Of a stretch of DNA of 64,000 nucleotides, positions 1-64,000 are shown one piece after another. Position numbers and translations under genes: made by a program. Within the stretch, counting starts at the first letter, position 1; every line of letters begins with the position of its first letter. Location of the stretch: positions 186,001 to 250,000 of the forward strand of contig NZ_QBUG01000008.1 of assembly GCF_003058225.1 (NCBI RefSeq), in the 5' to 3' direction. The notes under the pieces were generated by a model that saw only the letters and a program-made list of their open reading frames with translations, did no database searches and was not told the DNA's origin. Source of the stretch: Promicromonospora sp. AC04. GTDB taxonomy: Bacteria > Actinomycetota > Actinomycetes > Actinomycetales > Cellulomonadaceae.

Positions 1-20
1 GCATGCCCGGCACGCCGTCG

Positions 21-1298
21 TCAGGCAACCTCGCGCTCCGAGGACGGGAGAGGCTCCCCGACCGCGGACTCGGCGACCCCGGACTGCCCGGGCGCCCCGC
101 CCGCTTCTTGCAGCGGGTGGTACTGCGAGAACTTGCGCACCTGGTTCAGCTCGGCGAGACGTACCCAGGCGTCGCGGCGCGGCGACCGGTCCCCCCGGTA
201 CTTCAGCGGGTGCACGACGCGGGCGCGGCGCAGGGCGTCGCGGACCGACTTGTCGTTCACGTACTTGTCCAGGAGGAAGCCCGGGACGATCCGGTACAGC
301 ACCTCCAGCGGCTCCGTGGCGCGCGGCCAGTGCCCGGTGAGATGGTCCGCCATCCAGTAGGCGGCGGGGTTCAGCCCGCTCGCGGTCAGGTAGTAGTTGG
401 ACCGCCCCGTGCGCGGGTTCAGCTCGAAGAAGTGCCCGACGCCGGTACGCGGGTCCACCTTCACGTCGAAGTTCGCGAACCCCGTCCAGCCCAGGTGCTC
501 AACGAGCCGCCGGGCGTCCTCCTCGACCTGCGAGAGCCTCCCGGTGAGGATCGCCGCCGGGTTCCCCAGGGTTCCGGGCGTGTGCTCCTCGAGCAGCACG
601 CGACCGCCCCATGCCATGCGCACCGTGCCGTCGAGGTCGGAGTAGGTGGTCATGATCCGCATCTGCGAGTCGTCGCCGGGCACGTACTCCTGGATGATCA
701 TCGGCCGCCGGTAGCCCGCGTCCCCGGCTGCCTTGAGGAGGGCGGCCAGCTCGCCGCGGTCCCGGACCAGGTGCACCTTCGCCTTGCCGTGGAACGACAC
801 CTGGTGCCACGCCGTGTTGTCGCCGGGCTTGGCGATCACCGGAAAGCGCAGGTCGAGGGCGCCGACCTCCGCCCCGCCGTCGCGCACCTCCGTGCGCGGG
901 TGCGGGACCCCGAGCTCATGGCAGAGCTCGGAGAACCGCTGCTTGTCCATCACCCGGTCGAGCAGACCGACCGACGGGTAGGGGACGGTCGCCACGTCCT
1001 CCAGCCGCGCGCGGTGCTCCGCGAGCGCCCGCACGTACCAGTCCACGCAGGTGACCGCGACGACCGGGCCCGGGGCCGTCGCGGCGACCCGGCGGATCAG
1101 CTCGACCATGACGTCGGGGTCGTCGAGGCGCGGTTCGACGACGTTCCGGATGATGTTGGAGTGCGCGATGTTGGGCGTCGGGCGGATGGACACGACGGTG
1201 GACGTGACGCCGTAGCCCTCGTGGAAGGCACGAGCGAGGCTGTAGGCGCCGGCGTCGCCGCCAAGGATGACCGGGTGTACAGCTGCGATGTTCCTCAT
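21..1298 (-). CDS. ATP-grasp amino-acid ligase, Aslfm-like (possible peptidoglycan cross-bridge D-amino acid ligase)
   Basis: The 425-aa product has an ATP-grasp layout. The N-terminal part carries VILGGDAGAYSLARAF, a pre-ATP-grasp pattern very like that of enterococcal D-aspartate ligase (Aslfm). The middle has a nucleotide-binding stretch (PVIAKPGDN, IIQEYVPGDDS) and the C-terminal half has the metal-binding HFFELNPRTGRSN. Aslfm activates a D-amino acid as an acyl-phosphate and couples it to the lysine side chain of a cell-wall precursor. Micrococcales commonly have A4alpha walls with D-Asp or D-Glu in the bridge, so a cytoplasmic wall role fits, but the substrate is inferred. ATG at 1298 is preferred over an upstream GTG at 1310 because the family motif begins just after it. 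The last ~25 residues are low-complexity. A generic carboxylate-amine ligase is the alternative. Confidence 0.8.
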   Translation of the reverse strand: MRNIAAVHPVILGGDAGAYSLARAFHEGYGVTSTVVSIRPTPNIAHSNIIRNVVEPRLDDPDVMVELIRRVAATAPGPVVAVTCVDWYVRALAEHRARLEDVATVPYPSVGLLDRVMDKQRFSELCHELGVPHPRTEVRDGGAEVGALDLRFPVIAKPGDNTAWHQVSFHGKAKVHLVRDRGELAALLKAAGDAGYRRPMIIQEYVPGDDSQMRIMTTYSDLDGTVRMAWGGRVLLEEHTPGTLGNPAAILTGRLSQVEEDARRLVEHLGWTGFANFDVKVDPRTGVGHFFELNPRTGRSNYYLTASGLNPAAYWMADHLTGHWPRATEPLEVLYRIVPGFLLDKYVNDKSVRDALRRARVVHPLKYRGDRSPRRDAWVRLAELNQVRKFSQYHPLQEAGGAPGQSGVAESAVGEPLPSSEREVA

Positions 1299-1390
1299 GC
1301 CACATAACACGGACGGCGGGCGAAGAAGGTTGTGCCTCGAAGCGGGTGAATTGGAAAATTCGGGCGGGGGCCGCAGCGGCCAGCGCTGGG

Positions 1391-1576
1391 TTAGCCCGCC
1401 AGGTCCTTCAGTCGCGCCAGGTCGTCGCGGACCGACTCCCGTTCCTCATCGGTGAGCTGGACCGTGGCGGCCCTTTCTATGTGGAGACCGCCGTCGTCTC
1501 GTCGCCGAGCGTCGTCTCGTCCGGCATCGGCTTCATCGTCCACCTGCCGCGCGAGGAGGCGGTGGCGCTGCTGAAG
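1391..1576 (-). pseudogene. Out-of-frame C-terminal relic of an unidentified gene
   Basis: On the minus strand, in a different frame from the overlapping hydrolase tail, about 60 codons read as a convincing protein C-terminus: LLARQVDDEADAGRDD, then HIERAATVQLTDEERES and VRDDLARLKDLAG, followed by TAA at 1391-1393. Codon use is G/C-ended and the composition is that of a charged helical tail such as those closing PadR or MarR-like regulators. No start or upstream domain is visible in this frame, so I read it as the 3' remnant of a gene whose 5' part was lost when the neighbouring hydrolase region was inserted. The family is not identified. Confidence 0.4.
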
Positions 1577-2739
1577 CAGCGGGTGGCAAGGGGGAGCTCG
1601 AACTCGGCCGGTCGAGCGGATTGAGTCTCCGCTGCGGCCGTGCGCCAGTGAGCGCGCCGTCGTCCCTCGTCACCTTGAGGGTAGGCGAGCCCGGCTTCGC
1701 GGGCGGCGCGTTCGACGTCGCGCATCGTGGAGGCGGTGCCAGCAGGGACAGGCGCTTGTCGGACCCACTCGCCTGCGTGGAGCGAGTGGACCTCACAGCC
1801 GGCAAGGTCTGGGCTCGAACCGTGCCAGACCCGCACCACCACTGGACCCGGCGCACTCGCCACGGCGGTGTGCACGGCAGCTGCGAGTTGTGCCCCCAAC
1901 GGCGACAATCCCGGTCGGCGTGCCTGGACCGGAACGAGCGAGAGAAGCACCGGGACGGCCCCGTTGGCGGCGATGGGTCCGGTGATCTCTTTGGCTGCCT
2001 CGCGCACGGCGCCGGACGCTTGCCCCATCGCCACACCGCGCGCCGCCCAGGCCAGCATCGGGATGTCGTTGACGCCGTCGCCGACCGCAACCGTGTGCTC
2101 GGGTGCGATGCCGAGCAGCCCCCGGACTCGCTCCAGTGCGATCGCCTTGCTCGTGTCAGATGCTGTGGCGTCGACCCAGTCGCGGCCCGCCGGTGTCACA
2201 GTCGCACCGGAGCCACGCAGGAGCTCGGTGTGGTCGGTGAGCCTGTCGGCGTGGAGCGCGACGCGAGAGACCTGTCCGACGACCAGTTCCTCGCGCGGGG
2301 TCTGTTTTTGCGGGCCGTTCAGCAGTCCGGGGGCGAACTGTCGGTTCACGCGCCAGCCCCAGCCGATCTCCTCGATCGCGACGTGTACCCCCGGCGACAG
2401 CTTGCTCGCCTGGCGGATCACTGGCCCCGCATCGAACGTGCGAGCCTCGACCACTTCGTATCCCGACGGCGCCGCGGGGTCCAGACGTACCGTCAACGCA
2501 CCGTTGGAGCAGACTGCCCAGCCCTGGGTCAGCCCCAGCCTCCGAGCGATGGAGACCAGGCCTACCAGCGACCTACCGGTCGCCAGTACCACCTGGTGGC
2601 CACTCGCGCGCACCAGCTCCAATGCCTGCACTGTCTCGGTAGGGATCTTGTTGTCCCGGTCGACCAGAGTGCCGTCTATGTCGAGCGCAATCATGTGCGT
2701 CGTAGGCGCAATTATGGTGTTTGCCGGTGCTGTTTCCAT
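1477..2739 (-). CDS. HAD-superfamily hydrolase, Cof type, with C-terminal extension
   Basis: This is a probable phosphatase of sugar phosphates or similar small metabolites. HAD motif I is MIALDIDGTLVD near residues 16-27, motif II lies in QVVLATGRS, and motif IV is AVGDGVNDIPML, the Cof-subfamily form with a C2-type cap. ATG at 2739 is chosen because GGGAAGG lies nine bases upstream; a shorter start at 2694 (MIALDIDG) is possible. The product is 420 aa, whereas Cof enzymes are usually about 270. The extra ~140 residues include a putative small domain (VWHGSSPDLAGCEVHSLHAG). The last ~45 codons run through a better-looking coding relic in another frame, so the original C-terminus was probably lost. 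It follows the XRE regulator after 64 bp and may be read from the same transcript. Confidence 0.75.
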   Translation of the reverse strand: METAPANTIIAPTTHMIALDIDGTLVDRDNKIPTETVQALELVRASGHQVVLATGRSLVGLVSIARRLGLTQGWAVCSNGALTVRLDPAAPSGYEVVEARTFDAGPVIRQASKLSPGVHVAIEEIGWGWRVNRQFAPGLLNGPQKQTPREELVVGQVSRVALHADRLTDHTELLRGSGATVTPAGRDWVDATASDTSKAIALERVRGLLGIAPEHTVAVGDGVNDIPMLAWAARGVAMGQASGAVREAAKEITGPIAANGAVPVLLSLVPVQARRPGLSPLGAQLAAAVHTAVASAPGPVVVRVWHGSSPDLAGCEVHSLHAGEWVRQAPVPAGTASTMRDVERAAREAGLAYPQGDEGRRRAHWRTAAAETQSARPAEFELPLATRCFSSATASSRGRWTMKPMPDETTLGDETTAVST

Positions 2740-2803
2740 GCTGCCGGACCTTCCCGTTGTTGCTAGCTTTGGGAATGATCCTGAGGCTGTTTTCCGGCCC
2801 GGC

Positions 2804-3637
2804 CTAGATCCTTTCCTGTTGAGGCAAGAACCCATCCCGGATGCTTTCGACCAGGGCTCGCATGTGGTCGCCATAGAGCGCCACTGCGGCGAATCGTTCG
2901 AAGGTGTCGACGTAGGTCTGCACGTCCTTGGGGTCCCGCGTCGTGACCTGGGAGTGAAACGTCTCGACGAGCACGAGCCGGTCGTCGTGCATGCTGAAGC
3001 AGGTCATCGGGAAGTCCGGCATCCGACCCGCAAGGGGCACGACACCGATGGTCACGTCGGGCAGCCGAGACAGGGAGACCAGCCGGTCGAGCTGAACGGC
3101 CATGACGGCCGGCTCGCAGACCAGCCACCGCAGGACGTGCTCACAGATCACGAAGTGGAACGAGCGGCCAGGCTCGTAGAGCGTGGCCTGGCGCTCCATC
3201 CTGGCCGCCACCGTCCGAGCCCGGGTCTCCTCCGGCAGCGCGGGAGGCAGGGAGAACACCGCTGTGGCGTACTCCGGCGTCTGAAGTAGCCCGGGGACGA
3301 GCTGTCCCTGGAACAGCCTGAGCAGGGTCGTGTTCGCCTCGATGGCTTTGATGGCGTTCTGGTGCTTCCACGGGCCCATCCGGCGCAACAGTCGCCACGC
3401 GGTGGCCTCGGTGACCTCTGCCCGGGCGGTGGCCAGGAACTGATCCTTCACCTCCGCTGAGACGCCGAGCGCGGACAGGACGAGGTCGACGTCCTGCACG
3501 TTCGGTAGCGTCCGGCCGTTCTCGATCTTGGAGAGCTTGCCTGCGGACATGGAAGCCCTGCGGGCCACGACGTCACCGGTCAGTCCCGATGTTTCGCGTA
3601 GTGCCCGCAGAGCTCTTCCGATGGAGTCCGTGGTCAG
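2804..3637 (-). CDS. XRE-family transcriptional regulator with DUF5753 ligand domain
   Basis: The N-terminal Cro/C1 helix-turn-helix (ALRALRETSGLTGDVV ... MSAGKLSKIENGRT) is followed by a long DUF5753 region (LVPGLLQTPEYA, ERQATLYEP, DRLVSLSRLPDVTIGVVPL), the architecture of many actinobacterial regulators paired with DUF397- or DUF6879-type small proteins. The only standard in-frame start, GTG at 3568, would cut off the first half of the HTH. No ATG, GTG or TTG lies upstream in frame. A CTG at 3637 overlaps the stop of the preceding gene (CTGA) and has GGGAG about eight bases upstream, so I place the start there (277 aa). It is the fourth gene of a coupled run reading leftward from 4563. Its DNA target is not visible. 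Confidence 0.85.
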   Translation of the reverse strand: MTTDSIGRALRALRETSGLTGDVVARRASMSAGKLSKIENGRTLPNVQDVDLVLSALGVSAEVKDQFLATARAEVTEATAWRLLRRMGPWKHQNAIKAIEANTTLLRLFQGQLVPGLLQTPEYATAVFSLPPALPEETRARTVAARMERQATLYEPGRSFHFVICEHVLRWLVCEPAVMAVQLDRLVSLSRLPDVTIGVVPLAGRMPDFPMTCFSMHDDRLVLVETFHSQVTTRDPKDVQTYVDTFERFAAVALYGDHMRALVESIRDGFLPQQERI

Positions 3638-4143
3638 TGGTGTCGCTCCCAGTAAGAGTCGAACGGTACGGCGTGGGCCAGCGCTGCCTCTTGGTAGCCC
3701 CGGTACTCGGAGAGCTGGTCGTCAGGCAGAAGTTCAGCGCCGACGAACTTGCCCACGGGTGTGTAGTGCATGCGGTACACGTCGCGATCGTCGAAGAGCC
3801 AGAAGTCGTGATCGGGCAGGCCCGTCACCCGTTGGTCGGCCAGATCGATGATCCCGATGCTCTCCCCGGCCTTGATGTTTCCGGGATAGGCAGACAGCTC
3901 GTAGCGCAGGTAATCCGTCAGAGGGGAGTGCAGGACATGGACGCGGGACACGGTCTTTCCCATGTCGGTCATCGAGCGGACCCATGGGTTGTCGTCCCAC
4001 TCGGAACCCATGTCCTCGCCCGCGAGGAACCGTTCGATCTCCTCCTGCTCATCCTCCACGTCGTACACGGCCAACGTCTCCAGCCTGAACGCGGTCCGCT
4101 CGAAGGTCTCGAAGAGGCGGCCGAACTCCTCACCCTTGAGCAC
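3634..4143 (-). CDS. DUF6879 family protein
   Basis: This 169-aa protein matches the DUF6879 pattern: an N-terminal EEFGRLFETFERTAFRLE, a central WVRSMTDMGKTVSRVHVL, a basic residue-rich DYLRYELSAYPGNIKAGE, an aromatic core HDFWLFDDRDVYRMHY, and a C-terminal HAVPFDSYWERHH. Family members in actinomycetes sit next to XRE/DUF5753 regulators, as here. They are thought to act with them, but no biochemical role is established. GTG at 4143 is chosen over the open frame to 4224: it has GAGGAG seven bases upstream and overlaps the end of the 71-aa gene by 14 bp. Its stop overlaps the proposed CTG start of the regulator, so translation of the whole set looks coupled. Confidence 0.85.
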   Translation of the reverse strand: MLKGEEFGRLFETFERTAFRLETLAVYDVEDEQEEIERFLAGEDMGSEWDDNPWVRSMTDMGKTVSRVHVLHSPLTDYLRYELSAYPGNIKAGESIGIIDLADQRVTGLPDHDFWLFDDRDVYRMHYTPVGKFVGAELLPDDQLSEYRGYQEAALAHAVPFDSYWERHH

Positions 4144-4345
4144 GGAAGTACTCCTCGAGCACCGCAGCCGGGACAACGACAGCCGTCTCGCCCTCGGGAA
4201 GATCGAGCTGCGCCAGCCGCTCACGATCCGTGATCACGTAACCCTGCACCACGTAATCCTTGTCGCCATCAGTGCCCCACAGGGTCGGGCACTGGCCGTT
4301 CTTGCAGTCCGAATCTCCCGACAGCCACCGCAGCGGTGCGCTCAT
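4130..4345 (-). CDS. Small protein of the DUF6879/XRE gene set
   Basis: The 71-aa soluble protein carries two cysteines in SGDSDCKNGQCPTLW near the N-terminus, then YVVQGYVITDRERLAQLDLP and a hydrophobic TAVVVPAAVLEEYF. Short proteins of this pattern occur beside DUF6879 and XRE/DUF5753 genes in other actinomycetes. The paired Cys suggest a redox or metal site, but that is inference. ATG at 4345 has a GAGGGGGAG ribosome site and overlaps the stop of the gene before it (ATGA). It overlaps the start of the DUF6879 gene by 14 bp. No function is known. Confidence 0.7.
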   Translation of the reverse strand: MSAPLRWLSGDSDCKNGQCPTLWGTDGDKDYVVQGYVITDRERLAQLDLPEGETAVVVPAAVLEEYFRAQG

Positions 4346-4563
4346 GGGCTCCCCCTCTTGTTGGCAATCTGTGCCGCATTCAATGCTCCAGACCCGCGGA
4401 CCGCAAGGTCAAGGTCTCCGGCTTTCCAGAACAGGAAACCTGTGGCGCGATGGGTTAACGGGTACGAAACCGCTCGCATGGATCGTTCCAGGCGCTCTGC
4501 CCACCAATCAGCGAACGGCATTGCATGCGCCAGAGCTATGTCATACGCCCGGGCCTTCTTCAT
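4342..4563 (-). CDS. Hypothetical 73-aa protein, possible DUF6879 C-terminal relic
   Basis: I do not recognise this as a full family. Its first ~25 residues (YDIALAHAMPFADWW) closely resemble the C-terminal motif of the DUF6879 protein encoded just downstream (HAVPFDSYW), but nothing resembling the rest of DUF6879 precedes it in frame. The remainder is featureless. The ATG has no clear ribosome site. In favour of translation, its stop overlaps the start of the next small gene as ATGA. It may be a decayed DUF6879 paralogue whose 3' end now serves as a leader for the coupled run. Confidence 0.35.
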   Translation of the reverse strand: MKKARAYDIALAHAMPFADWWAERLERSMRAVSYPLTHRATGFLFWKAGDLDLAVRGSGALNAAQIANKRGSP

Positions 4564-4717
4564 CCGGCCGCGGCGGCTCGGTTTCTCGCAGAAGGCCCTG
4601 ATCGCTCGACTGATCGGTCAGGTGGGTCGGCAACTCCCGATTCGTGCGCGACGATGCTCGTTGCTATCGAACGTGTTCCTTCAGCAGATGCCGGGACTGC
4701 GAGTGCGCCGCTGCTAA

Positions 4718-5350
4718 TCAGAGAGGGGATGCCGCCGTCGACCAAGCCTGCAGGTCCGCTTCAGCGGACTCGACCCGTTGGAGAATCGGTGCGAACTCTT
4801 CGTCGTCGAATTCCACGACTGACTCAAGATAGTCCGTACGCACCCGTTCAGCCTCTGCGATCCGCCACAGGATATCGAGAAGCTGTCGCTGCTCGCCGGC
4901 CGACCGCTTCTCGGCTTGCGCGATCTGACGCAGAGCGAGGCGGTCCTCCCCGAGCAGTCGGCTGCGAAGGACCTCCGGAGCGGCGAACTCCTCGATCAGC
5001 TGGACAGACTGTCGCGTCCTTCGGTCGCAGTAGGCCGCGAACGCCACAGTGGGAACCAAGTAGGCCAAGGTAACGCCCAACGCCGGAGTCATGCCGTCAT
5101 CAGTGTTCCCGCCAGCGAACTCGCTGACCGCGATTGCCGCCAAGAGGAACACAACCGGCGACGCACCCACGAGCGCATTCGCAAGGCGGGACCGCCGAAA
5201 TCTGACCCGAGCCGTCCGCTCGATCTCGTTGAACTGGATCCTGATCCGCTCGACGACGAGCAGGTCTTGCCTCGGGTCGACGATGAACACGAACTGGTGG
5301 AGAGCGGCCCTCAGATCGCCCTCCATCTTCAGGATGCCCGGCTTCGCCAT
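4718..5350 (-). CDS. Hypothetical membrane protein with two TM segments
   Basis: The protein has an N-terminal cytoplasmic part (MAKPGILKMEGDL ... LLVVERIRIQFNEIERTARVR), two adjacent hydrophobic segments (LVGASPVVFLLAAIAV and GVTLAYLVPTVAFAAY), and a C-terminal ~110-residue charged, probably coiled-coil region rich in Glu, Arg and Leu. This resembles small actinobacterial membrane proteins of unknown role; I do not recognise the family. The frame is open further upstream to a TTG at 5437, and ATG at 5326 is also possible; none has a strong ribosome site. It lies in the accessory patch upstream of the DUF6879 set and is separated from the cold-shock gene by about 140-230 bp of non-coding sequence. 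Confidence 0.6.
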   Translation of the reverse strand: MAKPGILKMEGDLRAALHQFVFIVDPRQDLLVVERIRIQFNEIERTARVRFRRSRLANALVGASPVVFLLAAIAVSEFAGGNTDDGMTPALGVTLAYLVPTVAFAAYCDRRTRQSVQLIEEFAAPEVLRSRLLGEDRLALRQIAQAEKRSAGEQRQLLDILWRIAEAERVRTDYLESVVEFDDEEFAPILQRVESAEADLQAWSTAASPL

Positions 5351-5576
5351 GACCCAGGCCAGCGCCAGGAACCGTCCCGGGCGCGGAGCCCGCCACACAT
5401 GTTGCACGGGCCAGACCCTATCGACCGTTGTGTCCAAGATCTGCCGTGATTCGCTGCCGGAACTGAGACGCCATACCTGCGCTGCGGACTGTCGGACAGT
5501 TCCACACCTCGATGAATGGTGAAACTTCAGCGGTGCGCGGTGTTCCAGGGTTCCTGGTGCTGTTGGACATCACAGC

Positions 5577-6506
5577 TCACACCAGTTCGACACTGTCGGC
5601 CTGCGGCCCCCGGTCACTCTGACGCACCTTGAATCGAACCCGATCACCCTCCTCCAGGACCTCGGTGCCCTTTACGACCGACACGTGCACGAACAGGTCC
5701 GCGCCCCCGGCGTCGGGGGTGATGAAGCCGAAACCGCGCTCCGCGTCGTAGCGCGCGACGGTGCCCTCGCCTCCGCGCACAGGACCGCCCGATGCCGCGG
5801 GACGGCTCGACCGACCTCGGTCCGTGGTCGCGCGCACACTCCCGGCGCCGCGCACGAGCTGCACGTTGCGGGCGTTCGGCCCCTTGTCGCCGTCGACGAC
5901 GTCATACGTCACGCGTGCACCCTCGGAGAGCTCGGTCAACCCCGAGCCGAGCGCACTGACGTGGACGAAGACGTCCTCGCCACCCGAGTCGGGAGCGACG
6001 AACCCGAAGCCCTTGGTGTCGTCGTACCAGGACATCGTGCCGTCTGCGCCGTCGGCTGCCGACTGCGCAGCCTCCGCCCCGAGCGGTAGCAGGTGGTCCG
6101 CCTGCGGCCCTTTCTCCCCGTCGACGACGAGGAACGCCACCCGCTGCCCCTCCAAGATCACACCGCCCCCGACGATGGCCGAGCTGTGCACGAAGATCTC
6201 GACGCGACCGTCGTCGGGCGTGACGAAGCCGTATCCCTTGGCCGGCTCGTACCAGGCGACGGTGCCGAGCACACCCACGGGCGCGTCGGCCGCCCGGTCG
6301 CCCGTGACACGGACGCGGCGCGCCTGCGGGCCACGCTCACCCTCGCCCACCTCGAACTCGACGGCCTGCCCCTCGCGGAGCAGCTTCGGTCCGTCGTCGC
6401 CGACGATCTCGGACGCGTGCACGAACAGGTCCTCGGCCTCGTTTCCGAGGTCGATGAAGCCGAACCCTCGGTCGGCGTCGAACCATCGGACAGTTCCCTG
6501 GGGCAC
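5577..6506 (-). CDS. Protein of four tandem cold-shock domains
   Basis: The 309-aa product consists almost entirely of four cold-shock (OB-fold, single-stranded nucleic acid-binding) domains at about residues 1-67, 78-142, 154-217 and 246-309. Each has both RNA-binding motifs: RNP1 GFGFID, GYGFVT, GFGFVA, GFGFIT and RNP2 LFVHAS, IFVHSS, VFVHVS, LFVHVS. Each ends in a G(P/E)xA(R/D)-type strand (RGPQAR, KGPQAD, KGPNAR, RGPQAD). Bacterial Csp proteins are normally single domains of about 67-70 aa. The last linker is longer (residues 218-245) and Arg/Gly/Ser-rich ([17 protein letters not shown]), like RGG-type RNA-binding tails. GTG at 6506 has GAGGAG seven bases upstream. A multivalent RNA chaperone is the likely role. 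It appears monocistronic. Confidence 0.92.
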
Positions 6507-6619
6507 CTAAGACTCCTCATCTCGGCAGACATTGCTGTCGTCCAGTGTCCCTGACGGAACCCCCGGCGGGTCACGCTCGCCGCGGTCGCCCTCGGGCTCC
6601 GCGACCCCAGCCTCGATCG

Positions 6620-6913
6620 TCAGTCGAGGCCTTCGATGATGCGGAAGTCGCGCTCGACGCCGTCAGCAAGTGCTGCCAGCGCCTCCTGGTAGGCCGCACT
6701 CGCGCGTGCGGCGACCGCCTGTTCGAAGCTGTCGAACTCGATCAGGATGGTGCGCTCGGCGATTCCGGCGTCGTGTGCGACGACCCGGCCGTCACGAGCG
6801 AGCAGCCGCCCGCCCCCGGCCTTGACGGCTGGAGCAGCCAGCTTGTTGTAGGCAGCCAGCTTCTCGGGGTCCGCAATGGTGCGGTAGACGCTGACCCAAT
6901 AGCCCTTGACCAC
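6620..6913 (-). CDS. DUF1330 family protein
   Basis: The 97-aa protein has the DUF1330 dimeric ferredoxin-like pattern: an N-terminal strand KGYWVSVYRTIADPEKLAAY, a central GGRLLARDG, and ILIEFDSFEQAVAARAS with a YQEAL helix near the end. Structures of the family show a small alpha-beta dimer related to the Dabb/EthD group. No enzymatic activity is firmly assigned. The GTG start has an excellent GGAGG ribosome site. It stands alone between the four-domain cold-shock gene (same strand, 113 bp away) and a gene relic on the other side. Confidence 0.85.
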   Translation of the reverse strand: MVKGYWVSVYRTIADPEKLAAYNKLAAPAVKAGGGRLLARDGRVVAHDAGIAERTILIEFDSFEQAVAARASAAYQEALAALADGVERDFRIIEGLD

Positions 6914-7014
6914 GGTACCTCCGGTGTTCGGAACTGACGCTCAGATCCAATCACAGAGCGTCACGGGCGTTCTGCACCCGTCAAGACCCTGACAGCGGAC
7001 CGTGCCCACCGGGC

Positions 7015-7080
7015 GCGATCAAGTTCGAAGACCCCCGTTATCCCTACGCTCGGTGGGCGCTGTTGGCCGGCAGTGTGCTG
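7015..7080 (+). pseudogene. Relic of a nucleotidyltransferase 5' end, similar to the intact gene downstream
   Basis: Positions 7036-7080 match positions 7270-7314 inside the intact nucleotidyltransferase-Nudix gene at 39 of 45 bases. In frame the relic reads PRYPYARWALLAGSVL against DRYPDARWALLAGSVL. Most differences are at third codon positions, so the copy diverged under coding constraint before it decayed or came from a related gene. After this stretch the frame loses similarity and soon stops. It is either a partial duplication or a leftover from recombination between two alleles. The rest of the 290-bp gap between the flanking genes shows nothing else I recognise. Confidence 0.65.
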
Positions 7081-7218
7081 ACCCGTCGTTCGACAGGGTC
7101 CGTCGGGACCGGATCCGCGGCGGGCGGGTGACTCGCGGGCTCAACGCTCCGGACCGGGCCGGGCCTGTGTGAGACGCGAATTCACGATAACGAATAGGTC
7201 TGTTTGCCCGTGTGCCAG

Positions 7219-8409
7219 ATGATGGCTGCCGTGGACCCCATCGCCGATGCCGCAGCCCTGGTCGCCGACCGTTATCCCGACGCTCGATGGGCCCTGCTGG
7301 CCGGCAGCGTGCTCGATCCAGGATCGCGGACGGCAGGGTCGGACCTGGACATAGTGGTCTGCGTTCCCGACGACGCCGTCGGGCATCGTGACTCGGTGCG
7401 CTGGCGGGGCTGGCCGGTGGAGCTGGTCGTGAACACCGAGGCGGGGCATCGCTGGTTCATCGCGAAGGAGACTGCGCGGAGGAAGCCGACGCTGGTGCGG
7501 ATGATCGCCACGGGCGTGCCGGTGGCGGGGGAGTCCGACGTCGTCGGGCTGAAGGCGGAGTGCCACGCGCTGCTGGAAGCGGGTCCGGGGCCGGCGCCGG
7601 ACACCGCGCTGGAGGACGCCCGGTATGGCGTGACCGACCTCCTGGACGACCTCGCGTACGCGCGCGACGGCGGCGAGGCGGACGTCGTGCGGTCGGTGCT
7701 GTGGGAGCGGGTCGGGCACCTTGCTCTGGCGGCGGCCGGGCGGTGGGACGGCGGCGGCAAGTGGCTGCTGCGCGAGCTGCGCGCCTGGGACCTCGGGTAC
7801 GCCGCCCGCTGGGTGGCCGCCCGGCACGACGACCAGGCGATGGTCGACGTCGCGCGGGCGACGCTGAACGCCGCTGGCGGGCCGCTGTTCGAGGGGTACC
7901 TGCGCCAGGCGCCCGTCGTCGACGAGATTCCCGCGGCCTCGACCACGCCACCCGTGGTGGTGCGGCGCGCGGCCCGGGCGATCCTGCTCGACGACGACGG
8001 CCGCCTCGTGGTGATCAAGCGGACGGTTCCGGGGCGTGGGCCGTACTGGGTGACGCCCGGTGGTGGCGTCGAGCCCGAGGACGGCTCGGTCGAGGACGGG
8101 CTGCACCGGGAGCTGTTCGAGGAGCTCGGCGCGACGGCGAAGGTCGTCCGGCAGGTGTTCCTGACGTCCCAGCCCAAGGACGCCGGGATCGCGGTGCAGC
8201 ACTACTTTCTGGCGCGGGTGATGTCGCTGGACCTGGCGTTGCGGTCGGGTCCGGAGTTCCAGGAGCCGATGCGGGGGACCTACGACGTCGAGTACGTGGA
8301 CCTGCGCGACGACGGCGCGCTTGCCGGGGTTGATCTGGTTCCTGCCGCCCTGAAGGCGTTCATCCGGACCAACCGTGGCGCGCTGCTCGCCGAGGCCGGG
8401 ATTTCCTGA
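7219..8409 (+). CDS. Nucleotidyltransferase-Nudix hydrolase fusion protein
   Basis: The N-terminal ~250 residues form a minimal/aminoglycoside-type nucleotidyltransferase: LLAGSVLDPGSRTAGSDLDI is the GS-x(n)-DxD catalytic signature, followed by helical regions. The C-terminal ~145 residues are a Nudix domain (AILLDDDGRLVVIKRT, GGGVEP, RELFEELGA). The Nudix box has one extra residue between the glycine-rich start and the REL helix compared with the usual spacing. Nudix enzymes cleave nucleoside diphosphates linked to other groups. Transfer and clean-up of nucleotides in one chain is plausible but not shown; the true substrate is unknown. The start is uncertain: ATG at 7219 or 7222, or TTG 7204; none has a clear ribosome site. 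It converges on the next gene. Confidence 0.85.
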   Translation: MMAAVDPIADAAALVADRYPDARWALLAGSVLDPGSRTAGSDLDIVVCVPDDAVGHRDSVRWRGWPVELVVNTEAGHRWFIAKETARRKPTLVRMIATGVPVAGESDVVGLKAECHALLEAGPGPAPDTALEDARYGVTDLLDDLAYARDGGEADVVRSVLWERVGHLALAAAGRWDGGGKWLLRELRAWDLGYAARWVAARHDDQAMVDVARATLNAAGGPLFEGYLRQAPVVDEIPAASTTPPVVVRRAARAILLDDDGRLVVIKRTVPGRGPYWVTPGGGVEPEDGSVEDGLHRELFEELGATAKVVRQVFLTSQPKDAGIAVQHYFLARVMSLDLALRSGPEFQEPMRGTYDVEYVDLRDDGALAGVDLVPAALKAFIRTNRGALLAEAGIS

Positions 8410-8446
8410 GGGCAAGGTCGCTGGTCCCTATCTCGGCGTGGGCCTT

Positions 8447-9331
8447 TCAGTCGAACTCCGCGAACCGTTCCAGGAGAACCTCGTCGGTGTCGGCCTCGAC
8501 CGCGACCCAGAGCTCCAGCGCGGGGATCGCGGACCCCCCGCCGTCGTCGTCCTGCGCGACCCAAGGCCTGCCCACCGAGGGGTTCTCGCTCGTGCCGTCC
8601 GGGTCGGGTGTATAGCGCCAGCGCGCGTCGCGGTGGATCCGTGCGACCTCGCCCAGGTACCAGATCGCGCCCTGCACGAGGTCTTCCTCGATCCGCGCGT
8701 CCAGGGCCTCCGCGGACGGGATCCGCAGCCGGACCACCTGCGCGAGCGGAACCAGCGACGCCGGGCTGAAGTCGAGCTCCCGGGCCCGCCCGGTGTCCGC
8801 GGACCAAGCATCGAACTGTTCCCGGCGCGTCGTGAGCCAGCGGGTGAGCCAGGGGTCGCGCGGGTCGTCCTCCGCGCGGGTCGGCAGCGCGGGAAGGTCG
8901 GCGCGACGAGGTTCCCAGCCGTCGTCGTCGGCACGGCGCCCGGCCGCCTCCGCCATGACACGTTCGTGCTCGGTCGCCCATACGGTGCCGGTGCGGCGGG
9001 TGACGGCGTCGAGGACGAGAGGCATCGGCTCGACCGTCCCGCCGGCGTCGAGGACGGCGACGGGCAGGCCGGAGCCCTCGTCCCACGACCAAGCCCCGCC
9101 GCCGACGGTCAGCAGCGCCTCCCCGAGGTACCCGCCGAGCGCCTCGACGAGACCCTCGCGGGGCGCGGCGTCCAGCGTCTCGGCGAGCAGGAGGCGTTCG
9201 AGGTCGTGCAGGGAGACGACGGAGTGGTCGAGCGTCGTGCCGGATCCGACGACGAGGTCCTGCAGCCCTTCGAGCATCGGGCCGATGTGGTCGAGCCAGT
9301 GGGCGAGGCCGTCGTCCGGCGTTGTCTGCAT
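8447..9331 (-). CDS. Hypothetical acidic protein
   Basis: I do not recognise this 294-aa soluble protein. It is strongly acidic (runs of Asp/Glu) and Trp-rich. It appears to hold two related halves, each with a helix followed by a Trp-containing strand: YLGEALLTVGGGAWSWDE near residue 70 and WYLGEVARIHRDARWRY near residue 225. ATG at 9331 is the likely start; an upstream extension in the same frame has no coding character. It is divergently placed 166 bp from the secreted nuclease-like gene. An acidic cytoplasmic protein next to a possible toxin invites comparison with immunity proteins, but nothing in the sequence proves that. Confidence 0.65.
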   Translation of the reverse strand: MQTTPDDGLAHWLDHIGPMLEGLQDLVVGSGTTLDHSVVSLHDLERLLLAETLDAAPREGLVEALGGYLGEALLTVGGGAWSWDEGSGLPVAVLDAGGTVEPMPLVLDAVTRRTGTVWATEHERVMAEAAGRRADDDGWEPRRADLPALPTRAEDDPRDPWLTRWLTTRREQFDAWSADTGRARELDFSPASLVPLAQVVRLRIPSAEALDARIEEDLVQGAIWYLGEVARIHRDARWRYTPDPDGTSENPSVGRPWVAQDDDGGGSAIPALELWVAVEADTDEVLLERFAEFD

Positions 9332-9497
9332 GCCGCCACGGTAGGCGGGTGGGCGCCGCCGTCGCCACAGATCCCCGGCCACTCCGTCCCATGTCGACTT
9401 TTGTCGCGCTTGTAATAGTTCGTTGCGTACGTTGGTGCCGCCACGTGACGTCCGGCGCGACGGTCGGACGGACCCATACGTCCTGGAAGGAGTCATC

Positions 9498-11648
9498 GTG
9501 TCACTGACGACCGATGCTCGGAAACGGCTACAGGCGGTCCTCCTGGCTTTCGCCCTGATCTTTACCCTGGTGACGGTCCCGCAGGCGGAGTCTGCCTCTG
9601 CGGCGCCGCTCAAGGGGAAACTATGTCGTGACGTGTTCAACCTGCCCAAGCCCACGGGCCCGCAGCGGACCACGATGCCCGACCCGGCGGAGATCGCCGC
9701 GCTCGGGGAACTGCCCCTGGACTACGTGAACCCGGCCGAGCCGGTCCGGAACGCCGCGCTGCCGAGCGACGATCCCCAGGAGGTGCGTAAGGACTACGGC
9801 ACGAAGTACCGGGGAAAGAGCGTCGGCACCGAGACGCACCTGTTCGCGCGGTGGAACGCCTGGCTCGACAAGCACCCGGAGCTCAAGACGAAGGCGCAGA
9901 TCAACGCGGCCTTCGACGGGTGGCGCAACAGCTACGTCACGGTGCACGACAACAACGCGCGGGGGCACGCCCTGCACAAGCTCATCGTCGAGAAGCTCGG
10001 GCTGACCGGCGACGACTGGCTCTGCGAGAAGACTCTCGGTCCGAAGGGCAAGTCCGTCCGGGTGGACATCGTCCACAAGACGACGAAGTTCGCCATCGAG
10101 GTGAAGGCGGGGTCGGGACACACCCGCGACCAGCTGGGGAGGTACAAGGTCCTCGTCGAGAACAAGACGCTGTCCCGCACGACGTACGTCCACGGCCAGG
10201 CGCCGGACAAGCCCACCCGTGATGCGCTCAAGGAAGCCAAGATGGACTCGGCCAGGATCAAGGTCAAGCCCAGGATCACCAACATCCGGCCAACCTTCCC
10301 GGGCGGGTGCGTCTCCGGCATGAGCGTGGTGCAGCCCGCCGCCCGCTGCGCGCCCGGGCCGATCGACCCCAGCTCGAAGGGCCAGAACAGCAAGGTGCAG
10401 GACCTGGCCAAGCAGACCGGCAGGACACCGGCAGAGGCGCGGCGCTACCAGAACCTGCCCCGTGAGCTCGGCGCGCGCGACTGGGGGTTCCGGCGGCCGG
10501 GCGGGATCGACTGGTCGACGCTCGAGCTCAGCTACCTGGAGGTCGACTCCGGCACGGGCGACGTCGGCTACTCGTTCCAGGCGGACGACAACCCCGACGA
10601 GGCCGCGAACCCGTCCTTCGGCGGCGAGGAGACCCTGGACCTGAGCTCGGACGCGTTCTACACCTGGCTCGCCCTGCCCGACGAGGTGTTCTGGGTCAAC
10701 CTCAACCCGGATCACCCCGACCAGGTCACGGACCCGCTGTTCGCGGACACCAAGGCCGCCCGCGTGCTCCTGGAGGCCGACCTGGAGATGAAGCGCGACT
10801 TCACCCGGCTGACAAATCCCGAGACCGAGGTCGGTGCAGCGTACTGGGACTCGTTGCGGACCAACCCGGACGGCAGTGTGTGCTGGCCCTCCACCCGCCA
10901 GTGGATCTACGCCGCCCCGGCCAAGGTCCGCCAGGAGGGTGACCGCCTGTACATCCTGGATGCCCCGATGAGCGTGGGCAAGGAGCGGATGGAGTTCACC
11001 AACTACCCCGACGGCCAGGAGCCGTGTACCGCGAGCGACGAGATCATGGACCACAACTTCCGGATGGCGCAGGAGCACCTCGCCCCAGTGGTCGAGGAGC
11101 TGATCAACACCGACCCGAAGTACGCGGACCTGCGCAGCGTCTACCGGGCCCGGGTCGCCGCCGCGTGGGTGAAGCAGCGCAACGAGGCGAACCCGGGACC
11201 GTACGACGCGATCATCGACTCCGGGGACGCGTCCCTGTGGCCCGAGGGGACGGACTGGGAGGCCAAGGACGTCTGGGACGACATGATGGAGAACGACTGG
11301 ACCCGGGTCCAGTTCGAGGTCACCCGCGAGGAGATCGTCAACGGCGAGCCGTGGACCTGGACCTACCCGATCTACGGTGGCGTCGAGCTGGACAAGTCGC
11401 CCAGGAAGCAGACGCCGACCGAAGAGTTCCGCCGCGACCACCCGGAGCTGCCCCAGGCCGTCCAGGAATCCCGCGTCGACGTCGTGAGCTATGGGGATGA
11501 GGACGCGTTCGTCGGCGGTGGCACGGCGCAGGAGTCGGTCGAACCCGAGCCAGAGCCGACTCCTACTCCCACTCCGACGCCGACGCCGACGCCGACGCCG
11601 GACGACCCACCGGCTCGGAAGGAGCCGCCGCTGGTGGCCACGGGCTGA
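9498..11648 (+). CDS. Secreted protein with PD-(D/E)XK nuclease-like core and Pro/Thr tail
   Basis: The 716-aa product begins with a signal peptide (hydrophobic core LLAFALIFTLVTV, cleavage near ASAAP). Around residues 150-230 it has the layout of a restriction-endonuclease fold: ARGHALHKLIVEKLG (helix with Glu165), then D190 in VRVD, E201 and K203 in AIEVKAG, and Q212/Y216 in DQLGRYK, which fits the QxxxY motif of RecB-like nucleases. Residues 320-680 form a second region I do not recognise (LPDEVFWVNLNPDHPDQV, LEADLEMKRDFT, LYILDAP). The C-terminus is a Glu/Pro and (Pro-Thr)n tail ending LVATG. GTG at 9498 has AAGGAG at ideal spacing. A secreted nuclease or toxin is the best guess; activity is inferred only from motifs. 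Confidence 0.75.
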   Translation: MSLTTDARKRLQAVLLAFALIFTLVTVPQAESASAAPLKGKLCRDVFNLPKPTGPQRTTMPDPAEIAALGELPLDYVNPAEPVRNAALPSDDPQEVRKDYGTKYRGKSVGTETHLFARWNAWLDKHPELKTKAQINAAFDGWRNSYVTVHDNNARGHALHKLIVEKLGLTGDDWLCEKTLGPKGKSVRVDIVHKTTKFAIEVKAGSGHTRDQLGRYKVLVENKTLSRTTYVHGQAPDKPTRDALKEAKMDSARIKVKPRITNIRPTFPGGCVSGMSVVQPAARCAPGPIDPSSKGQNSKVQDLAKQTGRTPAEARRYQNLPRELGARDWGFRRPGGIDWSTLELSYLEVDSGTGDVGYSFQADDNPDEAANPSFGGEETLDLSSDAFYTWLALPDEVFWVNLNPDHPDQVTDPLFADTKAARVLLEADLEMKRDFTRLTNPETEVGAAYWDSLRTNPDGSVCWPSTRQWIYAAPAKVRQEGDRLYILDAPMSVGKERMEFTNYPDGQEPCTASDEIMDHNFRMAQEHLAPVVEELINTDPKYADLRSVYRARVAAAWVKQRNEANPGPYDAIIDSGDASLWPEGTDWEAKDVWDDMMENDWTRVQFEVTREEIVNGEPWTWTYPIYGGVELDKSPRKQTPTEEFRRDHPELPQAVQESRVDVVSYGDEDAFVGGGTAQESVEPEPEPTPTPTPTPTPTPTPDDPPARKEPPLVATG

Positions 11649-11666
11649 CCCCGGCAACAGCGTGCA

Positions 11667-11692
11667 GGCCGGCCCTTCGATGCGGGCCGGCC
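11667..11692 (+). terminator. Hairpin downstream of the secreted nuclease-like gene
   Basis: Perfect 9-bp arms GGCCGGCCC and GGGCCGGCC enclose an 8-base loop, 18 bp after the stop codon. There is no clear T-run, as is common for actinobacterial terminators. The remaining ~140 bp before the next convergent gene hold nothing else I recognise. Confidence 0.7.
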
Positions 11693-11833
11693 CGCACTGT
11701 TCCACGACCACGATCACGAGCAACCCCATCGAGTGGTGGTCATCCGTCCTGGCGTCGAGGTGCGGCGTCGCGCCTGTCCGGCACGCACGACGCCGCACGG
11801 TCGAGGGCTTGAGGTGAGCTGCCTCGGCTTGAG

Positions 11834-12370
11834 CTAGCGGGGCAACCGCTCCAGCTGAGAGCCGGTTGACGTTGCTTGCCTTGCGGCCTCTGCCTCTGCT
11901 GCCCGGGCCAGGCGCTCGATCCAGTCCTGGTGGTAGTCGTACACCGCGCCCGGACGCTTTCGACCGATCTCCTCGAGGAAGAACTCACCCTGCTGGGTCT
12001 CTTCGGTCAACACGTGGCTTCCGGTGCTGGTCGGAGTGATCACCCAACCGTGGTACGCAGTCGACCTGGTTTCATCACCGTCCACCGACGTCCGCCACGC
12101 GAGCCGGCGGAACGGCTCGAACTCGGTCACCACGCAGCGCATCGTGAACCCAACGGTGAATCGGCTGTACTCGCTGCCGAGCTCGAGCTCGGGTGTGCCG
12201 GTCGTGATCTTGATCTGGTTCTCCGGCGGGAAGTAGGTGTGCCAGTTCTCGGCGTCGACCAGTAGCTTCCACACGATCTCCGGTGGCGCGTCGATGTCTA
12301 TGTCGTTGAGTCCGTAGATGGCCGAGATTCGCGGGTGGAACTCGTCGGGCCAGCTGACCTTGTCGTACAT
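11834..12370 (-). CDS. SRPBCC/polyketide-cyclase-like protein
   Basis: The 178-aa protein has the START-like helix-grip layout: DIDIDAPPEIVWKLLVDAENW at the first strand-helix, a central TVGFTMRCVVTEFEPFRRLAWR, and a C-terminal long helix (DYHQDWIERLARAAEAEA) closing a hydrophobic pocket. Such proteins bind or cyclise hydrophobic ligands or act as activity regulators; no ligand can be named. ATG at 12370 has AGAAGGAG at ideal spacing. It follows the alpha/beta hydrolase gene on the same strand after about 80 bp, so the two are probably one transcript controlled by the divergent TetR regulator. Confidence 0.85.
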   Translation of the reverse strand: MYDKVSWPDEFHPRISAIYGLNDIDIDAPPEIVWKLLVDAENWHTYFPPENQIKITTGTPELELGSEYSRFTVGFTMRCVVTEFEPFRRLAWRTSVDGDETRSTAYHGWVITPTSTGSHVLTEETQQGEFFLEEIGRKRPGAVYDYHQDWIERLARAAEAEAARQATSTGSQLERLPR

Positions 12371-12451
12371 GGCTCTCCTTCTGTCAGGTTGCCTGGTGGC
12401 TGCAGCGCGGGGTGCGGCGGCCACGGGGGCGCTTGGTTCGGGCCGGGCGCG

Positions 12452-13351
12452 TCAGCGCAGGAACGTGCGCAGCAGCTCGGTCACTTCGTGGGGCCGTTCT
12501 TCGGTGACCCAGTGCCCAGCTCCGGCCAGCACGCGTGTGTCGACCTGGGTCGCGTACCTCTCCAGCTGGGTGCCGATGCTCTTGCCGAGCGACTTCTCGC
12601 CGCCGACCGCCAGGATGGGCATCCCGATCGGGCCGGCGGCCTGCAGCTGCTTGTTCTGCTGGATGTTGACGGCGAGCGAGCGATACATCTTCACCCAGGC
12701 CTCCACGCGCCCGGGCCTGCGCAGCCGCTCGGCGTAGAACTCGTAGTCGACAGCGGCGAATGCCGTCTGGTCGCCCAGGAACTGACCGATGAAACCCTCG
12801 ACGAGGGCGCGCTCGTTCCCGGCGATGAGCCCTTCGGCGATGTCCGCCTGGAAGAAGCCGTAGTGCCAGATGGAGGGGCCGCCGTCGGGGTCGAGCGCCC
12901 GATAGTCGTACACGGTCTCGTCGGGGAGCGGCCCTTCGAGCAGGGCCATGCGATCCACCTCGGAAGGCCATCGGGCGGCGTAGGGGTAGGCGACCCAGGC
13001 ACCGATGTCATGGGCGACGATCTGGATCCCGTCGTTCAGGCCCAGCTGAGTGAGCAGGGCGTGCACATCGTCGGCCATCTGGACGGTGTCGTATCCGTCG
13101 CTGGTCACCTCCGAGTCACCAGTCCCGCGCAGGTCCACCGCGATCACGGTGTGGTCCGCGGCAAGCGGACCGAGCTGGTGATGCCATTCGGCCCAGGTCT
13201 GTGGGAAGCCGTGCAAGAGCAGGACGGGTGACCCGCTTCCGCCGCGCAGGTAGTGCATGCGGAACCCGTTGACGTGCGCGTAGTGCGACTCGTAGCCGGC
13301 TGGTACTCGCGTCCTGTCAGGCGATGTGGTGATGGCCGCAGCCGCGTTCAT
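12452..13351 (-). CDS. Alpha/beta hydrolase, epoxide hydrolase / haloacid dehalogenase type
   Basis: In this 299-aa alpha/beta hydrolase the oxyanion segment is LLLHGFPQTW, the nucleophile elbow is VAHDIGAWV with Asp as nucleophile, and the catalytic His is in GAGHWVTEE. An Asp nucleophile with HGFP is typical of epoxide hydrolases and haloalkane or fluoroacetate dehalogenases, not of serine esterases. A cap region rich in Tyr and Trp (PSIWHYGFFQ) follows residue 150. ATG at 13351 has AGGGAG upstream. It is divergent from a TetR regulator across 149 bp and is followed by the SRPBCC gene, so it is probably induced by a small organic molecule sensed by that regulator. Confidence 0.88.
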   Translation of the reverse strand: MNAAAAITTSPDRTRVPAGYESHYAHVNGFRMHYLRGGSGSPVLLLHGFPQTWAEWHHQLGPLAADHTVIAVDLRGTGDSEVTSDGYDTVQMADDVHALLTQLGLNDGIQIVAHDIGAWVAYPYAARWPSEVDRMALLEGPLPDETVYDYRALDPDGGPSIWHYGFFQADIAEGLIAGNERALVEGFIGQFLGDQTAFAAVDYEFYAERLRRPGRVEAWVKMYRSLAVNIQQNKQLQAAGPIGMPILAVGGEKSLGKSIGTQLERYATQVDTRVLAGAGHWVTEERPHEVTELLRTFLR

Positions 13352-13370
13352 GAGTGCTCCCTGTATTCTG

Positions 13371-13382
13371 GATCAAGTGATC
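13371..13382. promoter_or_regulatory. Candidate TetR operator between divergent genes
   Basis: Perfect palindrome GATCA-AG-TGATC in the 149-bp divergent region, about 20 bp from the hydrolase start. It is a candidate autoregulatory site for the adjacent TetR protein. It is short, so chance occurrence is possible. Confidence 0.4.
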
Positions 13383-13500
13383 TGCAAGTAGAGCACACGT
13401 CACGCAGTGCAACAAGCTGCCGCTGCATCCTCTTGTGTCGGACTTGTGAGTCATCTAGTCTTGAAATCCGGATGGAGCCGACGCATGGCGGGAGGCGGGT

Positions 13501-14133
13501 ATGGCGCGCACAGGGCGGCCTCGGGAGTTCGACCGGGATGCTGCGGTTCAGGCGGCGTTGTGGCTGTTCTGGGAGCACGGCTACGAGGCGACGAGCCTCG
13601 CTCAGCTCCGCGCGCGGATGGGAATCTCGTCAGCGAGCTTCTACGCGGCCTTCGGCTCGAAGGAAGCATTGTTCGAGGAAGTTGTCCGCACCTACGCGGG
13701 ATCCTTCGGTCGCGTCACCGAGGCAGTCGGACAGGACTCGCTACCTCCCAGGGCGGCGGTCGAGTACGTGCTGAGGGCGTCCGCACGCATGCAGACCGAA
13801 CCTGGTCACCCGTCGGGGTGCCTGATGGTCCTCGCCGCGGCGGTCGGGGGTACCGACCACGCAACCGTCCGTGCGCTGCTCGCTGATCACCGAGCAGTCG
13901 TGCGGCGCAACGTCCGCGCCGGCATCGAGCGCGCTGTTGACGCAGGCGAGCTGCCGGCTGCGATCGACGCGGATGGTATGTCCGTGATGATCACAGGGTT
14001 CCTCTGGGGGCTGTCTGTCGAAAGCCGCGACGGTACCCCGATGGAGACTCTCGACGCGGCGATCACCCAGCTGATGCAGGTCTGGGACGCGGCGCGGGTG
14101 CCGAGTGCTCAGGCGGCGGAACTGGTTCCCTGA
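13501..14133 (+). CDS. TetR/AcrR family transcriptional regulator
   Basis: The 210-aa protein has an N-terminal TetR HTH (GRPREFDRDAAVQAALWLFW, YEATSLAQLRARMGISSASF, YAAFGSKEALF) and a helical ligand-binding domain containing GHPSGCLMVLAA, a pattern seen in the TetR group that regulates dehydrogenase and hydrolase genes. ATG at 13501 follows GGGAGGCGGG. It is divergent from the alpha/beta hydrolase-SRPBCC pair and probably represses it and itself. Its last 71 bp overlap tail-to-tail with the 3' end of the HxlR regulator gene. Confidence 0.92.
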   Translation: MARTGRPREFDRDAAVQAALWLFWEHGYEATSLAQLRARMGISSASFYAAFGSKEALFEEVVRTYAGSFGRVTEAVGQDSLPPRAAVEYVLRASARMQTEPGHPSGCLMVLAAAVGGTDHATVRALLADHRAVVRRNVRAGIERAVDAGELPAAIDADGMSVMITGFLWGLSVESRDGTPMETLDAAITQLMQVWDAARVPSAQAAELVP

Positions 14134-14638
14134 CGCTCGGAAGCACGGTGGTGGCCGTGATCTCGGCGAGGCCGACCCGGTGCCCGGCGTCGCACTGCAC
14201 GGCGACACCGACCGGCTCGTCGCACCCCGTGTGGGTGAAGCTGATCGGCGGGTTGGTGCTGGTGTGCTTGCGTCCCCACTGAAACAGGCCGAGTACGACC
14301 GGCAGCAGATCGGTCCCGGCGTCGGTGAGGCGGTACTCCTCGCGACGTCGCGCGCCAGGCTCCTGGTAGACGTGGCGCTCGAGCAGCCCGGCTGCCACGA
14401 GCGTTCGCAGATGTGAGGCGGCGGTAGCCGGTGCGACTCCTACCCGTTCGACGAAGTCGTCGAAGCGGGTCGTGCCGTAGAAGGCCTCGCGCATGATCAG
14501 CATCGCGGGGCGGGAGCCGATGATCTCGACGGCCTTCTCGACCGGACACCACCCGGTCGCGCTCCAGGTGGACCGATCCTCCAGTGCGCCCGTCAGCGTC
14601 ATTCCCACGGCGAGATCCTCCCTGCTGGATTCAGACAT
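14063..14638 (-). CDS. HxlR-family winged-helix regulator
   Basis: The 191-aa regulator matches HxlR/DUF24: the signature Cys in WCPVEKAVEIIGSRPAML, the winged helix (YGTTRFDDFVERVGVAPATA, SHLRTLVAAGLLERHVY), and the typical EYRLTDAGTDLLPVVLGLFQWG dimerisation helix. The Cys may sense reactive electrophiles, as in related proteins (family knowledge). A C-terminal extension after about residue 160 is Pro-rich and falls in the overlap with the convergent TetR gene, so it is probably not conserved. It is divergent from a thioesterase gene across 73 bp. That region contains CTTCA-N6-TGAAG, a possible operator. No strong ribosome site precedes the ATG. Confidence 0.9.
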   Translation of the reverse strand: MSESSREDLAVGMTLTGALEDRSTWSATGWCPVEKAVEIIGSRPAMLIMREAFYGTTRFDDFVERVGVAPATAASHLRTLVAAGLLERHVYQEPGARRREEYRLTDAGTDLLPVVLGLFQWGRKHTSTNPPISFTHTGCDEPVGVAVQCDAGHRVGLAEITATTVLPSVREPVPPPEHSAPAPRPRPASAG

Positions 14639-14711
14639 CTGAACTCAGATGCTAGCGTTCGCCTCCTGGCTTCAGAAGAGTGAAGTTACCCATGGTGCCG
14701 AGGAGTGGGAC

Positions 14712-15263
14712 ATGAACCTCTACTTTCGTCTGATGATGCTGCGCTGGCGGGTTCGCTCGCGTCGGCGCCTGGAGCTGTCGGAGACCGCGCGCACGCCGTT
14801 CCGGGTGCTGCCGACCGACCTGGACCTGCTGGGCCACATGAACAACGGCAAGTACCTGTCGATAATGGACGTCGGGCGGATGGACCTGCTGATCCGTTCG
14901 GGGTTCTGGGACGTGCTGCGCAAGATGGGCTGGTACCCGGTCGTGGCCGGCCAGACGATCACCTACCGGCGTTCGCTCAGGCTGGGCCAGCGATTCGACC
15001 TGTACACACGGCTGATCGGGTTGGACGACCGGTGGGGGTACGTCGAGCAGACGATCTGCATCGGCCCGACGGTGTATGCGCAAGCCGTGATCCGTACCCG
15101 GTTCCTGAAGCAGTCGGGAGGCTCGGTGGAGCACGACGAGCTCCGGGACGCGCTCGGCGACGACCCCGTGGCTCAACTTCTTGTGCCCGAACCGGTGCGG
15201 CACTGGACCGAGTCGCTCCGGGGGACCGGGACCGAGTACGTCCCAGCGAACAAGGACGCCTGA
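14712..15263 (+). CDS. Hotdog-fold acyl-CoA thioesterase family protein
   Basis: The 183-aa protein carries the 4HBT-type active-site segment PTDLDLLGHMNNGKYL, where the Asp and Asn shape the thioesterase site, followed by the long hotdog helix (SIMDVGRMDLLIRSGFWDVL) and the strands ITYRRSLRLGQRFDLYTRLI. Eukaryotic THEM6 and bacterial YbgC-like proteins share this layout. Its acyl-CoA substrate is unknown. ATG at 14712 has GAGGAG six bases upstream, while the frame further upstream lacks coding character. It is divergently transcribed from the HxlR regulator, which is the obvious candidate to control it. Confidence 0.85.
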   Translation: MNLYFRLMMLRWRVRSRRRLELSETARTPFRVLPTDLDLLGHMNNGKYLSIMDVGRMDLLIRSGFWDVLRKMGWYPVVAGQTITYRRSLRLGQRFDLYTRLIGLDDRWGYVEQTICIGPTVYAQAVIRTRFLKQSGGSVEHDELRDALGDDPVAQLLVPEPVRHWTESLRGTGTEYVPANKDA

Positions 15264-15289
15264 ACGGGGCGGAGCGACCGAGCGAGTTC

Positions 15290-16198
15290 TCAGAGTCCGC
15301 CGGCTGGCGACGCGCCGCTCTGGGCGAGGCGGAACCGGCCCGGCGAGATGCCGTACCTGCGGCGGAAGCTGGTCCCGAACGCGAACTCGGTCGAGTAGCC
15401 GACCCTGCGAGCGATCGCTGCCAGCGGCACTTCGGTCTCTTTCAGCAGCTGAGCGCCGTAGGTCAGGCGCCAGCTGGTCACGTAGGCCATGGGTGGCTGA
15501 CCCAGCTGTGATCGGAACCGCTCGACGAAAGCGGTCCGGGACATCCCCGCGGTCTCGCTGAGCGTCTGCACGCTCCACGGCCGGTCCGGGCCCGCGTGGA
15601 TCTCGCGCACGACGGCATCGATCGCCGGATCCGTGACCTGCGGCCAGCCTGTCGGGCCGTTCTGTTCGAGCCACTGCCTCAGGACATGGGTCAGCATCAC
15701 CTCGAGCAGGGCCGGCCGGGTCGCGTCCGTGCCCGGGCCGGCATCGGACACATCCGCGCCGAGCAGATCTGCCAGCGTCCGCAGCCGCGGATCACGGTCG
15801 TAGTCCGGCGACACCCGCAGGACCTCGGGCAGGGACTGAAGATAGGGGTGCACGTGCCCGTGCTCGAGCCAGTACGCGCCACAGAGCAGCTCGACGTCGA
15901 ACGAGTCGGGGTCTAAGAGGTCTTCGCTCATGACGGCCGGTGGCAGGTCCCGGAGCGACGACGGGGCATGGCTCAGTCCGTGAGTGGCGCCGAAGGGTGC
16001 GAGGACGACGTCGCCCGGCTTCAGCTCGAGCGGCTGGCTGTCGGCCGTGATCAGCCAGGCGCTGCCGTGCAGAACCATGTGGAATCCGCTACCTACCTGA
16101 GGCGGATACTGCCACCCCCACGCTCCCGAGCCCTTGATCGAGCAGGCCTCGGCGCGGCCGACGCGGACACTGCGGATCACCGAGCTGAGCACGTCCAC
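15290..16198 (-). CDS. AraC-family regulator with cupin sensor domain
   Basis: The 302-aa protein begins VDVLSSVIRSVRVGRA, the usual start of the AraC group with a cupin-6 sensor (GSGFHMVLHGSAWLI, LKPGDVVLAPFGATH). The last ~100 residues hold the two AraC helix-turn-helix units (SVQTLSETAGMSRTAFVERF and VPLAAIARRVGYSTEFAFG). GTG at 16198 is preferred on this family pattern; GTG at 16222 is also open. Neither has a strong ribosome site. Members regulate neighbouring dehydrogenases, methyltransferases or thioesterases. Here the divergent SAM methyltransferase is the likely target. Confidence 0.9.
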   Translation of the reverse strand: MDVLSSVIRSVRVGRAEACSIKGSGAWGWQYPPQVGSGFHMVLHGSAWLITADSQPLELKPGDVVLAPFGATHGLSHAPSSLRDLPPAVMSEDLLDPDSFDVELLCGAYWLEHGHVHPYLQSLPEVLRVSPDYDRDPRLRTLADLLGADVSDAGPGTDATRPALLEVMLTHVLRQWLEQNGPTGWPQVTDPAIDAVVREIHAGPDRPWSVQTLSETAGMSRTAFVERFRSQLGQPPMAYVTSWRLTYGAQLLKETEVPLAAIARRVGYSTEFAFGTSFRRRYGISPGRFRLAQSGASPAGGL

Positions 16199-16360
16199 CC
16201 GACGGATGGTAGCTGACGGCACACGGCGCAGCTGTACGCATTCGTATTGTTTCCGGCCGCTGGAGGATGGGCAGCCTGGTCAGCGGCTGGTGTGCTTGCT
16301 GCTGGTGGTGAGCCCTCCCGCGGGGCACACCGACACCCAGCGCAGGAACGACGAGGAGCA

Positions 16361-17167
16361 ATGGTGACCACATCAGCCGAGAACCACTTCGACCGGACGC
16401 TCGCTGCCTACGAGCAGTGGTGCGACCCGTGCTCGGGCTTGTTCTCACGTGCCGCCCTGGACGGCGCGCCCCTACCTCCGCGGGCAGGCGTCCTGGACGT
16501 GTGCGCAGGCATGGGGGCCCTGGCCGTTCCCGCAGCTGAACGCGGATACGACGTATGTGCCATCGACCTCTCCAGCGAGATGGTCGCTCGTGCCACAGAG
16601 CGACTACGGCCTTACCCCCGTTCCTCGGCCACGATGATGGACGCACTCCACCTGCAGTACGACGACAACACGTTCGACGCGGCGTTCTCGGTGCTCGGGG
16701 TGGTGTACTTCGGGCCCGAGACGGCGACGGCGCTGACCGAGATGGTGCGGGTCGTGCGACCGGGTGGGCTCGTCAGCATCGTGAACTGGGCGCACCCGAT
16801 GGGCGCGCCGTTCTTCAGTCCTGTCGCCAGGGCCATCAACCGGATGGACGACCCGGAGGTGGGGCAGTTCGTAGCCCCGCTGACCGAGTACCTCGAGAGG
16901 TCCGAGCTGGAGCAGGCGCTGAGCAACGCCGGTTGCGTCGACCCCTGGTCGCAGCGCGTCGAGGCGGCGTACCCGCTTCCTCCGGCCGACACCTTCATGG
17001 CCGAGCTCGACCCGGTGTTCCAGGTCCACCCCCAGTACCGGGCTGCTGCCACCAGCGATCGTGACCGCCTTCGGGAGCTCTTGACCCAGGAGGCGTCTGT
17101 CATGGTCCGAGGGGACCTGCCTCCGGCGCTTGCCAACGTCGCGTATGCCCGCGTGCCCAACGGCTAG
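16361..17167 (+). CDS. Class I SAM-dependent methyltransferase
   Basis: In this 268-aa methyltransferase, motif I is VLDVCAGMGALAVPAAERG, the acidic loop is CAIDLSSEMVARA, motif IV is DDNTFDAAFSVLGVVYF and the post-motif region is ALTEMVRVVRPGGLV, all typical of UbiE/type-11 enzymes. Substrate specificity cannot be read. ATG at 16361 has CGAGGAG at good spacing. It is divergent from the AraC regulator across about 160 bp, and its stop overlaps the convergent TetR gene by four bases. Confidence 0.88.
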   Translation: MVTTSAENHFDRTLAAYEQWCDPCSGLFSRAALDGAPLPPRAGVLDVCAGMGALAVPAAERGYDVCAIDLSSEMVARATERLRPYPRSSATMMDALHLQYDDNTFDAAFSVLGVVYFGPETATALTEMVRVVRPGGLVSIVNWAHPMGAPFFSPVARAINRMDDPEVGQFVAPLTEYLERSELEQALSNAGCVDPWSQRVEAAYPLPPADTFMAELDPVFQVHPQYRAAATSDRDRLRELLTQEASVMVRGDLPPALANVAYARVPNG

Positions 17168-17766
17168 GAGGAGCGACGGCCACCGCGGTGATCCCGGCCG
17201 GCCGTCGTCCCGGGCGGCACCGCGAGGGCGCGCACCGCGCGTTCGATGGCGGGGCGCAGGTCGAGAGCGGGATCGACGGTGAGCCGGTGCAGGAGCAGCC
17301 CGTCGGCGAGCGCCATGAGGGCCCGGGTCGCCGGCACGGGCTCGGTGATGCCGACGGCGATCACTATCCGCTCGGTCCACTGCTCGAACTCGCGGCGTTG
17401 CTGCCGCAGCGGCTCGCCGAGGTCGGGGTCGCCGGTGAGCTCGAGGAAGAGGGCGTAGCGGGCGCGGGTGCGCGCGGCGAACGGTCCGGTCTGCAACTCG
17501 GCCATGGCGCACATGCCCTCGACCAGCCCGTCGATTCCTGTCATCGCAGGCAGCGCGGCCGGGTCGAAATCGGCGCGCTCGCGCTCGGCGATCCAGTCGA
17601 CCACGCCGCCGAGCAGCGCCCGCCGGGTGCGGAACCAGTTCGAGGTCGACCCGGGCGGCAGGCCGGCCCGTTCATCGACACGCGCATGGGTCAACGCGCG
17701 TACGCCCTCCGCGCCGAGCAGTTCCACGGCTGCCTCGAGTGCGCGTTCCCGGGTGGCCGCCGCCAT
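17164..17766 (-). CDS. TetR family transcriptional regulator
   Basis: The 200-aa regulator has an N-terminal HTH (ATRERALEAAVELLGAEG, ALTHARVDERAGLPPGSTSN, WFRTRRALL) and a C-terminal helical sensor (FAARTRARYALFLELTGDP, ALADGLLLHRL). ATG at 17766 is chosen because AGAGGT is well spaced for it but too close to the upstream GTG at 17772. It is divergent from an alpha/beta hydrolase gene, with a perfect inverted repeat between them, so autoregulation and control of the hydrolase are likely. Confidence 0.92.
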   Translation of the reverse strand: MAAATRERALEAAVELLGAEGVRALTHARVDERAGLPPGSTSNWFRTRRALLGGVVDWIAERERADFDPAALPAMTGIDGLVEGMCAMAELQTGPFAARTRARYALFLELTGDPDLGEPLRQQRREFEQWTERIVIAVGITEPVPATRALMALADGLLLHRLTVDPALDLRPAIERAVRALAVPPGTTAGRDHRGGRRSS

Positions 17767-17788
17767 GGACACCTCTTTCTGCTCGGAC

Positions 17789-17804
17789 TACTATGAACAT
17801 AGTA
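17789..17804. promoter_or_regulatory. Predicted TetR operator
   Basis: Perfect inverted repeat TACTATG-AA-CATAGTA in the 63-bp gap between the divergent TetR and hydrolase genes. The A/T-rich site stands out in a GC-rich background and probably overlaps both promoters (TATATT follows immediately). Confidence 0.75.
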
Positions 17805-17829
17805 TATTCGCCGCGCGAAGGTGGTCGCC

Positions 17830-18741
17830 ATGTCCACGCCCGAGCCTCGCATCACCCGTTCCGTCGGCGCCTCGACGTGGTCGCCGCCGCTGCCTGAGGC
17901 CCCCGGCTTCGACCATCTTGTCGTCGAGACGCCTGGCCTGCGCACTCACGTCGCCGCCATCGGCGAGGGCGAACCGGTCGTGCTGTTGCACGGATTTCCC
18001 GAGCACTGGTGGCAGTGGCACGCGATAGCGCCGGTCATCGCCGCGGGCGGCTACCGCGTCATCTGCCCCGATCTGCGCGGGGCAGGCTGGACCGTGGCCG
18101 ACGACCCGCGTATCGAACGTGAGTCCCGGCTCCGCGACCTGCTCGCGCTCCTGGACGTCCTCCACATCGAGCGCGTCCACCTCGTCTCCCACGACATGGG
18201 CGCGATCACCGCGATGCAGCTGACCTACGACCACCCCGAGCGGGTTCGAACGGCAGTGCAGCTCTCCGTGCCGCCGGGCTTCATGCGGTTCAGCCCGAAG
18301 CTCCTCCCGGGCTTCGAGCACCTGCCCGGTTTCGTCTGGCACCGCCCGGGCGCCTCTCTGCGCGGAGTCTTCTCCGAGCGGTACGTCGCGCGTCCGATGT
18401 CGGAGGCAACCGTCGAAGCCCACCTCGCCCCGATGCGTCGACCCGACATCGACGGCGCGGTGCGGCCGCTCTGCCGCCGCATGGTCCTGGCCGAAGCCAT
18501 GCGCCTGATGCGCGGCGTCTACCGCCGTCGTCGGCTCACGGTGCCGACCCTCGTCGTTTTCGGCCGTCGCGACCGCCCCTGGACCGAGGAGATCATGGGG
18601 CGCGTCTGCCGCGATCCGGAGCGGTACGCCGATCGCGTCGAGTTCGCCTACGTGGACGACGCGGCGCACTTCATGACCGACGACGCCCCGGCCGCGGTCG
18701 CCGACCTCTCGCTCGACTGGTTCAGCAGGCCCGTGTTGTGA
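17830..18741 (+). CDS. Alpha/beta hydrolase, epoxide hydrolase type
   Basis: The 303-aa protein has VVLLHGFPEHWWQWH as oxyanion segment, the nucleophile elbow LVSHDMGAIT with Asp as nucleophile, and the catalytic His in DDAAHFMTDD. HGFPEHW and an Asp nucleophile are the hallmarks of the epoxide hydrolase/haloalkane dehalogenase branch. ATG at 17830 has GAAGG about nine bases upstream. It lies divergently from the TetR regulator with a palindromic operator between them, the arrangement of an inducible detoxification or catabolic enzyme. The substrate is unknown. Confidence 0.88.
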   Translation: MSTPEPRITRSVGASTWSPPLPEAPGFDHLVVETPGLRTHVAAIGEGEPVVLLHGFPEHWWQWHAIAPVIAAGGYRVICPDLRGAGWTVADDPRIERESRLRDLLALLDVLHIERVHLVSHDMGAITAMQLTYDHPERVRTAVQLSVPPGFMRFSPKLLPGFEHLPGFVWHRPGASLRGVFSERYVARPMSEATVEAHLAPMRRPDIDGAVRPLCRRMVLAEAMRLMRGVYRRRRLTVPTLVVFGRRDRPWTEEIMGRVCRDPERYADRVEFAYVDDAAHFMTDDAPAAVADLSLDWFSRPVL

Positions 18742-18753
18742 TCGCCTCGGGGG

Positions 18754-19140
18754 TCAATCTCGGTTTCGTACCAGGCCGCGAGTCACCGCGGTGACGATCG
18801 TGCCGCCCACGAGCGTGCCGACCAGGACGAGCACTGCTCCGACCACCCAGAGCCCGGAGTCGTCCTCGGACGAGGCCTGGATCGTCCAGGCCGCGGTGAA
18901 AGGCAGGCTGACTCCGAGCACCGCGAGCCACGCCGGGAGCAGCAGGGCGCCGACCACCACCAGCCCGACGAGCACGACGACGCACGCGATCACCTGGGGC
19001 GCCTCGTAGGGCCCGGTGGTGGTTCCGGTAGCGGCGTCGACCTCACGGGTCGTGTCCCGGCCGAGGGTCCACCAGGTCGCCGTCGTCAGTGCCGCAATGA
19101 TGAACGTGACGAGAGCAATGATGTAGTTGTTTCGCACCAT
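18754..19140 (-). CDS. Small integral membrane protein, unknown function
   Basis: The 128-aa protein has four predicted transmembrane segments: IIALVTFIIAALTTATWW, VIACVVVLVGLVVVGALLL, LAVLGVSLPFTAAW and LWVVGAVLVLVGTLVGG, joined by short loops. The first loop is Thr-rich. I do not recognise a family. ATG at 19140 has a G-rich ribosome site. It converges on the alpha/beta hydrolase gene (12 bp gap) and stands downstream of the methyltransferase on the same strand, 89 bp away. Confidence 0.7.
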   Translation of the reverse strand: MVRNNYIIALVTFIIAALTTATWWTLGRDTTREVDAATGTTTGPYEAPQVIACVVVLVGLVVVGALLLPAWLAVLGVSLPFTAAWTIQASSEDDSGLWVVGAVLVLVGTLVGGTIVTAVTRGLVRNRD

Positions 19141-19229
19141 GGCCCCAATAGTGCACTGTTGCGGAGCACGTCCGTTCGAGGTCTCCGGCCTGCTCGGGTT
19201 CGTGGGCGTTGGCCGGATCGGAGAGGTTC

Positions 19230-20309
19230 TTACCTGATCTGGTAGAAGCGGAAGAACGAGAAGTCCGTGATCGGCAGGACCTCGAACTCCGTGAAACCGG
19301 CGGCCTCGGCGTACTGCCCCAAGCGGGCGGGGCGCATCACGGTCCCGGTGGCCACGCTCGGACTGCTGGAGCGGCCGTCGGGCAGGCAGACGAAGAGGCT
19401 GAAGCCGTACATCATGCGCTCGAGCTCGTCGCCATCCGGCGCGAACGACTCGGCCACTGCTTCGTCCATCACGATCAGCGGAGCGCCGGGGGCCAGCGAC
19501 TTCCGGACTGCTGCGAGCACGTCGACCGGCCGGGGCATGTCGTGGACGCACTCGAAGGCGAAGGCCACGTCATACTGATCGGCCGGAAGCTCGGCGGCGT
19601 CACCGTGGGAGAACCGGACTCGGTCGGCGACGCCGGCGGCCTGGGCATTCTCGGTCGCCATCGCCACCGACGGCGCGTCGATGTCGATCCCGTGGATGGC
19701 GGCGGTGGGGTACGCCCGGCTCAGCGCGATGCTCGACCAGCCACCGCCGCAGCCGACGTCGAGGACGCGGGTGCCGGAACGCGAGAGCTGCCCGTGCAGG
19801 TCCTCGACGCCGGCGAGCGCATCGGCCAGCCGGTGCTCGAACCACGGCCGGTTCGCGTCTGCCTGCCCCTCGCGTGCGTGATCGCCGAGCTCGTTCCAGC
19901 TGACCCCGTCGCCGGTGCGGTAGGCCTCCAGAAGCTGGGGGAGGGCAGGGCCGACGGCGCCGAACATCCGGCCGACGGGCGCCATGAAGTTGAGGCTGTG
20001 CTGGTTGGTCAGGACCTCTGCGGTGCCCGGTGGGATGCTGAAGACGCGTTCGTCGGCGGCGCCGTCCGAGTCGAGGTGCAGCAGGCCGGTGACGGCTTGC
20101 TGCTCCAGCCACTCGCGGGCGTAGCGGGTATCCGTGCCGGTGCGTTTGGCCAGCTCGGGCGGTGTCGCGGGACCGTCGTCGGCCAGCGAGCGGTACCAGC
20201 CCAGGCGGTCGCCCAGGAACGTCGACATCAGGTCGACGGTGCCGAGGACGGCGCCGAAGAGGCGTTCCGCGACCGCGTCGGCCGAAGCCGCGTCCGTGCT
20301 GGGGTCCAT
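19230..20309 (-). CDS. SAM-dependent methyltransferase with N-terminal winged-helix domain
   Basis: The 359-aa protein has an N-terminal winged-helix domain (PPELAKRTGTDTRYAREWLE, QQAVTGLLHLD) of the kind that mediates dimerisation in O-methyltransferase-like enzymes, then a Rossmann methyltransferase: motif I VLDVGCGGGWSSIALSRAYP, acidic loop IHGIDIDAPSV, and DVAFAFECVHDMPRP. The order is that of many actinobacterial class I methyltransferases of unknown substrate. ATG at 20309 is preceded closely by GGTGGAGGA. It appears monocistronic; 190 bp of non-coding sequence separates it from the peptidase gene. Confidence 0.87.
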   Translation of the reverse strand: MDPSTDAASADAVAERLFGAVLGTVDLMSTFLGDRLGWYRSLADDGPATPPELAKRTGTDTRYAREWLEQQAVTGLLHLDSDGAADERVFSIPPGTAEVLTNQHSLNFMAPVGRMFGAVGPALPQLLEAYRTGDGVSWNELGDHAREGQADANRPWFEHRLADALAGVEDLHGQLSRSGTRVLDVGCGGGWSSIALSRAYPTAAIHGIDIDAPSVAMATENAQAAGVADRVRFSHGDAAELPADQYDVAFAFECVHDMPRPVDVLAAVRKSLAPGAPLIVMDEAVAESFAPDGDELERMMYGFSLFVCLPDGRSSSPSVATGTVMRPARLGQYAEAAGFTEFEVLPITDFSFFRFYQIR

Positions 20310-20499
20310 TCCTCCACCGTCCGCCTGTCGAGCCCGTGGCACCACCCCGAGAGCGGGGGATCTTTCGGATCGGCGGTGCGCCGTCACTGTCGACGATGTC
20401 TCGGCTCAACGGTGTCGTGCCAGCACACCCTCGGTCCACCGAACGAAAGACCGCGGGACATCGTCGGCAGATGCCCCGCGTCTTTCATCCGCTAGCTGC

Positions 20500-22113
20500 T
20501 CACCAACCCAGCTTGGCGAGGGTCTCGGCCCGCTCCCGCTGGGCCGCGCGGTCCAGGGCGAGGCCCGACGTCGTCGACGCCGCGCAGAAGACGTCGGAGT
20601 CCGGCAGGTCGCCGTCGAGGAGGAAGCGCGTGGTGGTGTTCAGCGCACACGGGTTGTCGTCGTACACGTAGACGCCGTGCCCGCCGGCGTCGACGCTGAC
20701 CAGGCGGGCCCGGTCGCCGAACGCCTCGCGAGCGATCTCCGCGCCCAGGTGCGGGGTGGCAGGGTCGCGCAGGTTCTGCAGCACGAGGACGTTCTGCGGG
20801 CCCTCGTCGTTGATCTCCACCGGCGGGTCGACCGGGTCGTTGGGCCAGAAGGCGCACGGCGTGATGTTCGCGGACGCCGCGCCGAACAGCGGGAAGCGCT
20901 CGCGGTCGGCGGCGACGTCGCGCTGGTAGGTCTGCACGTCCTCCGGCCAGTCGGTGTCGTTGCACGTGACCGCCAGGAACGACGAGGAGGCGTTGTCGTA
21001 GGGCGACGGGGTCGCCGCACCCGACCTCTGCTCGACGACGGTGGCCGGCACGCCGGGCACCGGGAGCTGCAGCTTCTCCGCCGCACGGAGCGCGGCCTCG
21101 ACGTCGCCGTCGTTCACCGACTGCCAGACCTGTGCGACCGAAGCGAAGCTGCGGTCCTTGTAGAGCCCGGCGAACACGTAGAGCCGGAAGGTTGCACCGT
21201 TGAGCTCGCCGACCGGGTGGCGATCGAGGTGGTCCGCCAGCGCGAGGTAGTTCTCTCGCACCTGGCCGGGGGTCCGGCCGAGCCCGTAGCTCTCGTGCCG
21301 TTCGGCCGCCCACGTGGCGAAGTCGGGGAACCGGACCTCCAGGCCGAGCGCGAACCGGCGCATGCTGTCGCGGTCGAGCGAGGTCGCACCGAGGTTGCTG
21401 TCGATCACCATCCGGTCGCTCTGCTCGGGGAACAGCGAGGCGTAGGCCGAGCCGAGCGCGCTGCCGTACGAGGCGCCGTAGAAGCTGAGCTGGTCCTCGC
21501 CGAGCAGCTCCCGGATCAGGTCCATGTCGCGGGCGGTGTTGGCAGTGGTCATGTGCCGCATGCGGCCCTCGGTGTCGTGGGCGGCGCACTGGTCGGCGAT
21601 CTCCTTCGCCTGCTTGGCCTGCTCGACGACGGCCGCCTCGTCCGGCGCGTACGGCGGGATGTTGCCCGGGTAGCCCTGCTCGACCGTGAAGCCGCAGCTC
21701 ACCGGCGACGAGTGGCCGACCCCGCGGGGGTCCATGCCGATCAGGTCGTAGGCGTCCAGGACGCTGCTCGGTATCCCCAGGCTGGTCAGGTCGGCCGGCT
21801 GGGCCAGGCCGGCACCACCGGGTCCGCCCGGGTTGAGCAGCAGCACGCCCTGCCGTTCCGCAGGGTTGGTGCTGGCCAGCCGGGAGATCATCACCTCGAT
21901 CTGCGTGCCGTCAGGATCGTCGTAGTCCAGCGGCACGGGCACGGTCGCGCACTCCAGCGGCACCGCCGTCACCACGTCGTCCGGACACGCCCCCCAGTCC
22001 GGTCCGCTCGTCCGTGCGGCATCGCCCGCTGCCGGCGCGGCCAGCAGCGCCCCGGCGATCCCGGCCACCGCTGTCAGGGTCAGGCCGCGCCTGACCATCC
22101 ATCGTGTCTTCAT
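20500..22113 (-). CDS. Secreted S33-family tripeptidyl aminopeptidase-like hydrolase
   Basis: This 537-aa extracytoplasmic alpha/beta hydrolase is of the tripeptidyl aminopeptidase (SlpD/Tap) group. A signal peptide (LTLTAVAGIAGALLAAPAAG) is followed by LLLNPGGPGGAG (oxyanion), the catalytic Ser in FYGASYGSALG, Asp in LQNLRDPATPHL and His in DAGGHGVYVY. The TAP-like C-terminal domain and conserved Cys (CGFTVE, PCAFW, VFCAAS) are present. It probably removes N-terminal tripeptides or short peptides from secreted substrates. ATG at 22113 has GAGGGG upstream. It stands alone, with 176 bp to the LysR gene. Confidence 0.9.
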   Translation of the reverse strand: MKTRWMVRRGLTLTAVAGIAGALLAAPAAGDAARTSGPDWGACPDDVVTAVPLECATVPVPLDYDDPDGTQIEVMISRLASTNPAERQGVLLLNPGGPGGAGLAQPADLTSLGIPSSVLDAYDLIGMDPRGVGHSSPVSCGFTVEQGYPGNIPPYAPDEAAVVEQAKQAKEIADQCAAHDTEGRMRHMTTANTARDMDLIRELLGEDQLSFYGASYGSALGSAYASLFPEQSDRMVIDSNLGATSLDRDSMRRFALGLEVRFPDFATWAAERHESYGLGRTPGQVRENYLALADHLDRHPVGELNGATFRLYVFAGLYKDRSFASVAQVWQSVNDGDVEAALRAAEKLQLPVPGVPATVVEQRSGAATPSPYDNASSSFLAVTCNDTDWPEDVQTYQRDVAADRERFPLFGAASANITPCAFWPNDPVDPPVEINDEGPQNVLVLQNLRDPATPHLGAEIAREAFGDRARLVSVDAGGHGVYVYDDNPCALNTTTRFLLDGDLPDSDVFCAASTTSGLALDRAAQRERAETLAKLGW

Positions 22114-22289
22114 CTCGCACCCCTCGTGTCGCTTGCGTTCGGCACGTGCGAGACCCACTCCAGACCGTGTCCCAAGGGCACGGTCAAACGTTGCGGGTAT
22201 GACGGCGGTCACACTCCATCGGTTGTGCCGCGACAAGGAGGTTGCCTGCGGCGCCATCGTGCTCTACGGCACCATGCCCGGAGTCGTCC

Positions 22290-23231
22290 TCAGCCGACGA
22301 CGTCCCGGGCCGCCGCTCGCAACGCGTCCAGCACCGTCCGGACCGCGAGCCGTTCGGCCCGGTCGGGTCGCAGGATCGCGACGATCCACCGCGCCGCGTC
22401 CATGCCGTGCACGGGACGCAGGGTGAGGCCGGCGCCGGGCGTGGTGCTGTACCGCGGCAGGACGGCGACGCGATCACTCGCGGCGACGAGGGCCTCGATC
22501 AGCCGGTTGTCGCGCAGGCGCTGGACCACCCGGACCGGAGTTCCGGCCGCGGTCTCGACGGCGATGCGCAGGTCGTCGAACGGGTAGCCGAGCGGCACGC
22601 CGTACCACTCGTGGCGCACGACGTCCCGGGCGGTGACCCTTGCCTTGGCCGCGAGGGCGTGGTCCGCCCGCATGGCGATGTCGAGGGGCTCGCGGAGCAG
22701 GGCGGCGGTGACCAGGTGACCTGCTCCGGCGGGCACGGGACCGGTGAAGCTGTGGCCGACGACGATGTCGTGGTCGGCGACCATCCCGGAGTACTCCGAC
22801 TCGGCGATGTCCACGTCGATGCACTCGAGGTGCACCGCCGTATCCGTCAGCCGGTCCAGCACCCCGGGCAGCAGGATCGTCGCCGCGCTCGGCAGCGCCG
22901 CCATGCGGACGGTGCCGGACGCCGAGCCCAGATACTCGTCCCACCTCGCCTGCACCTGGGCGACCGCCCGCGCGAGGTCGCGGCCGCCGTCGGCCAGGAG
23001 CAGGCCTGCCTCGGTGAGCCGGACGCCTCGGCCGTGGGGCTCGACGAGCGGGATGCCGCCCAGCTCGCGCTGAGCCGTGCGGAGCTGCTGCGACACGGCC
23101 GACGGCGTGCGATGGGTCGCCTCGGCGACGGCGGTCACCGAGCCACGGTCGGCGAGCTCGCGGAGCAGGTCGAGGTGGCGAGGGTCCACGCGGGACAGGT
23201 CGTGACCGCGCCGACGAGGCTCTGCGTCCAT
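22290..23231 (-). CDS. LysR-family transcriptional regulator
   Basis: The 313-aa protein has an N-terminal LysR HTH (HLDLLRELADRGSVTAVAEA, TPSAVSQQLRTAQRELG) and a periplasmic-binding-like effector domain (TVRMAALPSAATILLPGVLD ... LPRYSTTPGAG). It is divergent from the EamA exporter across about 71 bp, a classical regulator-exporter pair. It probably senses an exported metabolite or amino acid. A T-N11-A-type LysR box was not confidently identified in the short gap. Confidence 0.92.
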   Translation of the reverse strand: MDAEPRRRGHDLSRVDPRHLDLLRELADRGSVTAVAEATHRTPSAVSQQLRTAQRELGGIPLVEPHGRGVRLTEAGLLLADGGRDLARAVAQVQARWDEYLGSASGTVRMAALPSAATILLPGVLDRLTDTAVHLECIDVDIAESEYSGMVADHDIVVGHSFTGPVPAGAGHLVTAALLREPLDIAMRADHALAAKARVTARDVVRHEWYGVPLGYPFDDLRIAVETAAGTPVRVVQRLRDNRLIEALVAASDRVAVLPRYSTTPGAGLTLRPVHGMDAARWIVAILRPDRAERLAVRTVLDALRAAARDVVG

Positions 23232-23302
23232 GAAGGCAACCTACAAGGAAGTGTAGAAAGTTTCGCTTGTCCTTCAGAACGGCCGCCACGCAGACTCGGG
23301 GC

Positions 23303-24243
<941 letters not shown>

Positions 24244-24247
<4 letters not shown>

Positions 24248-25188
24248 CGAAGGGTGTTCAGTTCGTCGAGGGCGCGATGGCCGCGCTTGACCACCCCCGG
24301 AACGGCATCGTGGCGCCCGTCACGGATGGGGATCTCGAGCATGTGGAGGACATGCGACGCTGCGAGCATTGCCGCCCCCTCCCAGCCGACCAGGTCGAGG
24401 ACTCTCGTCCACAGCCGCCTTCGGACATCGCCCAGCAGCGGATCCTGGAAGGTGTACCACGCGAGGGCGGTGAGATCGATCGCCCGTGTGCCGCTACCTG
24501 CGTTCCCGATATCCACGACCGCCACCACCGCTCCGTCGCGGACCAGGACATTGCCGGGGGTCGCGAGATCGGCATGGACCATGTCAGGTGCCGCTCGTGG
24601 TGGCGGGGCGTCGGCACACCCGAGCCGCAGGCGTTCGACCAGGGCCGACACCTCGGAGGAGTACCCCGAGAGCCCGGCTATGGACTGGCGCAGACGGGAC
24701 TGCTCGGCCGTCTCGTTGCGATCCGGTCCGGCGCCGGCCGGTTGCTGACCGGTGGCGACCCGCCAGGCGTACGACCAGTGGTCATAGGGCTCGGAGGCCT
24801 GGCCGGCCTGGAGCTCGATGATCTCCATCAGCTGGTCGACGAGCGACGGGGTCAGCTGTGGCGCGGAAGCCGCGTCGACGAAGTCCATCAGCTGCCATAC
24901 ATGAGTGGCTGTGGCCCCCACTCCGAGCCAGGCCGGGGTGGGATAGCCGCGTCTTCGCATGTGCTCGACCACCCTCTGGGCTCGCAACGTCTCGTCCAGG
25001 TGGCCGGGGTGCGCCCGGGGCACTGCTTTGAGAACTGCATCTGCCCCTCCGGTCAGCCGGACGCGCGTGGCGCCCCCGTTGATGCCTCCGGCTAGGCGGC
25101 TGAGAAGAGTGACCTCTGCCCCGACCACACTGGCCACGTCGTCCAAGACCTCGGCCGGCAGCTCTTCGGGATCGGTGCCCTGGTTCAT
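24244..25188 (-). CDS. Aminoglycoside phosphotransferase-like kinase (APH family)
   Basis: The 314-aa protein is of the APH/ChoK fold. The ATP-binding part has LSRLAGGINGGATRVRL and DAVLKAVP; the catalytic loop is MVHADLATPGNVLV, with the Brenner motif H-x-D-x4-N; the Mg-binding DxG is VVDIGNAGSG, followed by IDLTALAWY as usual. Homologues phosphorylate small hydroxylated compounds; resistance is not implied. ATG at 25188 has a weak ribosome site. It lies 21 bp downstream of the MarP-like protease gene on the same strand, so it is likely co-transcribed, and it overlaps the exporter stop by four bases. Confidence 0.85.
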
Positions 25189-25209
25189 GATGCAGATCGT
25201 GCCACCCGC

Positions 25210-26385
25210 TCAGGCGGCAGTACACCGCCCCGACGACACCGCCTCGTCCATCCCGCCGGCCCCCTCCGCAACCGGCCGCAGCTCCGCATTGGTCATCGCG
25301 AACCCGACCTCGACATCGGCGTCCGCACGAGCGAAGATCACGCCCGCAACCCGCCCATCAGTAGTCAGCAGCGGCCCACCCGAGTTCCCCGGCCGTACCT
25401 CCGCAGCTAGGGAGTACACCTCCCGAGGCGCGGACCCGGTGTCGTAGACATTGGGCACGGGCGCGCCACTCACGCCGAGCACCCCAGCGCTCACGGACGT
25501 GAACGGCCCCCCGTACGGATAGCCCATGACTACGGCCCGGTCGCCCACCGAGAGCGTCGGCGCCAGACCGAGCGGGTCCGCATCCAGCCCGTCAACGGCA
25601 ATGACGGCAAGGTCGTCCACGGGGTCGAAGTACACCACCCGCCCCTCCCGCGCCGACCGGTCAGGCAGCTCCACAACAGGCCGGTCCACCCCCGCCACGA
25701 CGTGCGCGTTCGTCACGAGCCGGTCAGGCGCCACGACAAACCCCGACCCCGTCGAGCTCTTCCCGCACGCGTACGCGATGCCCGAGATCCGCGCCACCGA
25801 CTGCGCCGACGCCTCGAGCTGGTCGTTGTCGAGGTCGACGGCGGGCGCGACCGGGTCCTGCCGCGGCACGAGCATGATGTTCAGCCGGGGCAGGCCGTCG
25901 TCGAGCACCATCGCGCGCATCTGGGCGAGGGGCCGGCCCACGGTGGGCGGCGTCAGGTCCTCGATGGTGCGCAGGACGGCGGACGACGACACCGCCGAGG
26001 CGACGCCGGGCGTGCCCGTGGCACTGACCGCGTTGCCGACGAACGAGAGCGCGAGGGCCGCGACCACCACGTTCGCCACGCCGCCGAGGAGTCGTTCGAG
26101 CGGCCGCAGCGACGTGCGGTCCACGCCCTGGCGCAGGTCCCGGCCCAGCCCGGCCCCGAGGGACGCGCCGGCCAGCGGCAGCAGGATGGCCACTGCTATG
26201 GACACCGGGCCGCGCCACTGGGAGGAGGGCAGCGCGTCGTTGATCGCGGGGACCGCCCAGAAGGCCGCGAGGCCGCCGAGGATGAGGCCGATCAGGCCGC
26301 CGAGCGTGGCCAGCAGGCCCCGGCTCAGCCCGGCGGCGAGGGCCATGAGCAGCACCACGAGGAGCACGAGGTCGATGACGGTCAC
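25210..26385 (-). CDS. marP: MarP-like membrane serine protease (CvpA-type TM domain plus trypsin-like domain)
   Basis: The 391-aa protein has four N-terminal transmembrane segments with a colicin V production (CvpA)-like layout, then an extracytoplasmic chymotrypsin-fold protease: His228 in VTNAHVVAG, Asp258 in DPVDDLAVI, Ser335 in RPGNSGGPLL. Cys207 (YACGKSS) and Cys388 (SGRCTAA) match the pair that forms a stabilising disulfide in mycobacterial MarP, which is needed for acid resistance and cell-wall hydrolase processing. GTG at 26385 has GGAGGAG at good spacing and the hydrophobic start (VIDLVLLVVLLM) right after. It is divergent from the histidine kinase across about 200 bp. Confidence 0.92.
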   Translation of the reverse strand: MTVIDLVLLVVLLMALAAGLSRGLLATLGGLIGLILGGLAAFWAVPAINDALPSSQWRGPVSIAVAILLPLAGASLGAGLGRDLRQGVDRTSLRPLERLLGGVANVVVAALALSFVGNAVSATGTPGVASAVSSSAVLRTIEDLTPPTVGRPLAQMRAMVLDDGLPRLNIMLVPRQDPVAPAVDLDNDQLEASAQSVARISGIAYACGKSSTGSGFVVAPDRLVTNAHVVAGVDRPVVELPDRSAREGRVVYFDPVDDLAVIAVDGLDADPLGLAPTLSVGDRAVVMGYPYGGPFTSVSAGVLGVSGAPVPNVYDTGSAPREVYSLAAEVRPGNSGGPLLTTDGRVAGVIFARADADVEVGFAMTNAELRPVAEGAGGMDEAVSSGRCTAA

Positions 26386-26583
26386 GAGAGCTCCTCCGGG
26401 GGCGACAGGCGGTCGAACGGCTGACGAGACGAGAAAACGGCTGACCGGACGAGATGACGGTAAGCGCTGAACCTGTATGCATTGACCCGCCACCCGGCTC
26501 CGTCACCCGATCCGCAGATTTGCCGTCAGAAGTTCACAGATGCTTTCGGGGTTCTTTCTGCGCGGGCTGGCTACTATCACTCG

Positions 26584-27993
26584 ATGACGACCGGCCGAGC
26601 GGTGACGAGCGGCGCGGCGGCGAGCGGCGCGGCGAAGCCAGGGGCGCGACTGCCGACCGTGGTTGGCAGATCCGACTTCCTGTGGACGGCCGCCGTCTCG
26701 ATGCTGGCGGCGTTCGCGATGATCGCCCTGGCGGTGGAGGCGAACCACTCCGGCGTGGGCCCCTTCATGGCCTACGTGGTGAGCTCGGTGTCCTGCGCGG
26801 CGCTGCCCCTCGCGCTTCGTCATCCGATCATCGCGACAGTGGTGCAGTGCGCCGCGACCGCGACGCTCGACCTCGCCGGGGCCGGGCACGCGGCGACCGA
26901 ACCGTTTCCCACGATGACGATCTGCGTCCTGGTGGCCCACGTCGCCCTGATCGCCCTGCGACACAGCTGGCGGATCGCGGTCGGAGCGTGGTGGACGCTC
27001 GCCGGTGTCTCCGTTCTGCTGGTCGCCCTCGCCGGAGCCGAGGGCAAGCAGACGCCCTACGACGAGACCCTGGCCCTGGTCGTCCTCGGATCGAGTTCCC
27101 TGATCGCCCTGATCGGCGGGATCACCTACCAGTACCGGCTGCGGATCCGCGGCAAGCTGGCCGCGGCCCAGCGCGACGTCGAGATCGAGCAGGAACGGCG
27201 GACGCTCGTGGAGGAGCGCACCCGCATCGCACGGGAGCTGCACGACGTCGTGGCCCACAGCATGTCCGTGATCCACATGCAGGCGACCTCGGCGCCCTAT
27301 CGCCTCCCGGACGTGGACCCGCGGACCCGCGAGGAGTTCACGACCATCGCGGCGGCGGCCCGGGGCGCGCTCGGCGAGATGCGCCAGCTCCTGGGCGTGC
27401 TGCGCGCGACCGACGTCGAGCCCGAGACCGAGCCGGCGCCGGGCCTGACCCAGCTGCCGGAGCTCGTCGAGGCCACCAGCCGGTACGGCGGACCGGTCAC
27501 CCTGGTCGTCGAGCCGGCGGCGGCACAGGTGCCCGACACGGTCGGCACCACCGTCTACCGGATCGTCCAGGAGGCGCTCAGCAACGTGGTCCGGCACGCT
27601 CCCGGCGCGTCGGCGACGGTGCGAGTCACCCGGCAAGGAGCCGAGCTGATCGTCACGATCGTCAACACTCCGGTTGCCCCGGGCAGCAATGGTCGGGGCG
27701 TCGCTGGGAGCGTGGAGCCGCTCGACGACCCGCGGCGGCCGCAGCTCGGCGTGACCGGCATGCGGGAGCGCGTCGCCCGCCTGGGCGGCGGCTTCTCCCA
27801 CGGCCCCGAGGCCGACGGAGGGTTTCGCGTCACGGCGCGCCTCCCGCTCCCGGTGCCAGACGACGGCGGGGACCCCGCCGAGGACGACGACGCCGGGGCC
27901 GGCCCACCCGACGATGATGCCGGGCGCCACGCCGAGCACGCCGCCGAGGATCATGCCGAGCACCATGCCGAGGACGGGAGCCGCGCCGGATGA
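26584..27993 (+). CDS. NarL-type sensor histidine kinase with His/Asp-rich tail
   Basis: This 469-aa membrane kinase has an N-terminal domain with about five TM segments, a coiled stretch (LAAAQRDVEIEQERRTLVEE), then HisKA_3 with the phospho-accepting His220 in RIARELHDVVAHSMSVI. A HATPase domain follows (YRIVQEALSNVVRHA and QLGVTGMRERVARLGGG). The last ~30 residues are unusual: DDDAGRHAEH then AAEDHAEHHAEDGSRAG, a His/Asp/Glu-rich tail encoded by near-repeats of GCCGAGCAC. It may bind metal or be a harmless expansion. The start is uncertain (ATG 26584; no clear ribosome site). The stop overlaps the response regulator start as ATGA. Confidence 0.92.
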   Translation: MTTGRAVTSGAAASGAAKPGARLPTVVGRSDFLWTAAVSMLAAFAMIALAVEANHSGVGPFMAYVVSSVSCAALPLALRHPIIATVVQCAATATLDLAGAGHAATEPFPTMTICVLVAHVALIALRHSWRIAVGAWWTLAGVSVLLVALAGAEGKQTPYDETLALVVLGSSSLIALIGGITYQYRLRIRGKLAAAQRDVEIEQERRTLVEERTRIARELHDVVAHSMSVIHMQATSAPYRLPDVDPRTREEFTTIAAAARGALGEMRQLLGVLRATDVEPETEPAPGLTQLPELVEATSRYGGPVTLVVEPAAAQVPDTVGTTVYRIVQEALSNVVRHAPGASATVRVTRQGAELIVTIVNTPVAPGSNGRGVAGSVEPLDDPRRPQLGVTGMRERVARLGGGFSHGPEADGGFRVTARLPLPVPDDGGDPAEDDDAGAGPPDDDAGRHAEHAAEDHAEHHAEDGSRAG

Positions 27994-28658
27994 TCAATGT
28001 CCTGGTTGTCGACGACCAGCCGATGATCCGGGTGGGTATCCGGGCGATCCTCGACTCCTACGACGACATCACCGTCACCGGTGACGCAGCGGACGGCCGG
28101 GACGCCGTCCGGCAGGCGCGGGAGCTGCGGCCCGACGTCGTCCTGATGGACGTGCGGATGCCGGTGCTCGACGGCCTTGCCGCCACCCGCGAGCTGCTCG
28201 ACCCGGAGCAGGACCGGCCCGACCGCCCGCGGGTCATGATGCTGACCACCTTCGACGCCGACCACTACGTGTACGAGGCGCTGCGGGCGGGCGCCAGCGG
28301 GTTCCTGCTCAAGGACTCCAGCCCCGACGAGCTCGCGGTTGCGGTCCGCGTCGTGGCCGCGGGGGAGGCGCTGCTCGCCCCGGTGATCACCCAGCGGCTG
28401 ATCGAGCGGTTCGTCGAGGCCGCGCCGCGAGACCCGGCGGCGCACCCCCTGCTGCGGAGCCTGACCGACCGCGAGCGGGAGGTGCTCACGCTGATCAGCC
28501 GCGGGCTGTCCAACGGGGAGATCGCCGGGTCCCTGGTCATCAGCGAGCAGACCGTCAAGTCGCACGTCAGCAAGATCCTGCAGAAGCTCGGCCTGCGCGA
28601 CCGGGTGCAGGCCGTCGTCTTCGGCTACGAGAACGGGCTCGTCGTCCCGGGGCGGTAG
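27990..28658 (+). CDS. NarL/FixJ-family response regulator
   Basis: The 222-aa regulator has a receiver domain with acidic pocket VLVVDDQ, phospho-acceptor Asp54 in VVLMDVRMP, a conserved Thr in MLTTFD and Lys in LLKDSSP. A LuxR-type HTH follows (LTDREREVLTLISRGLSNGE, ISEQTVKSHVSKILQKLG). It is translationally coupled to the kinase upstream (4-bp overlap) and is surely its cognate partner. The stimulus and targets are not visible; the divergent MarP-like/APH pair is the nearest candidate. Confidence 0.95.
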   Translation: MINVLVVDDQPMIRVGIRAILDSYDDITVTGDAADGRDAVRQARELRPDVVLMDVRMPVLDGLAATRELLDPEQDRPDRPRVMMLTTFDADHYVYEALRAGASGFLLKDSSPDELAVAVRVVAAGEALLAPVITQRLIERFVEAAPRDPAAHPLLRSLTDREREVLTLISRGLSNGEIAGSLVISEQTVKSHVSKILQKLGLRDRVQAVVFGYENGLVVPGR

Positions 28659-28703
28659 CCACCTCGGCGGGGTGTCCGTGCGAGGCGGTCAGGCGCCATC
28701 CTT

Positions 28704-28794
28704 GAGCGGGGTGCCCAGGCGGGGTACTCAAGCGGGGTGCTCAGGCGAAGCGCTCAAGCGGGGTGCTTGAGCGGCGTGCTCAAGCGAGGTGATC
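28704..28794. repeat. Seven tandem 13-bp repeats between convergent genes
   Basis: Seven uninterrupted 13-bp units with consensus AAGCGGGGTGCTC fill the gap between the response regulator stop and the convergent FadR-type gene stop, running into the latter's last codons. Several units can pair with themselves (GAGC ... GCTC; for example TGAGC-GGCGT-GCTCA at 28768-28782), so the array can form serial hairpins on either strand. It may work as a bidirectional terminator. Confidence 0.85.
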
Positions 28795-29482
28795 AGCCGA
28801 TGGCCTCCGGAGCCGGGCGGCGCTCGCGGAGCCACACCTCGCTCTGCGTGACGTGCGCCGCGGCCGCAACGGACGCGGCGACGGGGTCGCGCGACGTCAG
28901 GCCGCGCAGGATCGCCCGGTGGCCGGCGTCGGAGACGCGCTTGGTCTCCGGGGTGAGGACCGGGTAGGCGCGCGAGCGCGAGCGCAGCACCGACACCATC
29001 GACCCGAGCGACTCGTTGCCGCAGAGCCGCACGATGCCCATGTGGAACTCGTGGTCGAGCGCCGACTGCTCGTCGACGTCCTCGGTCGCCTCCAGCCGGT
29101 CGAGGAGATCGCCGAGGGTGGCGAGCGTCGCGTCGTCGCAGCGTGCGGCCGAGAGGGCGACGGCGTGCGCCTCGAGCACCCGGCGCAGCTCGTAGAGCTC
29201 CAGGACCGACTCCAGCGGGAGCAGCCCGACGGTGAGGGAGAGCGTCCGGATCATGTCGGCCGCGCGCAGCTCGCCGACGAAGGTGCCCGCGCCCCGGCGG
29301 GTCTCGACGACGCCGAGCGCCGAGAGGGTGCGGATCGCCTCGCGGATCGAGCCGCGTGAGACGCCGAGCTGCTCGCTCAGGACTCCCTCGCTGGGCATCC
29401 GGTCGCCCGGATGGAGCGAGCCGTCGGCGATCAGGGTACGCAGCCCGTGCAGGGCCGTCTCAACTGCGCTCACCTCGTGCAT
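28793..29482 (-). CDS. FadR-type GntR regulator with FCD sensor domain
   Basis: The 229-aa regulator has an N-terminal GntR winged helix (GLRTLIADGSLHPGDRMPSE, LSEQLGVSRGSIREAIRTLS, GVVETRRGAGTFV) and a C-terminal all-helical FCD domain (YELRRVLEAHAVALSAARCD, LDHEFHMGIVRLCGN, AGHRAILRGLTSRD), with Asp/His residues of the usual metal/carboxylate site. FCD members sense organic acids, sugar acids or amino acids. ATG at 29482 has CTGGAG upstream. It is divergent from the aminotransferase-ABC transporter genes, and palindromes of FCD-operator type lie in between. It is the likely repressor of that set. Confidence 0.92.
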   Translation of the reverse strand: MHEVSAVETALHGLRTLIADGSLHPGDRMPSEGVLSEQLGVSRGSIREAIRTLSALGVVETRRGAGTFVGELRAADMIRTLSLTVGLLPLESVLELYELRRVLEAHAVALSAARCDDATLATLGDLLDRLEATEDVDEQSALDHEFHMGIVRLCGNESLGSMVSVLRSRSRAYPVLTPETKRVSDAGHRAILRGLTSRDPVAASVAAAAHVTQSEVWLRERRPAPEAIG

Positions 29483-29536
29483 CACTCCAGGATGTCAGGT
29501 CGTCGGGGACAAGGCGGATGTTTCGCGGCAGTAAAA

Positions 29537-29613
29537 CCTGTCCTACAAGTATGTGCATTCTCTTGGCGAACCCTAGTCGCAGGACCCTCGGACTGCCATG
29601 GTTGTCCGACAAC
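29537..29613. promoter_or_regulatory. Candidate FadR-type operators at the aminotransferase/ABC promoter
   Basis: A perfect palindrome GTTGTCCGACAAC at 29601-29613, 16 bp before the aminotransferase start, fits the TNGTNNNACNA operator of the FCD regulator LldR. A related site CCTGTCCTACAAG lies at 29537-29549. Both fall in the divergent gap between the FadR-type regulator and its presumed target operon. Confidence 0.65.
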
Positions 29614-29629
29614 TTCGAGGGAGTCGCCG

Positions 29630-30997
29630 ATGGACCAGCTCCGCACAGCGCCAGCGCCAGCTCCAGCGCCAGCTCCAGCGCCAGCGCCAGTTCAAGCACC
29701 AGGGCCGACGCCGGCGCCCGTCCGGCTCGCGTCCGGGGGACGGGCGCGGGATGCGTGGCCGCTGGACGAGACGGTCGTCCACCTCAACCACGGCTCCTAC
29801 GGCGCCGTGCCCACCGAGGTGGTGCGCCGGCAGGAGGAGCTGCGCCGGCAGGCCGACCTGAACCCCGTCGCCTGGTTCCCCCGTCAGCCCGAGCTCGTCG
29901 CCGCGGCCCGCCGCGAGGTAGCGCCCTTCGTCGGCGCCCGCGCCGAGGACACGGCCTTCGTGCCGAACGCCTCCGCGGCGGCGACCGTCGTCTACAACAG
30001 CCTGCGGCTGGAGCCGGGCGACGAGATCCTCGTCAGCGACCACGGGTACGGCGCGGTCACCATGGGCGCTCGCCGGCTGGCACGGCGCTTCGGCGCCCGG
30101 GTGCGGACGGTCGCCGTCCCGCTCGCCGCGTCGGCCGACGAGGTCACCGAGCGGTTCCGGGAGGAGCTGACCGACGCCGTGCGCCTGGTCGTCGTCGACC
30201 AGATCACCTCGCCAACCGCCCGCCTGCTCCCGACCGCGCGGATCGCCGAGGCCGCGCGGGAGCGCGGCGCCCGTGTCCTCGTGGACGGGGCGCACGCGCC
30301 CGGCCTCGTGGCGGACGCCGCGGCCGTCGCCGGCGCGGACTGGTGGTTCGGCAACCTGCACAAGTGGCCGTGCGCACCGCGCGGCGCGGCCCTGCTGGTC
30401 GCGGGGCCGGTCGCGGGGCCGGTCGTGGGACCGGCCGCGGGGGCGTCCGCGGGGGCGTCCGCGGCGGCAGCCGAGGGGGTCGTCGCGGGGGCCGCCGACC
30501 GCGACGAGCTGTGGCCGCTCATCGACTCGTGGGGCGCCGACCAGCCCTACCCCGAGCGGTTCGACACGCAGGGCACCCTCGACGCGACCGCCTACATCGC
30601 GGCGCCCGACGCCATCAACTTCATCGAGCGCCAGCACGGCTGGGCACGGGCGCGCGAGACCATGTCGGCGCTCGCGGACCACGGCGCGGCAGTTGTCGCG
30701 GAGGCGCTCCAGCCCTACGTCGACGCCCCGGTGCGCACCGACGTCGGCATGCCCGTGCCGTCGATGCGCCTGCTCCGCCTGCCCGAGGGGCTCGGGCGGG
30801 ACCGCACGGACGCCGACGAGCTGCGGCTGCGGCTGCTCGACCTGGCCGGCGTCGAGACGGCCTTCACGAGCGTCGAGGGCGTTGGCTACCTGCGCCTGTC
30901 GGTGCACCTGTACACCGAGCCGAGCGACTTCGAGGCGTTCGTCGAACGTGCGCTTCCCCAGCTCCTCGCGTTCGCCCACGAACGCAAACCCACATGA
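29630..30997 (+). CDS. Class V aminotransferase-like PLP enzyme (isopenicillin-N-epimerase type)
   Basis: This 455-aa fold-type I PLP enzyme shows VVHLNHGSYGAVPTEV at the start of the domain, NASAAATVVYNSL, the Asp pair VVVDQITSPTARL and VLVDGAHAPGLV, and the PLP-lysine loop WWFGNLHKWPCAPRG. The set matches the isopenicillin N epimerase/cysteine desulfurase-like branch. Two inserts are unusual: an N-terminal Ala-Pro repeat (APAPAPAPAP) and a Gly/Ala-Val insert after residue ~255, both from short tandem DNA repeats. ATG at 29630 has GAGGGAG upstream. It heads a probable operon with a sugar ABC importer, so it may act on an imported amino or keto compound. Confidence 0.88.
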   Translation: MDQLRTAPAPAPAPAPAPAPVQAPGPTPAPVRLASGGRARDAWPLDETVVHLNHGSYGAVPTEVVRRQEELRRQADLNPVAWFPRQPELVAAARREVAPFVGARAEDTAFVPNASAAATVVYNSLRLEPGDEILVSDHGYGAVTMGARRLARRFGARVRTVAVPLAASADEVTERFREELTDAVRLVVVDQITSPTARLLPTARIAEAARERGARVLVDGAHAPGLVADAAAVAGADWWFGNLHKWPCAPRGAALLVAGPVAGPVVGPAAGASAGASAAAAEGVVAGAADRDELWPLIDSWGADQPYPERFDTQGTLDATAYIAAPDAINFIERQHGWARARETMSALADHGAAVVAEALQPYVDAPVRTDVGMPVPSMRLLRLPEGLGRDRTDADELRLRLLDLAGVETAFTSVEGVGYLRLSVHLYTEPSDFEAFVERALPQLLAFAHERKPT

Positions 30998-31145
30998 CGA
31001 CCGCCTGTCGACCACGCGCTTGCTGCGGGAACCGGCCCCGGACCCGGCACTAACCGCGTGGTCAATCGGCGCTCGCCCGCAGCCGAACGAACCCGCCAGC
31101 ACCCGAACGACGAGAACGAACCAACAGAGAAGGAGAGGTGCGCAC

Positions 31146-32465
31146 ATGACCCGCACCCGTAGCCAGACCCGCACCCGCATCGCCGCCGCGAGCACCGCCG
31201 TGGCCGGCCTGCTCGCGCTCACCGCCTGCACCGGGGCCGGAGCCGCACAGGACGGCACGGTCAACCTGCAGATGGTCGAGAGCCTGACGAACCCGGCCCG
31301 GACCGAGCTCATCCGTGAGCTCCTGGACGAGTTCGAGGCGGAGAACCCCGGCGTCACCGTCGACCTCGTCTCACCGCCCACCGACCAGGCCGACCCGAAG
31401 ATCCAGCAGATGCTCCAGGCGGGCACCGGCGTCGACGTCCTGGAGGTGCGCGACAGCACCGTCGGGGCGTTCAGCAACAACGGCTGGCTCTACGACCTGT
31501 CGGACGACGTCACCGGCTGGCCGGGCTGGGACGACCTCACCGACAACGCGCAGGCGGTCACCGAGGAGGACGGCGCCCGCTACTACGTGCCGTACGGCTT
31601 CTACGGGCTGTCGCTGTTCTACCGCACCGACCTCGTCGAGGAGGCGGGCTTCGACGGCCCGCCGGCGTCGTGGGAGGAGCTGCTGGAGCAGGCCTCCGCC
31701 ATCCAGGACCCGCAGCAGAACACCTACGGTTACGCGTTCCGGGGCGGCCTGAACGGGTTCGGCAACGTCGTCGCCGCCATCGAGGCGTACACGATCGACG
31801 ACCTCGACGTGGAGGACGCGTTCCGGCTGGAGGACGGGTCGACGATCTTCGCGGCCCCCGAGGCGCAGGATGCCGTCGACACGTACTTCGCGCTGTTCGA
31901 GCAGGCGTCGCCGCCGTCGGCCGTCTCCTGGGGCTACCCCGAGATGGTGGAGGGCTTCACCAACGGGTCGACGGCGTTCCTGCTGCAGGACCCGGAGGTC
32001 ATCGCCACGGTGGCGCAGTCGACGACGATCACCGAGGACCAGTGGTCCACCGCCCCGCTGCTGACCGGCCCGACGGGCAAGGCGGCGCAGCCGCTCGCGA
32101 CCGCGGGCTGGGGAGTGGCCGAGGCCAGCGAGCACCAGGAGGAGGCGATCAAGCTCGTCGAGTTCCTCTCGGGCGCGGAGCCCGCCACCCGGTTCGCGCA
32201 GGAGAACAGCCTCGTCCCGATCATCGACGGCGCAGGTGAGGACCCGTTCTACTCCGAGGGCCCGTGGTCGAGCTACGTCACCATGACCGAGGACCCGGAC
32301 ACGTACGTCAACGTGGTGCAGCCGCGGGGCGTGAGCTGGTGGACCGAGTGGGGGCAGAAGGCGGACCAGGACGTGCAGGCGGTCCTGCTCGGCGACATGA
32401 CGACGAGCGAGCTGCTCGACTCGTGGGACGCCTACTGGACCGAGAAGTACGCCGCGGAGGAGTGA
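31146..32465 (+). CDS. ABC transporter solute-binding lipoprotein, CUT1 type
   Basis: The 439-aa product is a family-1 extracellular solute-binding protein. A lipoprotein signal with lipobox LTAC (Cys ~29) is followed by the typical LIRELLDEFEAENPGVTVDL, GTGVDVLEVRDS and YVPYGFYGLSLFYRTDLVEE segments. The C-terminal half has the usual Trp-rich ligand region (SWWTEWGQ). ATG at 31146 has AAGGAGAGG. It is followed at once by two permease genes (2-bp gap, then a 4-bp overlap). No ATPase is encoded here, so a shared MsiK-like ATPase elsewhere would be needed. The 148 bp before it may hold an internal promoter. The ligand is unknown; sugar or sugar acid is likely. Confidence 0.93.
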   Translation: MTRTRSQTRTRIAAASTAVAGLLALTACTGAGAAQDGTVNLQMVESLTNPARTELIRELLDEFEAENPGVTVDLVSPPTDQADPKIQQMLQAGTGVDVLEVRDSTVGAFSNNGWLYDLSDDVTGWPGWDDLTDNAQAVTEEDGARYYVPYGFYGLSLFYRTDLVEEAGFDGPPASWEELLEQASAIQDPQQNTYGYAFRGGLNGFGNVVAAIEAYTIDDLDVEDAFRLEDGSTIFAAPEAQDAVDTYFALFEQASPPSAVSWGYPEMVEGFTNGSTAFLLQDPEVIATVAQSTTITEDQWSTAPLLTGPTGKAAQPLATAGWGVAEASEHQEEAIKLVEFLSGAEPATRFAQENSLVPIIDGAGEDPFYSEGPWSSYVTMTEDPDTYVNVVQPRGVSWWTEWGQKADQDVQAVLLGDMTTSELLDSWDAYWTEKYAAEE

Positions 32466-32466
32466 C

Positions 32467-33453
32467 GTGACCGCCACGACCTTCGGCTCTGACGGGGCGC
32501 GCGCGGAGCAGGCGCGCGCCCGGCGGGCGCGCGGGGGCCAGGCGCGCGCACCGCGTGAGCGCCTGCGCCGCAAGTCCTTCGGGCGACGGCACGCGCTGAC
32601 GATCCTCGGCTTCCTGCTGCCCGCGATCGTCTTCGTGTGCTGGTTCACGTACTTCCCGATGCTGCAGGGCGCCCACATGGCCTTCCGCGACTGGAACCTG
32701 TGGGACCTGACCTCGACACCCTGGGTGGGGCTGGCGAACTTCGCCACGATCCTGAGCGACCCGGTCTTTCCGGTGGTCGCGGGCAACACGGCGGTGTGGG
32801 TGGTCGGTTCGATAGTTCCGCAGCTCGTGATCGGGTTCCTCGTCGCGCTGGCGCTCTGGCGCCGGTTCCGCCTGCGCGGGCTCTACCAGGCGCTCGTGTT
32901 CTACCCGTGGGCCGTGTCGGGATTCCTCGTCGGGATGCTGTTCCGCTGGATGTTCAACGCCGAGTTCGGCGTGGTCAACGACCTGCTGATGAAGGCGGGC
33001 GCCATCGAGGCGCCCCTGCCGTGGCTGGCCGAGCCGGGCCTGGCCATGGTCGCCGTGATCATGGCCAACGTCTGGTACGGGGTGACGTTCTTCGCGATCA
33101 TGATCCTCGCGGCCCTCCAGTCGGTGCCCGACGAGGTGCTGGAGGCCGCCGCCATCGACGGGGCGGGCACGGTGCGCCGGCTCTTCTCCATAGTCATCCC
33201 GTACATCTGGACGACGCTCGCGCTGACCGTGCTGCTCCGCGTGATCTGGACGTTCAACTCGCCCGAGATCATCTACGCAATGACCGGCGGCGGTCCCGCC
33301 GGCCGGACCCACATCATCACCACGTGGATGATCCAGTACACGCAGCAGGGCAGCTACGGCCTGGCGAGCGCGATCGGGCTGGCCGTCATGGCCGTCCTGT
33401 TCGTGTTCTGCGCGTTCTACCTGATGGCGATGAGGCGGGTGAACGAGCGATGA
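32467..33453 (+). CDS. ABC sugar permease (MalF-like)
   Basis: In this 328-aa inner-membrane permease, a long Arg/Ala-rich cytoplasmic N-terminus precedes six TM segments (first ILGFLLPAIVFVCWFTYFP). The EAA loop that docks the ATPase is EVLEAAAIDGAGTVRRLF. GTG at 32467 lies one base after the preceding stop. With the next gene it forms the heterodimeric pore of a CUT1 importer. The ATPase must be supplied in trans. Confidence 0.93.
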   Translation: MTATTFGSDGARAEQARARRARGGQARAPRERLRRKSFGRRHALTILGFLLPAIVFVCWFTYFPMLQGAHMAFRDWNLWDLTSTPWVGLANFATILSDPVFPVVAGNTAVWVVGSIVPQLVIGFLVALALWRRFRLRGLYQALVFYPWAVSGFLVGMLFRWMFNAEFGVVNDLLMKAGAIEAPLPWLAEPGLAMVAVIMANVWYGVTFFAIMILAALQSVPDEVLEAAAIDGAGTVRRLFSIVIPYIWTTLALTVLLRVIWTFNSPEIIYAMTGGGPAGRTHIITTWMIQYTQQGSYGLASAIGLAVMAVLFVFCAFYLMAMRRVNER

Positions 33454-34343
33454 CCGAGACACTGACTGCCGCACCGACCCGGCAGGTCGTCCCGACGGCG
33501 GCCCGACGGCGTCCGTCCCGGGTGACGGCCGGCGGCGTGGCCAGGGTCGTGGGGCTCACGCTGTGGCTGGTCGTCACGCTGTTCCCGCTCTACTGGATCG
33601 CCCTGACCTCGTTCAAGTCGCCGGGGTCGATCAACCGCTGGCCGCTCGAGTACTGGCCGTCCGAACCCTCGATCGACAACTACACGGACCTGTTCGCCAC
33701 CTCGAGCTTCGCGACGTTCGTCGGCAACTCGCTGGTGGTGGCGCTCGTCGCCGGTGCGACGTCGACCCTCATCGCGCTGCTCAGCGCCTACGTCCTGGCC
33801 CGGTTCGAGTTCCGGGGCAAGGGCGCTGTGCTCGGGGCGTTCCTGCTCACGCAGATGATCCCGGCGTTCATCGCGCTCGGGCCGCTGTACGCGATGCTCG
33901 CCGACCTCGGCCTGGTCGACACGAAGCCAGGGCTCGCCCTCGTCTACGTGGCGATGTGCATCCCGTTCTCCACGGTGATGCTGCGCGGGTTCTTCGAGAA
34001 CGTGCCCGACTCGCTGGAGGAGGCAGCGATGATCGACGGGTGCTCCCGCCTCGGCGCGCTGTTCCGCGTGCTCGTGCCGGTGATGGTCCCGGGGATCGTC
34101 GCCGCCTTCATCTTCAACTTCGTGAACTGCTGGAACGAGCTGTTCCTGTCCGTCGTGCTGATGAACTCCGACGCCAACAAGACCATCCCGGCCGCGCTCA
34201 ACGGCTTCATCTCGACGTTCAACATCGCGTGGGGCCCGATGTCGGCCGCCGCCGTGCTGACGATCCTGCCGACCATGCTGCTGTTCGCCCTCGCGAGCCG
34301 GTGGATCGTCGAGGGCCTGACGGCGGGAGCCGTCAAGGAGTAG
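33450..34343 (+). CDS. ABC sugar permease (MalG-like)
   Basis: The 297-aa second pore subunit has six TM segments beginning LTLWLVVTLFPLYWIALTSF and the EAA loop SLEEAAMIDGCSRLGALF. The C-terminal SRWIVEGLTAGAVKE is the standard MalG-type end. ATG at 33450 overlaps the stop of the MalF-like gene (ATGA). It closes the aminotransferase/importer set; the 126 bp after it show no obvious terminator hairpin with long perfect arms. Confidence 0.93.
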   Translation: MTETLTAAPTRQVVPTAARRRPSRVTAGGVARVVGLTLWLVVTLFPLYWIALTSFKSPGSINRWPLEYWPSEPSIDNYTDLFATSSFATFVGNSLVVALVAGATSTLIALLSAYVLARFEFRGKGAVLGAFLLTQMIPAFIALGPLYAMLADLGLVDTKPGLALVYVAMCIPFSTVMLRGFFENVPDSLEEAAMIDGCSRLGALFRVLVPVMVPGIVAAFIFNFVNCWNELFLSVVLMNSDANKTIPAALNGFISTFNIAWGPMSAAAVLTILPTMLLFALASRWIVEGLTAGAVKE

Positions 34344-34469
34344 GACGAAAGATGGTCCTCGGGTAGGGGTCGGATGGTCCTTTCGAGGGACGCGGGTGCA
34401 GGGCCCGGCTCCATACGTTTCTGGTGATCACCCACCGAGCGCCAGAAACGACCAGAGGGAGCCACCTCG

Positions 34470-35627
34470 ATGTCCAGGTCCCGGCCCACTGCCCGGAACA
34501 CCGAGATCCAGTCCGGCACCGACCCGGCACCGATCACCCCCGCTCCAGCAGCGTTCAGCGCCCGCGAGCGCTGGACGCTGCTGGGGGCGAGCCTGTGGCT
34601 GGTGGCCGGGCTGCAGCTCGACGCCTTCGCCCACGCCACCATCCCCGACCTCGAGACGTTCTGGACGCCGTGGCACGCCGTGATGTACTCCGGCATCGCG
34701 GCCTGCGGCGTCACCCTGCTCTGGCTCCTGCGCTCGCGGCTGCCCGAGGTCGTGACCTACCGCAGCCTCCTGCGCGAGACCCCCAGCGCCCTGCGGCTGC
34801 CGGGCATCGGGATGGGCCTGCTGCTGGTCGGCGGCGGCATCGACACCCTGTGGCACAACCTGTTCGGCATCGAGCGGGGCCTCGAGATCTTCTTCAGCCC
34901 CAGCCACTACTTCATCATCGCGGGCATGGTCCTGGTGGCCTCCGGCCCGGCGCTGATGCTCGCCGCGTCGTCGCCGTCCTCGGAGCGGCGGATCCGGGGC
35001 GGCGACGCGGTCACGATGGTCGTCTCGGCCGTGCTGGCCGCGATCCCCGTGCACATCTACACCCTGCACGCTTCGGCGATATGGGGCCCGCAGCTCGGCA
35101 CGGGCGAGCCGGAGCCGAACACCTTCTCCCTGGACGCCCAGATGCTGCACGGCTACGTCGGCAGCACGGTCCTGCTGCTGGTTCCCGTCCTCCTGCTCGC
35201 CCGGCGCTGGCAGCTCCCGGTCGGGGCGCCCACGGCACTGATCGCGATCCCGGCGTTCATGATGAACGTGGTCTTCGGCGACGGCGTCGGCATCTGGCTG
35301 CCGATCACCCTCACGGCCGCCGCCGTGGTCACCGAGCTGGTGGCACGCGCACTCGCACCCCGGTTCCGGCTCCTCACCCCTGACACGCGCTGGATGGTGC
35401 TGGGGACGCTCGCGCCGATGGCGGTGTGGGGCGTCGTGCTCGGCGTCAGCCCGGTGGTGGACGACGGGGTCTCGTGGAACCTGCACCTGATCACCGGCCT
35501 CCTGGCCCTCGTGGGCATCACCGGCGCCGGCACCGCTTTCGTCGTCCGCCGGATCCAGGTCGCGCCCGCACAGGGGCCGACGGCGGCAGCGCCGACGACG
35601 CCGGACCTGGCCGCGACGGCGCAATGA
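34470..35627 (+). CDS. Integral membrane protein, first gene of the cupredoxin-containing operon
   Basis: The 385-aa protein has about nine to ten TM segments. Conserved-looking polar residues sit in or near membranes: GLQLDAFAHATIPDLETFWT, PWHAVMYSG, DTLWHNLFGIERGLE and SPSHYFIIAGM, several of them His. Such His-rich membrane proteins often bind metal or haem, but I do not recognise a family. ATG at 34470 has a fair G/A-rich site. Its stop overlaps the next gene (ATGA), beginning a run of four overlapping genes. Confidence 0.75.
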   Translation: MSRSRPTARNTEIQSGTDPAPITPAPAAFSARERWTLLGASLWLVAGLQLDAFAHATIPDLETFWTPWHAVMYSGIAACGVTLLWLLRSRLPEVVTYRSLLRETPSALRLPGIGMGLLLVGGGIDTLWHNLFGIERGLEIFFSPSHYFIIAGMVLVASGPALMLAASSPSSERRIRGGDAVTMVVSAVLAAIPVHIYTLHASAIWGPQLGTGEPEPNTFSLDAQMLHGYVGSTVLLLVPVLLLARRWQLPVGAPTALIAIPAFMMNVVFGDGVGIWLPITLTAAAVVTELVARALAPRFRLLTPDTRWMVLGTLAPMAVWGVVLGVSPVVDDGVSWNLHLITGLLALVGITGAGTAFVVRRIQVAPAQGPTAAAPTTPDLAATAQ

Positions 35628-36784
35628 GGGTGCTCCGCCGGGGGGTGAGTGTTCCCGCCCTGACTCTGCTCCGCAGGGGGGTGAGAGCTGTCGTCCTGAC
35701 TCTGCTCGGCCGGCGGGCGAGCGCCGTCGTCCTGACGACGCTCCTGACCGTGGTCATGCTGCTGGGCGCGACCTCCCCGGCGTCGGCGCACGCCGGCGGC
35801 CTGAGCCCCACCGGCGTGCGCGGCGACGTCGTCGCCGTGACGCCGGAGGTGCCCGGGCTGACCATCACCGCCATCGAGGACGGCGCGCGGCTGCTCGTCC
35901 GCAACAACACCGGAGTGCCCGTCGAGATCCAGGCCGTCGGCACCTCGACCGGCGACGACTCTTCCGGCGACAGCCCGGCCGGCGAGGGCCAGGCTCGCGC
36001 GGTGACCGTGCCGGACGGGGACTCGTTCACCTGGATCGACGGCCGGGCCACCACCCTGGAACGGGATCTCGGGTTGGCCCGGACGGCCACGTGGTCGGTG
36101 CCCATGACCGTTGGCGGCGTGCCGGTGACCGTCACTGGCCAGTTGGTCGCCGAGGACCCGCCGAATCCCCTGGGATGGTGGGCGCTCGCGGCCGGAATCG
36201 CGGCCGCCGTGATCGTCCTGGCCCGGCGGACCCGGCGGCCCAACGTGCTCCTGGCCGTCGCCGGTCTGGTCACCGTCGTAGCCTCGCTGGTCCACGTCGT
36301 CGGCGCGACCCTCGCCGTGGAGTCCGCGCCGCTGTGGGGGACCTTCCTCGACGCGACCGGGATCGGGCTGCTCGTCTGGCCCCTGGTCGTGGTCGCCGCG
36401 ATCGCCGCGCTGCGCGGCAGCGCCGGAGGCGTGCTGGGGGTCTGCGCCGGCGCCGGCCTGAGCGTGGTCTTCATCCTGCCCGACGTCACCGTCTTCCACT
36501 TCGCCGTACTACCCGTCGCTGGCCCGGCCGAGCTCGAACGGTTCCTCGTCGCCCTGGTGCTCGGCGCCGGGATCGCCTCGGCCGTCGCCGGAGCGGGAGC
36601 GCTGCGGGCGCTCGCGGCCCGCGCCCAGCCCGCCCCTGGGACCACGCCACTGACTCGCCGTGCCAGCTCCACCGAGTCAGGTGCGTGGTCCGACCAGTCC
36701 ACTGACTCGCCGGACGTGGCGCGGCGAGTCAGTGAGCCGGTCCAAGATTCCGGCTCCGCACTATCCGAGAGCGAGAAACCATGA
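35624..36784 (+). CDS. Exported membrane-anchored protein, unknown function
   Basis: The 386-aa protein has a long Arg-rich signal sequence with hydrophobic core VVLTTLLTVVMLLGA and cleavage near ASAHAGG, an extracytoplasmic beta-rich domain (VTPEVPGLTITAIEDGARLLVRNN), then about five TM segments from WWALAAGIAAAVIVLAR on. Its mature N-terminus starts AHAGG, similar to CopC-type copper proteins that coordinate metal with the amino terminus and a His, but the rest does not match CopC. ATG at 35624 overlaps the preceding stop; its own stop overlaps the lipoprotein gene. The role is unknown; a link to copper or redox proteins is suggested by the next gene. Confidence 0.75.
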   Translation: MRVLRRGVSVPALTLLRRGVRAVVLTLLGRRASAVVLTTLLTVVMLLGATSPASAHAGGLSPTGVRGDVVAVTPEVPGLTITAIEDGARLLVRNNTGVPVEIQAVGTSTGDDSSGDSPAGEGQARAVTVPDGDSFTWIDGRATTLERDLGLARTATWSVPMTVGGVPVTVTGQLVAEDPPNPLGWWALAAGIAAAVIVLARRTRRPNVLLAVAGLVTVVASLVHVVGATLAVESAPLWGTFLDATGIGLLVWPLVVVAAIAALRGSAGGVLGVCAGAGLSVVFILPDVTVFHFAVLPVAGPAELERFLVALVLGAGIASAVAGAGALRALAARAQPAPGTTPLTRRASSTESGAWSDQSTDSPDVARRVSEPVQDSGSALSESEKP

Positions 36785-37260
36785 CTCGAAAGATCGCCCG
36801 CGCCCGGCTCCTTGTCACCGGTGTGGTCACCGGTGCAGTGGTCGCGGCCGCGCTCACCGGATGTACCGCGGTCGAGCCACCGACGGGCGAGGCACCTGCG
36901 GGGGAGTCGCCGTCGGCCACGGCTGCGTCGTCCGAGGAAGCGCCTTCGGCAGACCCCGCGCCCGTGGAAGGCTGCACCGGCGCGCTCGCCACCGACGTCC
37001 CGCCCATCGAGGTCGACGTGCGGGTCGCCGACGGCGCCGTCGAGCCGGCACCGGACCGGATCGACGTCCCGGCAGGCACCACCGTCGTCCTCCGGGTCGA
37101 GGCGGACGCTCCGGCCGAGGTGCACGTGCACGGCTACGACGTGGCGGCCGAGGCCGCGCCGGGCGAGCCGGCCTGCCTCGAGGTCCTCGCCGACACCCCC
37201 GGCGTGTACGACGTCGAGGCCCACCCGGAGACGCTGCTGCTCCAGCTCGCCGTCCGGTGA
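36781..37260 (+). CDS. Cupredoxin-like lipoprotein
   Basis: The 159-aa lipoprotein has lipobox LTGC (Cys ~28), a Glu/Ser/Pro-rich spacer, then a cupredoxin-like beta domain: VDVRVADGAVEPAPDRIDVP, AGTTVVLRVEADAPAEVHVH, and a terminal VYDVEAHPETLLLQLAVR. VHVHG carries two His, and the single Cys in PACLEVL and the late His (EAHPETLL) could complete a type I-like copper site, although the classical C-x-H-x-M spacing is not visible. ATG overlaps the preceding stop and the TGA overlaps the next GTG. It probably sits on the outer face of the membrane with the operon's integral proteins. Confidence 0.8.
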   Translation: MTRKIARARLLVTGVVTGAVVAAALTGCTAVEPPTGEAPAGESPSATAASSEEAPSADPAPVEGCTGALATDVPPIEVDVRVADGAVEPAPDRIDVPAGTTVVLRVEADAPAEVHVHGYDVAAEAAPGEPACLEVLADTPGVYDVEAHPETLLLQLAVR

Positions 37261-38654
37261 CCCCGCGCTACGCGCCGCTCGCGGCCCACGGGGTCGGGAG
37301 CTCGCAGGACCTCCCGCTACCGTTCGACCTGGTCCTCCAGGCGGGCGCGGTGACGGTGGTCGTGTCGTTCCTCGCGATCTCGATCCTCTGGCGGGTCCCG
37401 CGGGCGGGCGCCGTCCGGCACCTGCCCGCTGGGTGGGACGCACTGCTGCGCTCGCGATGGTGGCGAATTCCTCTCCGGACGGCCGTGCTCGCGCTGGCGC
37501 TCTACGTCGTGGGCAACGCGCTGTTCGGCCCGGCCGGCGAGGACAACCCCGCCGCGCACCTGGTGTTCGTCTGGCTCTGGGTCGGCCTCGTCCCCATGAG
37601 CATCCTGTTCGGGCCGGTGTGGCGCGGGCTCAACCCGCTGCGCACGCTGCATGCCATCCTGTGCCGGATTCTCCGGATTCCCGTCACGGGCCTTCGGCCC
37701 GGCGCCGGGTCCGCTGCCGGGCAGGACGCCAGGCACGAAGCCGGGTCCGCTGCCGGGCAGGACGCCGGGCACGAAGCCGGGTCCGCTGGCGGGCGCGTCG
37801 CCAGGTCCGCCGTCGGACGGGGCATCGGCCGGACCGGACACTGGCCCGCCGCCGTCGCGCTGCTGGCGTTCGTATGGCTGGAGCTGGTCGCGCCGGACCG
37901 CACCGACCCGCGCCTGATCGGCGTCTGGCTGAGCGCGTACGCCTTGGTGCAGCTCGGCTTCGGGCTGGTGCGCGGCGAGCAATGGTTCGCACGCGGCGAC
38001 GCGTTCGAGATGTACTCCGAGCTCGCCGGGCGCATGAGCGTCCTGGGCACTGACGACGACGGCCGGTTCGTCCTGCGCTCGCCACTGGCCGCCCTCACCA
38101 CGGTGGCCCACCCCAGGGGCACGACGGCGTTCGTGGCGGTGTGGTGGGGCTCGACCATCTTCGACAGCGCGTCCGGCTCGCCGGTCTGGGCGGGCTTCGT
38201 GCAGTCGACCGGGGCGCCCGAGCTCGTCTCGACGGCCGGGCTGGTGGGCGTCTGCCTGCTGGTGGCGGGCAGCCTCTGGTGGACCATGCGCCGGGCCGAC
38301 ATCGCGCTGCCCCTCGTCCCGATCGCCGCGGGCTACACGCTCGCGCACTACGCGTCCCTGCTGATCGTGGAGGGGCCGCGCGGGCTGCAGCTGCTCGTGC
38401 AGCCGTGGGTCCAGCAGCCGGGTACAGCGGGTTCGGCAGGGCCGGTGATCGTGCCGGACCCCGCGGCCATCGCCGTCGTCCAGGTTGCGTGCATCGTCGT
38501 CGGCCACCTGGTGGGGGTGCTCGCGGCGCACGACCGTGCGCTGCGGGCCGCGCCCGGACGGCAGCACACCCTGGTGATCGCGGACGAGCTGCCCGGCGTG
38601 CTGCTGATGGTGGGCTACACCTGGGCGGGGCTGTTCCTGCTCTTCGCGGCCTGA
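37257..38654 (+). CDS. Polytopic membrane protein with internal repeat
   Basis: The 465-aa protein has about ten TM segments. It begins HGVGSSQDLPLPFDLVLQ, a pattern I associate with actinobacterial membrane proteins often labelled fenitrothion hydrolase, a name from one Burkholderia protein; that activity is doubtful here. Conserved features are FVWLWVGLVPMSILFGPVWR, LNPLRTLH and FEMYSELAGRMSVLG. A cytoplasmic loop holds a 12-residue repeat (AGSAAGQDARHE, about 2.5 copies) from 36-bp DNA repeats at 37704-37790. GTG at 37257 overlaps the lipoprotein stop. It ends the four-gene overlapping set, so a membrane complex with the cupredoxin is plausible. Confidence 0.75.
   Translation: MTPRYAPLAAHGVGSSQDLPLPFDLVLQAGAVTVVVSFLAISILWRVPRAGAVRHLPAGWDALLRSRWWRIPLRTAVLALALYVVGNALFGPAGEDNPAAHLVFVWLWVGLVPMSILFGPVWRGLNPLRTLHAILCRILRIPVTGLRPGAGSAAGQDARHEAGSAAGQDAGHEAGSAGGRVARSAVGRGIGRTGHWPAAVALLAFVWLELVAPDRTDPRLIGVWLSAYALVQLGFGLVRGEQWFARGDAFEMYSELAGRMSVLGTDDDGRFVLRSPLAALTTVAHPRGTTAFVAVWWGSTIFDSASGSPVWAGFVQSTGAPELVSTAGLVGVCLLVAGSLWWTMRRADIALPLVPIAAGYTLAHYASLLIVEGPRGLQLLVQPWVQQPGTAGSAGPVIVPDPAAIAVVQVACIVVGHLVGVLAAHDRALRAAPGRQHTLVIADELPGVLLMVGYTWAGLFLLFAA
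37704..37775 (+). repeat. Two 36-bp direct repeats inside a membrane-protein gene
   Basis: Two near-identical 36-bp units, differing at one base, are followed by a partial third. They encode repeats of AGSAAGQDA(R/G)HE in a cytoplasmic loop. Being a multiple of three, changes in copy number would keep the frame. Confidence 0.85.
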
Positions 38655-38734
38655 GATGGGGAAAACCCGTATGTCCGTGACCACCCGTTGTGCGCGCATA
38701 CCCGCCGAATGTACGGTCCGTTAACAATAATTCT

Positions 38735-38752
38735 GCCCGGGTTCACCCGGGC
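38735..38752. promoter_or_regulatory. Inverted repeat upstream of the GH16 gene
   Basis: Perfect 8-bp arms GCCCGGGT-TC-ACCCGGGC lie 106 bp before the GH16 start and 81 bp after the preceding stop. An A/T-rich stretch (TTAACAATAATT) directly precedes it. It could be the terminator of the membrane operon or an operator for the glucanase; the sequence does not decide. Confidence 0.45.
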
Positions 38753-38857
38753 TGTCCGCCCGGGCGCCGCCGCCGGGCCATCAGCGCGAATGGCACAGCG
38801 ATGACCGCCGGGCAGTCCCGCCCGCGCGGGTCGGCTTTACGTCGAGGGAGCACCCCG

Positions 38858-40198
38858 ATGCGTCGTGTACACAGATCACGCACCCCCAGAACCCTGGTCA
38901 CGGCGGCTGCCGCGGTGACGCTTGTCCTGTCCGCCTCGCTCGTCGCCTCGGCGGCAGCCCCGAAGGCGCCCGACGTCGGCGCGGTCCCGGCTGCGCAGGA
39001 CGCCGCCGTCGGCGCCCGGAACGCCTCGACCGCTCAGAACGCCTCCACCGCACAGAACGCCTCCACCGCACAGGACGCCGCCGTCGCCGCCCTGACCTGG
39101 TCGGACGAGTTCAACGGCGCCGCGGGCAGCGCGCCGAACGCCGCCAACTGGAACCTGGAGACGGGTGGCGGCGGCTGGGGCAACAACGAGCTGCAGACCT
39201 ACACCAGCTCGCGGAACAACTCGGCCCTGGACGGCAACGGCAACCTCGTCATCACGGCCCGCCAGGAGGGCGGCGGCTACACGTCCGCGCGGATGACGAC
39301 CAAGGGCAAGGTGCAGCCGCAGTACGGGCACCTGGAGGCGCGGATCAAGATCCCGCGCGGCCAGGGCATCTGGCCGGCGTTCTGGATGCTCGGGGGCCAG
39401 TTCCCGGGCACGCCGTGGCCGAGCTCGGGCGAGATCGACATCATGGAGAACATCGGCCGAGAGCCACACCTGGTGCACGGCACCCTGCACGGCCCGGGCT
39501 ACTCGGGCGCCAACCCGATCACCGGGTCGTACCAGCACCCGCAGGGCTGGTCGTTCGCCGACGACTTCCACACCTTCGCCATCGACTGGAGCCCCAACTC
39601 CATCACGTGGCTCGTGGACGGCGTCGCCTACCAGACCTTCACCAACGCGAACACCGGCGGCAACCAGTGGGTGTTCAACCAGCCGTTCTTCTTCATCCTG
39701 AACGTCGCCGTCGGCGGCAACTGGCCCGGGTACCCCGACGGGACCACCCAGTTCCCGCAGCAGATGGTCGTCGACTACGTCCGCGTCTACGACTCCACCG
39801 GCGGCGGAGGCGGCGGGACCGGCACGGTCACCGCGAGCAATGGGATCTGCCTCGACGTCGCGGGCGCCGCGACGGCCAACGGCACGCCCATCCAGCTCGC
39901 CAACTGCAACGGGAACCAGGCTCAGCAGTGGACCGTCGGCTCGGACGGCACGCTCCGGGCGCTCGGCAAGTGCCTCGACGTGTCCGGCGGCGGCACCGCT
40001 GCGGGCACCGCCGTCCAGCTCTGGGACTGCAACGGGACCGGCGCCCAGCAGTGGAGCCACACGAGCGGCACCCAGGCGCTGCGCAACCCGCAGTCCGGGC
40101 GCTGCCTGCAGCCCGTGGGCCGCGTGCAGACCGACGGCACGCGGACGGAGATCGCCGACTGCGACGGGAGCGCCGTCCAGCGCTGGGTCCTGCCCTGA
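38858..40198 (+). CDS. Secreted GH16 beta-glucanase with C-terminal ricin-type CBM13
   Basis: This 446-aa endo-acting glucanase is probably a beta-1,3-glucanase (laminarinase). After the signal peptide (cut near SAAAP) comes a spacer with three NASTAQ repeats (39020-39073). The GH16 domain starts LTWSDEFNG; its catalytic motif is GEIDIMENIG (nucleophile and acid/base Glu around residues 192-196), and its end is MVVDYVRVYDS. A Gly linker leads to a ricin-type trefoil with three QxW repeats (AQQWTV, AQQWSH, VQRWVL). ATG at 38858 has GAGGGAG upstream. It is transcribed alone, with a strong hairpin after the stop. It would attack fungal or plant beta-glucan outside the cell. Confidence 0.95.
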   Translation: MRRVHRSRTPRTLVTAAAAVTLVLSASLVASAAAPKAPDVGAVPAAQDAAVGARNASTAQNASTAQNASTAQDAAVAALTWSDEFNGAAGSAPNAANWNLETGGGGWGNNELQTYTSSRNNSALDGNGNLVITARQEGGGYTSARMTTKGKVQPQYGHLEARIKIPRGQGIWPAFWMLGGQFPGTPWPSSGEIDIMENIGREPHLVHGTLHGPGYSGANPITGSYQHPQGWSFADDFHTFAIDWSPNSITWLVDGVAYQTFTNANTGGNQWVFNQPFFFILNVAVGGNWPGYPDGTTQFPQQMVVDYVRVYDSTGGGGGGTGTVTASNGICLDVAGAATANGTPIQLANCNGNQAQQWTVGSDGTLRALGKCLDVSGGGTAAGTAVQLWDCNGTGAQQWSHTSGTQALRNPQSGRCLQPVGRVQTDGTRTEIADCDGSAVQRWVLP

Positions 40199-40232
40199 CG
40201 CCGCGCGGCCCCGCTGCGGGTTTCCGTTCCTG

Positions 40233-40266
40233 AGGCATGCGGTGCGCTGCGGCGCACCGCATGCCT
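40233..40266 (+). terminator. Strong hairpin after the GH16 gene
   Basis: Perfect 15-bp arms AGGCATGCGGTGCGC and its complement enclose a 4-base TGCG loop, 35 bp after the stop. Part of the arm (GCATGCCTGGCG) is repeated just downstream (40273-40290). No T-run follows, as is usual for this GC content. Confidence 0.8.
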
Positions 40267-40355
40267 GGCGTTGGGGCATGCCTGGCGCCGGCGCATGACA
40301 ACCTTCTGGCCCGCCACTGCGTGGTGGACAGTATGAAGATGAACGGCGACCAGCC

Positions 40356-40934
40356 ATGAGCGGCGAGCCGGCCGGCCCAGGGATCGGCGCCGAGGCAAGG
40401 CCACAGCCCGACGACACCGCGCGCTTCCGGATCGAGCTGACCGGCACGCACGACGAACAGTTCGTCTCGTTCGTCACCGCCTGCGGCCCGTACCTGCTGC
40501 GCACCGCGGTGCTGCTGTGCGGAGACGCGCTCCGGGCGGAGGAGCTGGTTCAGGCGACCTTCGAGCGCACCTACCGCTCGTGGGCCAAGGCCCGCGACCG
40601 CGATCCGCTCGCCTATGCGCGCCGCACGCTGGTCAACCTGCGGATCGACTCCTGGCGGCGCACCGGCAGCGAGGTGCTCTCCGCCCCGGACGAGCTACCC
40701 GTGACCAGCGCCCCCGACCACGCCGGCGCCGTCGCCGCGCACAACGTGGTGGTCCGCGCCCTGATCCAGCTGCCGCTGGCGCAGCGTCGCGTCGTCGTGC
40801 TGCGCCACCTGCTCGACCTCACCGAGGCCGACACCGCCGGCGAGCTCGGCATATCCGTCGGCACGGTCAAGTCCCACAATGCGCGCGGCCTCGCCCGCCT
40901 GCGACAGATCTTCGCTGAGGGAGAGCGGCCATGA
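40356..40934 (+). CDS. SigE-family ECF RNA polymerase sigma factor
   Basis: The 192-aa sigma factor has region 2 (FVSFVTACGPYLLRTAVLL, EELVQATFERTYRSWAK, LAYARRTLVNLRIDSWRR) and region 4 HTH (RVVVLRHLLDLTEADTAGEL, GISVGTVKSHNARGLARL). The arrangement matches the actinobacterial SigE/SigJ-like 'SigE family' ECF group, usually followed by a membrane protein gene. ATG at 40356 has a weak ribosome site; the first ~30 residues are variable. Its stop overlaps the next gene (ATGA), which is its presumed partner. Confidence 0.92.
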   Translation: MSGEPAGPGIGAEARPQPDDTARFRIELTGTHDEQFVSFVTACGPYLLRTAVLLCGDALRAEELVQATFERTYRSWAKARDRDPLAYARRTLVNLRIDSWRRTGSEVLSAPDELPVTSAPDHAGAVAAHNVVVRALIQLPLAQRRVVVLRHLLDLTEADTAGELGISVGTVKSHNARGLARLRQIFAEGERP

Positions 40935-41704
40935 GCACCCAGACCGACCAGTTCGACGACGTCGTCGCGCGGCTTCGCGCGCAGGCCCCGGACCTCCCGG
41001 CCACCGGACCCGACGCCGCGGTGACGCTCGCCCGGTCCCGGCGCCGGCTGCGCGCCCGGCGCGTCCGGCAGGTCACCGGGGGGCTGTTGGGCGGGGCCGC
41101 TGCCCTCCTCGTGGCGGGCATCGCCGTCGGACCGGTGGACCTGCCCGGCGGCGGCACGTTCGTGATGCCGGGCGGGTACGAGGCGCGCGAGCTCCTGGGC
41201 GAGCCGCCCGTGCACTCGCGCGAGCAGATGCTCGAGGACGTCGCGGCGCTCGAGTCCGAGGTGGTGCCCGTCGCCGAGGACGTCGAGCTGTCCTTCTACC
41301 TCGAGGAGTTCAACGGTGTCATCGCGGGTACGCAGCCGTGCCACGTCCTGGAGACGACGCGCGGGACGTTCCGCACACCGCACGACGAGAACGCGAGCTG
41401 CAGCAACCCCGACGAGAACTTCCCGTTCGACGCCGTCGCGCAGGCCCAGTTCGACGGGATCAAGGCGGCGCTCGGACGCACCGGTACCGACATCCACCGG
41501 ATCACGGACAGGCAGGACCTCAGGGGAGGTGCGCCCACCGGGCTCCACTTCCAGCTCGACGACAGCTCGTGGCAGTGGAACTGGGACTACGTCTACCGGC
41601 CCGAGGGGCTCCCGGAGGACGGCACGGTCGATGGCCCGATCGGCACCACCACCTACACGCACATCACCGGAGACTGGTGGTTCATGCATGAACCGGACGA
41701 CTGA
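40931..41704 (+). CDS. Single-pass membrane protein, probable sigma-factor partner
   Basis: The 257-aa protein has an N-terminal cytoplasmic segment (DDVVARLRAQAPDLP, ARSRRRLRARRVRQ), one TM helix (VTGGLLGGAAALLVAGIAV) and an acidic extracytoplasmic domain with two Cys (QPCHVLE, ASCSNPDEN). The layout and 4-bp coupling to the sigma gene fit an anti-sigma or co-sensor role for the SigE family. It lacks a recognisable zinc anti-sigma (HxxxCxxC) motif, so the mechanism is unknown. Confidence 0.8.
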   Translation: MSTQTDQFDDVVARLRAQAPDLPATGPDAAVTLARSRRRLRARRVRQVTGGLLGGAAALLVAGIAVGPVDLPGGGTFVMPGGYEARELLGEPPVHSREQMLEDVAALESEVVPVAEDVELSFYLEEFNGVIAGTQPCHVLETTRGTFRTPHDENASCSNPDENFPFDAVAQAQFDGIKAALGRTGTDIHRITDRQDLRGGAPTGLHFQLDDSSWQWNWDYVYRPEGLPEDGTVDGPIGTTTYTHITGDWWFMHEPDD

Positions 41705-41824
41705 CCCGCCCGCCGTCGTCGTGGTGCTGCGCCGCCCTACAAAGGCTGCATCAGTACAAAAGGTGCAATAGCATCGCGCCCAAACGAGCCGGCACCGGAC
41801 GGTCTTCGAGGGGCGGGGCAACAG

Positions 41825-43813
41825 GTGGGCAGGGTCAGCGCAGGGGACGAGATCGCTGGTCGGTATCGGCTGGTGCAGCCGCTCGGGTCCGGCGGTCAGG
41901 GCGAGGTCTGGGAGGCCACGAGCCTGACCGTGAGCACGCTGCGGGTCGCGCTGAAGCGCGTGCACCAGGAGGACGACGGCGCGCGGCGTGCCCTGGAGGA
42001 GGCGGAGAAGCTCGCCCGGGTGCGGCACGCGAACGTGGTGTCGGTGCACGACGTCGTCGCCGACGGCGACGACCACTGGATCGTGATGGGCTACGTGGCC
42101 GGTGAGCCGCTGGGACAGCTCGGGAAGATCACCGTCGAGGACGCCGCGGCCTATGGCGCGCAGCTCGCGGACGGGCTGATCGCCGTGCACGCCCAGGACC
42201 TGCTGCATCGTGATGTGACGCCGGCGAACGTGATAGTGGCGGACGGCGTGGCCACGCTGATCGACTTCGGCATAGCGCACAGCGTCGCGGACGCGGACAC
42301 GGCGACCAGCGGGGCGCGCGTGACCGGGACGCCGGGGTATCTGGCGCCCGAGATGCTCGTCCCGGACACGCAGTACCGCCGTCCGGCGGACGTGTTCGGG
42401 CTGGGCGCCACGCTGTACCGGGCGCTGGAGGGGACCTCGCCGTTCGGCGAGGGGAGCGACGCGCAGCTCTTCGCCCGGACCGAGCGCGACGACGTGCGCC
42501 AGCCGCGTCGTGCGGGCGCGATGTCGGGTGTGCTGATGCGCATGCTCGACAAGAACCCGCGCGGACGGCCGGCGCTCGAGGCAGTTCGTGACGAGCTGAG
42601 GAGCATCGCCGGCGGGAACGGGCCGCTCCCGCCCCCTCCGGGGCCCAAGGGCGGACGGCGCACGCGGGTGCTCGTCGCGGCGGCCTGCGCGGCAGTGCTC
42701 GTGGTCGCCGGTGCGCTGTACTCGTGGAACGCGTTCGGGCCGCCCTCCGACGGACCGGACCAGGCCGAGGGCACCGAGGCCCCGGCGGCCGACCCGAGCC
42801 GGACCGGTCTCGACGCGCAGCCGAAGTCCACGCCGCAGGCCAAGGCCACCGCGACTCCGGAGGCGACCGAGCCCGAGCCCACACCTACGCCGACGCCGGA
42901 CGAGAAGGCCGGCGGGTCGGACGGCGGCGGCAACGACGGCGGGGAACCGCCGGTCGTCGCGGCGCCGATCCAGTTCCCGGACAAGTCCGCCGACGCCGCT
43001 CGCGAGGCGTCCTGGGACCCGTGCAAGCTGCTGGGCGGCGGGGCGCTCGACCGGTTCGGCACCTCACGGACGGACAGCGACCGCGACGTCTTCCAGATGT
43101 GCACCGTGACGGTCTCGAACGGCTCTTCGCTCAGCGAGGTCGAGCTGACGATGTTCACCGGCGAGGACCCGGACGGGAGCGGGTCGGACCAGGGCGGCGG
43201 CGTGACGCTCTACTCGTCCGACGGCGGCGCCGAGTGTTCCCGCGACGTCGTCTTCGGCGCGGGCGGCCGGTACACCCTGTCCTTCGAGGCGAAGCAGGTG
43301 GAGGGCTCCGGCGCGGACCTGTGCGGGATGGCCGGGTCCGTCGCGGACCGGGCAGTCTCCCTGGTCAAGGCCGACGAGATCCCGGTCCGCACGGCGCTCC
43401 CGCTGCCCGGCTCCGTCATCACGCGCAGCACGTGCCCCCTGCCGTCGGACGACGCCCTGCGCGCGGCCCTCGGCGTCGACGACCTGGTGGGCCCGGGGCG
43501 GGAGTTCGCCGAGTGGGACTGCAACTGGGACGGCGACGAGGGCCGCTACCTGCGGATCATGTTCCAGCGGGACGAGGGGTACGCGCCGGGGGAGAGCACC
43601 GAGCACTCCCTGTCCGGGTACACCGCCTACGAGCGAGGCGACGCCTGGGAAGAGGGGTGCCTGGTCGACGTCGTCGCCCAGGAGGGGGCCAGCCCCGAGG
43701 GCGACGGCACGGTGACCGAGCTGCTGCGCGTGCACCTCACGGGCGAGAGCGACCAGGACACGCTGTGCGACGCCGCGGTGGCCGTGGCGCGGTCCGCGGC
43801 GGCGGCGCTGTAG
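41825..43813 (+). CDS. Receptor-like Ser/Thr protein kinase
   Basis: The 662-aa kinase has a kinase domain at residues ~12-270: Gly loop LGSGGQGEVWEA, Lys44 in VALKRV, catalytic loop LHRDVTPANVIV (Asp130, Asn135), DFG Asp147 in LIDFGIA, and GTPGYLAPE. Residue 132 is Thr where Ser/Thr kinases normally have Lys (HRDxKP), so phosphotransfer may be altered. A TM helix (VLVAAACAAVLVVAGALY) and Pro/Thr linker lead to a ~300-residue extracellular region with two related Cys-containing halves (DPCKLLGGGALDRFG and STCPLPSDDALRAALG). GTG at 41825 is the apparent start. It converges, six bases apart, with an FHA-domain gene, a likely signalling partner. Confidence 0.92.
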   Translation: MGRVSAGDEIAGRYRLVQPLGSGGQGEVWEATSLTVSTLRVALKRVHQEDDGARRALEEAEKLARVRHANVVSVHDVVADGDDHWIVMGYVAGEPLGQLGKITVEDAAAYGAQLADGLIAVHAQDLLHRDVTPANVIVADGVATLIDFGIAHSVADADTATSGARVTGTPGYLAPEMLVPDTQYRRPADVFGLGATLYRALEGTSPFGEGSDAQLFARTERDDVRQPRRAGAMSGVLMRMLDKNPRGRPALEAVRDELRSIAGGNGPLPPPPGPKGGRRTRVLVAAACAAVLVVAGALYSWNAFGPPSDGPDQAEGTEAPAADPSRTGLDAQPKSTPQAKATATPEATEPEPTPTPTPDEKAGGSDGGGNDGGEPPVVAAPIQFPDKSADAAREASWDPCKLLGGGALDRFGTSRTDSDRDVFQMCTVTVSNGSSLSEVELTMFTGEDPDGSGSDQGGGVTLYSSDGGAECSRDVVFGAGGRYTLSFEAKQVEGSGADLCGMAGSVADRAVSLVKADEIPVRTALPLPGSVITRSTCPLPSDDALRAALGVDDLVGPGREFAEWDCNWDGDEGRYLRIMFQRDEGYAPGESTEHSLSGYTAYERGDAWEEGCLVDVVAQEGASPEGDGTVTELLRVHLTGESDQDTLCDAAVAVARSAAAAL

Positions 43814-43819
43814 TCCGGC

Positions 43820-44638
43820 TCAGTCGAGGATCGCCAGGTCCGGCGGGACGAGGGTCCGCGAGGCGAGCAGCTCCATGATGAGGTTGTGCTTCAGGCGGCT
43901 CCCGCCGCGCTGGCCGACCTCGTCCTGGAGCAGCCCGGGGACACCGTTCTTCGCGAGGCGTTTGCGCACCCTGTCCACGGTGTGCCCGACGACGGGTACG
44001 GTCCAGCCGCCCGTGGGGTCGATCTCGTCCAGGAGGTTCGCGACCGCCTCCCTGGACCAGGGCTCGGGGTGGTCCTCGTGCAGGAGGTACGGCTGGGCCG
44101 TCGCGATCAGGGCGAGCTTCTCCCGGCGGTCCAGCAGCCACTGGTGCCCTTCGAACGTGGGGGCGCCGTGCGCGGACACCGGCCCCTGTCCCGTGCCGTC
44201 GGACACGTAGATCTCCACCAGGTGGCTGCGGTTCCCGGCGGTCCGGATGAACACGGGCGTGTACCCGGGAGCGAGCGGGTACGGGTCGCTCTCCGTGAAG
44301 AGCTGCTGCGTCCCGGGGAGCTGGAGGTTGCGGCGCCCGATGTTCCGCAGCCACCAGGCGCCGTCGTGGAACGTCACCGTCCCGTGCTTGCGGCTGACGT
44401 TCTGGTCGTCGCCGCCCACGCACACCTGCACCTCGGGCTTGTTGCGGCCGAAGGTGACCTTCCGGTCGGGGCGCGGCCGGAGCCGGACACCCCCGGAGAG
44501 GCTCCGCGCGTACAGGGTTCCCGGGACGTGGTCGGGGACCCCGTGGGCGAGGCTGCCCTGGGTCACCAGCAACGGCTCCACACCGTCCAGCCCTGAACCG
44601 TCCAGCTGTGAACCGTCCAGCTGTGAGATGTCGGTCAT
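43820..44638 (-). CDS. FHA-domain protein with C-terminal winged-helix-like region
   Basis: The 272-aa cytoplasmic protein has an N-terminal repeat (SQLDGSQLDGSGLDG), then an FHA domain at residues ~48-150 with the phosphothreonine-binding signature GRN (64-66), SRKHG (82-86) and NIGRRNLQL. The C-terminal ~100 residues look like a winged helix (REKLALIATAQPYLLHEDHP, TVDRVRKRLAKNGVPGLLQD). FHA domains bind pThr on kinases and their targets. Sitting tail-to-tail with the Ser/Thr kinase, it is a natural candidate to read that signal and act on DNA or another partner. ATG at 44638 has GTAGGAGG upstream. Confidence 0.88.
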   Translation of the reverse strand: MTDISQLDGSQLDGSGLDGVEPLLVTQGSLAHGVPDHVPGTLYARSLSGGVRLRPRPDRKVTFGRNKPEVQVCVGGDDQNVSRKHGTVTFHDGAWWLRNIGRRNLQLPGTQQLFTESDPYPLAPGYTPVFIRTAGNRSHLVEIYVSDGTGQGPVSAHGAPTFEGHQWLLDRREKLALIATAQPYLLHEDHPEPWSREAVANLLDEIDPTGGWTVPVVGHTVDRVRKRLAKNGVPGLLQDEVGQRGGSRLKHNLIMELLASRTLVPPDLAILD

Positions 44639-44736
44639 GTCAAACCTCCTACGACTCCTACGACGTCGGACCACCCGAAGGCTCGCACGGCTCGTCGGGA
44701 GGGGTCCCGAGCAACCGGTCCCATGATGTCGCAGTC

Positions 44737-44790
44737 GCCCGCCACGGGGAGGGGGCGCGGGAGATGGTGCGGTTGGTCCCCGTGGCGGGC
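44737..44790 (-). terminator. Long inverted repeat after the GH9 gene
   Basis: Perfect 14-bp arms GCCCGCCACGGGGA and TCCCCGTGGCGGGC are separated by 26 bases, just past the GH9 stop on the minus strand and upstream of the FHA gene. It probably ends GH9 transcription. Confidence 0.6.
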
Positions 44791-44795
44791 GGGTC

Positions 44796-47126
44796 TCAGA
44801 CCGCGGCGAGGTGCGCCTTGCCCTTCGTCCCCCTCGTGGTCCGGGCCACGGACCCGTCACCGAGGTCCGCGGCGAAGGAGGCGACCCAGGCCAGCGACGA
44901 GTTCCAGTTGATGGTGATCTCGTTGACGGCCCACGCGCGGATGTCGTCGACGTAGCACCACTGGGGCAGGCACCCCTCGAGCCACGACCCGGACACCGGG
45001 TCCTGGATGCTCGAGTTCGGTCCCCCGGAGACCGTGCCGCGGGGCGGGTTGGGCAGCGCCGGGTCGAGGCTGTGGGCGTACCACCGGCTGTGCTGGTCGT
45101 GCGCGTTCACCGTGCCGTATCCCGTGACGTAGGACATGCCCAGCACGTTGCGGCCCAGGAGATAGTCGAGCCCTTCGAGCACCGAGCGCGCGTAGCCGGC
45201 GTCACCGGTGATGTCGAACGCGGTGGCGATGACCACCTGGTTGTTGAGCATCGAGCTGTTCGACCCCCACGCGTACCGGCCGCCGGCCGGTGTGTAGGTC
45301 TGCCCGAACGCCTCGCCGTCCTGGAGCGCGACGAGCCGGTCCGCACCCGCGACCACGGAGTCGCGCACGGCCTCGCGGTCGGGCAGGTCCGACGGCACGG
45401 TGGCCAGGTCCATCCGGCCCAGCGCCGCGACCGAGCCCCAGTAGAAGCCGTCCGGGGAGAAGACCTGAGCCTCGTGCAGGGGGCTGGCGGTCACATCGTT
45501 CTCGTAGCCGGAGTCGCCCGTGGTGAGGTAGAGCTCAGCGGCGGCCCAGTAGAACTCGTCCTGGACGTCGGCGTCGTTGTACGGGCCACCGCCGGCCGCC
45601 CCGTCCTCGCGCGGTGCGAACAGGTCGGGGTGGGCCTGCGCGGCGTCGTACGCGGTAGTCGCCGCCCGGAGCAGCTCGTCCGAGAACGACGGGTCGAGGG
45701 TCCGCCACAGCCGCGCGCCGGTCGCCGCGACCGCCGCGAGGTTGAGCGTCGCGGCCGTCGACGGGCGGTGGAGGGCGCGCGCCTTCGGGTCGGCGGAGGG
45801 GAGCAGGGGCAGCCCGGTCCACGCGACGTCGTGCACCTTGTGGTGCGCCATGCCCGCGAGGGGCTCGCCGTCGGGCACCTGCATCTTGAGCATGAGCTCC
45901 AGGTTCCAGCGGGCCTCGTCGAGGATGTCGGGCACGTCGTTGCCGCGCTCGGGGACGCGCAGGGTGGAGTCGCCCAGGGCACCGTCGTCGACGACGTCGG
46001 CGTACAGCGTGCGCTCGTAGGCGGACAGGAGCTGGTGGGTGGCGATCCCGCCGTTGACCACGTACTTGCCGTGGTCACCCGCGTCGTACCAGCCGCCCGT
46101 GACGTCGAGCGTGTAGTCGCAGGTCCAGTTGTCCATCCACTCCTTGGGCTCCTGGCACGGGACCGCCGTGTCGCCCTGGTTGGGCAGCACGCCGACGTGA
46201 CCCGCGGGGCGCGCGTACTCGGCCCCGGCGATCGCGCCGTCGATCGCGATGCCCGACCGGTTCGTATAGAAGAAGGTCATCGCGTCCGCCCGCAGGCCCT
46301 GGTAGACGTCGGCGGCGATGTCGAACGGGTGGCTCGACTCGGTACCCACCGTAAGGTGCGCGTCCCGCGCCGACCGGGTGTACGACGTGAAGTCGATGGT
46401 GTGCACCGCCGCACCCGACGAGGGATCGGTACCACGCGGCGTCGTCGTGCCGCTGGTCAGGACCGACCCGGTGCCGGACACCAGGCTCCACGGCTGGGCC
46501 GTGGTCGCGTCCGTGACCACTGTCGCCTCCTTCGGGCCGCGGGGCAGGTAGCCGGTCTGGTTGACCTTGATCGCCGGTCCCGTGTCGGGGACGTAGTCGA
46601 AGGGCGGGCCGACGAGGCTGATGTCGTCCAGGCACAGGCCGTACGCGCCCTGTCCGCCGAGCTGGAACGCGACCTGGTTGGAGACGGGCAGGTCCCCCTC
46701 CGGGGTGGTGAAGGTGTAGGTGGTGGTGACCTCCGTCGTGCCGACGGCGAGGCTCCTGGACAGGTACGGCGTGCCGGCCGTCGAGTCCGTCGGCTGCACG
46801 ATGGGCTTGATCGTGACCGCACGGTCCGCCCGGGCGGTGAACGTGAGCGTGTACTGCGACCCCGACCGCAGCGCGAGGTCGTTCTGCCCGACGATCGCAC
46901 CCCACGGGTCGGCGACGTCGGGCACGGTCACGCAGAGCTCGTCGGTCGACACGTCCGGCGTCATCCCGGCGTTCGTCCACCACGGCTTGCTCTCCGCGTC
47001 GAACGTGCCGTTGACCAGGATCTCTTCTTCGGGATCCTGAAGGGCGGCACCGGCGGCGGGCAGGGTCGCCACCGTCAGTGCGGCGGCGAGGAGCGGCGCG
47101 ACGATGCGCCGTGCTGTTCGGACCAC
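44796..47126 (-). CDS. Secreted GH9 endoglucanase (CBM4/9-like, CelD_N Ig-like, GH9)
   Basis: This 776-aa cellulase has a signal peptide (LLAAALTVATLPAAGAAL), then a CBM4/9-like beta-sandwich (LVNGTFDAESKPWWTN to LCLDDISLVGPP, ~35-180). An Ig-like CelD_N domain (IKVNQTGYLPRGPKEATVV, ~190-285) precedes the GH9 catalytic domain with GGWYDAGDHGKYVVN (catalytic base Asp pair), the His motif RNVLGMSYVTGYG and the acid Glu in VNEITINWNSSLAW. This order is typical of theme C/D GH9 processive or endo enzymes. GTG at 47126 has AAGGA upstream. It follows the dehydrogenase gene but is separated by a strong hairpin, so it probably has its own promoter. Confidence 0.95.
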   Translation of the reverse strand: MVRTARRIVAPLLAAALTVATLPAAGAALQDPEEEILVNGTFDAESKPWWTNAGMTPDVSTDELCVTVPDVADPWGAIVGQNDLALRSGSQYTLTFTARADRAVTIKPIVQPTDSTAGTPYLSRSLAVGTTEVTTTYTFTTPEGDLPVSNQVAFQLGGQGAYGLCLDDISLVGPPFDYVPDTGPAIKVNQTGYLPRGPKEATVVTDATTAQPWSLVSGTGSVLTSGTTTPRGTDPSSGAAVHTIDFTSYTRSARDAHLTVGTESSHPFDIAADVYQGLRADAMTFFYTNRSGIAIDGAIAGAEYARPAGHVGVLPNQGDTAVPCQEPKEWMDNWTCDYTLDVTGGWYDAGDHGKYVVNGGIATHQLLSAYERTLYADVVDDGALGDSTLRVPERGNDVPDILDEARWNLELMLKMQVPDGEPLAGMAHHKVHDVAWTGLPLLPSADPKARALHRPSTAATLNLAAVAATGARLWRTLDPSFSDELLRAATTAYDAAQAHPDLFAPREDGAAGGGPYNDADVQDEFYWAAAELYLTTGDSGYENDVTASPLHEAQVFSPDGFYWGSVAALGRMDLATVPSDLPDREAVRDSVVAGADRLVALQDGEAFGQTYTPAGGRYAWGSNSSMLNNQVVIATAFDITGDAGYARSVLEGLDYLLGRNVLGMSYVTGYGTVNAHDQHSRWYAHSLDPALPNPPRGTVSGGPNSSIQDPVSGSWLEGCLPQWCYVDDIRAWAVNEITINWNSSLAWVASFAADLGDGSVARTTRGTKGKAHLAAV

Positions 47127-47159
47127 GTTGTCCTTCTTCCTGTCGTCTCTCCGATGGAT

Positions 47160-47188
47160 CCGCCGGCGCCCGGGACGAGCGCCGGCGG
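47160..47188 (-). terminator. Hairpin between dehydrogenase and GH9 genes
   Basis: Perfect 10-bp arms CCGCCGGCGC and GCGCCGGCGG enclose a 9-base loop, nine bases after the dehydrogenase stop codon (minus strand). It is a likely terminator that isolates the GH9 gene. Confidence 0.75.
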
Positions 47189-47196
47189 CTTCGAGC

Positions 47197-48207
47197 TCAG
47201 GCCGTGATGGCCAGGTTCTCCGGGTGCACCGGCGTGCGGAACGTTCCGGTGCGGACCCAGGACTCGACCTCGTCCGCTGCCGCGTCCCCGAGGCGCCGCA
47301 GCTCTCCGCCCACCGACCCCGCGATGTGCGGCGTCAGGACGACCTCCGGGTGGTAGTACAGCGGGGAGTCCGGGGGCAGGATCTCCGGCTCGGTCACGTC
47401 CAGGACGGCGCGTACCCGGCCGGACACGACCGCGTCGGTGAGCGCCGCCGTGTCGACGAGCCCGCCCCGTGCCGTGTTCACCAGCACGGCCTTCGGCCGC
47501 ATGAGCGCCAGCCGGCGCGCGTCGGCCAGGTGCCGGGTCTCCGGCAGGTCGGGAGCATGGAGGGTCACGACGTCGCTGGCCCGGAAGAGCTCGTCCAGGC
47601 CGACCAGGCGCGCGCCGAGAGCCCGCGCCGCGGCGTCGTCGACGTGCGGGTCGGAGACCAGGAGGTCGAGGTCGAAGGCGGCCAGGTGGCTCAGGACGCG
47701 ACGACCGATCCGGGACGCGCCGACGACGCCGACCGTGCGCCGGTAGTTGCCGGCCTGGGGGAACCGGGTGCTCCAGTCCGCGCCGGCGCGCTCGCGGCGA
47801 TAGGCCGCGCGCATCGCCCCCGCCTGCTTGTTCGCCAGCAGGATCTGCGCGACGGTGTACTCGGCCACCGGGACGGCATTGGCATCCGCGGCCGAGCTGA
47901 CCGCGATCCCCGCGTCCCAGAACGTGTCGGGCAGGTGGTTCTTCACCGTGCCGGCGGCGTGGACGACGGCCTGGAGCCGGCCGGCGCTCAGCACGCCCGG
48001 TTCGAGCACCGGGCAGCCCCACCCCGTGATCAGGACGTCGGTGGCCCGCAGCTGCTCGCGTGCGGCGGGAACCGTGAGGTCATGGATGACCTCGGTGTGC
48101 ACGCTGCCGAGCGCCGCCAGCCTCCGCAGCGCCGCGTCGTCGAAGAGGCGCGGCCTGAGGTGGGGTTGCATGGCGAAGGAGATCGTCCACGGGATTGGTC
48201 GCGACAT
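47197..48207 (-). CDS. D-isomer-specific 2-hydroxyacid dehydrogenase
   Basis: This 336-aa NAD(P)-dependent oxidoreductase of 2-keto/2-hydroxy acids has the nucleotide-binding Rossmann motif TVGVVGASRIGRRVL; note GASRIG in place of the usual GxGxxG (final Gly kept, second Gly replaced). The catalytic Arg is in VNTARGGLVD, Glu in LDVTEPE and His in LTPHIAGSVGGE. It stands beside the DeoR/LacI-type regulator and a DUF2264 gene, so it may process a sugar acid from polysaccharide breakdown. A palindrome matching the one upstream of DUF2264 lies 77 bp before its start. Confidence 0.9.
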   Translation of the reverse strand: MSRPIPWTISFAMQPHLRPRLFDDAALRRLAALGSVHTEVIHDLTVPAAREQLRATDVLITGWGCPVLEPGVLSAGRLQAVVHAAGTVKNHLPDTFWDAGIAVSSAADANAVPVAEYTVAQILLANKQAGAMRAAYRRERAGADWSTRFPQAGNYRRTVGVVGASRIGRRVLSHLAAFDLDLLVSDPHVDDAAARALGARLVGLDELFRASDVVTLHAPDLPETRHLADARRLALMRPKAVLVNTARGGLVDTAALTDAVVSGRVRAVLDVTEPEILPPDSPLYYHPEVVLTPHIAGSVGGELRRLGDAAADEVESWVRTGTFRTPVHPENLAITA

Positions 48208-48218
48208 GGGCTTCCTCG

Positions 48219-48240
48219 TCGTCCGGGTTTGTCCGGACGA
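48219..48240 (-). promoter_or_regulatory. 22-bp inverted repeat before the dehydrogenase gene
   Basis: Perfect 8-bp arms TCGTCCGG and CCGGACGA with a 6-base spacer lie 11 bp upstream of the dehydrogenase start. It could be an mRNA hairpin near the ribosome site, a terminator after the regulator gene, or a second operator. Confidence 0.5.
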
Positions 48241-48283
48241 TCATGGCCCGATGGTGCGAGCGGGTCGTCCTCGCCGGGGACAA

Positions 48284-48301
48284 ACGATCAAGAGCGATCG
48301 T
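48284..48301. promoter_or_regulatory. Candidate operator site A of the DeoR/LacI-type regulator
   Basis: Perfect palindrome ACGATC-AAGAGC-GATCGT overlaps the regulator's stop codon and lies upstream of the dehydrogenase. It has the same GATC-N6-GATC design as the sites at 49499 and 55420. Confidence 0.6.
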
Positions 48302-49388
48302 CCGGCGGGCCGGTTGCGGACCTCGCCGTGGCGGGCGGGACGGTCGAACGCCGCGGGACGAGGCGTGGCACGAGCCGGACCCGCTGCGTGGCGGTGCGCT
48401 TCCCGGTCATCATCCGGTGCGCGGCGACGGACACCGCGAGGCGGCCCACGTCGTACTTGGGCGGCGCGACGGCGGTGAGCGGGACGGAGCCGAGAGCCGC
48501 CAGGACGTCGTCGTACGCGACGATCGAGAGGTCCTCCGGCACTCGCAGCCCGCGCTCGAGAGCGAGGCCGAGCAGCGCGACGGCGTCGTCGTCGGAGTGG
48601 ACGAGGACCGCGGTGGTGCCGGTGGCCGAGCACTCGTCGAGGAGCGACTCGAGCGCGGAGTTCCGCTGCGACAGGTCGTTCTCCTCCGCCACGAAGCGCA
48701 CCGGCGGGATGGCGGCGCGGAGCCCGGGCCGCGCACCCAGCGCACTCTCGAACCCGTCGAGCAGCCGGGCCGACGTCGGCGTCGTGGCCCGCACCGCCAG
48801 CGCCACCCGCTCGTGGCCCTGTTGCGCGAGGTGATCGAGCGCGACTCCCACACCGGCCTCGTGATCGGACCGTACGTAGTCGATCGCCTGGGTGTCGCAC
48901 TGCCGCTCGACGAGCACCACCGGCTTGTCCATGGAGTCGAACCAGGCGGGCAGCCGCGTGTCCGTCGGCCGCGCCGTGACGATGAGGAGCGCGTCCACGC
49001 GTGCGCGCCGCAGCCGTTCGACGATCCGGGTCTCCTCGGACTCGTCGTAGTACGACGTCGCCAGGACCAGCCGGACACCGGATTCACGGGCGCCCTGCCG
49101 GGCACCGGCGAGGATCTCCTGGAAGTAGCCGTAACCGGAGGGGACTACCAGCCCGACGACGCCGAGGCGGTTGCCGTCGTCCGCCTCGGTGGGGATGAGG
49201 ACCCCACCCCCGTGGACCCGCCGGAGCCTGCCCTGACCCGCGAGGGCGGCGACGTCGCGGCGCGCGGTGACCAGCGAGACGCCGAACCGGTCGGCGATCT
49301 CCTGGACGCGCACCGAGCCGCGCAGGCCGAGCTCGGTGAGGATCGCCGCGCGCCGGCGTGCGACGAGCTCTCGCTCACGTGCGCTCAT
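48288..49388 (-). CDS. Hybrid regulator: DeoR-type HTH fused to LacI-type sensor
   Basis: The 366-aa regulator has an N-terminal DeoR winged helix (RRRAAILTELGLRGSVRVQE, IADRFGVSLVTARRDVAALA, GRLRRVHGGGV), not the LacI HTH with its hinge helix. It is joined to a periplasmic-binding-protein sensor of the LacI/GalR type (LGVVGLVVPSGYGYFQEILA, VDYVRSDHEAGVGVALDHL-like segment, DLSIVAYDDVLAALGSVPLT). ATG at 49388 has AGAGGGG upstream. It is divergent from DUF2264 and upstream of the dehydrogenase; palindromes in both regions and before the ABC importer suggest one regulon. It probably senses an oligosaccharide or sugar acid from plant polymers. Confidence 0.9.
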   Translation of the reverse strand: MSARERELVARRRAAILTELGLRGSVRVQEIADRFGVSLVTARRDVAALAGQGRLRRVHGGGVLIPTEADDGNRLGVVGLVVPSGYGYFQEILAGARQGARESGVRLVLATSYYDESEETRIVERLRRARVDALLIVTARPTDTRLPAWFDSMDKPVVLVERQCDTQAIDYVRSDHEAGVGVALDHLAQQGHERVALAVRATTPTSARLLDGFESALGARPGLRAAIPPVRFVAEENDLSQRNSALESLLDECSATGTTAVLVHSDDDAVALLGLALERGLRVPEDLSIVAYDDVLAALGSVPLTAVAPPKYDVGRLAVSVAAHRMMTGKRTATQRVRLVPRLVPRRSTVPPATARSATGPPDDRS

Positions 49389-49498
49389 GGGAGGCCCCTC
49401 TGGTGACGGCCAGGTCCCGGCCGAGCGGGTCCCGGCTGCTCTGGTTCCGGCTGCTCTGGTTCCGGCCACGGTGCCGGACGCCGGCTGCGCCGGGAGCA

Positions 49499-49516
49499 GC
49501 GATCATAATCGATCGC
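49499..49516. promoter_or_regulatory. Candidate operator site B of the DeoR/LacI-type regulator
   Basis: Perfect palindromic arms GCGATC-ATAATC-GATCGC lie in the 169-bp divergent gap between the regulator and DUF2264, 41 bp before the DUF2264 start. Confidence 0.65.
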
Positions 49517-49557
49517 GCAGGTGGACGGTTCGAGGCCCGCGGCACGACGATCCGTAC

Positions 49558-51762
49558 ATGACCACGAAGCTCCCGCCCGCATGGGACGAGTCCGACCCGC
49601 CCCGGACGACCCGGCCGAATGCCGGGCCCACCGGGGAGTCCGACCCTTCCCGGACGACCCGGCCGAATGCCGGGCCGACCGCCTGGCCGCCCCGCTGGGG
49701 TGCCGCCCCGGTGAGCGACCTCGACACGAGCCCGCTCACGGGGTTGACGAGGGACCACTGGATCGCGGCGGCGGACGGCCTGCTCCGCTCGGCCGCGCGG
49801 CAGGCGAGCGCGAGCGGTGCCCGGATCACCCCGGACGGCCGCCCGTCGTGGAACGGACCGGACTCCGACGCGCTCGAAGGGTACGCGCGCACGTTCCTGC
49901 TGCTGGGGTGGCGGCTGTCGGGGACGGGCGGCGTCGACCCGGAGTCCGATCCCGAGTCCGATCCCGAGGTCGATCCCGAGCTCGTCGCCGCCTACACCTC
50001 CGGCCTCGTCGCCGGCACGGACGCGCGGCACCCCGACGCCTGGCCCCGGATCTCGCCGGACTGCATCCAGGCCCTCGTCGAGGCCGCGTCCGTGGCGCTG
50101 GCGCTGCACCAGACCCGGCCCTGGATCTGGGACCGGCTCCTGCCCGAGCAGCGCGACGTCGTCGTCGGCTGGCTGCTCGGTGCCTTCACCATGGAGGTGC
50201 CGGACAACAACTGGCACTGGTTCCGGGTGGTCGTGGCCACGTTCGTCGCGACGACGGGTTACCCGCTGAGCGCCGACCAGCACGAGGTGGTCGACGCCGA
50301 CCTCGCCCGGATCGAGGAGTTCTACGTCGGCGACGGGTGGTACCGCGACGGGGCGGGGGAGGGCGACCGGTTCGACCACTACGCGGGCTGGGCCATGCAC
50401 TTCTACCCCGTCCTGTGGCACCGGATGTGCGAGTCCCTCGACGCGACGTCGCCGATCGCCCGGCGCTCGGTCGCGATGCGCGAGACGCACCGGGCGCGGC
50501 TCGTGGACTTCCTGGCGGACTATCAGCACCTGGTCGGGGCGGACGGCGCCCCGCTCTTCCTCGGCCGGTCGCTCACCTACCGGTGGGCCGCCGCCACGGC
50601 GCCGCTCGCGGCCGTCGTCGACGGGGCGTCGTCGTGGTCGCCGGGACTCACCCGGCACCTCGCGAGCGCGATGCTGCGCTACTTCCTCGACCGCGGCGCG
50701 ATCGGGTCGGAGGGCCTGCCGAGCCTCGGCTGGTTCGGCCCCTACCCGCCGATGATCCAGGGATACTCCGCGCCCTCGTCCCCGTTCTGGCTGTCGAAGG
50801 CGTTCGTCTGCCTCCTGATCGACGCCGAGGACCCGTTCTGGACGGCCGTCGAAGAACCGCTGCCCGCGGCCATGGAGAACCGGGTCCGGACGATGCCTCG
50901 GCCGGGCCTGGTCGTGTCGTCGACGGCCGACGACGGCATCGTGCGGGTGGCGAACCACGGCACGGACAACCACCGTCCCGGGGTGCCGGACGATCCGCTG
51001 TACTCCCGGCTGGCGTACTCCACCGCGACGGCCCCGGTCCTGGGGCCGGTGGCCCCCGTCGTGCCGGACAACCACGTCGGACTCGTCTCCGGGGGCCGGA
51101 TATCGCGCCGCGGGCGCATCCACCGCACCGTGCCCGGCGACGGCAGGGTCGGGGACGGCTTCGCCGGTTCGTGGCACGTGCCGACCTGGGTCGACGACGG
51201 TGTGGTGGTCGAGGCCACCGGCGCGCGCATCGAGACGGTCAGTGTGCTGGAGGGACCGTGGGAGCTGCGCATCCACCGGGTCGAGGCCGACGAGGGTTCT
51301 GCCGTGCTGGACAGCGGCTGGGCGGTGGCCGACGACGTCCCGCCCCGGGTCGAGCGAGTGGGACGTCAGATTCGTGTCATAGGCCGAGGGGGCCTGGTGA
51401 GCGTGCTCATGCCGGTCCTCGGCCAGGCTGACGAGCCCTCCGCCGAGCCCTCCGCCGAGCCTGTCGTCGAGCCCTCCGCCGAGCCCGTCGTCGAGGACGC
51501 GGCTGGCGGGAGCCCGCTGGGCCCGTTCGTGCGGGTCCCGTCCGTCACGACTCCGCGGCGGCCCGGTGCGGTGAGCGTGCATGCCGTCCTCGTCGGCCTG
51601 GCGGGGTCGCCGTCCGGCCTGGTGCTCGACCGGGACCCGGAGGTCGTGGTGGAGGAGGCCGGGGGCGCGCACCTGGTCCGCGTGACGATGCCGTCCGGGT
51701 CGCAGCGGCTGCTCGTGCTGGATTCCGGACGGCATGGTCACGTACCGCCGGTCAGCCCTTGA
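49558..51762 (+). CDS. DUF2264 family protein (polysaccharide-utilisation associated)
   Basis: The 734-aa, apparently cytoplasmic protein has a DUF2264 N-terminal domain: EGYARTFLLLGWRLSG, PDNNWHWFRVVVATFV, DGWYRDGAGEGDRFDHYAG, WAMHFYPVLWHRMCES, and the C-terminal GGRISRRGRIHRTVPG. The N-terminal alpha/alpha-barrel resembles glycosidases and lyases acting on rhamnogalacturonan fragments; activity is unproven. Duplicated TRPNAGPT (residues ~18-41) and a (Pro-Ser-Ala-Glu)n tract near residue 625 come from short DNA repeats. It is divergent from the hybrid regulator and next to a CUT1 importer, so it probably handles imported oligosaccharides. Its 3' end overlaps the MalG-like gene by 11 bp. Confidence 0.85.
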   Translation: MTTKLPPAWDESDPPRTTRPNAGPTGESDPSRTTRPNAGPTAWPPRWGAAPVSDLDTSPLTGLTRDHWIAAADGLLRSAARQASASGARITPDGRPSWNGPDSDALEGYARTFLLLGWRLSGTGGVDPESDPESDPEVDPELVAAYTSGLVAGTDARHPDAWPRISPDCIQALVEAASVALALHQTRPWIWDRLLPEQRDVVVGWLLGAFTMEVPDNNWHWFRVVVATFVATTGYPLSADQHEVVDADLARIEEFYVGDGWYRDGAGEGDRFDHYAGWAMHFYPVLWHRMCESLDATSPIARRSVAMRETHRARLVDFLADYQHLVGADGAPLFLGRSLTYRWAAATAPLAAVVDGASSWSPGLTRHLASAMLRYFLDRGAIGSEGLPSLGWFGPYPPMIQGYSAPSSPFWLSKAFVCLLIDAEDPFWTAVEEPLPAAMENRVRTMPRPGLVVSSTADDGIVRVANHGTDNHRPGVPDDPLYSRLAYSTATAPVLGPVAPVVPDNHVGLVSGGRISRRGRIHRTVPGDGRVGDGFAGSWHVPTWVDDGVVVEATGARIETVSVLEGPWELRIHRVEADEGSAVLDSGWAVADDVPPRVERVGRQIRVIGRGGLVSVLMPVLGQADEPSAEPSAEPVVEPSAEPVVEDAAGGSPLGPFVRVPSVTTPRRPGAVSVHAVLVGLAGSPSGLVLDRDPEVVVEEAGGAHLVRVTMPSGSQRLLVLDSGRHGHVPPVSP

Positions 51763-52678
51763 CGGCGCCCTGCATGATGCCGGCGACGAGCTGGCGCCCG
51801 GCGAAGGCGAAGACGAGCAGGAGCGGGAGGGTGACGAGGAAGACCCCGGCCATGATCAGGGAGTAGTCGTCGTGGTAGCCGGCGGTGAGGTTCTGGACCG
51901 CGATGGGCAGTGTCGGGTTCTGTGATCCCAGGACGATCGAGGGCCAGAAGAAGCTCGTCCACTGCCCGACGAAGACGAACAGGCCCAGCATGGACGCGGC
52001 GGGCAGCGCCGCGGGCAGCGCGATGCTCCAGAAGGTGCGGATCATGGACGCGCCGTCCACACGGGCGGCCTCGATGAGCTCGTACGGCAGCGCCGAGTCG
52101 AGGTACTGCGTCATCCAGAACACGCCGAACGCCGAGACCAGGTGGGGCACGATCACTGCCTCGATCTTCCCGACCCAGGACAGCTCGGACATCAGGATGT
52201 ACAGCGGGATGACGCCCAGCTGGGTGGGTACCGCCATGGTCGCGACGACAAAGACCAGCAGCGCGTTCCGCCCGGGGAACCGCAGCTTGGCGAACGAGAA
52301 CCCGGCCAGCGTGGAGCTCAGCACCGTGGCGAGGGACACCACCACGGCGATGATCAGGGAGTTGGCCAGCGCGAGCCAGAAGTTGACCTGGCTGGAGGAC
52401 ATGACGTCGGCGAACCCCGCGAAGACGCTCGCGTCCGGCCAGAGCTGTGGCAGCGCCCGCTGCGAGATCGACACCTGGTCCGACGAGCCGAGCAGCAGCG
52501 TGTAGTACAGCGGGAACGCCGAGACCACGAGCGCGACCGCCAGGATCGTGTAGGTCACCCACCCGGGCCGGCGCACCGCCGAGACGGTGCCGTTCCGGCC
52601 CAGACGTGCCCGCTTGCGGGCGGCGGCCCGCGCGGCCCCTCTGCCGACGGTCTGCGCGGCGGCGGCGACGGATGTCAT
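51752..52678 (-). CDS. ABC sugar permease (MalG-like), second importer
   Basis: The 308-aa CUT1 permease has six TM segments from TYTILAVALVVSAFPLYYTL and the EAA loop LIEAARVDGASMIRTFWSI, ending GRQLVAGIMQGAVKG. ATG at 52678 overlaps the stop of the MalF-like gene (ATGA). It is the last gene of the importer operon and overlaps the convergent DUF2264 gene by 11 bp. Confidence 0.93.
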   Translation of the reverse strand: MTSVAAAAQTVGRGAARAAARKRARLGRNGTVSAVRRPGWVTYTILAVALVVSAFPLYYTLLLGSSDQVSISQRALPQLWPDASVFAGFADVMSSSQVNFWLALANSLIIAVVVSLATVLSSTLAGFSFAKLRFPGRNALLVFVVATMAVPTQLGVIPLYILMSELSWVGKIEAVIVPHLVSAFGVFWMTQYLDSALPYELIEAARVDGASMIRTFWSIALPAALPAASMLGLFVFVGQWTSFFWPSIVLGSQNPTLPIAVQNLTAGYHDDYSLIMAGVFLVTLPLLLVFAFAGRQLVAGIMQGAVKG

Positions 52679-53757
52679 GAGTCCCTCCGGACCGTTGTCG
52701 TGCTGGCTGTCGTGTCCGCGTTGCCCGCGGCGCGTGCCTCGGCCAGCAGCCGACGGGTCACGGAGCGTCGCACCCGCGGCGTGCGGGTGGCGGACGACGC
52801 GATCCGCCGGCTGAGCAGGAAGTTGCCGAACCCGATCAGCAGGATCAGCACGAACAGCACCCACGCCACCGCGGCCGCCCGGCCGAGGTCGCGCTGGTTC
52901 CCCCACGCGACGTCGTACAGGTACAGCACGGTGGTCATCCACTGCCGGTCCGCGCCGCCCAGGCCACCGGCGTCGAACAGGCGCGCCTCGTCGAAGATCT
53001 GCAGGCCGCCGATGCTCGCGGTGAGCACCACGAAGATCACCGTGGACCGGATCTGCGGGACCGTCACCGAGAAGAACTGCCGCCACGGGCCCGCCCCGTC
53101 GATCGTCGCGGCCTCGTACAGGTCACGCGGCACCGCCTGCATGGCGGCCAGGAAGATCAGGGCGTTGTAGCCCGTCCACCGGTAGTTCACCATCGCCGCG
53201 ACCGCTACGTGACTGGCGAACCGGTCCCGGTGCCAGCCGATCTGGTCGAGGCCGAACGTCCCCAGGATGTCGTTGATCAGGCCGTACTGGTCGGCGAACA
53301 ACCGGCCGAAGATCAGCGACACCGCGATCGGCGCCACGACGTACGGCACCAGGACACCCATCCGCCAGAACGTGGCGTTGCGGATGTTCTGGTCCAGCAG
53401 CGCCGCCAGGGTGATCGCGATGACGATCTGCGGCACCGCGGAGAGCAGGAAGATCGACAGCGTGTTGACCAGGGACTTCCAGAATGTCTCCTGGCCGAGC
53501 ACGTCGGCGTAGTTCTGCATGCCGACGTACGTCCCCTGCCCGCCCAGCAGGTTCCAGTCGTAGACCGACACCACCGCCGTATAGGCCAGCGGAAACAGAC
53601 CGGTCAGCGCGAACAGCACGAAGAACGGCGAGACGTAGAGGTAGGGCGAGACCTTGACGTCCCAACGGCCCAACGCCTGGGAGAATCCCAGCCGGCGCGG
53701 TGCGCGCTGCGGAGCATCCGGCGTCGGCGCCGACTGCGTGGTGGTGAGTGCGGCCAT
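52675..53757 (-). CDS. ABC sugar permease (MalF-like), second importer
   Basis: The 360-aa permease has six TM segments from LYVSPFFVLFALTGLFPLAY and the EAA loop DLYEAATIDGAGPWRQFF. A long basic C-terminal tail (RRSVTRRLLAEARAAGNAD) is unusual. ATG at 53757 has AGGAAG at good spacing. It follows the binding-protein gene after 90 bp that hold four 15-bp tandem repeats. Confidence 0.93.
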   Translation of the reverse strand: MAALTTTQSAPTPDAPQRAPRRLGFSQALGRWDVKVSPYLYVSPFFVLFALTGLFPLAYTAVVSVYDWNLLGGQGTYVGMQNYADVLGQETFWKSLVNTLSIFLLSAVPQIVIAITLAALLDQNIRNATFWRMGVLVPYVVAPIAVSLIFGRLFADQYGLINDILGTFGLDQIGWHRDRFASHVAVAAMVNYRWTGYNALIFLAAMQAVPRDLYEAATIDGAGPWRQFFSVTVPQIRSTVIFVVLTASIGGLQIFDEARLFDAGGLGGADRQWMTTVLYLYDVAWGNQRDLGRAAAVAWVLFVLILLIGFGNFLLSRRIASSATRTPRVRRSVTRRLLAEARAAGNADTTASTTTVRRDS

Positions 53758-53799
53758 TTCAAGCTTCCTGATCAACTGCGCGAGACGGGGGCGGGTTAC

Positions 53800-53859
53800 C
53801 TCCTGGAGGCCGAGCTCCTGGAGGCTGGGTTTCTAGAGGCCAAGCTTCTAGAGGCCGAG
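53800..53859 (-). repeat. Four 15-bp tandem repeats spanning the binding-protein stop codon
   Basis: Four 15-bp units (two of the CTCCTGGAGGCCGAG type, two of the TTTCTAGAGGCCAAG type) begin in the last codons of the solute-binding gene and run into the gap before the permease. In the gene's frame each unit re-encodes LGL plus two more codons, so the repeats arose by duplication of the gene's own end. Confidence 0.8.
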
Positions 53860-55179
53860 GTCGTCGAAGGCCGTGAGCGTCTTCTCCCACGAGGTGCCGG
53901 GGTCCTCGTCCGTCGTCTCGACGCGCTCGATGCCCTGCTGCACCGTCTGGTGGATCGCGAAGTAGTTCGGCCCCTTGAACGGGTTCCCCTCGATCGCCTG
54001 CGCGCGGTTCGAGAAGATCTGACCCACCGGGGCGTCGTTCATGAACTCGTTGACGAACGACTGCACCTGCTCCGACTCCTGCGCCTCGATCTGCGACGGG
54101 AAGTTCCCGGAGGTCTCGAACGCCGCGGTCTGCTGCTCGGGCGCGGTCAGCCACGCCGCCAGCTCCTTGGCGGCCTCGATGTGCGCGCCCGAGGCGGGCA
54201 CGGTCAGGAAGGAGCCGCCCCAGTTGCCGCCCCCGCCGGGAAACACGTCGGCGATGTTCCAGCCCGTGACCCCGCCCGAGTTGGACTCGATCGAGCCGGT
54301 CATCCACGCGGGGCACAGCATCGTGGCGAAGGCATCGTTCTGGAAACCGGAGGCCCAGTCCTCGCCCCACTGCACCAGGCCCGCCGACAGCCCGGCGTCG
54401 TGCTGCTCCACTATCGTGTCGTACAGGTCCTTGATCTCCGCGTTCTCGGCCAGCGGCTTGGGCGTGCCGTCGCTCTCCTCGTACGCGTTCTCGACCTGGT
54501 TCACCAGACCCTGGTAGGTGGCGACGCCCGAGTCGTACCAGGCGGTGTCGGAGCCCTTCACGAAGTCCGCGCCCGCGGCGAAGTAGTCCTCCCACGTCGC
54601 GTCCTCACCGCCGAGCAGCTCCGCGACCTCGTCCGGCTCGGACGGGAGGCCCGCCTCCTCGAACAGGTCCTGGCGGTAGCAGATCGCCTCGGGCCCGATG
54701 TCGGTGCCGTAGCCGATGAGCTTGCCGTCGGGCGTCGTGGCCTGCTCCACCTTCCAGTCCATCCAGCGCCCGTCGAGCTCGGGGTCGGTCATGTCGGTGA
54801 ACAGGTCCGGGTACTGGGCCAGCTCGCTGATCCAGTCCACCTCGATCGCCTCGACGTCGGCCAGGCCCTCGCCGCCGGCGGCGAGCTTCGTGGTCAGGTT
54901 GGTCCGCGCGTCCGCGGCGGACGCGGCGTCGATCAGCTCCACGGTGACGTCCGGGTGCTCCTCGGTGTACTGCGCCAGGAGCTCGTCGGAGTACCCGAAG
55001 TCGTTGAAGGTCGCGACGGTCAGGGTGATGGGACCGTCCTCGGCGGCCCCGCCGCCGTCGGACCCGCCGCCGTCGGACCCGCCGCAGGCGGTCAGCGCGA
55101 GGACGACGGCGGCCGCGCCGGCGGTCGTCTGGAGGGTGCGCGCGGCGGCGCGCCTGGTGGGTCGAGTGCTGCTTCGCAC
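53848..55179 (-). CDS. ABC transporter solute-binding lipoprotein, second importer
   Basis: The 443-aa family-1 solute-binding protein has a lipoprotein signal ending LALTACGG, followed by a Gly/Ser/Asp spacer and the mature fold (ITLTVATFNDFGYSDELLAQ, HPDVTVELIDAASAADART, IGYGTDIGPEAICYRQDLFE, GSFLTVPASGAHIEAAKELA). GTG at 55179 has AGGGAG at good spacing; the longer open frame upstream runs through direct repeats and is unlikely to be coding. It is first in a three-gene importer operon without ATPase. A GATC-N6-GATC palindrome about 240 bp upstream links it to the hybrid regulator. Confidence 0.93.
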   Translation of the reverse strand: MRSSTRPTRRAAARTLQTTAGAAAVVLALTACGGSDGGGSDGGGAAEDGPITLTVATFNDFGYSDELLAQYTEEHPDVTVELIDAASAADARTNLTTKLAAGGEGLADVEAIEVDWISELAQYPDLFTDMTDPELDGRWMDWKVEQATTPDGKLIGYGTDIGPEAICYRQDLFEEAGLPSEPDEVAELLGGEDATWEDYFAAGADFVKGSDTAWYDSGVATYQGLVNQVENAYEESDGTPKPLAENAEIKDLYDTIVEQHDAGLSAGLVQWGEDWASGFQNDAFATMLCPAWMTGSIESNSGGVTGWNIADVFPGGGGNWGGSFLTVPASGAHIEAAKELAAWLTAPEQQTAAFETSGNFPSQIEAQESEQVQSFVNEFMNDAPVGQIFSNRAQAIEGNPFKGPNYFAIHQTVQQGIERVETTDEDPGTSWEKTLTAFDDLGL

Positions 55180-55492
55180 AGTGACTCCCTTGTCTTGTTC
55201 GAAGGTCTTGTTCGAAGGTCTAGCCCGAAGAGCCGTGTGGAACGGCAACCTGTCGGTGGGGCGCTCCGGACGAATGGACGGAGCGGGCTCCCTTGCCTTC
55301 CGCAGATGCTCATTCCGGCGGCCGGGGGCGTCAACCAGCGAACGGGGCGTCGTGGGTTCGCGACGGCTCGGAGCCGCCAGTTCCTGCGGTTCCCACGCCG
55401 TCGAGACTTGGGGCGCGAGGTGATCGGTATTGATCGAGATCGCCGTCGCGGCGTCGTCGCCCGCGCGGCCCGCGACCCATAGAGTCGGCCAG
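55180..55492. promoter_or_regulatory. 313-bp divergent intergenic region with repeats and operator site C
   Basis: Near the binding-protein start is a 13-bp direct repeat (CTTGTTCGAAGGT twice, 55195-55220) that places two TTCGAA palindromes 13 bp apart. At 55420-55437 lies GTGATC-GGTATT-GATCGA, of the same GATC-N6-GATC design as sites A and B but with imperfect outer bases; it is also close to the start of the SnoaL-like gene. The rest shows no coding character. Confidence 0.5.
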
Positions 55493-55861
55493 ATGACAGT
55501 GCTGGTGGACTACATCGATGCCTGGGTGGCAGGGGACGTCGAGCGCATCGCCGCAACGGTGGCCGAGGACTGCGTCATCACGGAGTGCTACGGACCGGTC
55601 TACCGCGGGCGGGACTGGGTTCGCCGCTGGGCGGAGGACTGGTTCGGCGCGGGCGGCGTCGTGCACCGCTGGGACGTCACGGACCACATCGTCACCGCCG
55701 ACCGCGAGGTCGCCGAGTGGACGTTCGAGTGCACGTGGGAAGGCACCCGGAGCACCTTCGACGGCGCCACCATCGCCAGCACCCGAGACGGTCTCGTCCT
55801 GACGCTGCGCGAGTACCAGACCACTGCACCGCTCTACGACTGGCGCGGCTCCTGGCGCTGA
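55493..55861 (+). CDS. SnoaL/NTF2-like small protein
   Basis: The 122-aa protein has the NTF2-like pattern: YIDAWVAGDVERIAATVAED at the first helices, CVITECYGPVYRGRDWVRRW (the cone entrance) and C-terminal strands EWTFECTWEGTRSTFDG and LVLTLREYQTTA. Such proteins bind or isomerise small molecules, or are simply structural; no ligand can be named. ATG at 55493 has a weak site. It stands alone, convergent with the DUF202 pair. Confidence 0.82.
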   Translation: MTVLVDYIDAWVAGDVERIAATVAEDCVITECYGPVYRGRDWVRRWAEDWFGAGGVVHRWDVTDHIVTADREVAEWTFECTWEGTRSTFDGATIASTRDGLVLTLREYQTTAPLYDWRGSWR

Positions 55862-55895
55862 CCGGGGACCTCTGCAGCGCGTGCGCTACGCGCAG

Positions 55896-56240
55896 TCAGG
55901 ACCACACGTGCATGCCGACGACGACGGCGAGGCCGCCGAGGCCGAGCACCACCACCGCGCCGCCCGCGAGCGCGAGCAGCCCGGCGCCAGGGTTCGCCGA
56001 CCCGGGGCCTCGGGCCGGGACAGGCACGCGCCTGGCGTGCCGGCGCCGGGACGCCAGCCACAGGAACCCGGCCAGCACCAGCCCGACCCCGCCCGGCAGG
56101 ATCCAGACCGCGCTGCCGAAGAGCGCGGGCAGCAGCCGGGCGCCCACCAGGGAGGCGGCCGCGAGGGACAGTGCCGTGCGGCGCCACGCGAGCTCGGTGC
56201 GCTCGACCTGGAGGCCGGCCTTCGGGGCGGTGTCGGTCAT
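55896..56240 (-). CDS. DUF202 membrane protein
   Basis: The 114-aa protein has the DUF202 signature VERTELAWRRTALSLA in the first helix, then TM segments LLPALFGSAVWILPGGVGLV and AGLLALAGGAVVVLGLGGLA. These small proteins (YidH/YidG type) come in pairs and have no established role. ATG at 56240 overlaps the stop of the companion DUF202 gene (ATGA). Confidence 0.85.
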   Translation of the reverse strand: MTDTAPKAGLQVERTELAWRRTALSLAAASLVGARLLPALFGSAVWILPGGVGLVLAGFLWLASRRRHARRVPVPARGPGSANPGAGLLALAGGAVVVLGLGGLAVVVGMHVWS

Positions 56241-56608
56241 CGGAGCAGGATGCCCAGCAGCACCAGCACGCCGACCACCGCGACGACGATCGTCAGCGCC
56301 ACCCCCACGATCGTCGACGGCAGCGGCGACCCGCTGCGCAGCGCGCGCTCTACCCGCATCCACCCGGACCAGGCGAGCAGGGGCACGACCGTCCCGGCCA
56401 CGATGAGCACAATCGACGCCGCGAGCCGCAGGCCAGGATGCAGGTCCAGCCCGAGCGCCTCGAGCGCCACCCCGCCCGCGACGAGCGCGAGGGCGGTCCG
56501 GATCCAGGCGAGAAAGGTCCGCTCGTTGGCGAGTGTGAACCGCGCGTCGGGCTCCCCGCCGACGCCGAAGACCGACCCGGGGAACCGACGGTCGTCGGGC
56601 CGGCTCAT
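56237..56608 (-). CDS. DUF202 membrane protein, YidH-like
   Basis: The 123-aa protein has the DUF202 signature FTLANERTFLAWIRTALALV, then three hydrophobic segments (ALALVAGGVALEALGLDL, ASIVLIVAGTVVPLLAWS, IVGVALTIVVAVVGVLVLLG). It is paired with the second DUF202 gene downstream by a 4-bp overlap, and its own ATG overlaps the stop of a 43-codon open frame. The pair probably forms a hetero-oligomer in the membrane. Confidence 0.88.
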   Translation of the reverse strand: MSRPDDRRFPGSVFGVGGEPDARFTLANERTFLAWIRTALALVAGGVALEALGLDLHPGLRLAASIVLIVAGTVVPLLAWSGWMRVERALRSGSPLPSTIVGVALTIVVAVVGVLVLLGILLR

Positions 56609-56736
56609 CGAGTGGCCACAGGGGGCTGTTCCCCGGATCGCGCCCTGGATTCCGCCTTGGATTCCGCCCTGGAGCGCGGGCTGCCGTCATCCGTGGAGGG
56701 CTCCTGCTCCGTCAGTCGCTCCTTGAGCCGTTCCAT
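56605..56736 (-). CDS. Small charged protein coupled to the DUF202 pair
   Basis: The 43-aa frame MERLKERLTEQEPSTDD... is very rich in Glu, Arg and Ser, with no hydrophobic segment. It has a good ribosome site (AGAAGG, eight bases) and its TGA overlaps the ATG of the DUF202 gene. That pairing argues for real translation, either as a small protein or as a leader that drives translation of the pair. Confidence 0.5.
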   Translation of the reverse strand: MERLKERLTEQEPSTDDGSPRSRAESKAESRARSGEQPPVATR

Positions 56737-56851
56737 CTGTCGTCCTTCTGCCGTCACTCTCGCCGTAAGTTCCGTGGTCCGATCATGCCCTGGATCTGCT
56801 GCGGTCCGCGTCTGGCAGGGTCCGGCAGTGTCCGCGGGCGTGGACGACCCA

Positions 56852-56902
56852 CGTGCCGATGGGTGCGCCGGGGTCTCGGACCCCGGCGCACCCATCGGCA
56901 CG
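56852..56902. terminator. Perfect 24-bp stem hairpin
   Basis: The 24-bp arms, beginning CGTGCCGATGGGTGCGCCGG and with an exact reverse complement, enclose a TCG loop. The hairpin lies about 50 bp past the stop of the secreted-protein gene on the minus strand and 116 bp before the small DUF202-linked frame. It is a very strong terminator or the core of a small repeat element. Nothing else is seen in this 218-bp gap. Confidence 0.75.
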
Positions 56903-56954
56903 CTCATCTCATCCGAGGCGCCGGCTCCAGCGCCTCGACCAACGGCTTGTGGCG

Positions 56955-57482
56955 TCAGCCGTCGTTGTTCTTCCAGCCGCTCCAGTCGGAGCAGTTGTCC
57001 GGGAGGGACGGAACGTTGCGGCACGTCTTGATGCGGACCTGGCTCTGGACGCCGCCCAGGGCGTTCTCGTTGCCGGTCTCGTACATGTTCTTGTTGCACG
57101 CGCCCCAGTGGCCCGACCCGCCGTAGTACTCGCACCGGCCGTGGCGGTAGAGGTGCCAGGTGCCGTTGGTGTCGCTCAGCCGGTTCTCCCAGAGGACGTA
57201 GGGGGAGTAGCCGTCAGCGCTGGTGTCCTTGACGTAGAGGATGTCGCCGTACTCCTTGAAGGCCCCCTGCGCGCCGGTCGTCGAGGTCCAGAAGTAGCTG
57301 CCCGACGGCGTGGCGCTGTCGGCCGCTGTGTCGTTCTCGAAGGCGTTCACGAGCGGCGTCACCGCCGCCGGTGCGGCAGCGGCGTCCGGGGATGCCACGG
57401 CGGGTGCAGCGGCGGCACCCAGGGTCAGGGCGAGGCCGATCGCGACGGCGACCAATCCGGCCTTCTTCTTGTAAATGTGCAT
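56955..57482 (-). CDS. Small secreted protein, unknown function
   Basis: The 175-aa protein has a signal peptide (KKKAGLVAVAIGLALTLGAA, cut near AVASP) and a ~130-residue mature part rich in Tyr, Gly, Trp and Asn with four Cys (GRCEYYGG, WGACNKN, IKTCRNVPS, DNCSDWSG), probably two disulfides. Motifs such as WTSTTGAQGAFKEYGDILYV, KDTSADGYSP and SDWSGW recur in small secreted actinobacterial proteins of unknown role. ATG at 57482 has GGGAG at long spacing. A 362-bp region with several repeats lies upstream, suggesting regulated expression. Confidence 0.8.
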   Translation of the reverse strand: MHIYKKKAGLVAVAIGLALTLGAAAAPAVASPDAAAAPAAVTPLVNAFENDTAADSATPSGSYFWTSTTGAQGAFKEYGDILYVKDTSADGYSPYVLWENRLSDTNGTWHLYRHGRCEYYGGSGHWGACNKNMYETGNENALGGVQSQVRIKTCRNVPSLPDNCSDWSGWKNNDG

Positions 57483-57844
57483 TTGAAATCAGCTCCCGAG
57501 TATTGAACGTATGATGCGAGTCGGCCAGGCAAGATGGTGCTCTTCGACCAACTAGGTGGAACGCTATGGGGCAGATATTCAGCACCGCACGCAAAGTTTG
57601 CCTGGTAGAAGCCGAGAAAGCGGGCCTGAACTGGGCGTTTGCATCCTGGTGCAATTCAGCCTTTGCATCCAGGTGCAATGAGGTTTGGGCTCCGTATGCG
57701 GCTATCGGGCTCCTGCCGGCAAACTGTGGCCGCAACATGCCTGCTCAGCTCGGGAACTGTGCACGATGTCTTGAGACAGAACTGTGCACGATGTCCCGAG
57801 ACTTAACAGGCATTCCGAGTTGCCGATGATCTGACATTTGCCGA
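57483..57844. repeat. 362-bp intergenic region with two pairs of direct repeats
   Basis: Positions 57638-57654 and 57662-57678 carry TTTGCATCCTGGTGCAA and TTTGCATCCAGGTGCAA, two near-palindromic 17-mers 24 bp apart, with TTGCA/TGCAA arms. Positions 57754-57770 and 57779-57795 both read GAACTGTGCACGATGTC, 25 bp apart and each followed by (TT/CC)GAGAC. CTCGGGA and TCCCGAG flank the second pair. The first pair looks like tandem operators for the secreted-protein gene. The second resembles insertion-sequence end or target remnants, from memory only. No gene is evident. Confidence 0.7.
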
Positions 57845-58978
57845 TCACTCGCGCTTGCCTTGCCTTGTCCGGACCAGCGGGATCACCACCGCTGCCGCCA
57901 CGGCCAGCATCACCAGGCCGAGCAGGGCCCACGGCACCGCCCAGCCGCTCGCGGCGTCGTGCGCCGAGGTCACGCCGCCCCCACCGATGCCGACCACGAG
58001 GCCGTCCACCCGGACCGTCGCCTCGGCTCGCACGAGCGGGCGGACGCCGGACACCTGGACCACGCGGTCCACCGCGGAACCGGGCAGGATCTCCGCCAGC
58101 TCGGCCGACACTGTCGTCGTGCCGCCCGGCCCGGCCGCGCCACCTGGCCCGGTCACCGTCACGGTCTCCGTGGGGACTACCCGCGCGGTGCCCGTGTTGG
58201 TCAGGCGGTAGCGGACCGTCGAGGTGACCGTCCCGAACGGGTTCGAGGACGCATCGGTGGTCACGACGAGGCCGGTGATGCTCAGCCCGGGCGCGAGCGC
58301 CCCCGCGACGCGGACGTGCATCCGCAGGGCGAGGCGGCGGTCCACGGTCAGCGCGGAGTCGCCGACCCGCTGGGTGAGGGCGGTGACGACGCCGCCCGAG
58401 TGGTCGCCGGGGGCGGCGTCGGCGGGCACGCGCAGCGTGAACGGGACCTCAGCGGACTCGCCGGGTTCGAGGTCGAGCGCGCGCTGCTTGAAGGAGAGCC
58501 AGGTGCCGAGCCCGGTCGCCGGTTCGTCGGCGGTCAGCAGGTCGATGTGGCCGCCCGGCGTGGTGAACGCGTCGGTGCCGTACACGGTGAGCTGCAGGGG
58601 AGCGGCGGACCGGTTCGTCACCACCACGGCGTCGGCGATGCGGTCACCGGGTTCGACGGTGTAGGCGTAGTTGGCCCGGCCGTCGACCTGCTGGTTGTCC
58701 TGCTGGTTGTCCCGCGGATTGTCGGCCGGTGTCACCGACCACGAGATCCCGTCGGGCGCGGCTGTCGCGCTTGTCGCGGACGCGCTTGTCGCAGACACGG
58801 TATCGGCGGGCGTCGTAGACACGGCATCAGCGGACAGGGCGGACGCGGCGGCGGGTCCAGCGAGCGGCAGCGTGCTGAACAGGGCCGTGCAGAGGACGGC
58901 CGCACAACGGTGAGCGAGCACCGCTGCCGCGGCGCGCCCGGAGGCGCGTCGCGGCAGCGGACGAGAGCGGTGGGCCAC
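57845..58978 (-). CDS. DUF916-like (WxL-interacting type) membrane-anchored surface protein
   Basis: The 377-aa protein has a signal peptide, then a spacer, then a DUF916/WxLIP-like beta region: GISWSVTPADN, ANYAYTVEPGDRIADAVVVT, VYGTDAFTTPGGHIDLL, WLSFKQRALDLEPGESAEV, PFTLRVPADAAPGDHSGGVV. A second beta domain (residues ~240-320) precedes a C-terminal TM helix (ALLGLVMLAVAAAVVIPLV) and RTRQGKRE tail. In Firmicutes such proteins partner WxL-domain proteins on the wall. Here it directly follows the HtaA-WxL gene (7 bp) and ends the haem operon. The GTG start has a weak ribosome site. Confidence 0.82.
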   Translation of the reverse strand: MAHRSRPLPRRASGRAAAAVLAHRCAAVLCTALFSTLPLAGPAAASALSADAVSTTPADTVSATSASATSATAAPDGISWSVTPADNPRDNQQDNQQVDGRANYAYTVEPGDRIADAVVVTNRSAAPLQLTVYGTDAFTTPGGHIDLLTADEPATGLGTWLSFKQRALDLEPGESAEVPFTLRVPADAAPGDHSGGVVTALTQRVGDSALTVDRRLALRMHVRVAGALAPGLSITGLVVTTDASSNPFGTVTSTVRYRLTNTGTARVVPTETVTVTGPGGAAGPGGTTTVSAELAEILPGSAVDRVVQVSGVRPLVRAEATVRVDGLVVGIGGGGVTSAHDAASGWAVPWALLGLVMLAVAAAVVIPLVRTRQGKRE

Positions 58979-58985
58979 GGAAGCG

Positions 58986-60224
58986 TCAGCCCACCGCGGT
59001 GAGCGTGAGCACGCTCGTGTAGTCGCCGGCCGGGGTGTCCAGCGGGATGCGCAGGTCGAGGGCGGCGTCCGCCGTCACCGAGCCCGCGGCGTGCCCCGCC
59101 GGGGCGGACACCAGGGTGGCGCCCGCGGTCAGGCCGGATCCCGTGCTCGGCCGCACCAGAGGCCCTGCGACCGCACCGCCGGTGTTCTCCGTGACCGACG
59201 GCGACCAGCCCAGGCTGCTGCCCGGGAAGGAGGCCGAGCCGCCGGACGCGAAGAAGTCCGTGGCCGTGCCGTTGATGCTCCAGGCGGGGCCGCCGGCGCG
59301 GGTGTCGCTGACGGTCACCTGCTTGAGGTCGCCCGCGGCGGTCAGTGCGTCCGCGCCCGCCTCGGCGGTGCCGAGGCTCACGGCCCCGGCGCCGCCGACG
59401 ACGGTCCACGTGAACGCGCCCGGCTCGGGGTCGCCGTCGTCCTCGGGGACGGTGACCTCGAGGTCGATCTCGTCCGCGGAGCCGCCCGCGGGCGTGGTCG
59501 TCTGCGCGCTCACGGTGAAGTTGTCGAGCGCCGCCCCCTCGGCGAGGAAGCCCTGGAGCGCAGCGGCGCCCTCGGCCGTGAGGGTCACGCCGGTCCCGGT
59601 GACCGTCACGGCGTCGGCGGAGACGTCAACCGTCGTCGTCGCGACCTCGCCGAGCACCACGTCGTCGCCGCCGTAGGTGCCGGGCTCGTAGCCCAGGTTG
59701 TTCTCCGGGATGACGACGGCGAGGTCGCCCACGAGGGAACCCACGCCGTCGTCGACCACCACGCCGACGTCCTTGACCGTCACCGTGAAGGCGTGCGACG
59801 GGAAGTGGTAGACGGCGCCGCCCGTGCTGTCGACCGTCAGGTTGTCGGCGTCCGTGACCGTCCCGCCCGAGACGGGCAGCAGGTACGGGAGGGTCTCGTT
59901 CGGCGGGGTGGTGTCCAGGTTGGCGGCGGGCGTGCCGGCCTCGTCGAACTGGCCGGGCGCCACGAGCGTGATCCGCTCGCCGATCGGGACTGCCCCGATC
60001 GGCGGCAGGGCCGCCGTCTGGCGCCCCACGTAGTTGCGGAAGCTCTCGCGGAACCCCCAGGCCAGGTCACCGCTGTCCGCGGTGACCTCGTCCGCCTCGG
60101 CGGCGCTGGCCGTGGTGGTCAGTGCGACGAACGGTGCGGCGGTCAGCGCCGTGCCCAGCCCGATGGCGAGTAGCGCGTGCCCGGCGCGGTGCCGGGAGCG
60201 GCCCGCCGTTCTGCTGCGTGTCAT
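58986..60224 (-). CDS. HtaA-domain protein with C-terminal WxL-like domain
   Basis: The 412-aa exported protein has a signal peptide (ALLAIGLGTALTAAPFVAL, cut near TASAAE). An HtaA domain (SGDLAWGFRESFRNYV at ~51-66; TGGAVYHFPSHAFTVTVKDV; LGEVATTTVDV; ~50-245) is the haem/haemoprotein-binding fold of corynebacterial surface proteins. The C-terminal ~120 residues look like a WxL domain: DTRAGGPAWSINGTATDFFA, SSLGWSPSVT, and the end DLRIPLDTPAGDYTSVLTLT. There is no TM helix; WxL domains attach to the wall non-covalently. It sits between the second HtaA gene and the DUF916-like gene in the haem operon. Confidence 0.85.
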   Translation of the reverse strand: MTRSRTAGRSRHRAGHALLAIGLGTALTAAPFVALTTTASAAEADEVTADSGDLAWGFRESFRNYVGRQTAALPPIGAVPIGERITLVAPGQFDEAGTPAANLDTTPPNETLPYLLPVSGGTVTDADNLTVDSTGGAVYHFPSHAFTVTVKDVGVVVDDGVGSLVGDLAVVIPENNLGYEPGTYGGDDVVLGEVATTTVDVSADAVTVTGTGVTLTAEGAAALQGFLAEGAALDNFTVSAQTTTPAGGSADEIDLEVTVPEDDGDPEPGAFTWTVVGGAGAVSLGTAEAGADALTAAGDLKQVTVSDTRAGGPAWSINGTATDFFASGGSASFPGSSLGWSPSVTENTGGAVAGPLVRPSTGSGLTAGATLVSAPAGHAAGSVTADAALDLRIPLDTPAGDYTSVLTLTAVG

Positions 60225-60267
60225 GGGATGTTGCCTCTCTCTGGGGATGGATGAACGGACTGGGGGT

Positions 60268-61674
60268 TCAGGTGTCGCGCCGCCGGAACGGCAGCACGAG
60301 CCAGCCCTGCCGGAAGCCGAGGATCGCCACGGAGGCGGCGACCAGCAGGACGGTGGTCAGGACGGCGAGCCGCCGGCCGGTGGCGCCGCCGGGAAGCAGG
60401 CCCTCGGGGATCAGGTCGGCGCCTGCGGCGTCGAGCGTGGCGGCGGCGACGGGCAGGAAGGAGTCGGCGGGGTCCGGGCTCGGGGCAGAGGTCGGGCCGG
60501 TACCGGAGCTTCCGCCGCCCGCCGTTCCGGGGTTCGCGGGGGCTGGGGGCTGGTCCGGCGCGGGCGGGTCCGCCGCGGGCGGTGTCCCGCCGTCGGCCCC
60601 GCCGCCGCTCGTACCGGTGCCGCTCCCGCCGCCGCTCCCGCCGCCACTCCCACCACCGGGACCCGCGCTGCCGACGGACTCGGCGGCGTCGAAGCTGACG
60701 CTCACGTTCGCGGGCGTCTTGATCTCGTCCCGGGTCCCGGTGGAGTACCAGAACTCGGGCTCGCCCACGAGCTGGTGGAAATTCACCAACGACTGCGGGA
60801 ACGCGCCCCAGCAGCTGCCCGGCGGGTTCTCGCGGAGCTGGGGCACGCGGCCGCGCGCGTCCACCCGTTCGCCGCAGTAGTCGGGCACGAGGTGCCCGCC
60901 GCGCGAGTCCGGGTCGAGGCGGCGTCCCGTGAAGGTCAGGAGCTGCGCCCGGGTGTCGGGCAGGGGCTCCCAGCGGGTCATGTCCTGCTGGTCCGTGCCG
61001 TAGCCGCCGAGCGTGCCTGTGAGCGCGCCGTTCCCGTTCGCGTCCAGGCGCAGCTCCGGGTCGGCGACCCACCAATAGACCAGGCCGCCGTAGAACACGA
61101 CGGTGAACGTGCCGTCCCACCGGATGCGCACCGACCCGTCCGCCTCGCGCGTACCGGTCCCGCCGGTCAGCACTACCTCGGCGCCAGTGGTCCGGCCGGC
61201 GTCGTACGACACCGGGCGGCCGTCGGGCGACGTGCAGCGCGTCCCGAACGTGGCGGTCCGCTCCGTGCTGTCCGTGCTGTCCGTGCTGTCCCCGCCCCGG
61301 CCGACGACGGTGCGCACCACGCGCACGTCGCCGGACCGCCCGTGGTACAGGTTCCGGTCCGCCTCGGTCCAGACCCGTCCGCCGCCCGTGTTCCCGTCGG
61401 TGCCGGGGCGGCCCGCCACGAGGAAGTTGCACTGTCCCGCGAGGTGGCTCTCCGACCCGGCCTGGGCGCTCACCGCCCACCGCAGCTCGGCGTCGGTGAG
61501 CTTGCCGTCGTCCACCTCGCCGGGCGGCTCCTCCTGGTCCTCGGGCACGGTCACCGTCAGCAGGAGCGGTCCCTGGTCGTCGTCCGCGGACGCCGTTGCC
61601 GTCGTTGTCGCCGCCAGCACCACCGCGAGGACGACGCCGGCGGCCCAACCCCGGCGGTGCGTCCCGCGGCTCAT
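60268..61674 (-). CDS. htaA: HtaA-domain membrane-anchored haem-binding protein
   Basis: The 468-aa protein has a signal peptide (AAGVVLAVVLAATTTATASA), then an extracellular region with HtaA-type strands: LTDAELRWAVSAQAGSESHL, GTFTVVFYGGLVYWWVADPE, LRLDANGNGALTGTLGGYGT, LTFTGRRLDPDSRGG and the Trp/His-rich CWGAFPQSLVNFHQLVGEPE. A Gly/Ser/Pro linker leads to a C-terminal TM helix (LAVLTTVLLVAASVAILGF) and RRRDT tail. Cys pairs (QCNFLVAG, TRCTSPDG, YCGERVD, SCWGAF) suggest disulfides. ATG overlaps the stop of the upstream gene. By analogy with Corynebacterium HtaA it would take haem from host or environmental proteins and pass it to the ABC importer. The symbol is by family. Confidence 0.85.
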   Translation of the reverse strand: MSRGTHRRGWAAGVVLAVVLAATTTATASADDDQGPLLLTVTVPEDQEEPPGEVDDGKLTDAELRWAVSAQAGSESHLAGQCNFLVAGRPGTDGNTGGGRVWTEADRNLYHGRSGDVRVVRTVVGRGGDSTDSTDSTERTATFGTRCTSPDGRPVSYDAGRTTGAEVVLTGGTGTREADGSVRIRWDGTFTVVFYGGLVYWWVADPELRLDANGNGALTGTLGGYGTDQQDMTRWEPLPDTRAQLLTFTGRRLDPDSRGGHLVPDYCGERVDARGRVPQLRENPPGSCWGAFPQSLVNFHQLVGEPEFWYSTGTRDEIKTPANVSVSFDAAESVGSAGPGGGSGGGSGGGSGTGTSGGGADGGTPPAADPPAPDQPPAPANPGTAGGGSSGTGPTSAPSPDPADSFLPVAAATLDAAGADLIPEGLLPGGATGRRLAVLTTVLLVAASVAILGFRQGWLVLPFRRRDT

Positions 61675-62921
61675 GCGCGCACCTCCTGCTCGGCGGGTAC
61701 GTCGCCCGGGGGCGGGTCGCCTGCTTCCCGCTCCTCCCGACGCCGGTCCGCCCGCCGCTTCAGCGCGGTGACCAGCGATGACAGGATCACGACGAGGAGC
61801 AGCAACGCCGCCACGCCCACCGCTGTCTCCTCGGGCCGCCACGTGCCCGTGGTGCCCGATGTGGCACCACCCGCGGCGCCTGCTGCGTCCTCGGCCTCCT
61901 CGGCGGCGGAGACCTCGGCGGGGTCGCGGGTCACCGTCACCTCGGTCTCGATCTCGGTCCCGGACGATGCGCCGGTCAGCCGCAGCACGTGCGTGCCGGT
62001 CCGCAGGTCGGAGGGGAGCTCGACGAGACCCGCGACCTCGCCGTGATTCCCAGCGACAAGGGGTCCGACGGCGACCACGCCGTCGTCCAGCGTGACGCTC
62101 ACCTGCTCGCCGGGCTCGAGCCCCTGCGCCCCGAAGCTCATGACCCGCCCCACCACTGCCGTCGCCTGGTCCACGCCCAGGCTGGCCTTGCCGGGCTCTT
62201 TCGACTTGTCGTCAGCCTCGTTCCCGGCGTCGGCGTCGGCGTCGGCGGCCGTTCCGCCCTCGTTCCCGGCGCCGGATGACCCCGCGGCGTCGTTCGACAC
62301 ACCGTTCTCAGCCCCACCCGCGTCGCCGCCCGGCGCGCCATCGGTGCCCGTCCCGGCGTCGCTCCCGGCGAAGGTCACGGGCGTGAAGGACTCGTTGTTC
62401 GCGTTGCGTACCCCGTGCGCGCCGATCGTGATGATCCCGCACTGCACCGCCGTGCAGTCCACGGCGGTGCCGTCGGCGGCCTCGAAGCGGGCGCCGGGGA
62501 CCACCAGGTCTGTCGACCAGGTGCCGTTCGAGGCGATGGTGCCGCCGTTCGCCTCGGCCTCCGTGCTCGATCCCGGGAACGCGACGAACCTCTGGTACCC
62601 GGCGTTCTGCGCGGTCTCGGCGTCGGGCACGTAGCGGTAGGTGTCCCCGGACACCCCGCCGCGGCTCGGCGCCCACGACCCGCCTGACGGGTCCGACACC
62701 CAACCGAAGAACACATAGATGCCGCCGAACGCCTTGGGGATCGACTGGAAGCCGCTGCCCGACACGCGCACGGTCGTGGCGCCGTCCGGGTCGGGCTGCC
62801 CCGAGACGGTGACCTTCGCGGCGGCGTGCGCGGCGAGGACCGGGCCGAGCAGCGCGAGTGCGACCACGATGACGAGGGCGATCAGCGGGATCGCCGGGCG
62901 GGGCAGGTTGCGGGGCGTCAT
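61671..62921 (-). CDS. Membrane-anchored surface protein of the haem operon
   Basis: The 416-aa protein has a signal peptide (LIALVIVVALALLGPVLAAH), then an N-terminal domain of neocarzinostatin-like pattern (VRVSGSGFQSIPKAFGGIYV, FFGWVSDPSGGSW, VDCTAVQCGIITIGAHGVRN). An Asp/Ala/Gly-rich linker, a second Ig-like domain (VVGRVMSFGAQGLEPGEQVS, TGTHVLRLTGASSGTEIETE) and a C-terminal TM helix (VGVAALLLLVVILSSLVTAL) with charged tail follow. Proteins of this layout occur beside htaA and hmuTUV genes in Actinobacteria. It is coupled to both neighbours by 4-bp overlaps. A haem-relay or scaffolding role is inferred. Confidence 0.78.
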   Translation of the reverse strand: MTPRNLPRPAIPLIALVIVVALALLGPVLAAHAAAKVTVSGQPDPDGATTVRVSGSGFQSIPKAFGGIYVFFGWVSDPSGGSWAPSRGGVSGDTYRYVPDAETAQNAGYQRFVAFPGSSTEAEANGGTIASNGTWSTDLVVPGARFEAADGTAVDCTAVQCGIITIGAHGVRNANNESFTPVTFAGSDAGTGTDGAPGGDAGGAENGVSNDAAGSSGAGNEGGTAADADADAGNEADDKSKEPGKASLGVDQATAVVGRVMSFGAQGLEPGEQVSVTLDDGVVAVGPLVAGNHGEVAGLVELPSDLRTGTHVLRLTGASSGTEIETEVTVTRDPAEVSAAEEAEDAAGAAGGATSGTTGTWRPEETAVGVAALLLLVVILSSLVTALKRRADRRREEREAGDPPPGDVPAEQEVRA

Positions 62922-64000
62922 GCGTGGTCCTCGGTAGGTGTCTGGGCGGGGCGGACCGCCGCAAGCGCCGGCGGTGCGAACGACTTGTTGCCGGACTCAG
63001 GGGCGGGCTGTGCGCCGGGCTGTGCGCCGGGCTGAGCGCCGGGCTGTGCGTGCAGACCCCCGGCGTACCGGGGGAGGACGAGCAACCCGCCGGTGACGGG
63101 GTGCGGCAGCACGTCGACCGGGTACTCGTAGACCCGGGAGAGCAGCTCGGCGGTGAGCACCTCGGCGGGCGCGCCGAGCGCGGCGACCCGCCCGCCGTCG
63201 AGCACCAGTACGCGGTCGGCCCAGGCGGCGGCGAGCGCCAGGTCGTGCAGCACCACGACGACGGCGCCGCCGTCCGTCGCGTGCCGCCGGGCGTGGTGCA
63301 GCACGTGCTCGGTGTGGCGGACGTCGAGCGCGGCGGTCGGCTCGTCGAGCAGCAGCACAGTGGTGTCCTGGGCGAGCAGCCGCGCGAACGAGGTGCGGGC
63401 CTTCTCGCCGCCCGACAGGGTCGGGTAGCGGCGCTCGGCCAGGCCCGCGACGTCGGCGGCCTCCAGAGCGCGGGCGACCACGGCGTCGTCGTCCAGGTCG
63501 CGGCCGGGGCTATGGCTGCCCGAGCCATGGTGACCGGGGCTATGGCTACCGGGGCCATGACTGCCGGTTCCGTCGCTGCCGGTTCCGTCGCTGCCGGGAC
63601 CGTCGCCGCCGGGACCGTCGCCCGTCGCGCGGGCCCGGGCCGTGGCACCCTGCCACGGCGCTCGCCCCATGCGCACCACGTCGACCACCCGGAACGGGAA
63701 GCTGACCTGGTTCTCCTGGAGCAGGACGGCCCGCAGACGGGCCAGCTCCGCGGGCCGGACGGCGCCGAGCGGCGTGCCGGTCCAGGCGGCCTGGCCGGCG
63801 TCGGGGGCGCGGTCGCCGGCCAGGACGGAGACCAGTGTGGACTTCCCGGCGCCGTTGGGGCCGACGACGACCAGCACCTCGCCCTGGCGTACGTCGAGGT
63901 CGACGTCGTCCAGCAGGACGGCGTCCCCGGCCCGGACCCGGACGCCGGACAGGGTGAGGAGGGCGGGCCGGTCCGGCCGGATCTCGCGACCCGGCTGGGC
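62918..64000 (-). CDS. hmuV: Haem ABC transporter ATP-binding protein (HmuV-like), 5' end outside window
   Basis: The frame is open to the right edge, so the start lies beyond 64000; 360 codons are visible. Walker A is GPNGAGKST, the Q-loop LLQENQVSFPFRVVDVVRMG is typical of FecCD-type haem/siderophore ATPases, the signature is LSGGEKAR, Walker B VLLLDEPTAALD and H-loop VVLHDLALAAAW. Between the Q-loop and signature is a ~40-residue Gly/Ser/Asp/His-rich insert (63500-63622; SHGPGSHSPGHHGSGSHSPG) absent from normal HmuV. The C-terminus has AQPG repeats. The stop overlaps the next gene (ATGA). The binding protein and permease (hmuT, hmuU) are probably just outside the window. Confidence 0.9.
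   Translation of the reverse strand, partial: AQPGREIRPDRPALLTLSGVRVRAGDAVLLDDVDLDVRQGEVLVVVGPNGAGKSTLVSVLAGDRAPDAGQAAWTGTPLGAVRPAELARLRAVLLQENQVSFPFRVVDVVRMGRAPWQGATARARATGDGPGGDGPGSDGTGSDGTGSHGPGSHSPGHHGSGSHSPGRDLDDDAVVARALEAADVAGLAERRYPTLSGGEKARTSFARLLAQDTTVLLLDEPTAALDVRHTEHVLHHARRHATDGGAVVVVLHDLALAAAWADRVLVLDGGRVAALGAPAEVLTAELLSRVYEYPVDVLPHPVTGGLLVLPRYAGGLHAQPGAQPGAQPGAQPAPESGNKSFAPPALAAVRPAQTPTEDHA

Follow-up and report, generated by a model that had tools for sequence, protein, structure and literature searches.

A haem-uptake operon of Promicromonospora sp. AC04 that joins an HtaA domain to a divergent WxL-like domain and a WxLIP-like partner

The window analysed here, a 64,000-nucleotide stretch of a Promicromonospora sp. 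AC04 contig, ends inside an operon on its minus strand. All five genes of 57845..64000 are present and closely packed, and they make up the downstream end of an hmuTUV haem-uptake operon whose upstream part continues beyond the window end. The full order of this operon is hmuT-hmuU-hmuV-P0004-P0003-P0001-P0002. The features of its in-window part, with signal peptides and transmembrane (TM) helices assigned by hydropathy and by eye, are as follows.

62918..64093 (in-window part 62918..64000), minus strand: hmuV-like ABC ATPase, 391 aa; 93 bp lie outside the window
61671..62921, minus strand: surface protein P0004, 416 aa; signal-like N-terminus, acidic linker, C-terminal TM helix
60268..61674, minus strand: P0003, 468 aa; divergent HtaA-like domain, Gly-rich linker, C-terminal TM helix
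58986..60224, minus strand: P0001 (HtaA/WxL-like), 412 aa; signal-like N-terminus, HtaA domain 52-239, WxL-like domain about 265-412
58986..59474, minus strand: WxL-like domain of P0001; motif 1 is Trp315-Ser-Ile, motif 2 is degenerate (LTLTA, 406-410)
57845..58978, minus strand: WxLIP-like P0002, 377 aa; signal-like N-terminus, PF06030 at 94-197, C-terminal TM helix within 342-373

The close spacing of the five genes described in the sequence-only reading is borne out, with one correction: the window holds two 4-bp overlaps, not three. These join the hmuV-like ATPase gene to the P0004 gene and the P0004 gene to the P0003 gene, the latter taking the ATG at 61674 as the P0003 start. This start, which gives the 468-aa product, is the most likely one; the open GTG frame would encode 524 aa. 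P0003 and P0001 are separated by 43 bp, and P0001 and P0002 by 7 bp. Two more 4-bp overlaps, hmuT-hmuU and hmuU-hmuV, lie outside the window. A search of 55000-64000 against Rfam gave no match.

The haem link of the operon follows from its importer and from the HtaA domain of P0001. The hmuV-like ATPase passes NF010068, a model of haem ABC transporter ATP-binding proteins (284.3 bits against a cut-off of 261), as its first assignment implied. HmuT, with a lipobox seen by eye, is closest to the solved HmuT of C. glutamicum (5AZ3, E 1.4e-71) and retains its ligand residues. Across 25 HmuT loci, a set that counts three genomes twice and includes L138-L140, which are without a WxL-like match, the ligand Tyr and Arg are kept in all 25 and the His in 21; the other four have Asn at the His column. 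Neither HmuT nor HmuU reaches a family cut-off in NCBIfam, and the best models for HmuU, all sub-cut-off, are B12 permeases.

The operon is probably iron-regulated. An iron-box-like site lies upstream of hmuT, 41 bp before the ATG, and agrees at 15 of 19 positions. Its four mismatches place it outside a DtxR-consensus search that allowed up to 3 and returned nothing, and the whole window holds no iron-box-like site scoring 14 or more. A score of 15 is reached in 12 of 19 loci, against 2.8% of random 400-bp windows from the same loci, and in 10 of 15 loci once duplicate genomes and the window are removed. L006, L008 and L116 score 13 or 14; the site is missing from L127 (11) and L128 (10).

P0001 is a two-domain protein. 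Its HtaA domain matches PF04213 in Pfam at 62.5 bits (cut-off 24) and the solved domain 6js9 at E 1.3e-8, and the 13 best PDB matches of the P0001 AlphaFold model in Foldseek are all HtaA, ChtA or HtaB; NCBIfam gave no match to P0001. HtaA (CR) domains are described in the part of PMC12494546 available to us by a Ser-x-x-x-Tyr motif in helix 1 and a helper His in the b6-b7 loop. By alignment to 6js9, P0001 keeps the haem-binding Ser61 and Tyr65 and the helper His144, and Leu227 takes the place of the Tyr of 6js9, near the C-terminal helix, that we take to be the propionate-binding one. The AlphaFold model is weak around Tyr65, with a block mean pLDDT of 60 over residues 41-70, against 82 over 111-240 and 94 over 281-412. 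Judged from these residues, the HtaA domain of P0001 is a putative haem binder. Hydropathy and an LPXTG pattern search found neither a TM helix after the signal nor an LPXTG in P0001.

The C-terminal domain of P0001 is a divergent branch of the WxL family that, for P0001 itself, lies below Pfam detection; the assignment is one of sequence kinship. The WxL C-terminus previously proposed for this HtaA protein is thus upheld by family profiles and not by Pfam, in which PF13731 (cut-off 25 bits) leaves the domain of P0001 unmatched. At E <= 1, PF13731 matches eight of 20 family members, with a best E of 2.9e-4. The family profile matches six Bacillaceae WxL domains at 89.8% (E 1.8e-6), and at 98.5% (E 2.3e-15) ten actinobacterial sequences that had themselves been found by PF13731, eight of them above cut-off. 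These matches run nearly the full length of the domain, and reversed and column-shuffled controls reach at most 1.1%. The domain is C-terminal in P0001, and the P0001 gene adjoins the WxLIP gene. P0001 does not show the pair of Trp-x-Leu motifs: motif 1 reads WSI, and the Trp of motif 2 is found in none of 31 aligned rows. Given the loss of this second motif and the missing Pfam match, the published peptidoglycan- and WxLIP-binding properties of WxL domains may not carry over. The WxL-like alignment, used as a profile against the PDB, yielded nothing believable, and no Foldseek match of the P0001 model identifies a WxL fold. Some relatives weakly match DUF4402 (5 of 20) or NPCBM_assoc (4 of 20). 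A second HtaA domain at the P0001 C-terminus was ruled out by profile comparison with HtaA (0.6%).

The neighbouring gene encodes the DUF916-like partner that had been proposed. P0002 matches PF06030 (WxLIP) in Pfam at 36.2 bits against a cut-off of 27.3 and is the sole above-cut-off PF06030 match in the genome. Its hydropathy segments fall at 16-37 (signal-like) and 342-373 (the C-terminal TM helix), and it has no LPXTG. Pfam shows no DUF3324 at E <= 1 and no above-cut-off match in the region after PF06030, and all NCBIfam matches of P0002 are sub-cut-off.

P0003 had been called an HtaA protein with a TM anchor. Hydropathy agrees with the anchor; the kinship to HtaA is distant and seen by profile and fold only. 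Pfam, PF04213 included, gives no match at E <= 1, a PDB profile search with P0003 alone gives no believable one, and NCBIfam gives sub-cut-off matches. The P0003 family profile matches HtaA at 93.2% (E 3e-7), and the nine best PDB matches in a fold search are HtaA domains (best E 2.7e-3, none at E <= 0.001). On this profile and fold evidence we reject the idea that P0003 is unrelated to HtaA. In alignments A3 and A6 it lacks the SxxxY and helper His of HtaA, and P0003-type domains share two invariant Cys together with an invariant Trp and Tyr. P0004 has the signal-like N-terminus and C-terminal TM helix expected of the membrane-anchored surface protein that was predicted here. It has no LPXTG, it weakly matches an enediyne chromoprotein model of NCBIfam (NF040680, 21.5 bits against a cut-off of 86), and its relatives occupy the same position in related operons. 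Longer P0001 orthologues carry a middle domain weakly like P0004.

The WxL-like and WxLIP genes travel together. In 297 genomes of the host's order, at least 97 of the 122 listed PF06030 matches have a WxL-like domain directly upstream; in these 97 cases, the PF06030 match lies 169-601 bp downstream of the listed WxL-like domain. About 0.09 such adjacencies are expected by chance, assuming 4 Mb genomes, and we reject the pair as chance neighbours. WxL-like matches listed number 150, spanning 67 of 69 positive genomes, and 53 of them have no listed PF06030 neighbour. Among the matches listed at E <= 0.001, the host genome has one of each kind. The complete gene order is found again in 15 genomes besides that of the window (duplicates removed), at loci selected for these domains and with P0002-, P0003- and P0004-family models built from matches in the same loci on which they were used. 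Twenty regions had been picked among the WxL-like matches, mostly for an HtaA or P0003-type domain already seen, and 13 of 20 is accordingly not a frequency.

Variants of the operon are informative as well. Relatives that consistently lacked the two genes had been named beforehand as evidence against the proposed pairing. The P0003-type domain is present in 41 genomes, and a listed WxL-like domain adjoins it in 28; nine of the 13 others belong to one genus (g19), which has no WxL-like or PF06030 domain among the matches listed. In eight of these nine genomes a P0003-type protein bears an LPXTG signal. In two regions of the genus (L138 and L140), the LPXTG-bearing P0003-type gene is divergent from hmuTUV-P0004-P0003; a third (L141) ends at the contig end. 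This natural exchange of WxL/WxLIP for LPXTG speaks for wall anchoring. One relative (L139) has hmuTUV-P0004-P0003 and no WxL/WxLIP pair, and in a bacterial order other than the host's the genes for an HtaA-WxL protein and a WxLIP are divergent from hmuTUV. In other families of the host's order, the loci examined fuse WxL to the ligand-less P0003-type domain, and the WxL protein may therefore not bind haem in all lineages.

Together, our data suggest, with fair likelihood, a haem-acquisition operon in which the WxL-like/WxLIP pair, and no sortase, keeps the outer haem-binding protein on the wall. P0001 would be exported and would bind haem by way of Tyr65, helped by His144 and with Ser61 contacting a propionate, residues assigned by alignment. 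Its WxL-like domain would dock on the putative peptidoglycan-binding domain of P0002, and the TM helix of P0002 would hold both proteins at the membrane-wall zone. Haem could then be handed to membrane-anchored P0003 and P0004, on to HmuT, and through HmuUV. The anchoring step is suggested by the WxL homology, the gene linkage, the lack of any other anchor on P0001, and the LPXTG found in its place in one genus. The sequence-only reading had placed wall anchoring by WxL/WxLIP in the stead of TM helices alone; the anchoring finds support, and as TM-anchored proteins remain in the operon, the pair adds to them.

Alternatively, the WxL-like domain may bind WxLIP while P0001 acts mainly as a released haemophore, the pair being a transient membrane dock. 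P0001 carries neither a covalent nor a TM anchor, its motif 2 is degenerate, and the available part of PMC5817068 reports WxL proteins from the cell surface as well as from the medium. However, WxLIP carries a C-terminal TM helix and the P0003-type protein of genus g19 bears a wall-linking signal, and we consider release unlikely. A different question is what the operon captures. It is conceivable, if not the reading we favour, that the ligand is a haemoprotein or another tetrapyrrole, with the P0003-type protein as main receptor and canonical HtaA as a lineage-specific replacement. This would fit a P0003-type domain devoid of HtaA ligands, with its invariant Cys, Trp and Tyr and its fusion to WxL at the examined loci of other families, as well as the His-to-Asn change in four HmuT loci and the B12 permease models nearest to HmuU. 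The conserved HmuT ligands, the ATPase above its haem cut-off and the canonical HtaA domain in P0001 argue for haem instead.

It is very improbable that P0001 ends in an Ig-like domain unrelated to WxL and merely similar to it. The unmatched Pfam WxL model and the weak DUF4402 and NPCBM_assoc matches of relatives could be read in this way, but the profile matches over almost the whole domain, backed by clean controls, the PF13731 matches of family members and the linkage to WxLIP all point to WxL kinship.

If the preferred reading of a wall-held haem-binding protein is right, the WxL/WxLIP pair in an actinobacterial nutrient-uptake operon has a defined cargo and a function that can be measured as growth on haem, and the LPXTG replacement seen in one genus opens the anchoring role to direct test. 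The ligand-less HtaA-like family suggests a new receptor step in haem uptake. More broadly, and as a tentative proposal, Actinobacteria may possess an undescribed, divergent branch of WxL/WxLIP display with varied cargo, exchangeable with LPXTG. In haem operons this branch might serve a relay from wall to membrane, with a Tyr-ligand HtaA as outer receptor in some cases and, in others, a ligand-less two-Cys domain with a different ligand, such as a haemoprotein or other tetrapyrrole.

Corynebacteria also carry HtaA-type genes beside hmuTUV, and their HtaA and ChtA proteins are TM-anchored. The present operon resembles these systems in its HmuT, closest to that of C. glutamicum, and in an HtaA CR domain in which alignment places the axial Tyr, the Ser and the helper His. 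It differs in the WxL-like domain, paired with WxLIP, at the C-terminus of P0001, and in a second, ligand-less HtaA-like protein, P0003. HtaA and ChtA are described as secreted haemophores in the available text of PMC12494546, and one HtaA-domain protein each of C. striatum and Streptomyces has a C-terminal TM tail according to the accessible part of PMC10924467. Our literature searches found no paper linking HtaA with WxL or DUF916. In the portions available of the sources consulted, WxL/WxLIP is described almost solely from Firmicutes and interpreted as a host-binding or virulence platform; the clusters comprise a small WxL, a large WxL and a WxLIP of DUF916-DUF3324 composition (PMC9772566, PMC10599100). 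Like them, the operon has a C-terminal WxL-type domain on a cargo protein and an adjoining WxLIP gene with PF06030 and a C-terminal TM helix, and LPXTG is absent from both proteins. Unlike the clusters as those portions present them, it has one WxL protein, not two, has lost the second Trp motif, shows no DUF3324 match, and combines putatively haem-binding cargo with hmuTUV in a joint operon of an actinobacterial host. The LPXTG-bearing P0003-type protein of genus g19 has the same domain as P0003, with the LPXTG signal replacing WxL/WxLIP. The Isd NEAT proteins of Firmicutes form a sortase-anchored, wall-to-membrane haem relay into an ABC importer. The relay proposed here would likewise run from wall to membrane with an ABC importer at its end; the two differ in fold and in anchoring.

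The haem-uptake operon is real and conserved, and it carries a putative WxL-like/WxLIP anchor. Locus L003, comprising the end of the window (G000:C8:186001-250000) and the next 12 kb of this 6.85-Mb Promicromonospora genome (G000), places seven genes in the following order from upstream to downstream, all on the minus strand; adding 56999 to an L003 position gives the window position.

Genes of the operon (window positions; those above 64000 lie past the window end)
65334-66530, minus: hmuT
64090-65337, minus: hmuU
62918-64093, minus: hmuV
61671-62921, minus: P0004, surface protein
60268-61674, minus: P0003, membrane-anchored HtaA-like protein
58986-60224, minus: P0001, HtaA/WxL-like protein
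57845-58978, minus: P0002, WxLIP (DUF916)-like protein

From hmuT through to P0003, each of the four successive gene pairs overlaps by 4 bp; gaps of 43 bp (P0003/P0001) and 7 bp (P0001/P0002) follow, bearing out the tight spacing proposed by the sequence-only reading. The P0003 start at 61674 is our choice, made because it yields a 4-bp overlap and a signal-like N-terminal stretch; the GTG open frame begins earlier. Downstream of the operon lie a small secreted-looking protein (56955-57482, minus; 175 aa) with no Pfam match over cut-off and, by eye, sugar-type ABC transporter-like genes for a binding protein and two permeases (51752-55248, minus).

HmuT, which has a lipobox-like LVAGC (by eye), is nearest to C. 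glutamicum HmuT (5AZ3, E 1.4e-71), for which PMC4926363 describes His141 and Tyr240 as haem ligands and Arg242 as bound to Tyr240; all three aligned residues are conserved here. The comparison covered 25 loci, with three genomes represented twice: Tyr and Arg are conserved in all 25 and His in 21, the other four (L123, L124, L126, L127) having Asn for His while keeping Tyr and Arg. HmuV exceeds the cut-off of the haem ATPase model NF010068 (284.3 vs 261 bits). No NCBIfam model matches HmuT or HmuU over cut-off, and the top models for HmuU, below cut-off, are B12 permeases. A 52-residue Gly/Ser/His-rich repetitive stretch follows MGRAPWQ in HmuV (63494-63649, minus); the repeats are absent at that place in eight relatives inspected. 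Forty-one bp upstream of the hmuT ATG, an iron-box-like site (66589-66571) agrees at 15 of 19 positions with the DtxR consensus, and a second site (14/19) overlaps it. The whole 64-kb window has no DtxR-like site at 14/19 or better. Upstream regions of hmuT reach 15 in 12 of 19 loci, vs 2.8% of random windows, and in 10 of 15 once duplicates and the window itself are removed; L127 and L128 have no such site upstream of hmuT.

The HtaA domain expected in P0001 was recovered by profile search (PF04213, residues 52-239, 62.5 bits). Its top PDB sequence match is a C. glutamicum HtaA domain (6js9, E 1.3e-8), and the best 13 PDB matches of the AlphaFold model of P0001 in Foldseek are HtaA, ChtA or HtaB domains. 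Solved HtaA domains are described as binding haem through a helix-1 Tyr and a Ser four residues earlier, assisted by a helper residue (His or Tyr), with another Tyr that binds propionate (PMC12494546). Alignment with 6js9 finds Ser61, Tyr65 and His144 conserved, and Leu227 at the Tyr that we took as propionate ligand. P0001 is a putative haem binder. Its model has a mean pLDDT of 73.7, low in 1-41, 79-113 and 248-263, with block means of 60 over 41-70, 82 over 111-240 and 94 over 281-412; the Tyr65 helix is therefore weakly modelled. A second HtaA protein of the genome (G000:C14:108616-109065, loci L001 and L004; ~200 aa, 56.3 bits) has no hmuTUV, WxL-like or WxLIP match within the 18 kb fetched.

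P0003 has no match in the Pfam search. Its family nevertheless compares with HtaA at 93.2% (E 3e-7; 92.2% with a second family alignment, A6), and the nine best PDB fold matches of its model (mean pLDDT 74.8) are HtaA domains, the best at E 2.7e-3 and probability 1.00, the ninth at probability 0.35, none at E <= 0.001. Two Cys are invariant in the family, as are Trp and Tyr residues; in the alignment, SxxxY and the helper His are absent from P0003. We read P0003 as a membrane-anchored HtaA-like domain with a different binding mode.

The claim of a WxL domain at the C-terminus of P0001 stands as kinship but not as a Pfam assignment. Pfam WxL (PF13731) does not detect the domain, and gives no match genome-wide at E <= 10; it matches 8 of 20 aligned members of the WxL-like family at E <= 1 (best 2.9e-4). 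Profile comparison relates the family to ten actinobacterial sequences retrieved with PF13731, of which eight exceed the cut-off of the model (98.5%, E 2.3e-15), and to six Bacillaceae WxL domains drawn from four plasmid records (89.8%, E 1.8e-6), vs at most 1.1% for reversed and column-shuffled templates and 0.6% for HtaA. The Trp of motif 1 is conserved in 28 of 31 aligned rows. The published distal motif is YxxxLTWxLxxxP, where the L before T may be I or V (PMC5817068); its Trp occurs in 0 of 31 rows, which have LTLTA or similar there. Undetected by Pfam, WxL-like by profile and lacking the motif 2 Trp, the domain is thus, as judged from sequence, a divergent WxL branch rather than a Pfam-defined WxL domain. 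In three same-genus orthologues of P0001 (L012, L013, L014; frames of 614-616 aa), the HtaA and WxL parts are separated by an additional domain, P0004-like by eye and weakly matched by the P0004 model, which window P0001 lacks.

P0002, proposed as DUF916-like, does match PF06030 (36.2 bits) and has a C-terminal TM helix; the Pfam search found no DUF3324 match. Among 297 genomes of the order, 69 are positive for the WxL-like profile (at least 150 matches), 60 for PF06030 and 81 for HtaA. For 97 of 122 listed PF06030 matches, the WxL-like list has a domain on the same strand, 169-601 bp upstream. Of the 150 listed WxL-like matches, 97 are followed by PF06030 downstream and 53 are not. Chance would give ~0.09 such adjacencies (genomes taken as 4 Mb). 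At E <= 0.001, G000 has one WxL-like and one PF06030 match, and its WxL/WxLIP system therefore looks dedicated to haem. Elsewhere there are up to 12 WxL-like copies per genome among the matches listed. L015 and further genomes of the order have the domain with a WxLIP neighbour on other cargo, in L015 with N-terminal metallophosphoesterase-like motifs (by eye). Open frames of 218-265 aa upstream of a WxLIP gene (L020, L021, L025, L030), mostly a signal-like start plus WxL-like domain, resemble small WxL proteins.

Gene order is conserved in relatives. All seven parts recur in the same order in five of six contig loci (L005-L009, L005 being Promicromonospora sp. MEB111; L010 is cut by the contig start) and in 13 of 20 fetched regions, which is no frequency because the regions were picked among WxL-like matches, in most cases for the presence of HtaA or a P0003-type domain. 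With three genomes in both sets, the full order is present in 15 distinct genomes besides that of the window. Six of the remaining seven regions are cut by contig ends; the other, L115, has the WxL-like/WxLIP pair and no hmuTUV, P0003- or P0004-type match within its 18 kb. The WxL protein carries HtaA as its cargo in L005-L009 and L110-L113 and a P0003-type domain in L010, L114, L116-L120 and L122-L129; in L121 the protein is visible by its end alone. A single frame holds P0004- and P0003-like parts in L123 and L129. Outside the order, genome G508 has a single protein made up of HtaA (144.6 bits), P0004-like and WxL (20.3 bits, below cut-off) parts; together with a WxLIP gene it is encoded divergently from hmuTUV. 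The arrangement is divergent in G217 of the same order too.

More than 91% of WxL sequences are reported from Firmicutes (PMC9772566), and the stems actinobacteri-, actinomycet- and heme are absent from the main text of that paper and of PMC10599100. Literature searches found no paper combining HtaA with WxL or DUF916, and none for WxL domain with Cellulomonas or DUF916 with Micrococcales; broader searches brought up nothing that joins them among the matches listed. Novelty is unproven by these negatives, since the searches covered a minority of subscription papers and no bioRxiv preprints.

Operons of relatives do not consistently lack the pair. P0003-type domains occur in 41 of the 297 genomes, with a listed WxL-like domain no more than 1709 bp away in 28 and none listed in 13. 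Of these 13, G254 (L139) has an hmuTUV-P0004-P0003 operon without the pair, and in G095, G100 and G302 the matches are weak or the architectures different. The other nine belong to a single genus (g19 of family f7). Eight of them have a P0003-type protein with LPXTG at its end; in G264, the remaining one, the contig stops before the frame does. The gene for the LPXTG protein is divergent from hmuTUV-P0004-P0003 in L138 and L140, and L141 is cut by a contig end. Replacement of the pair by LPXTG is the strongest evidence for WxL/WxLIP as a putative anchor.
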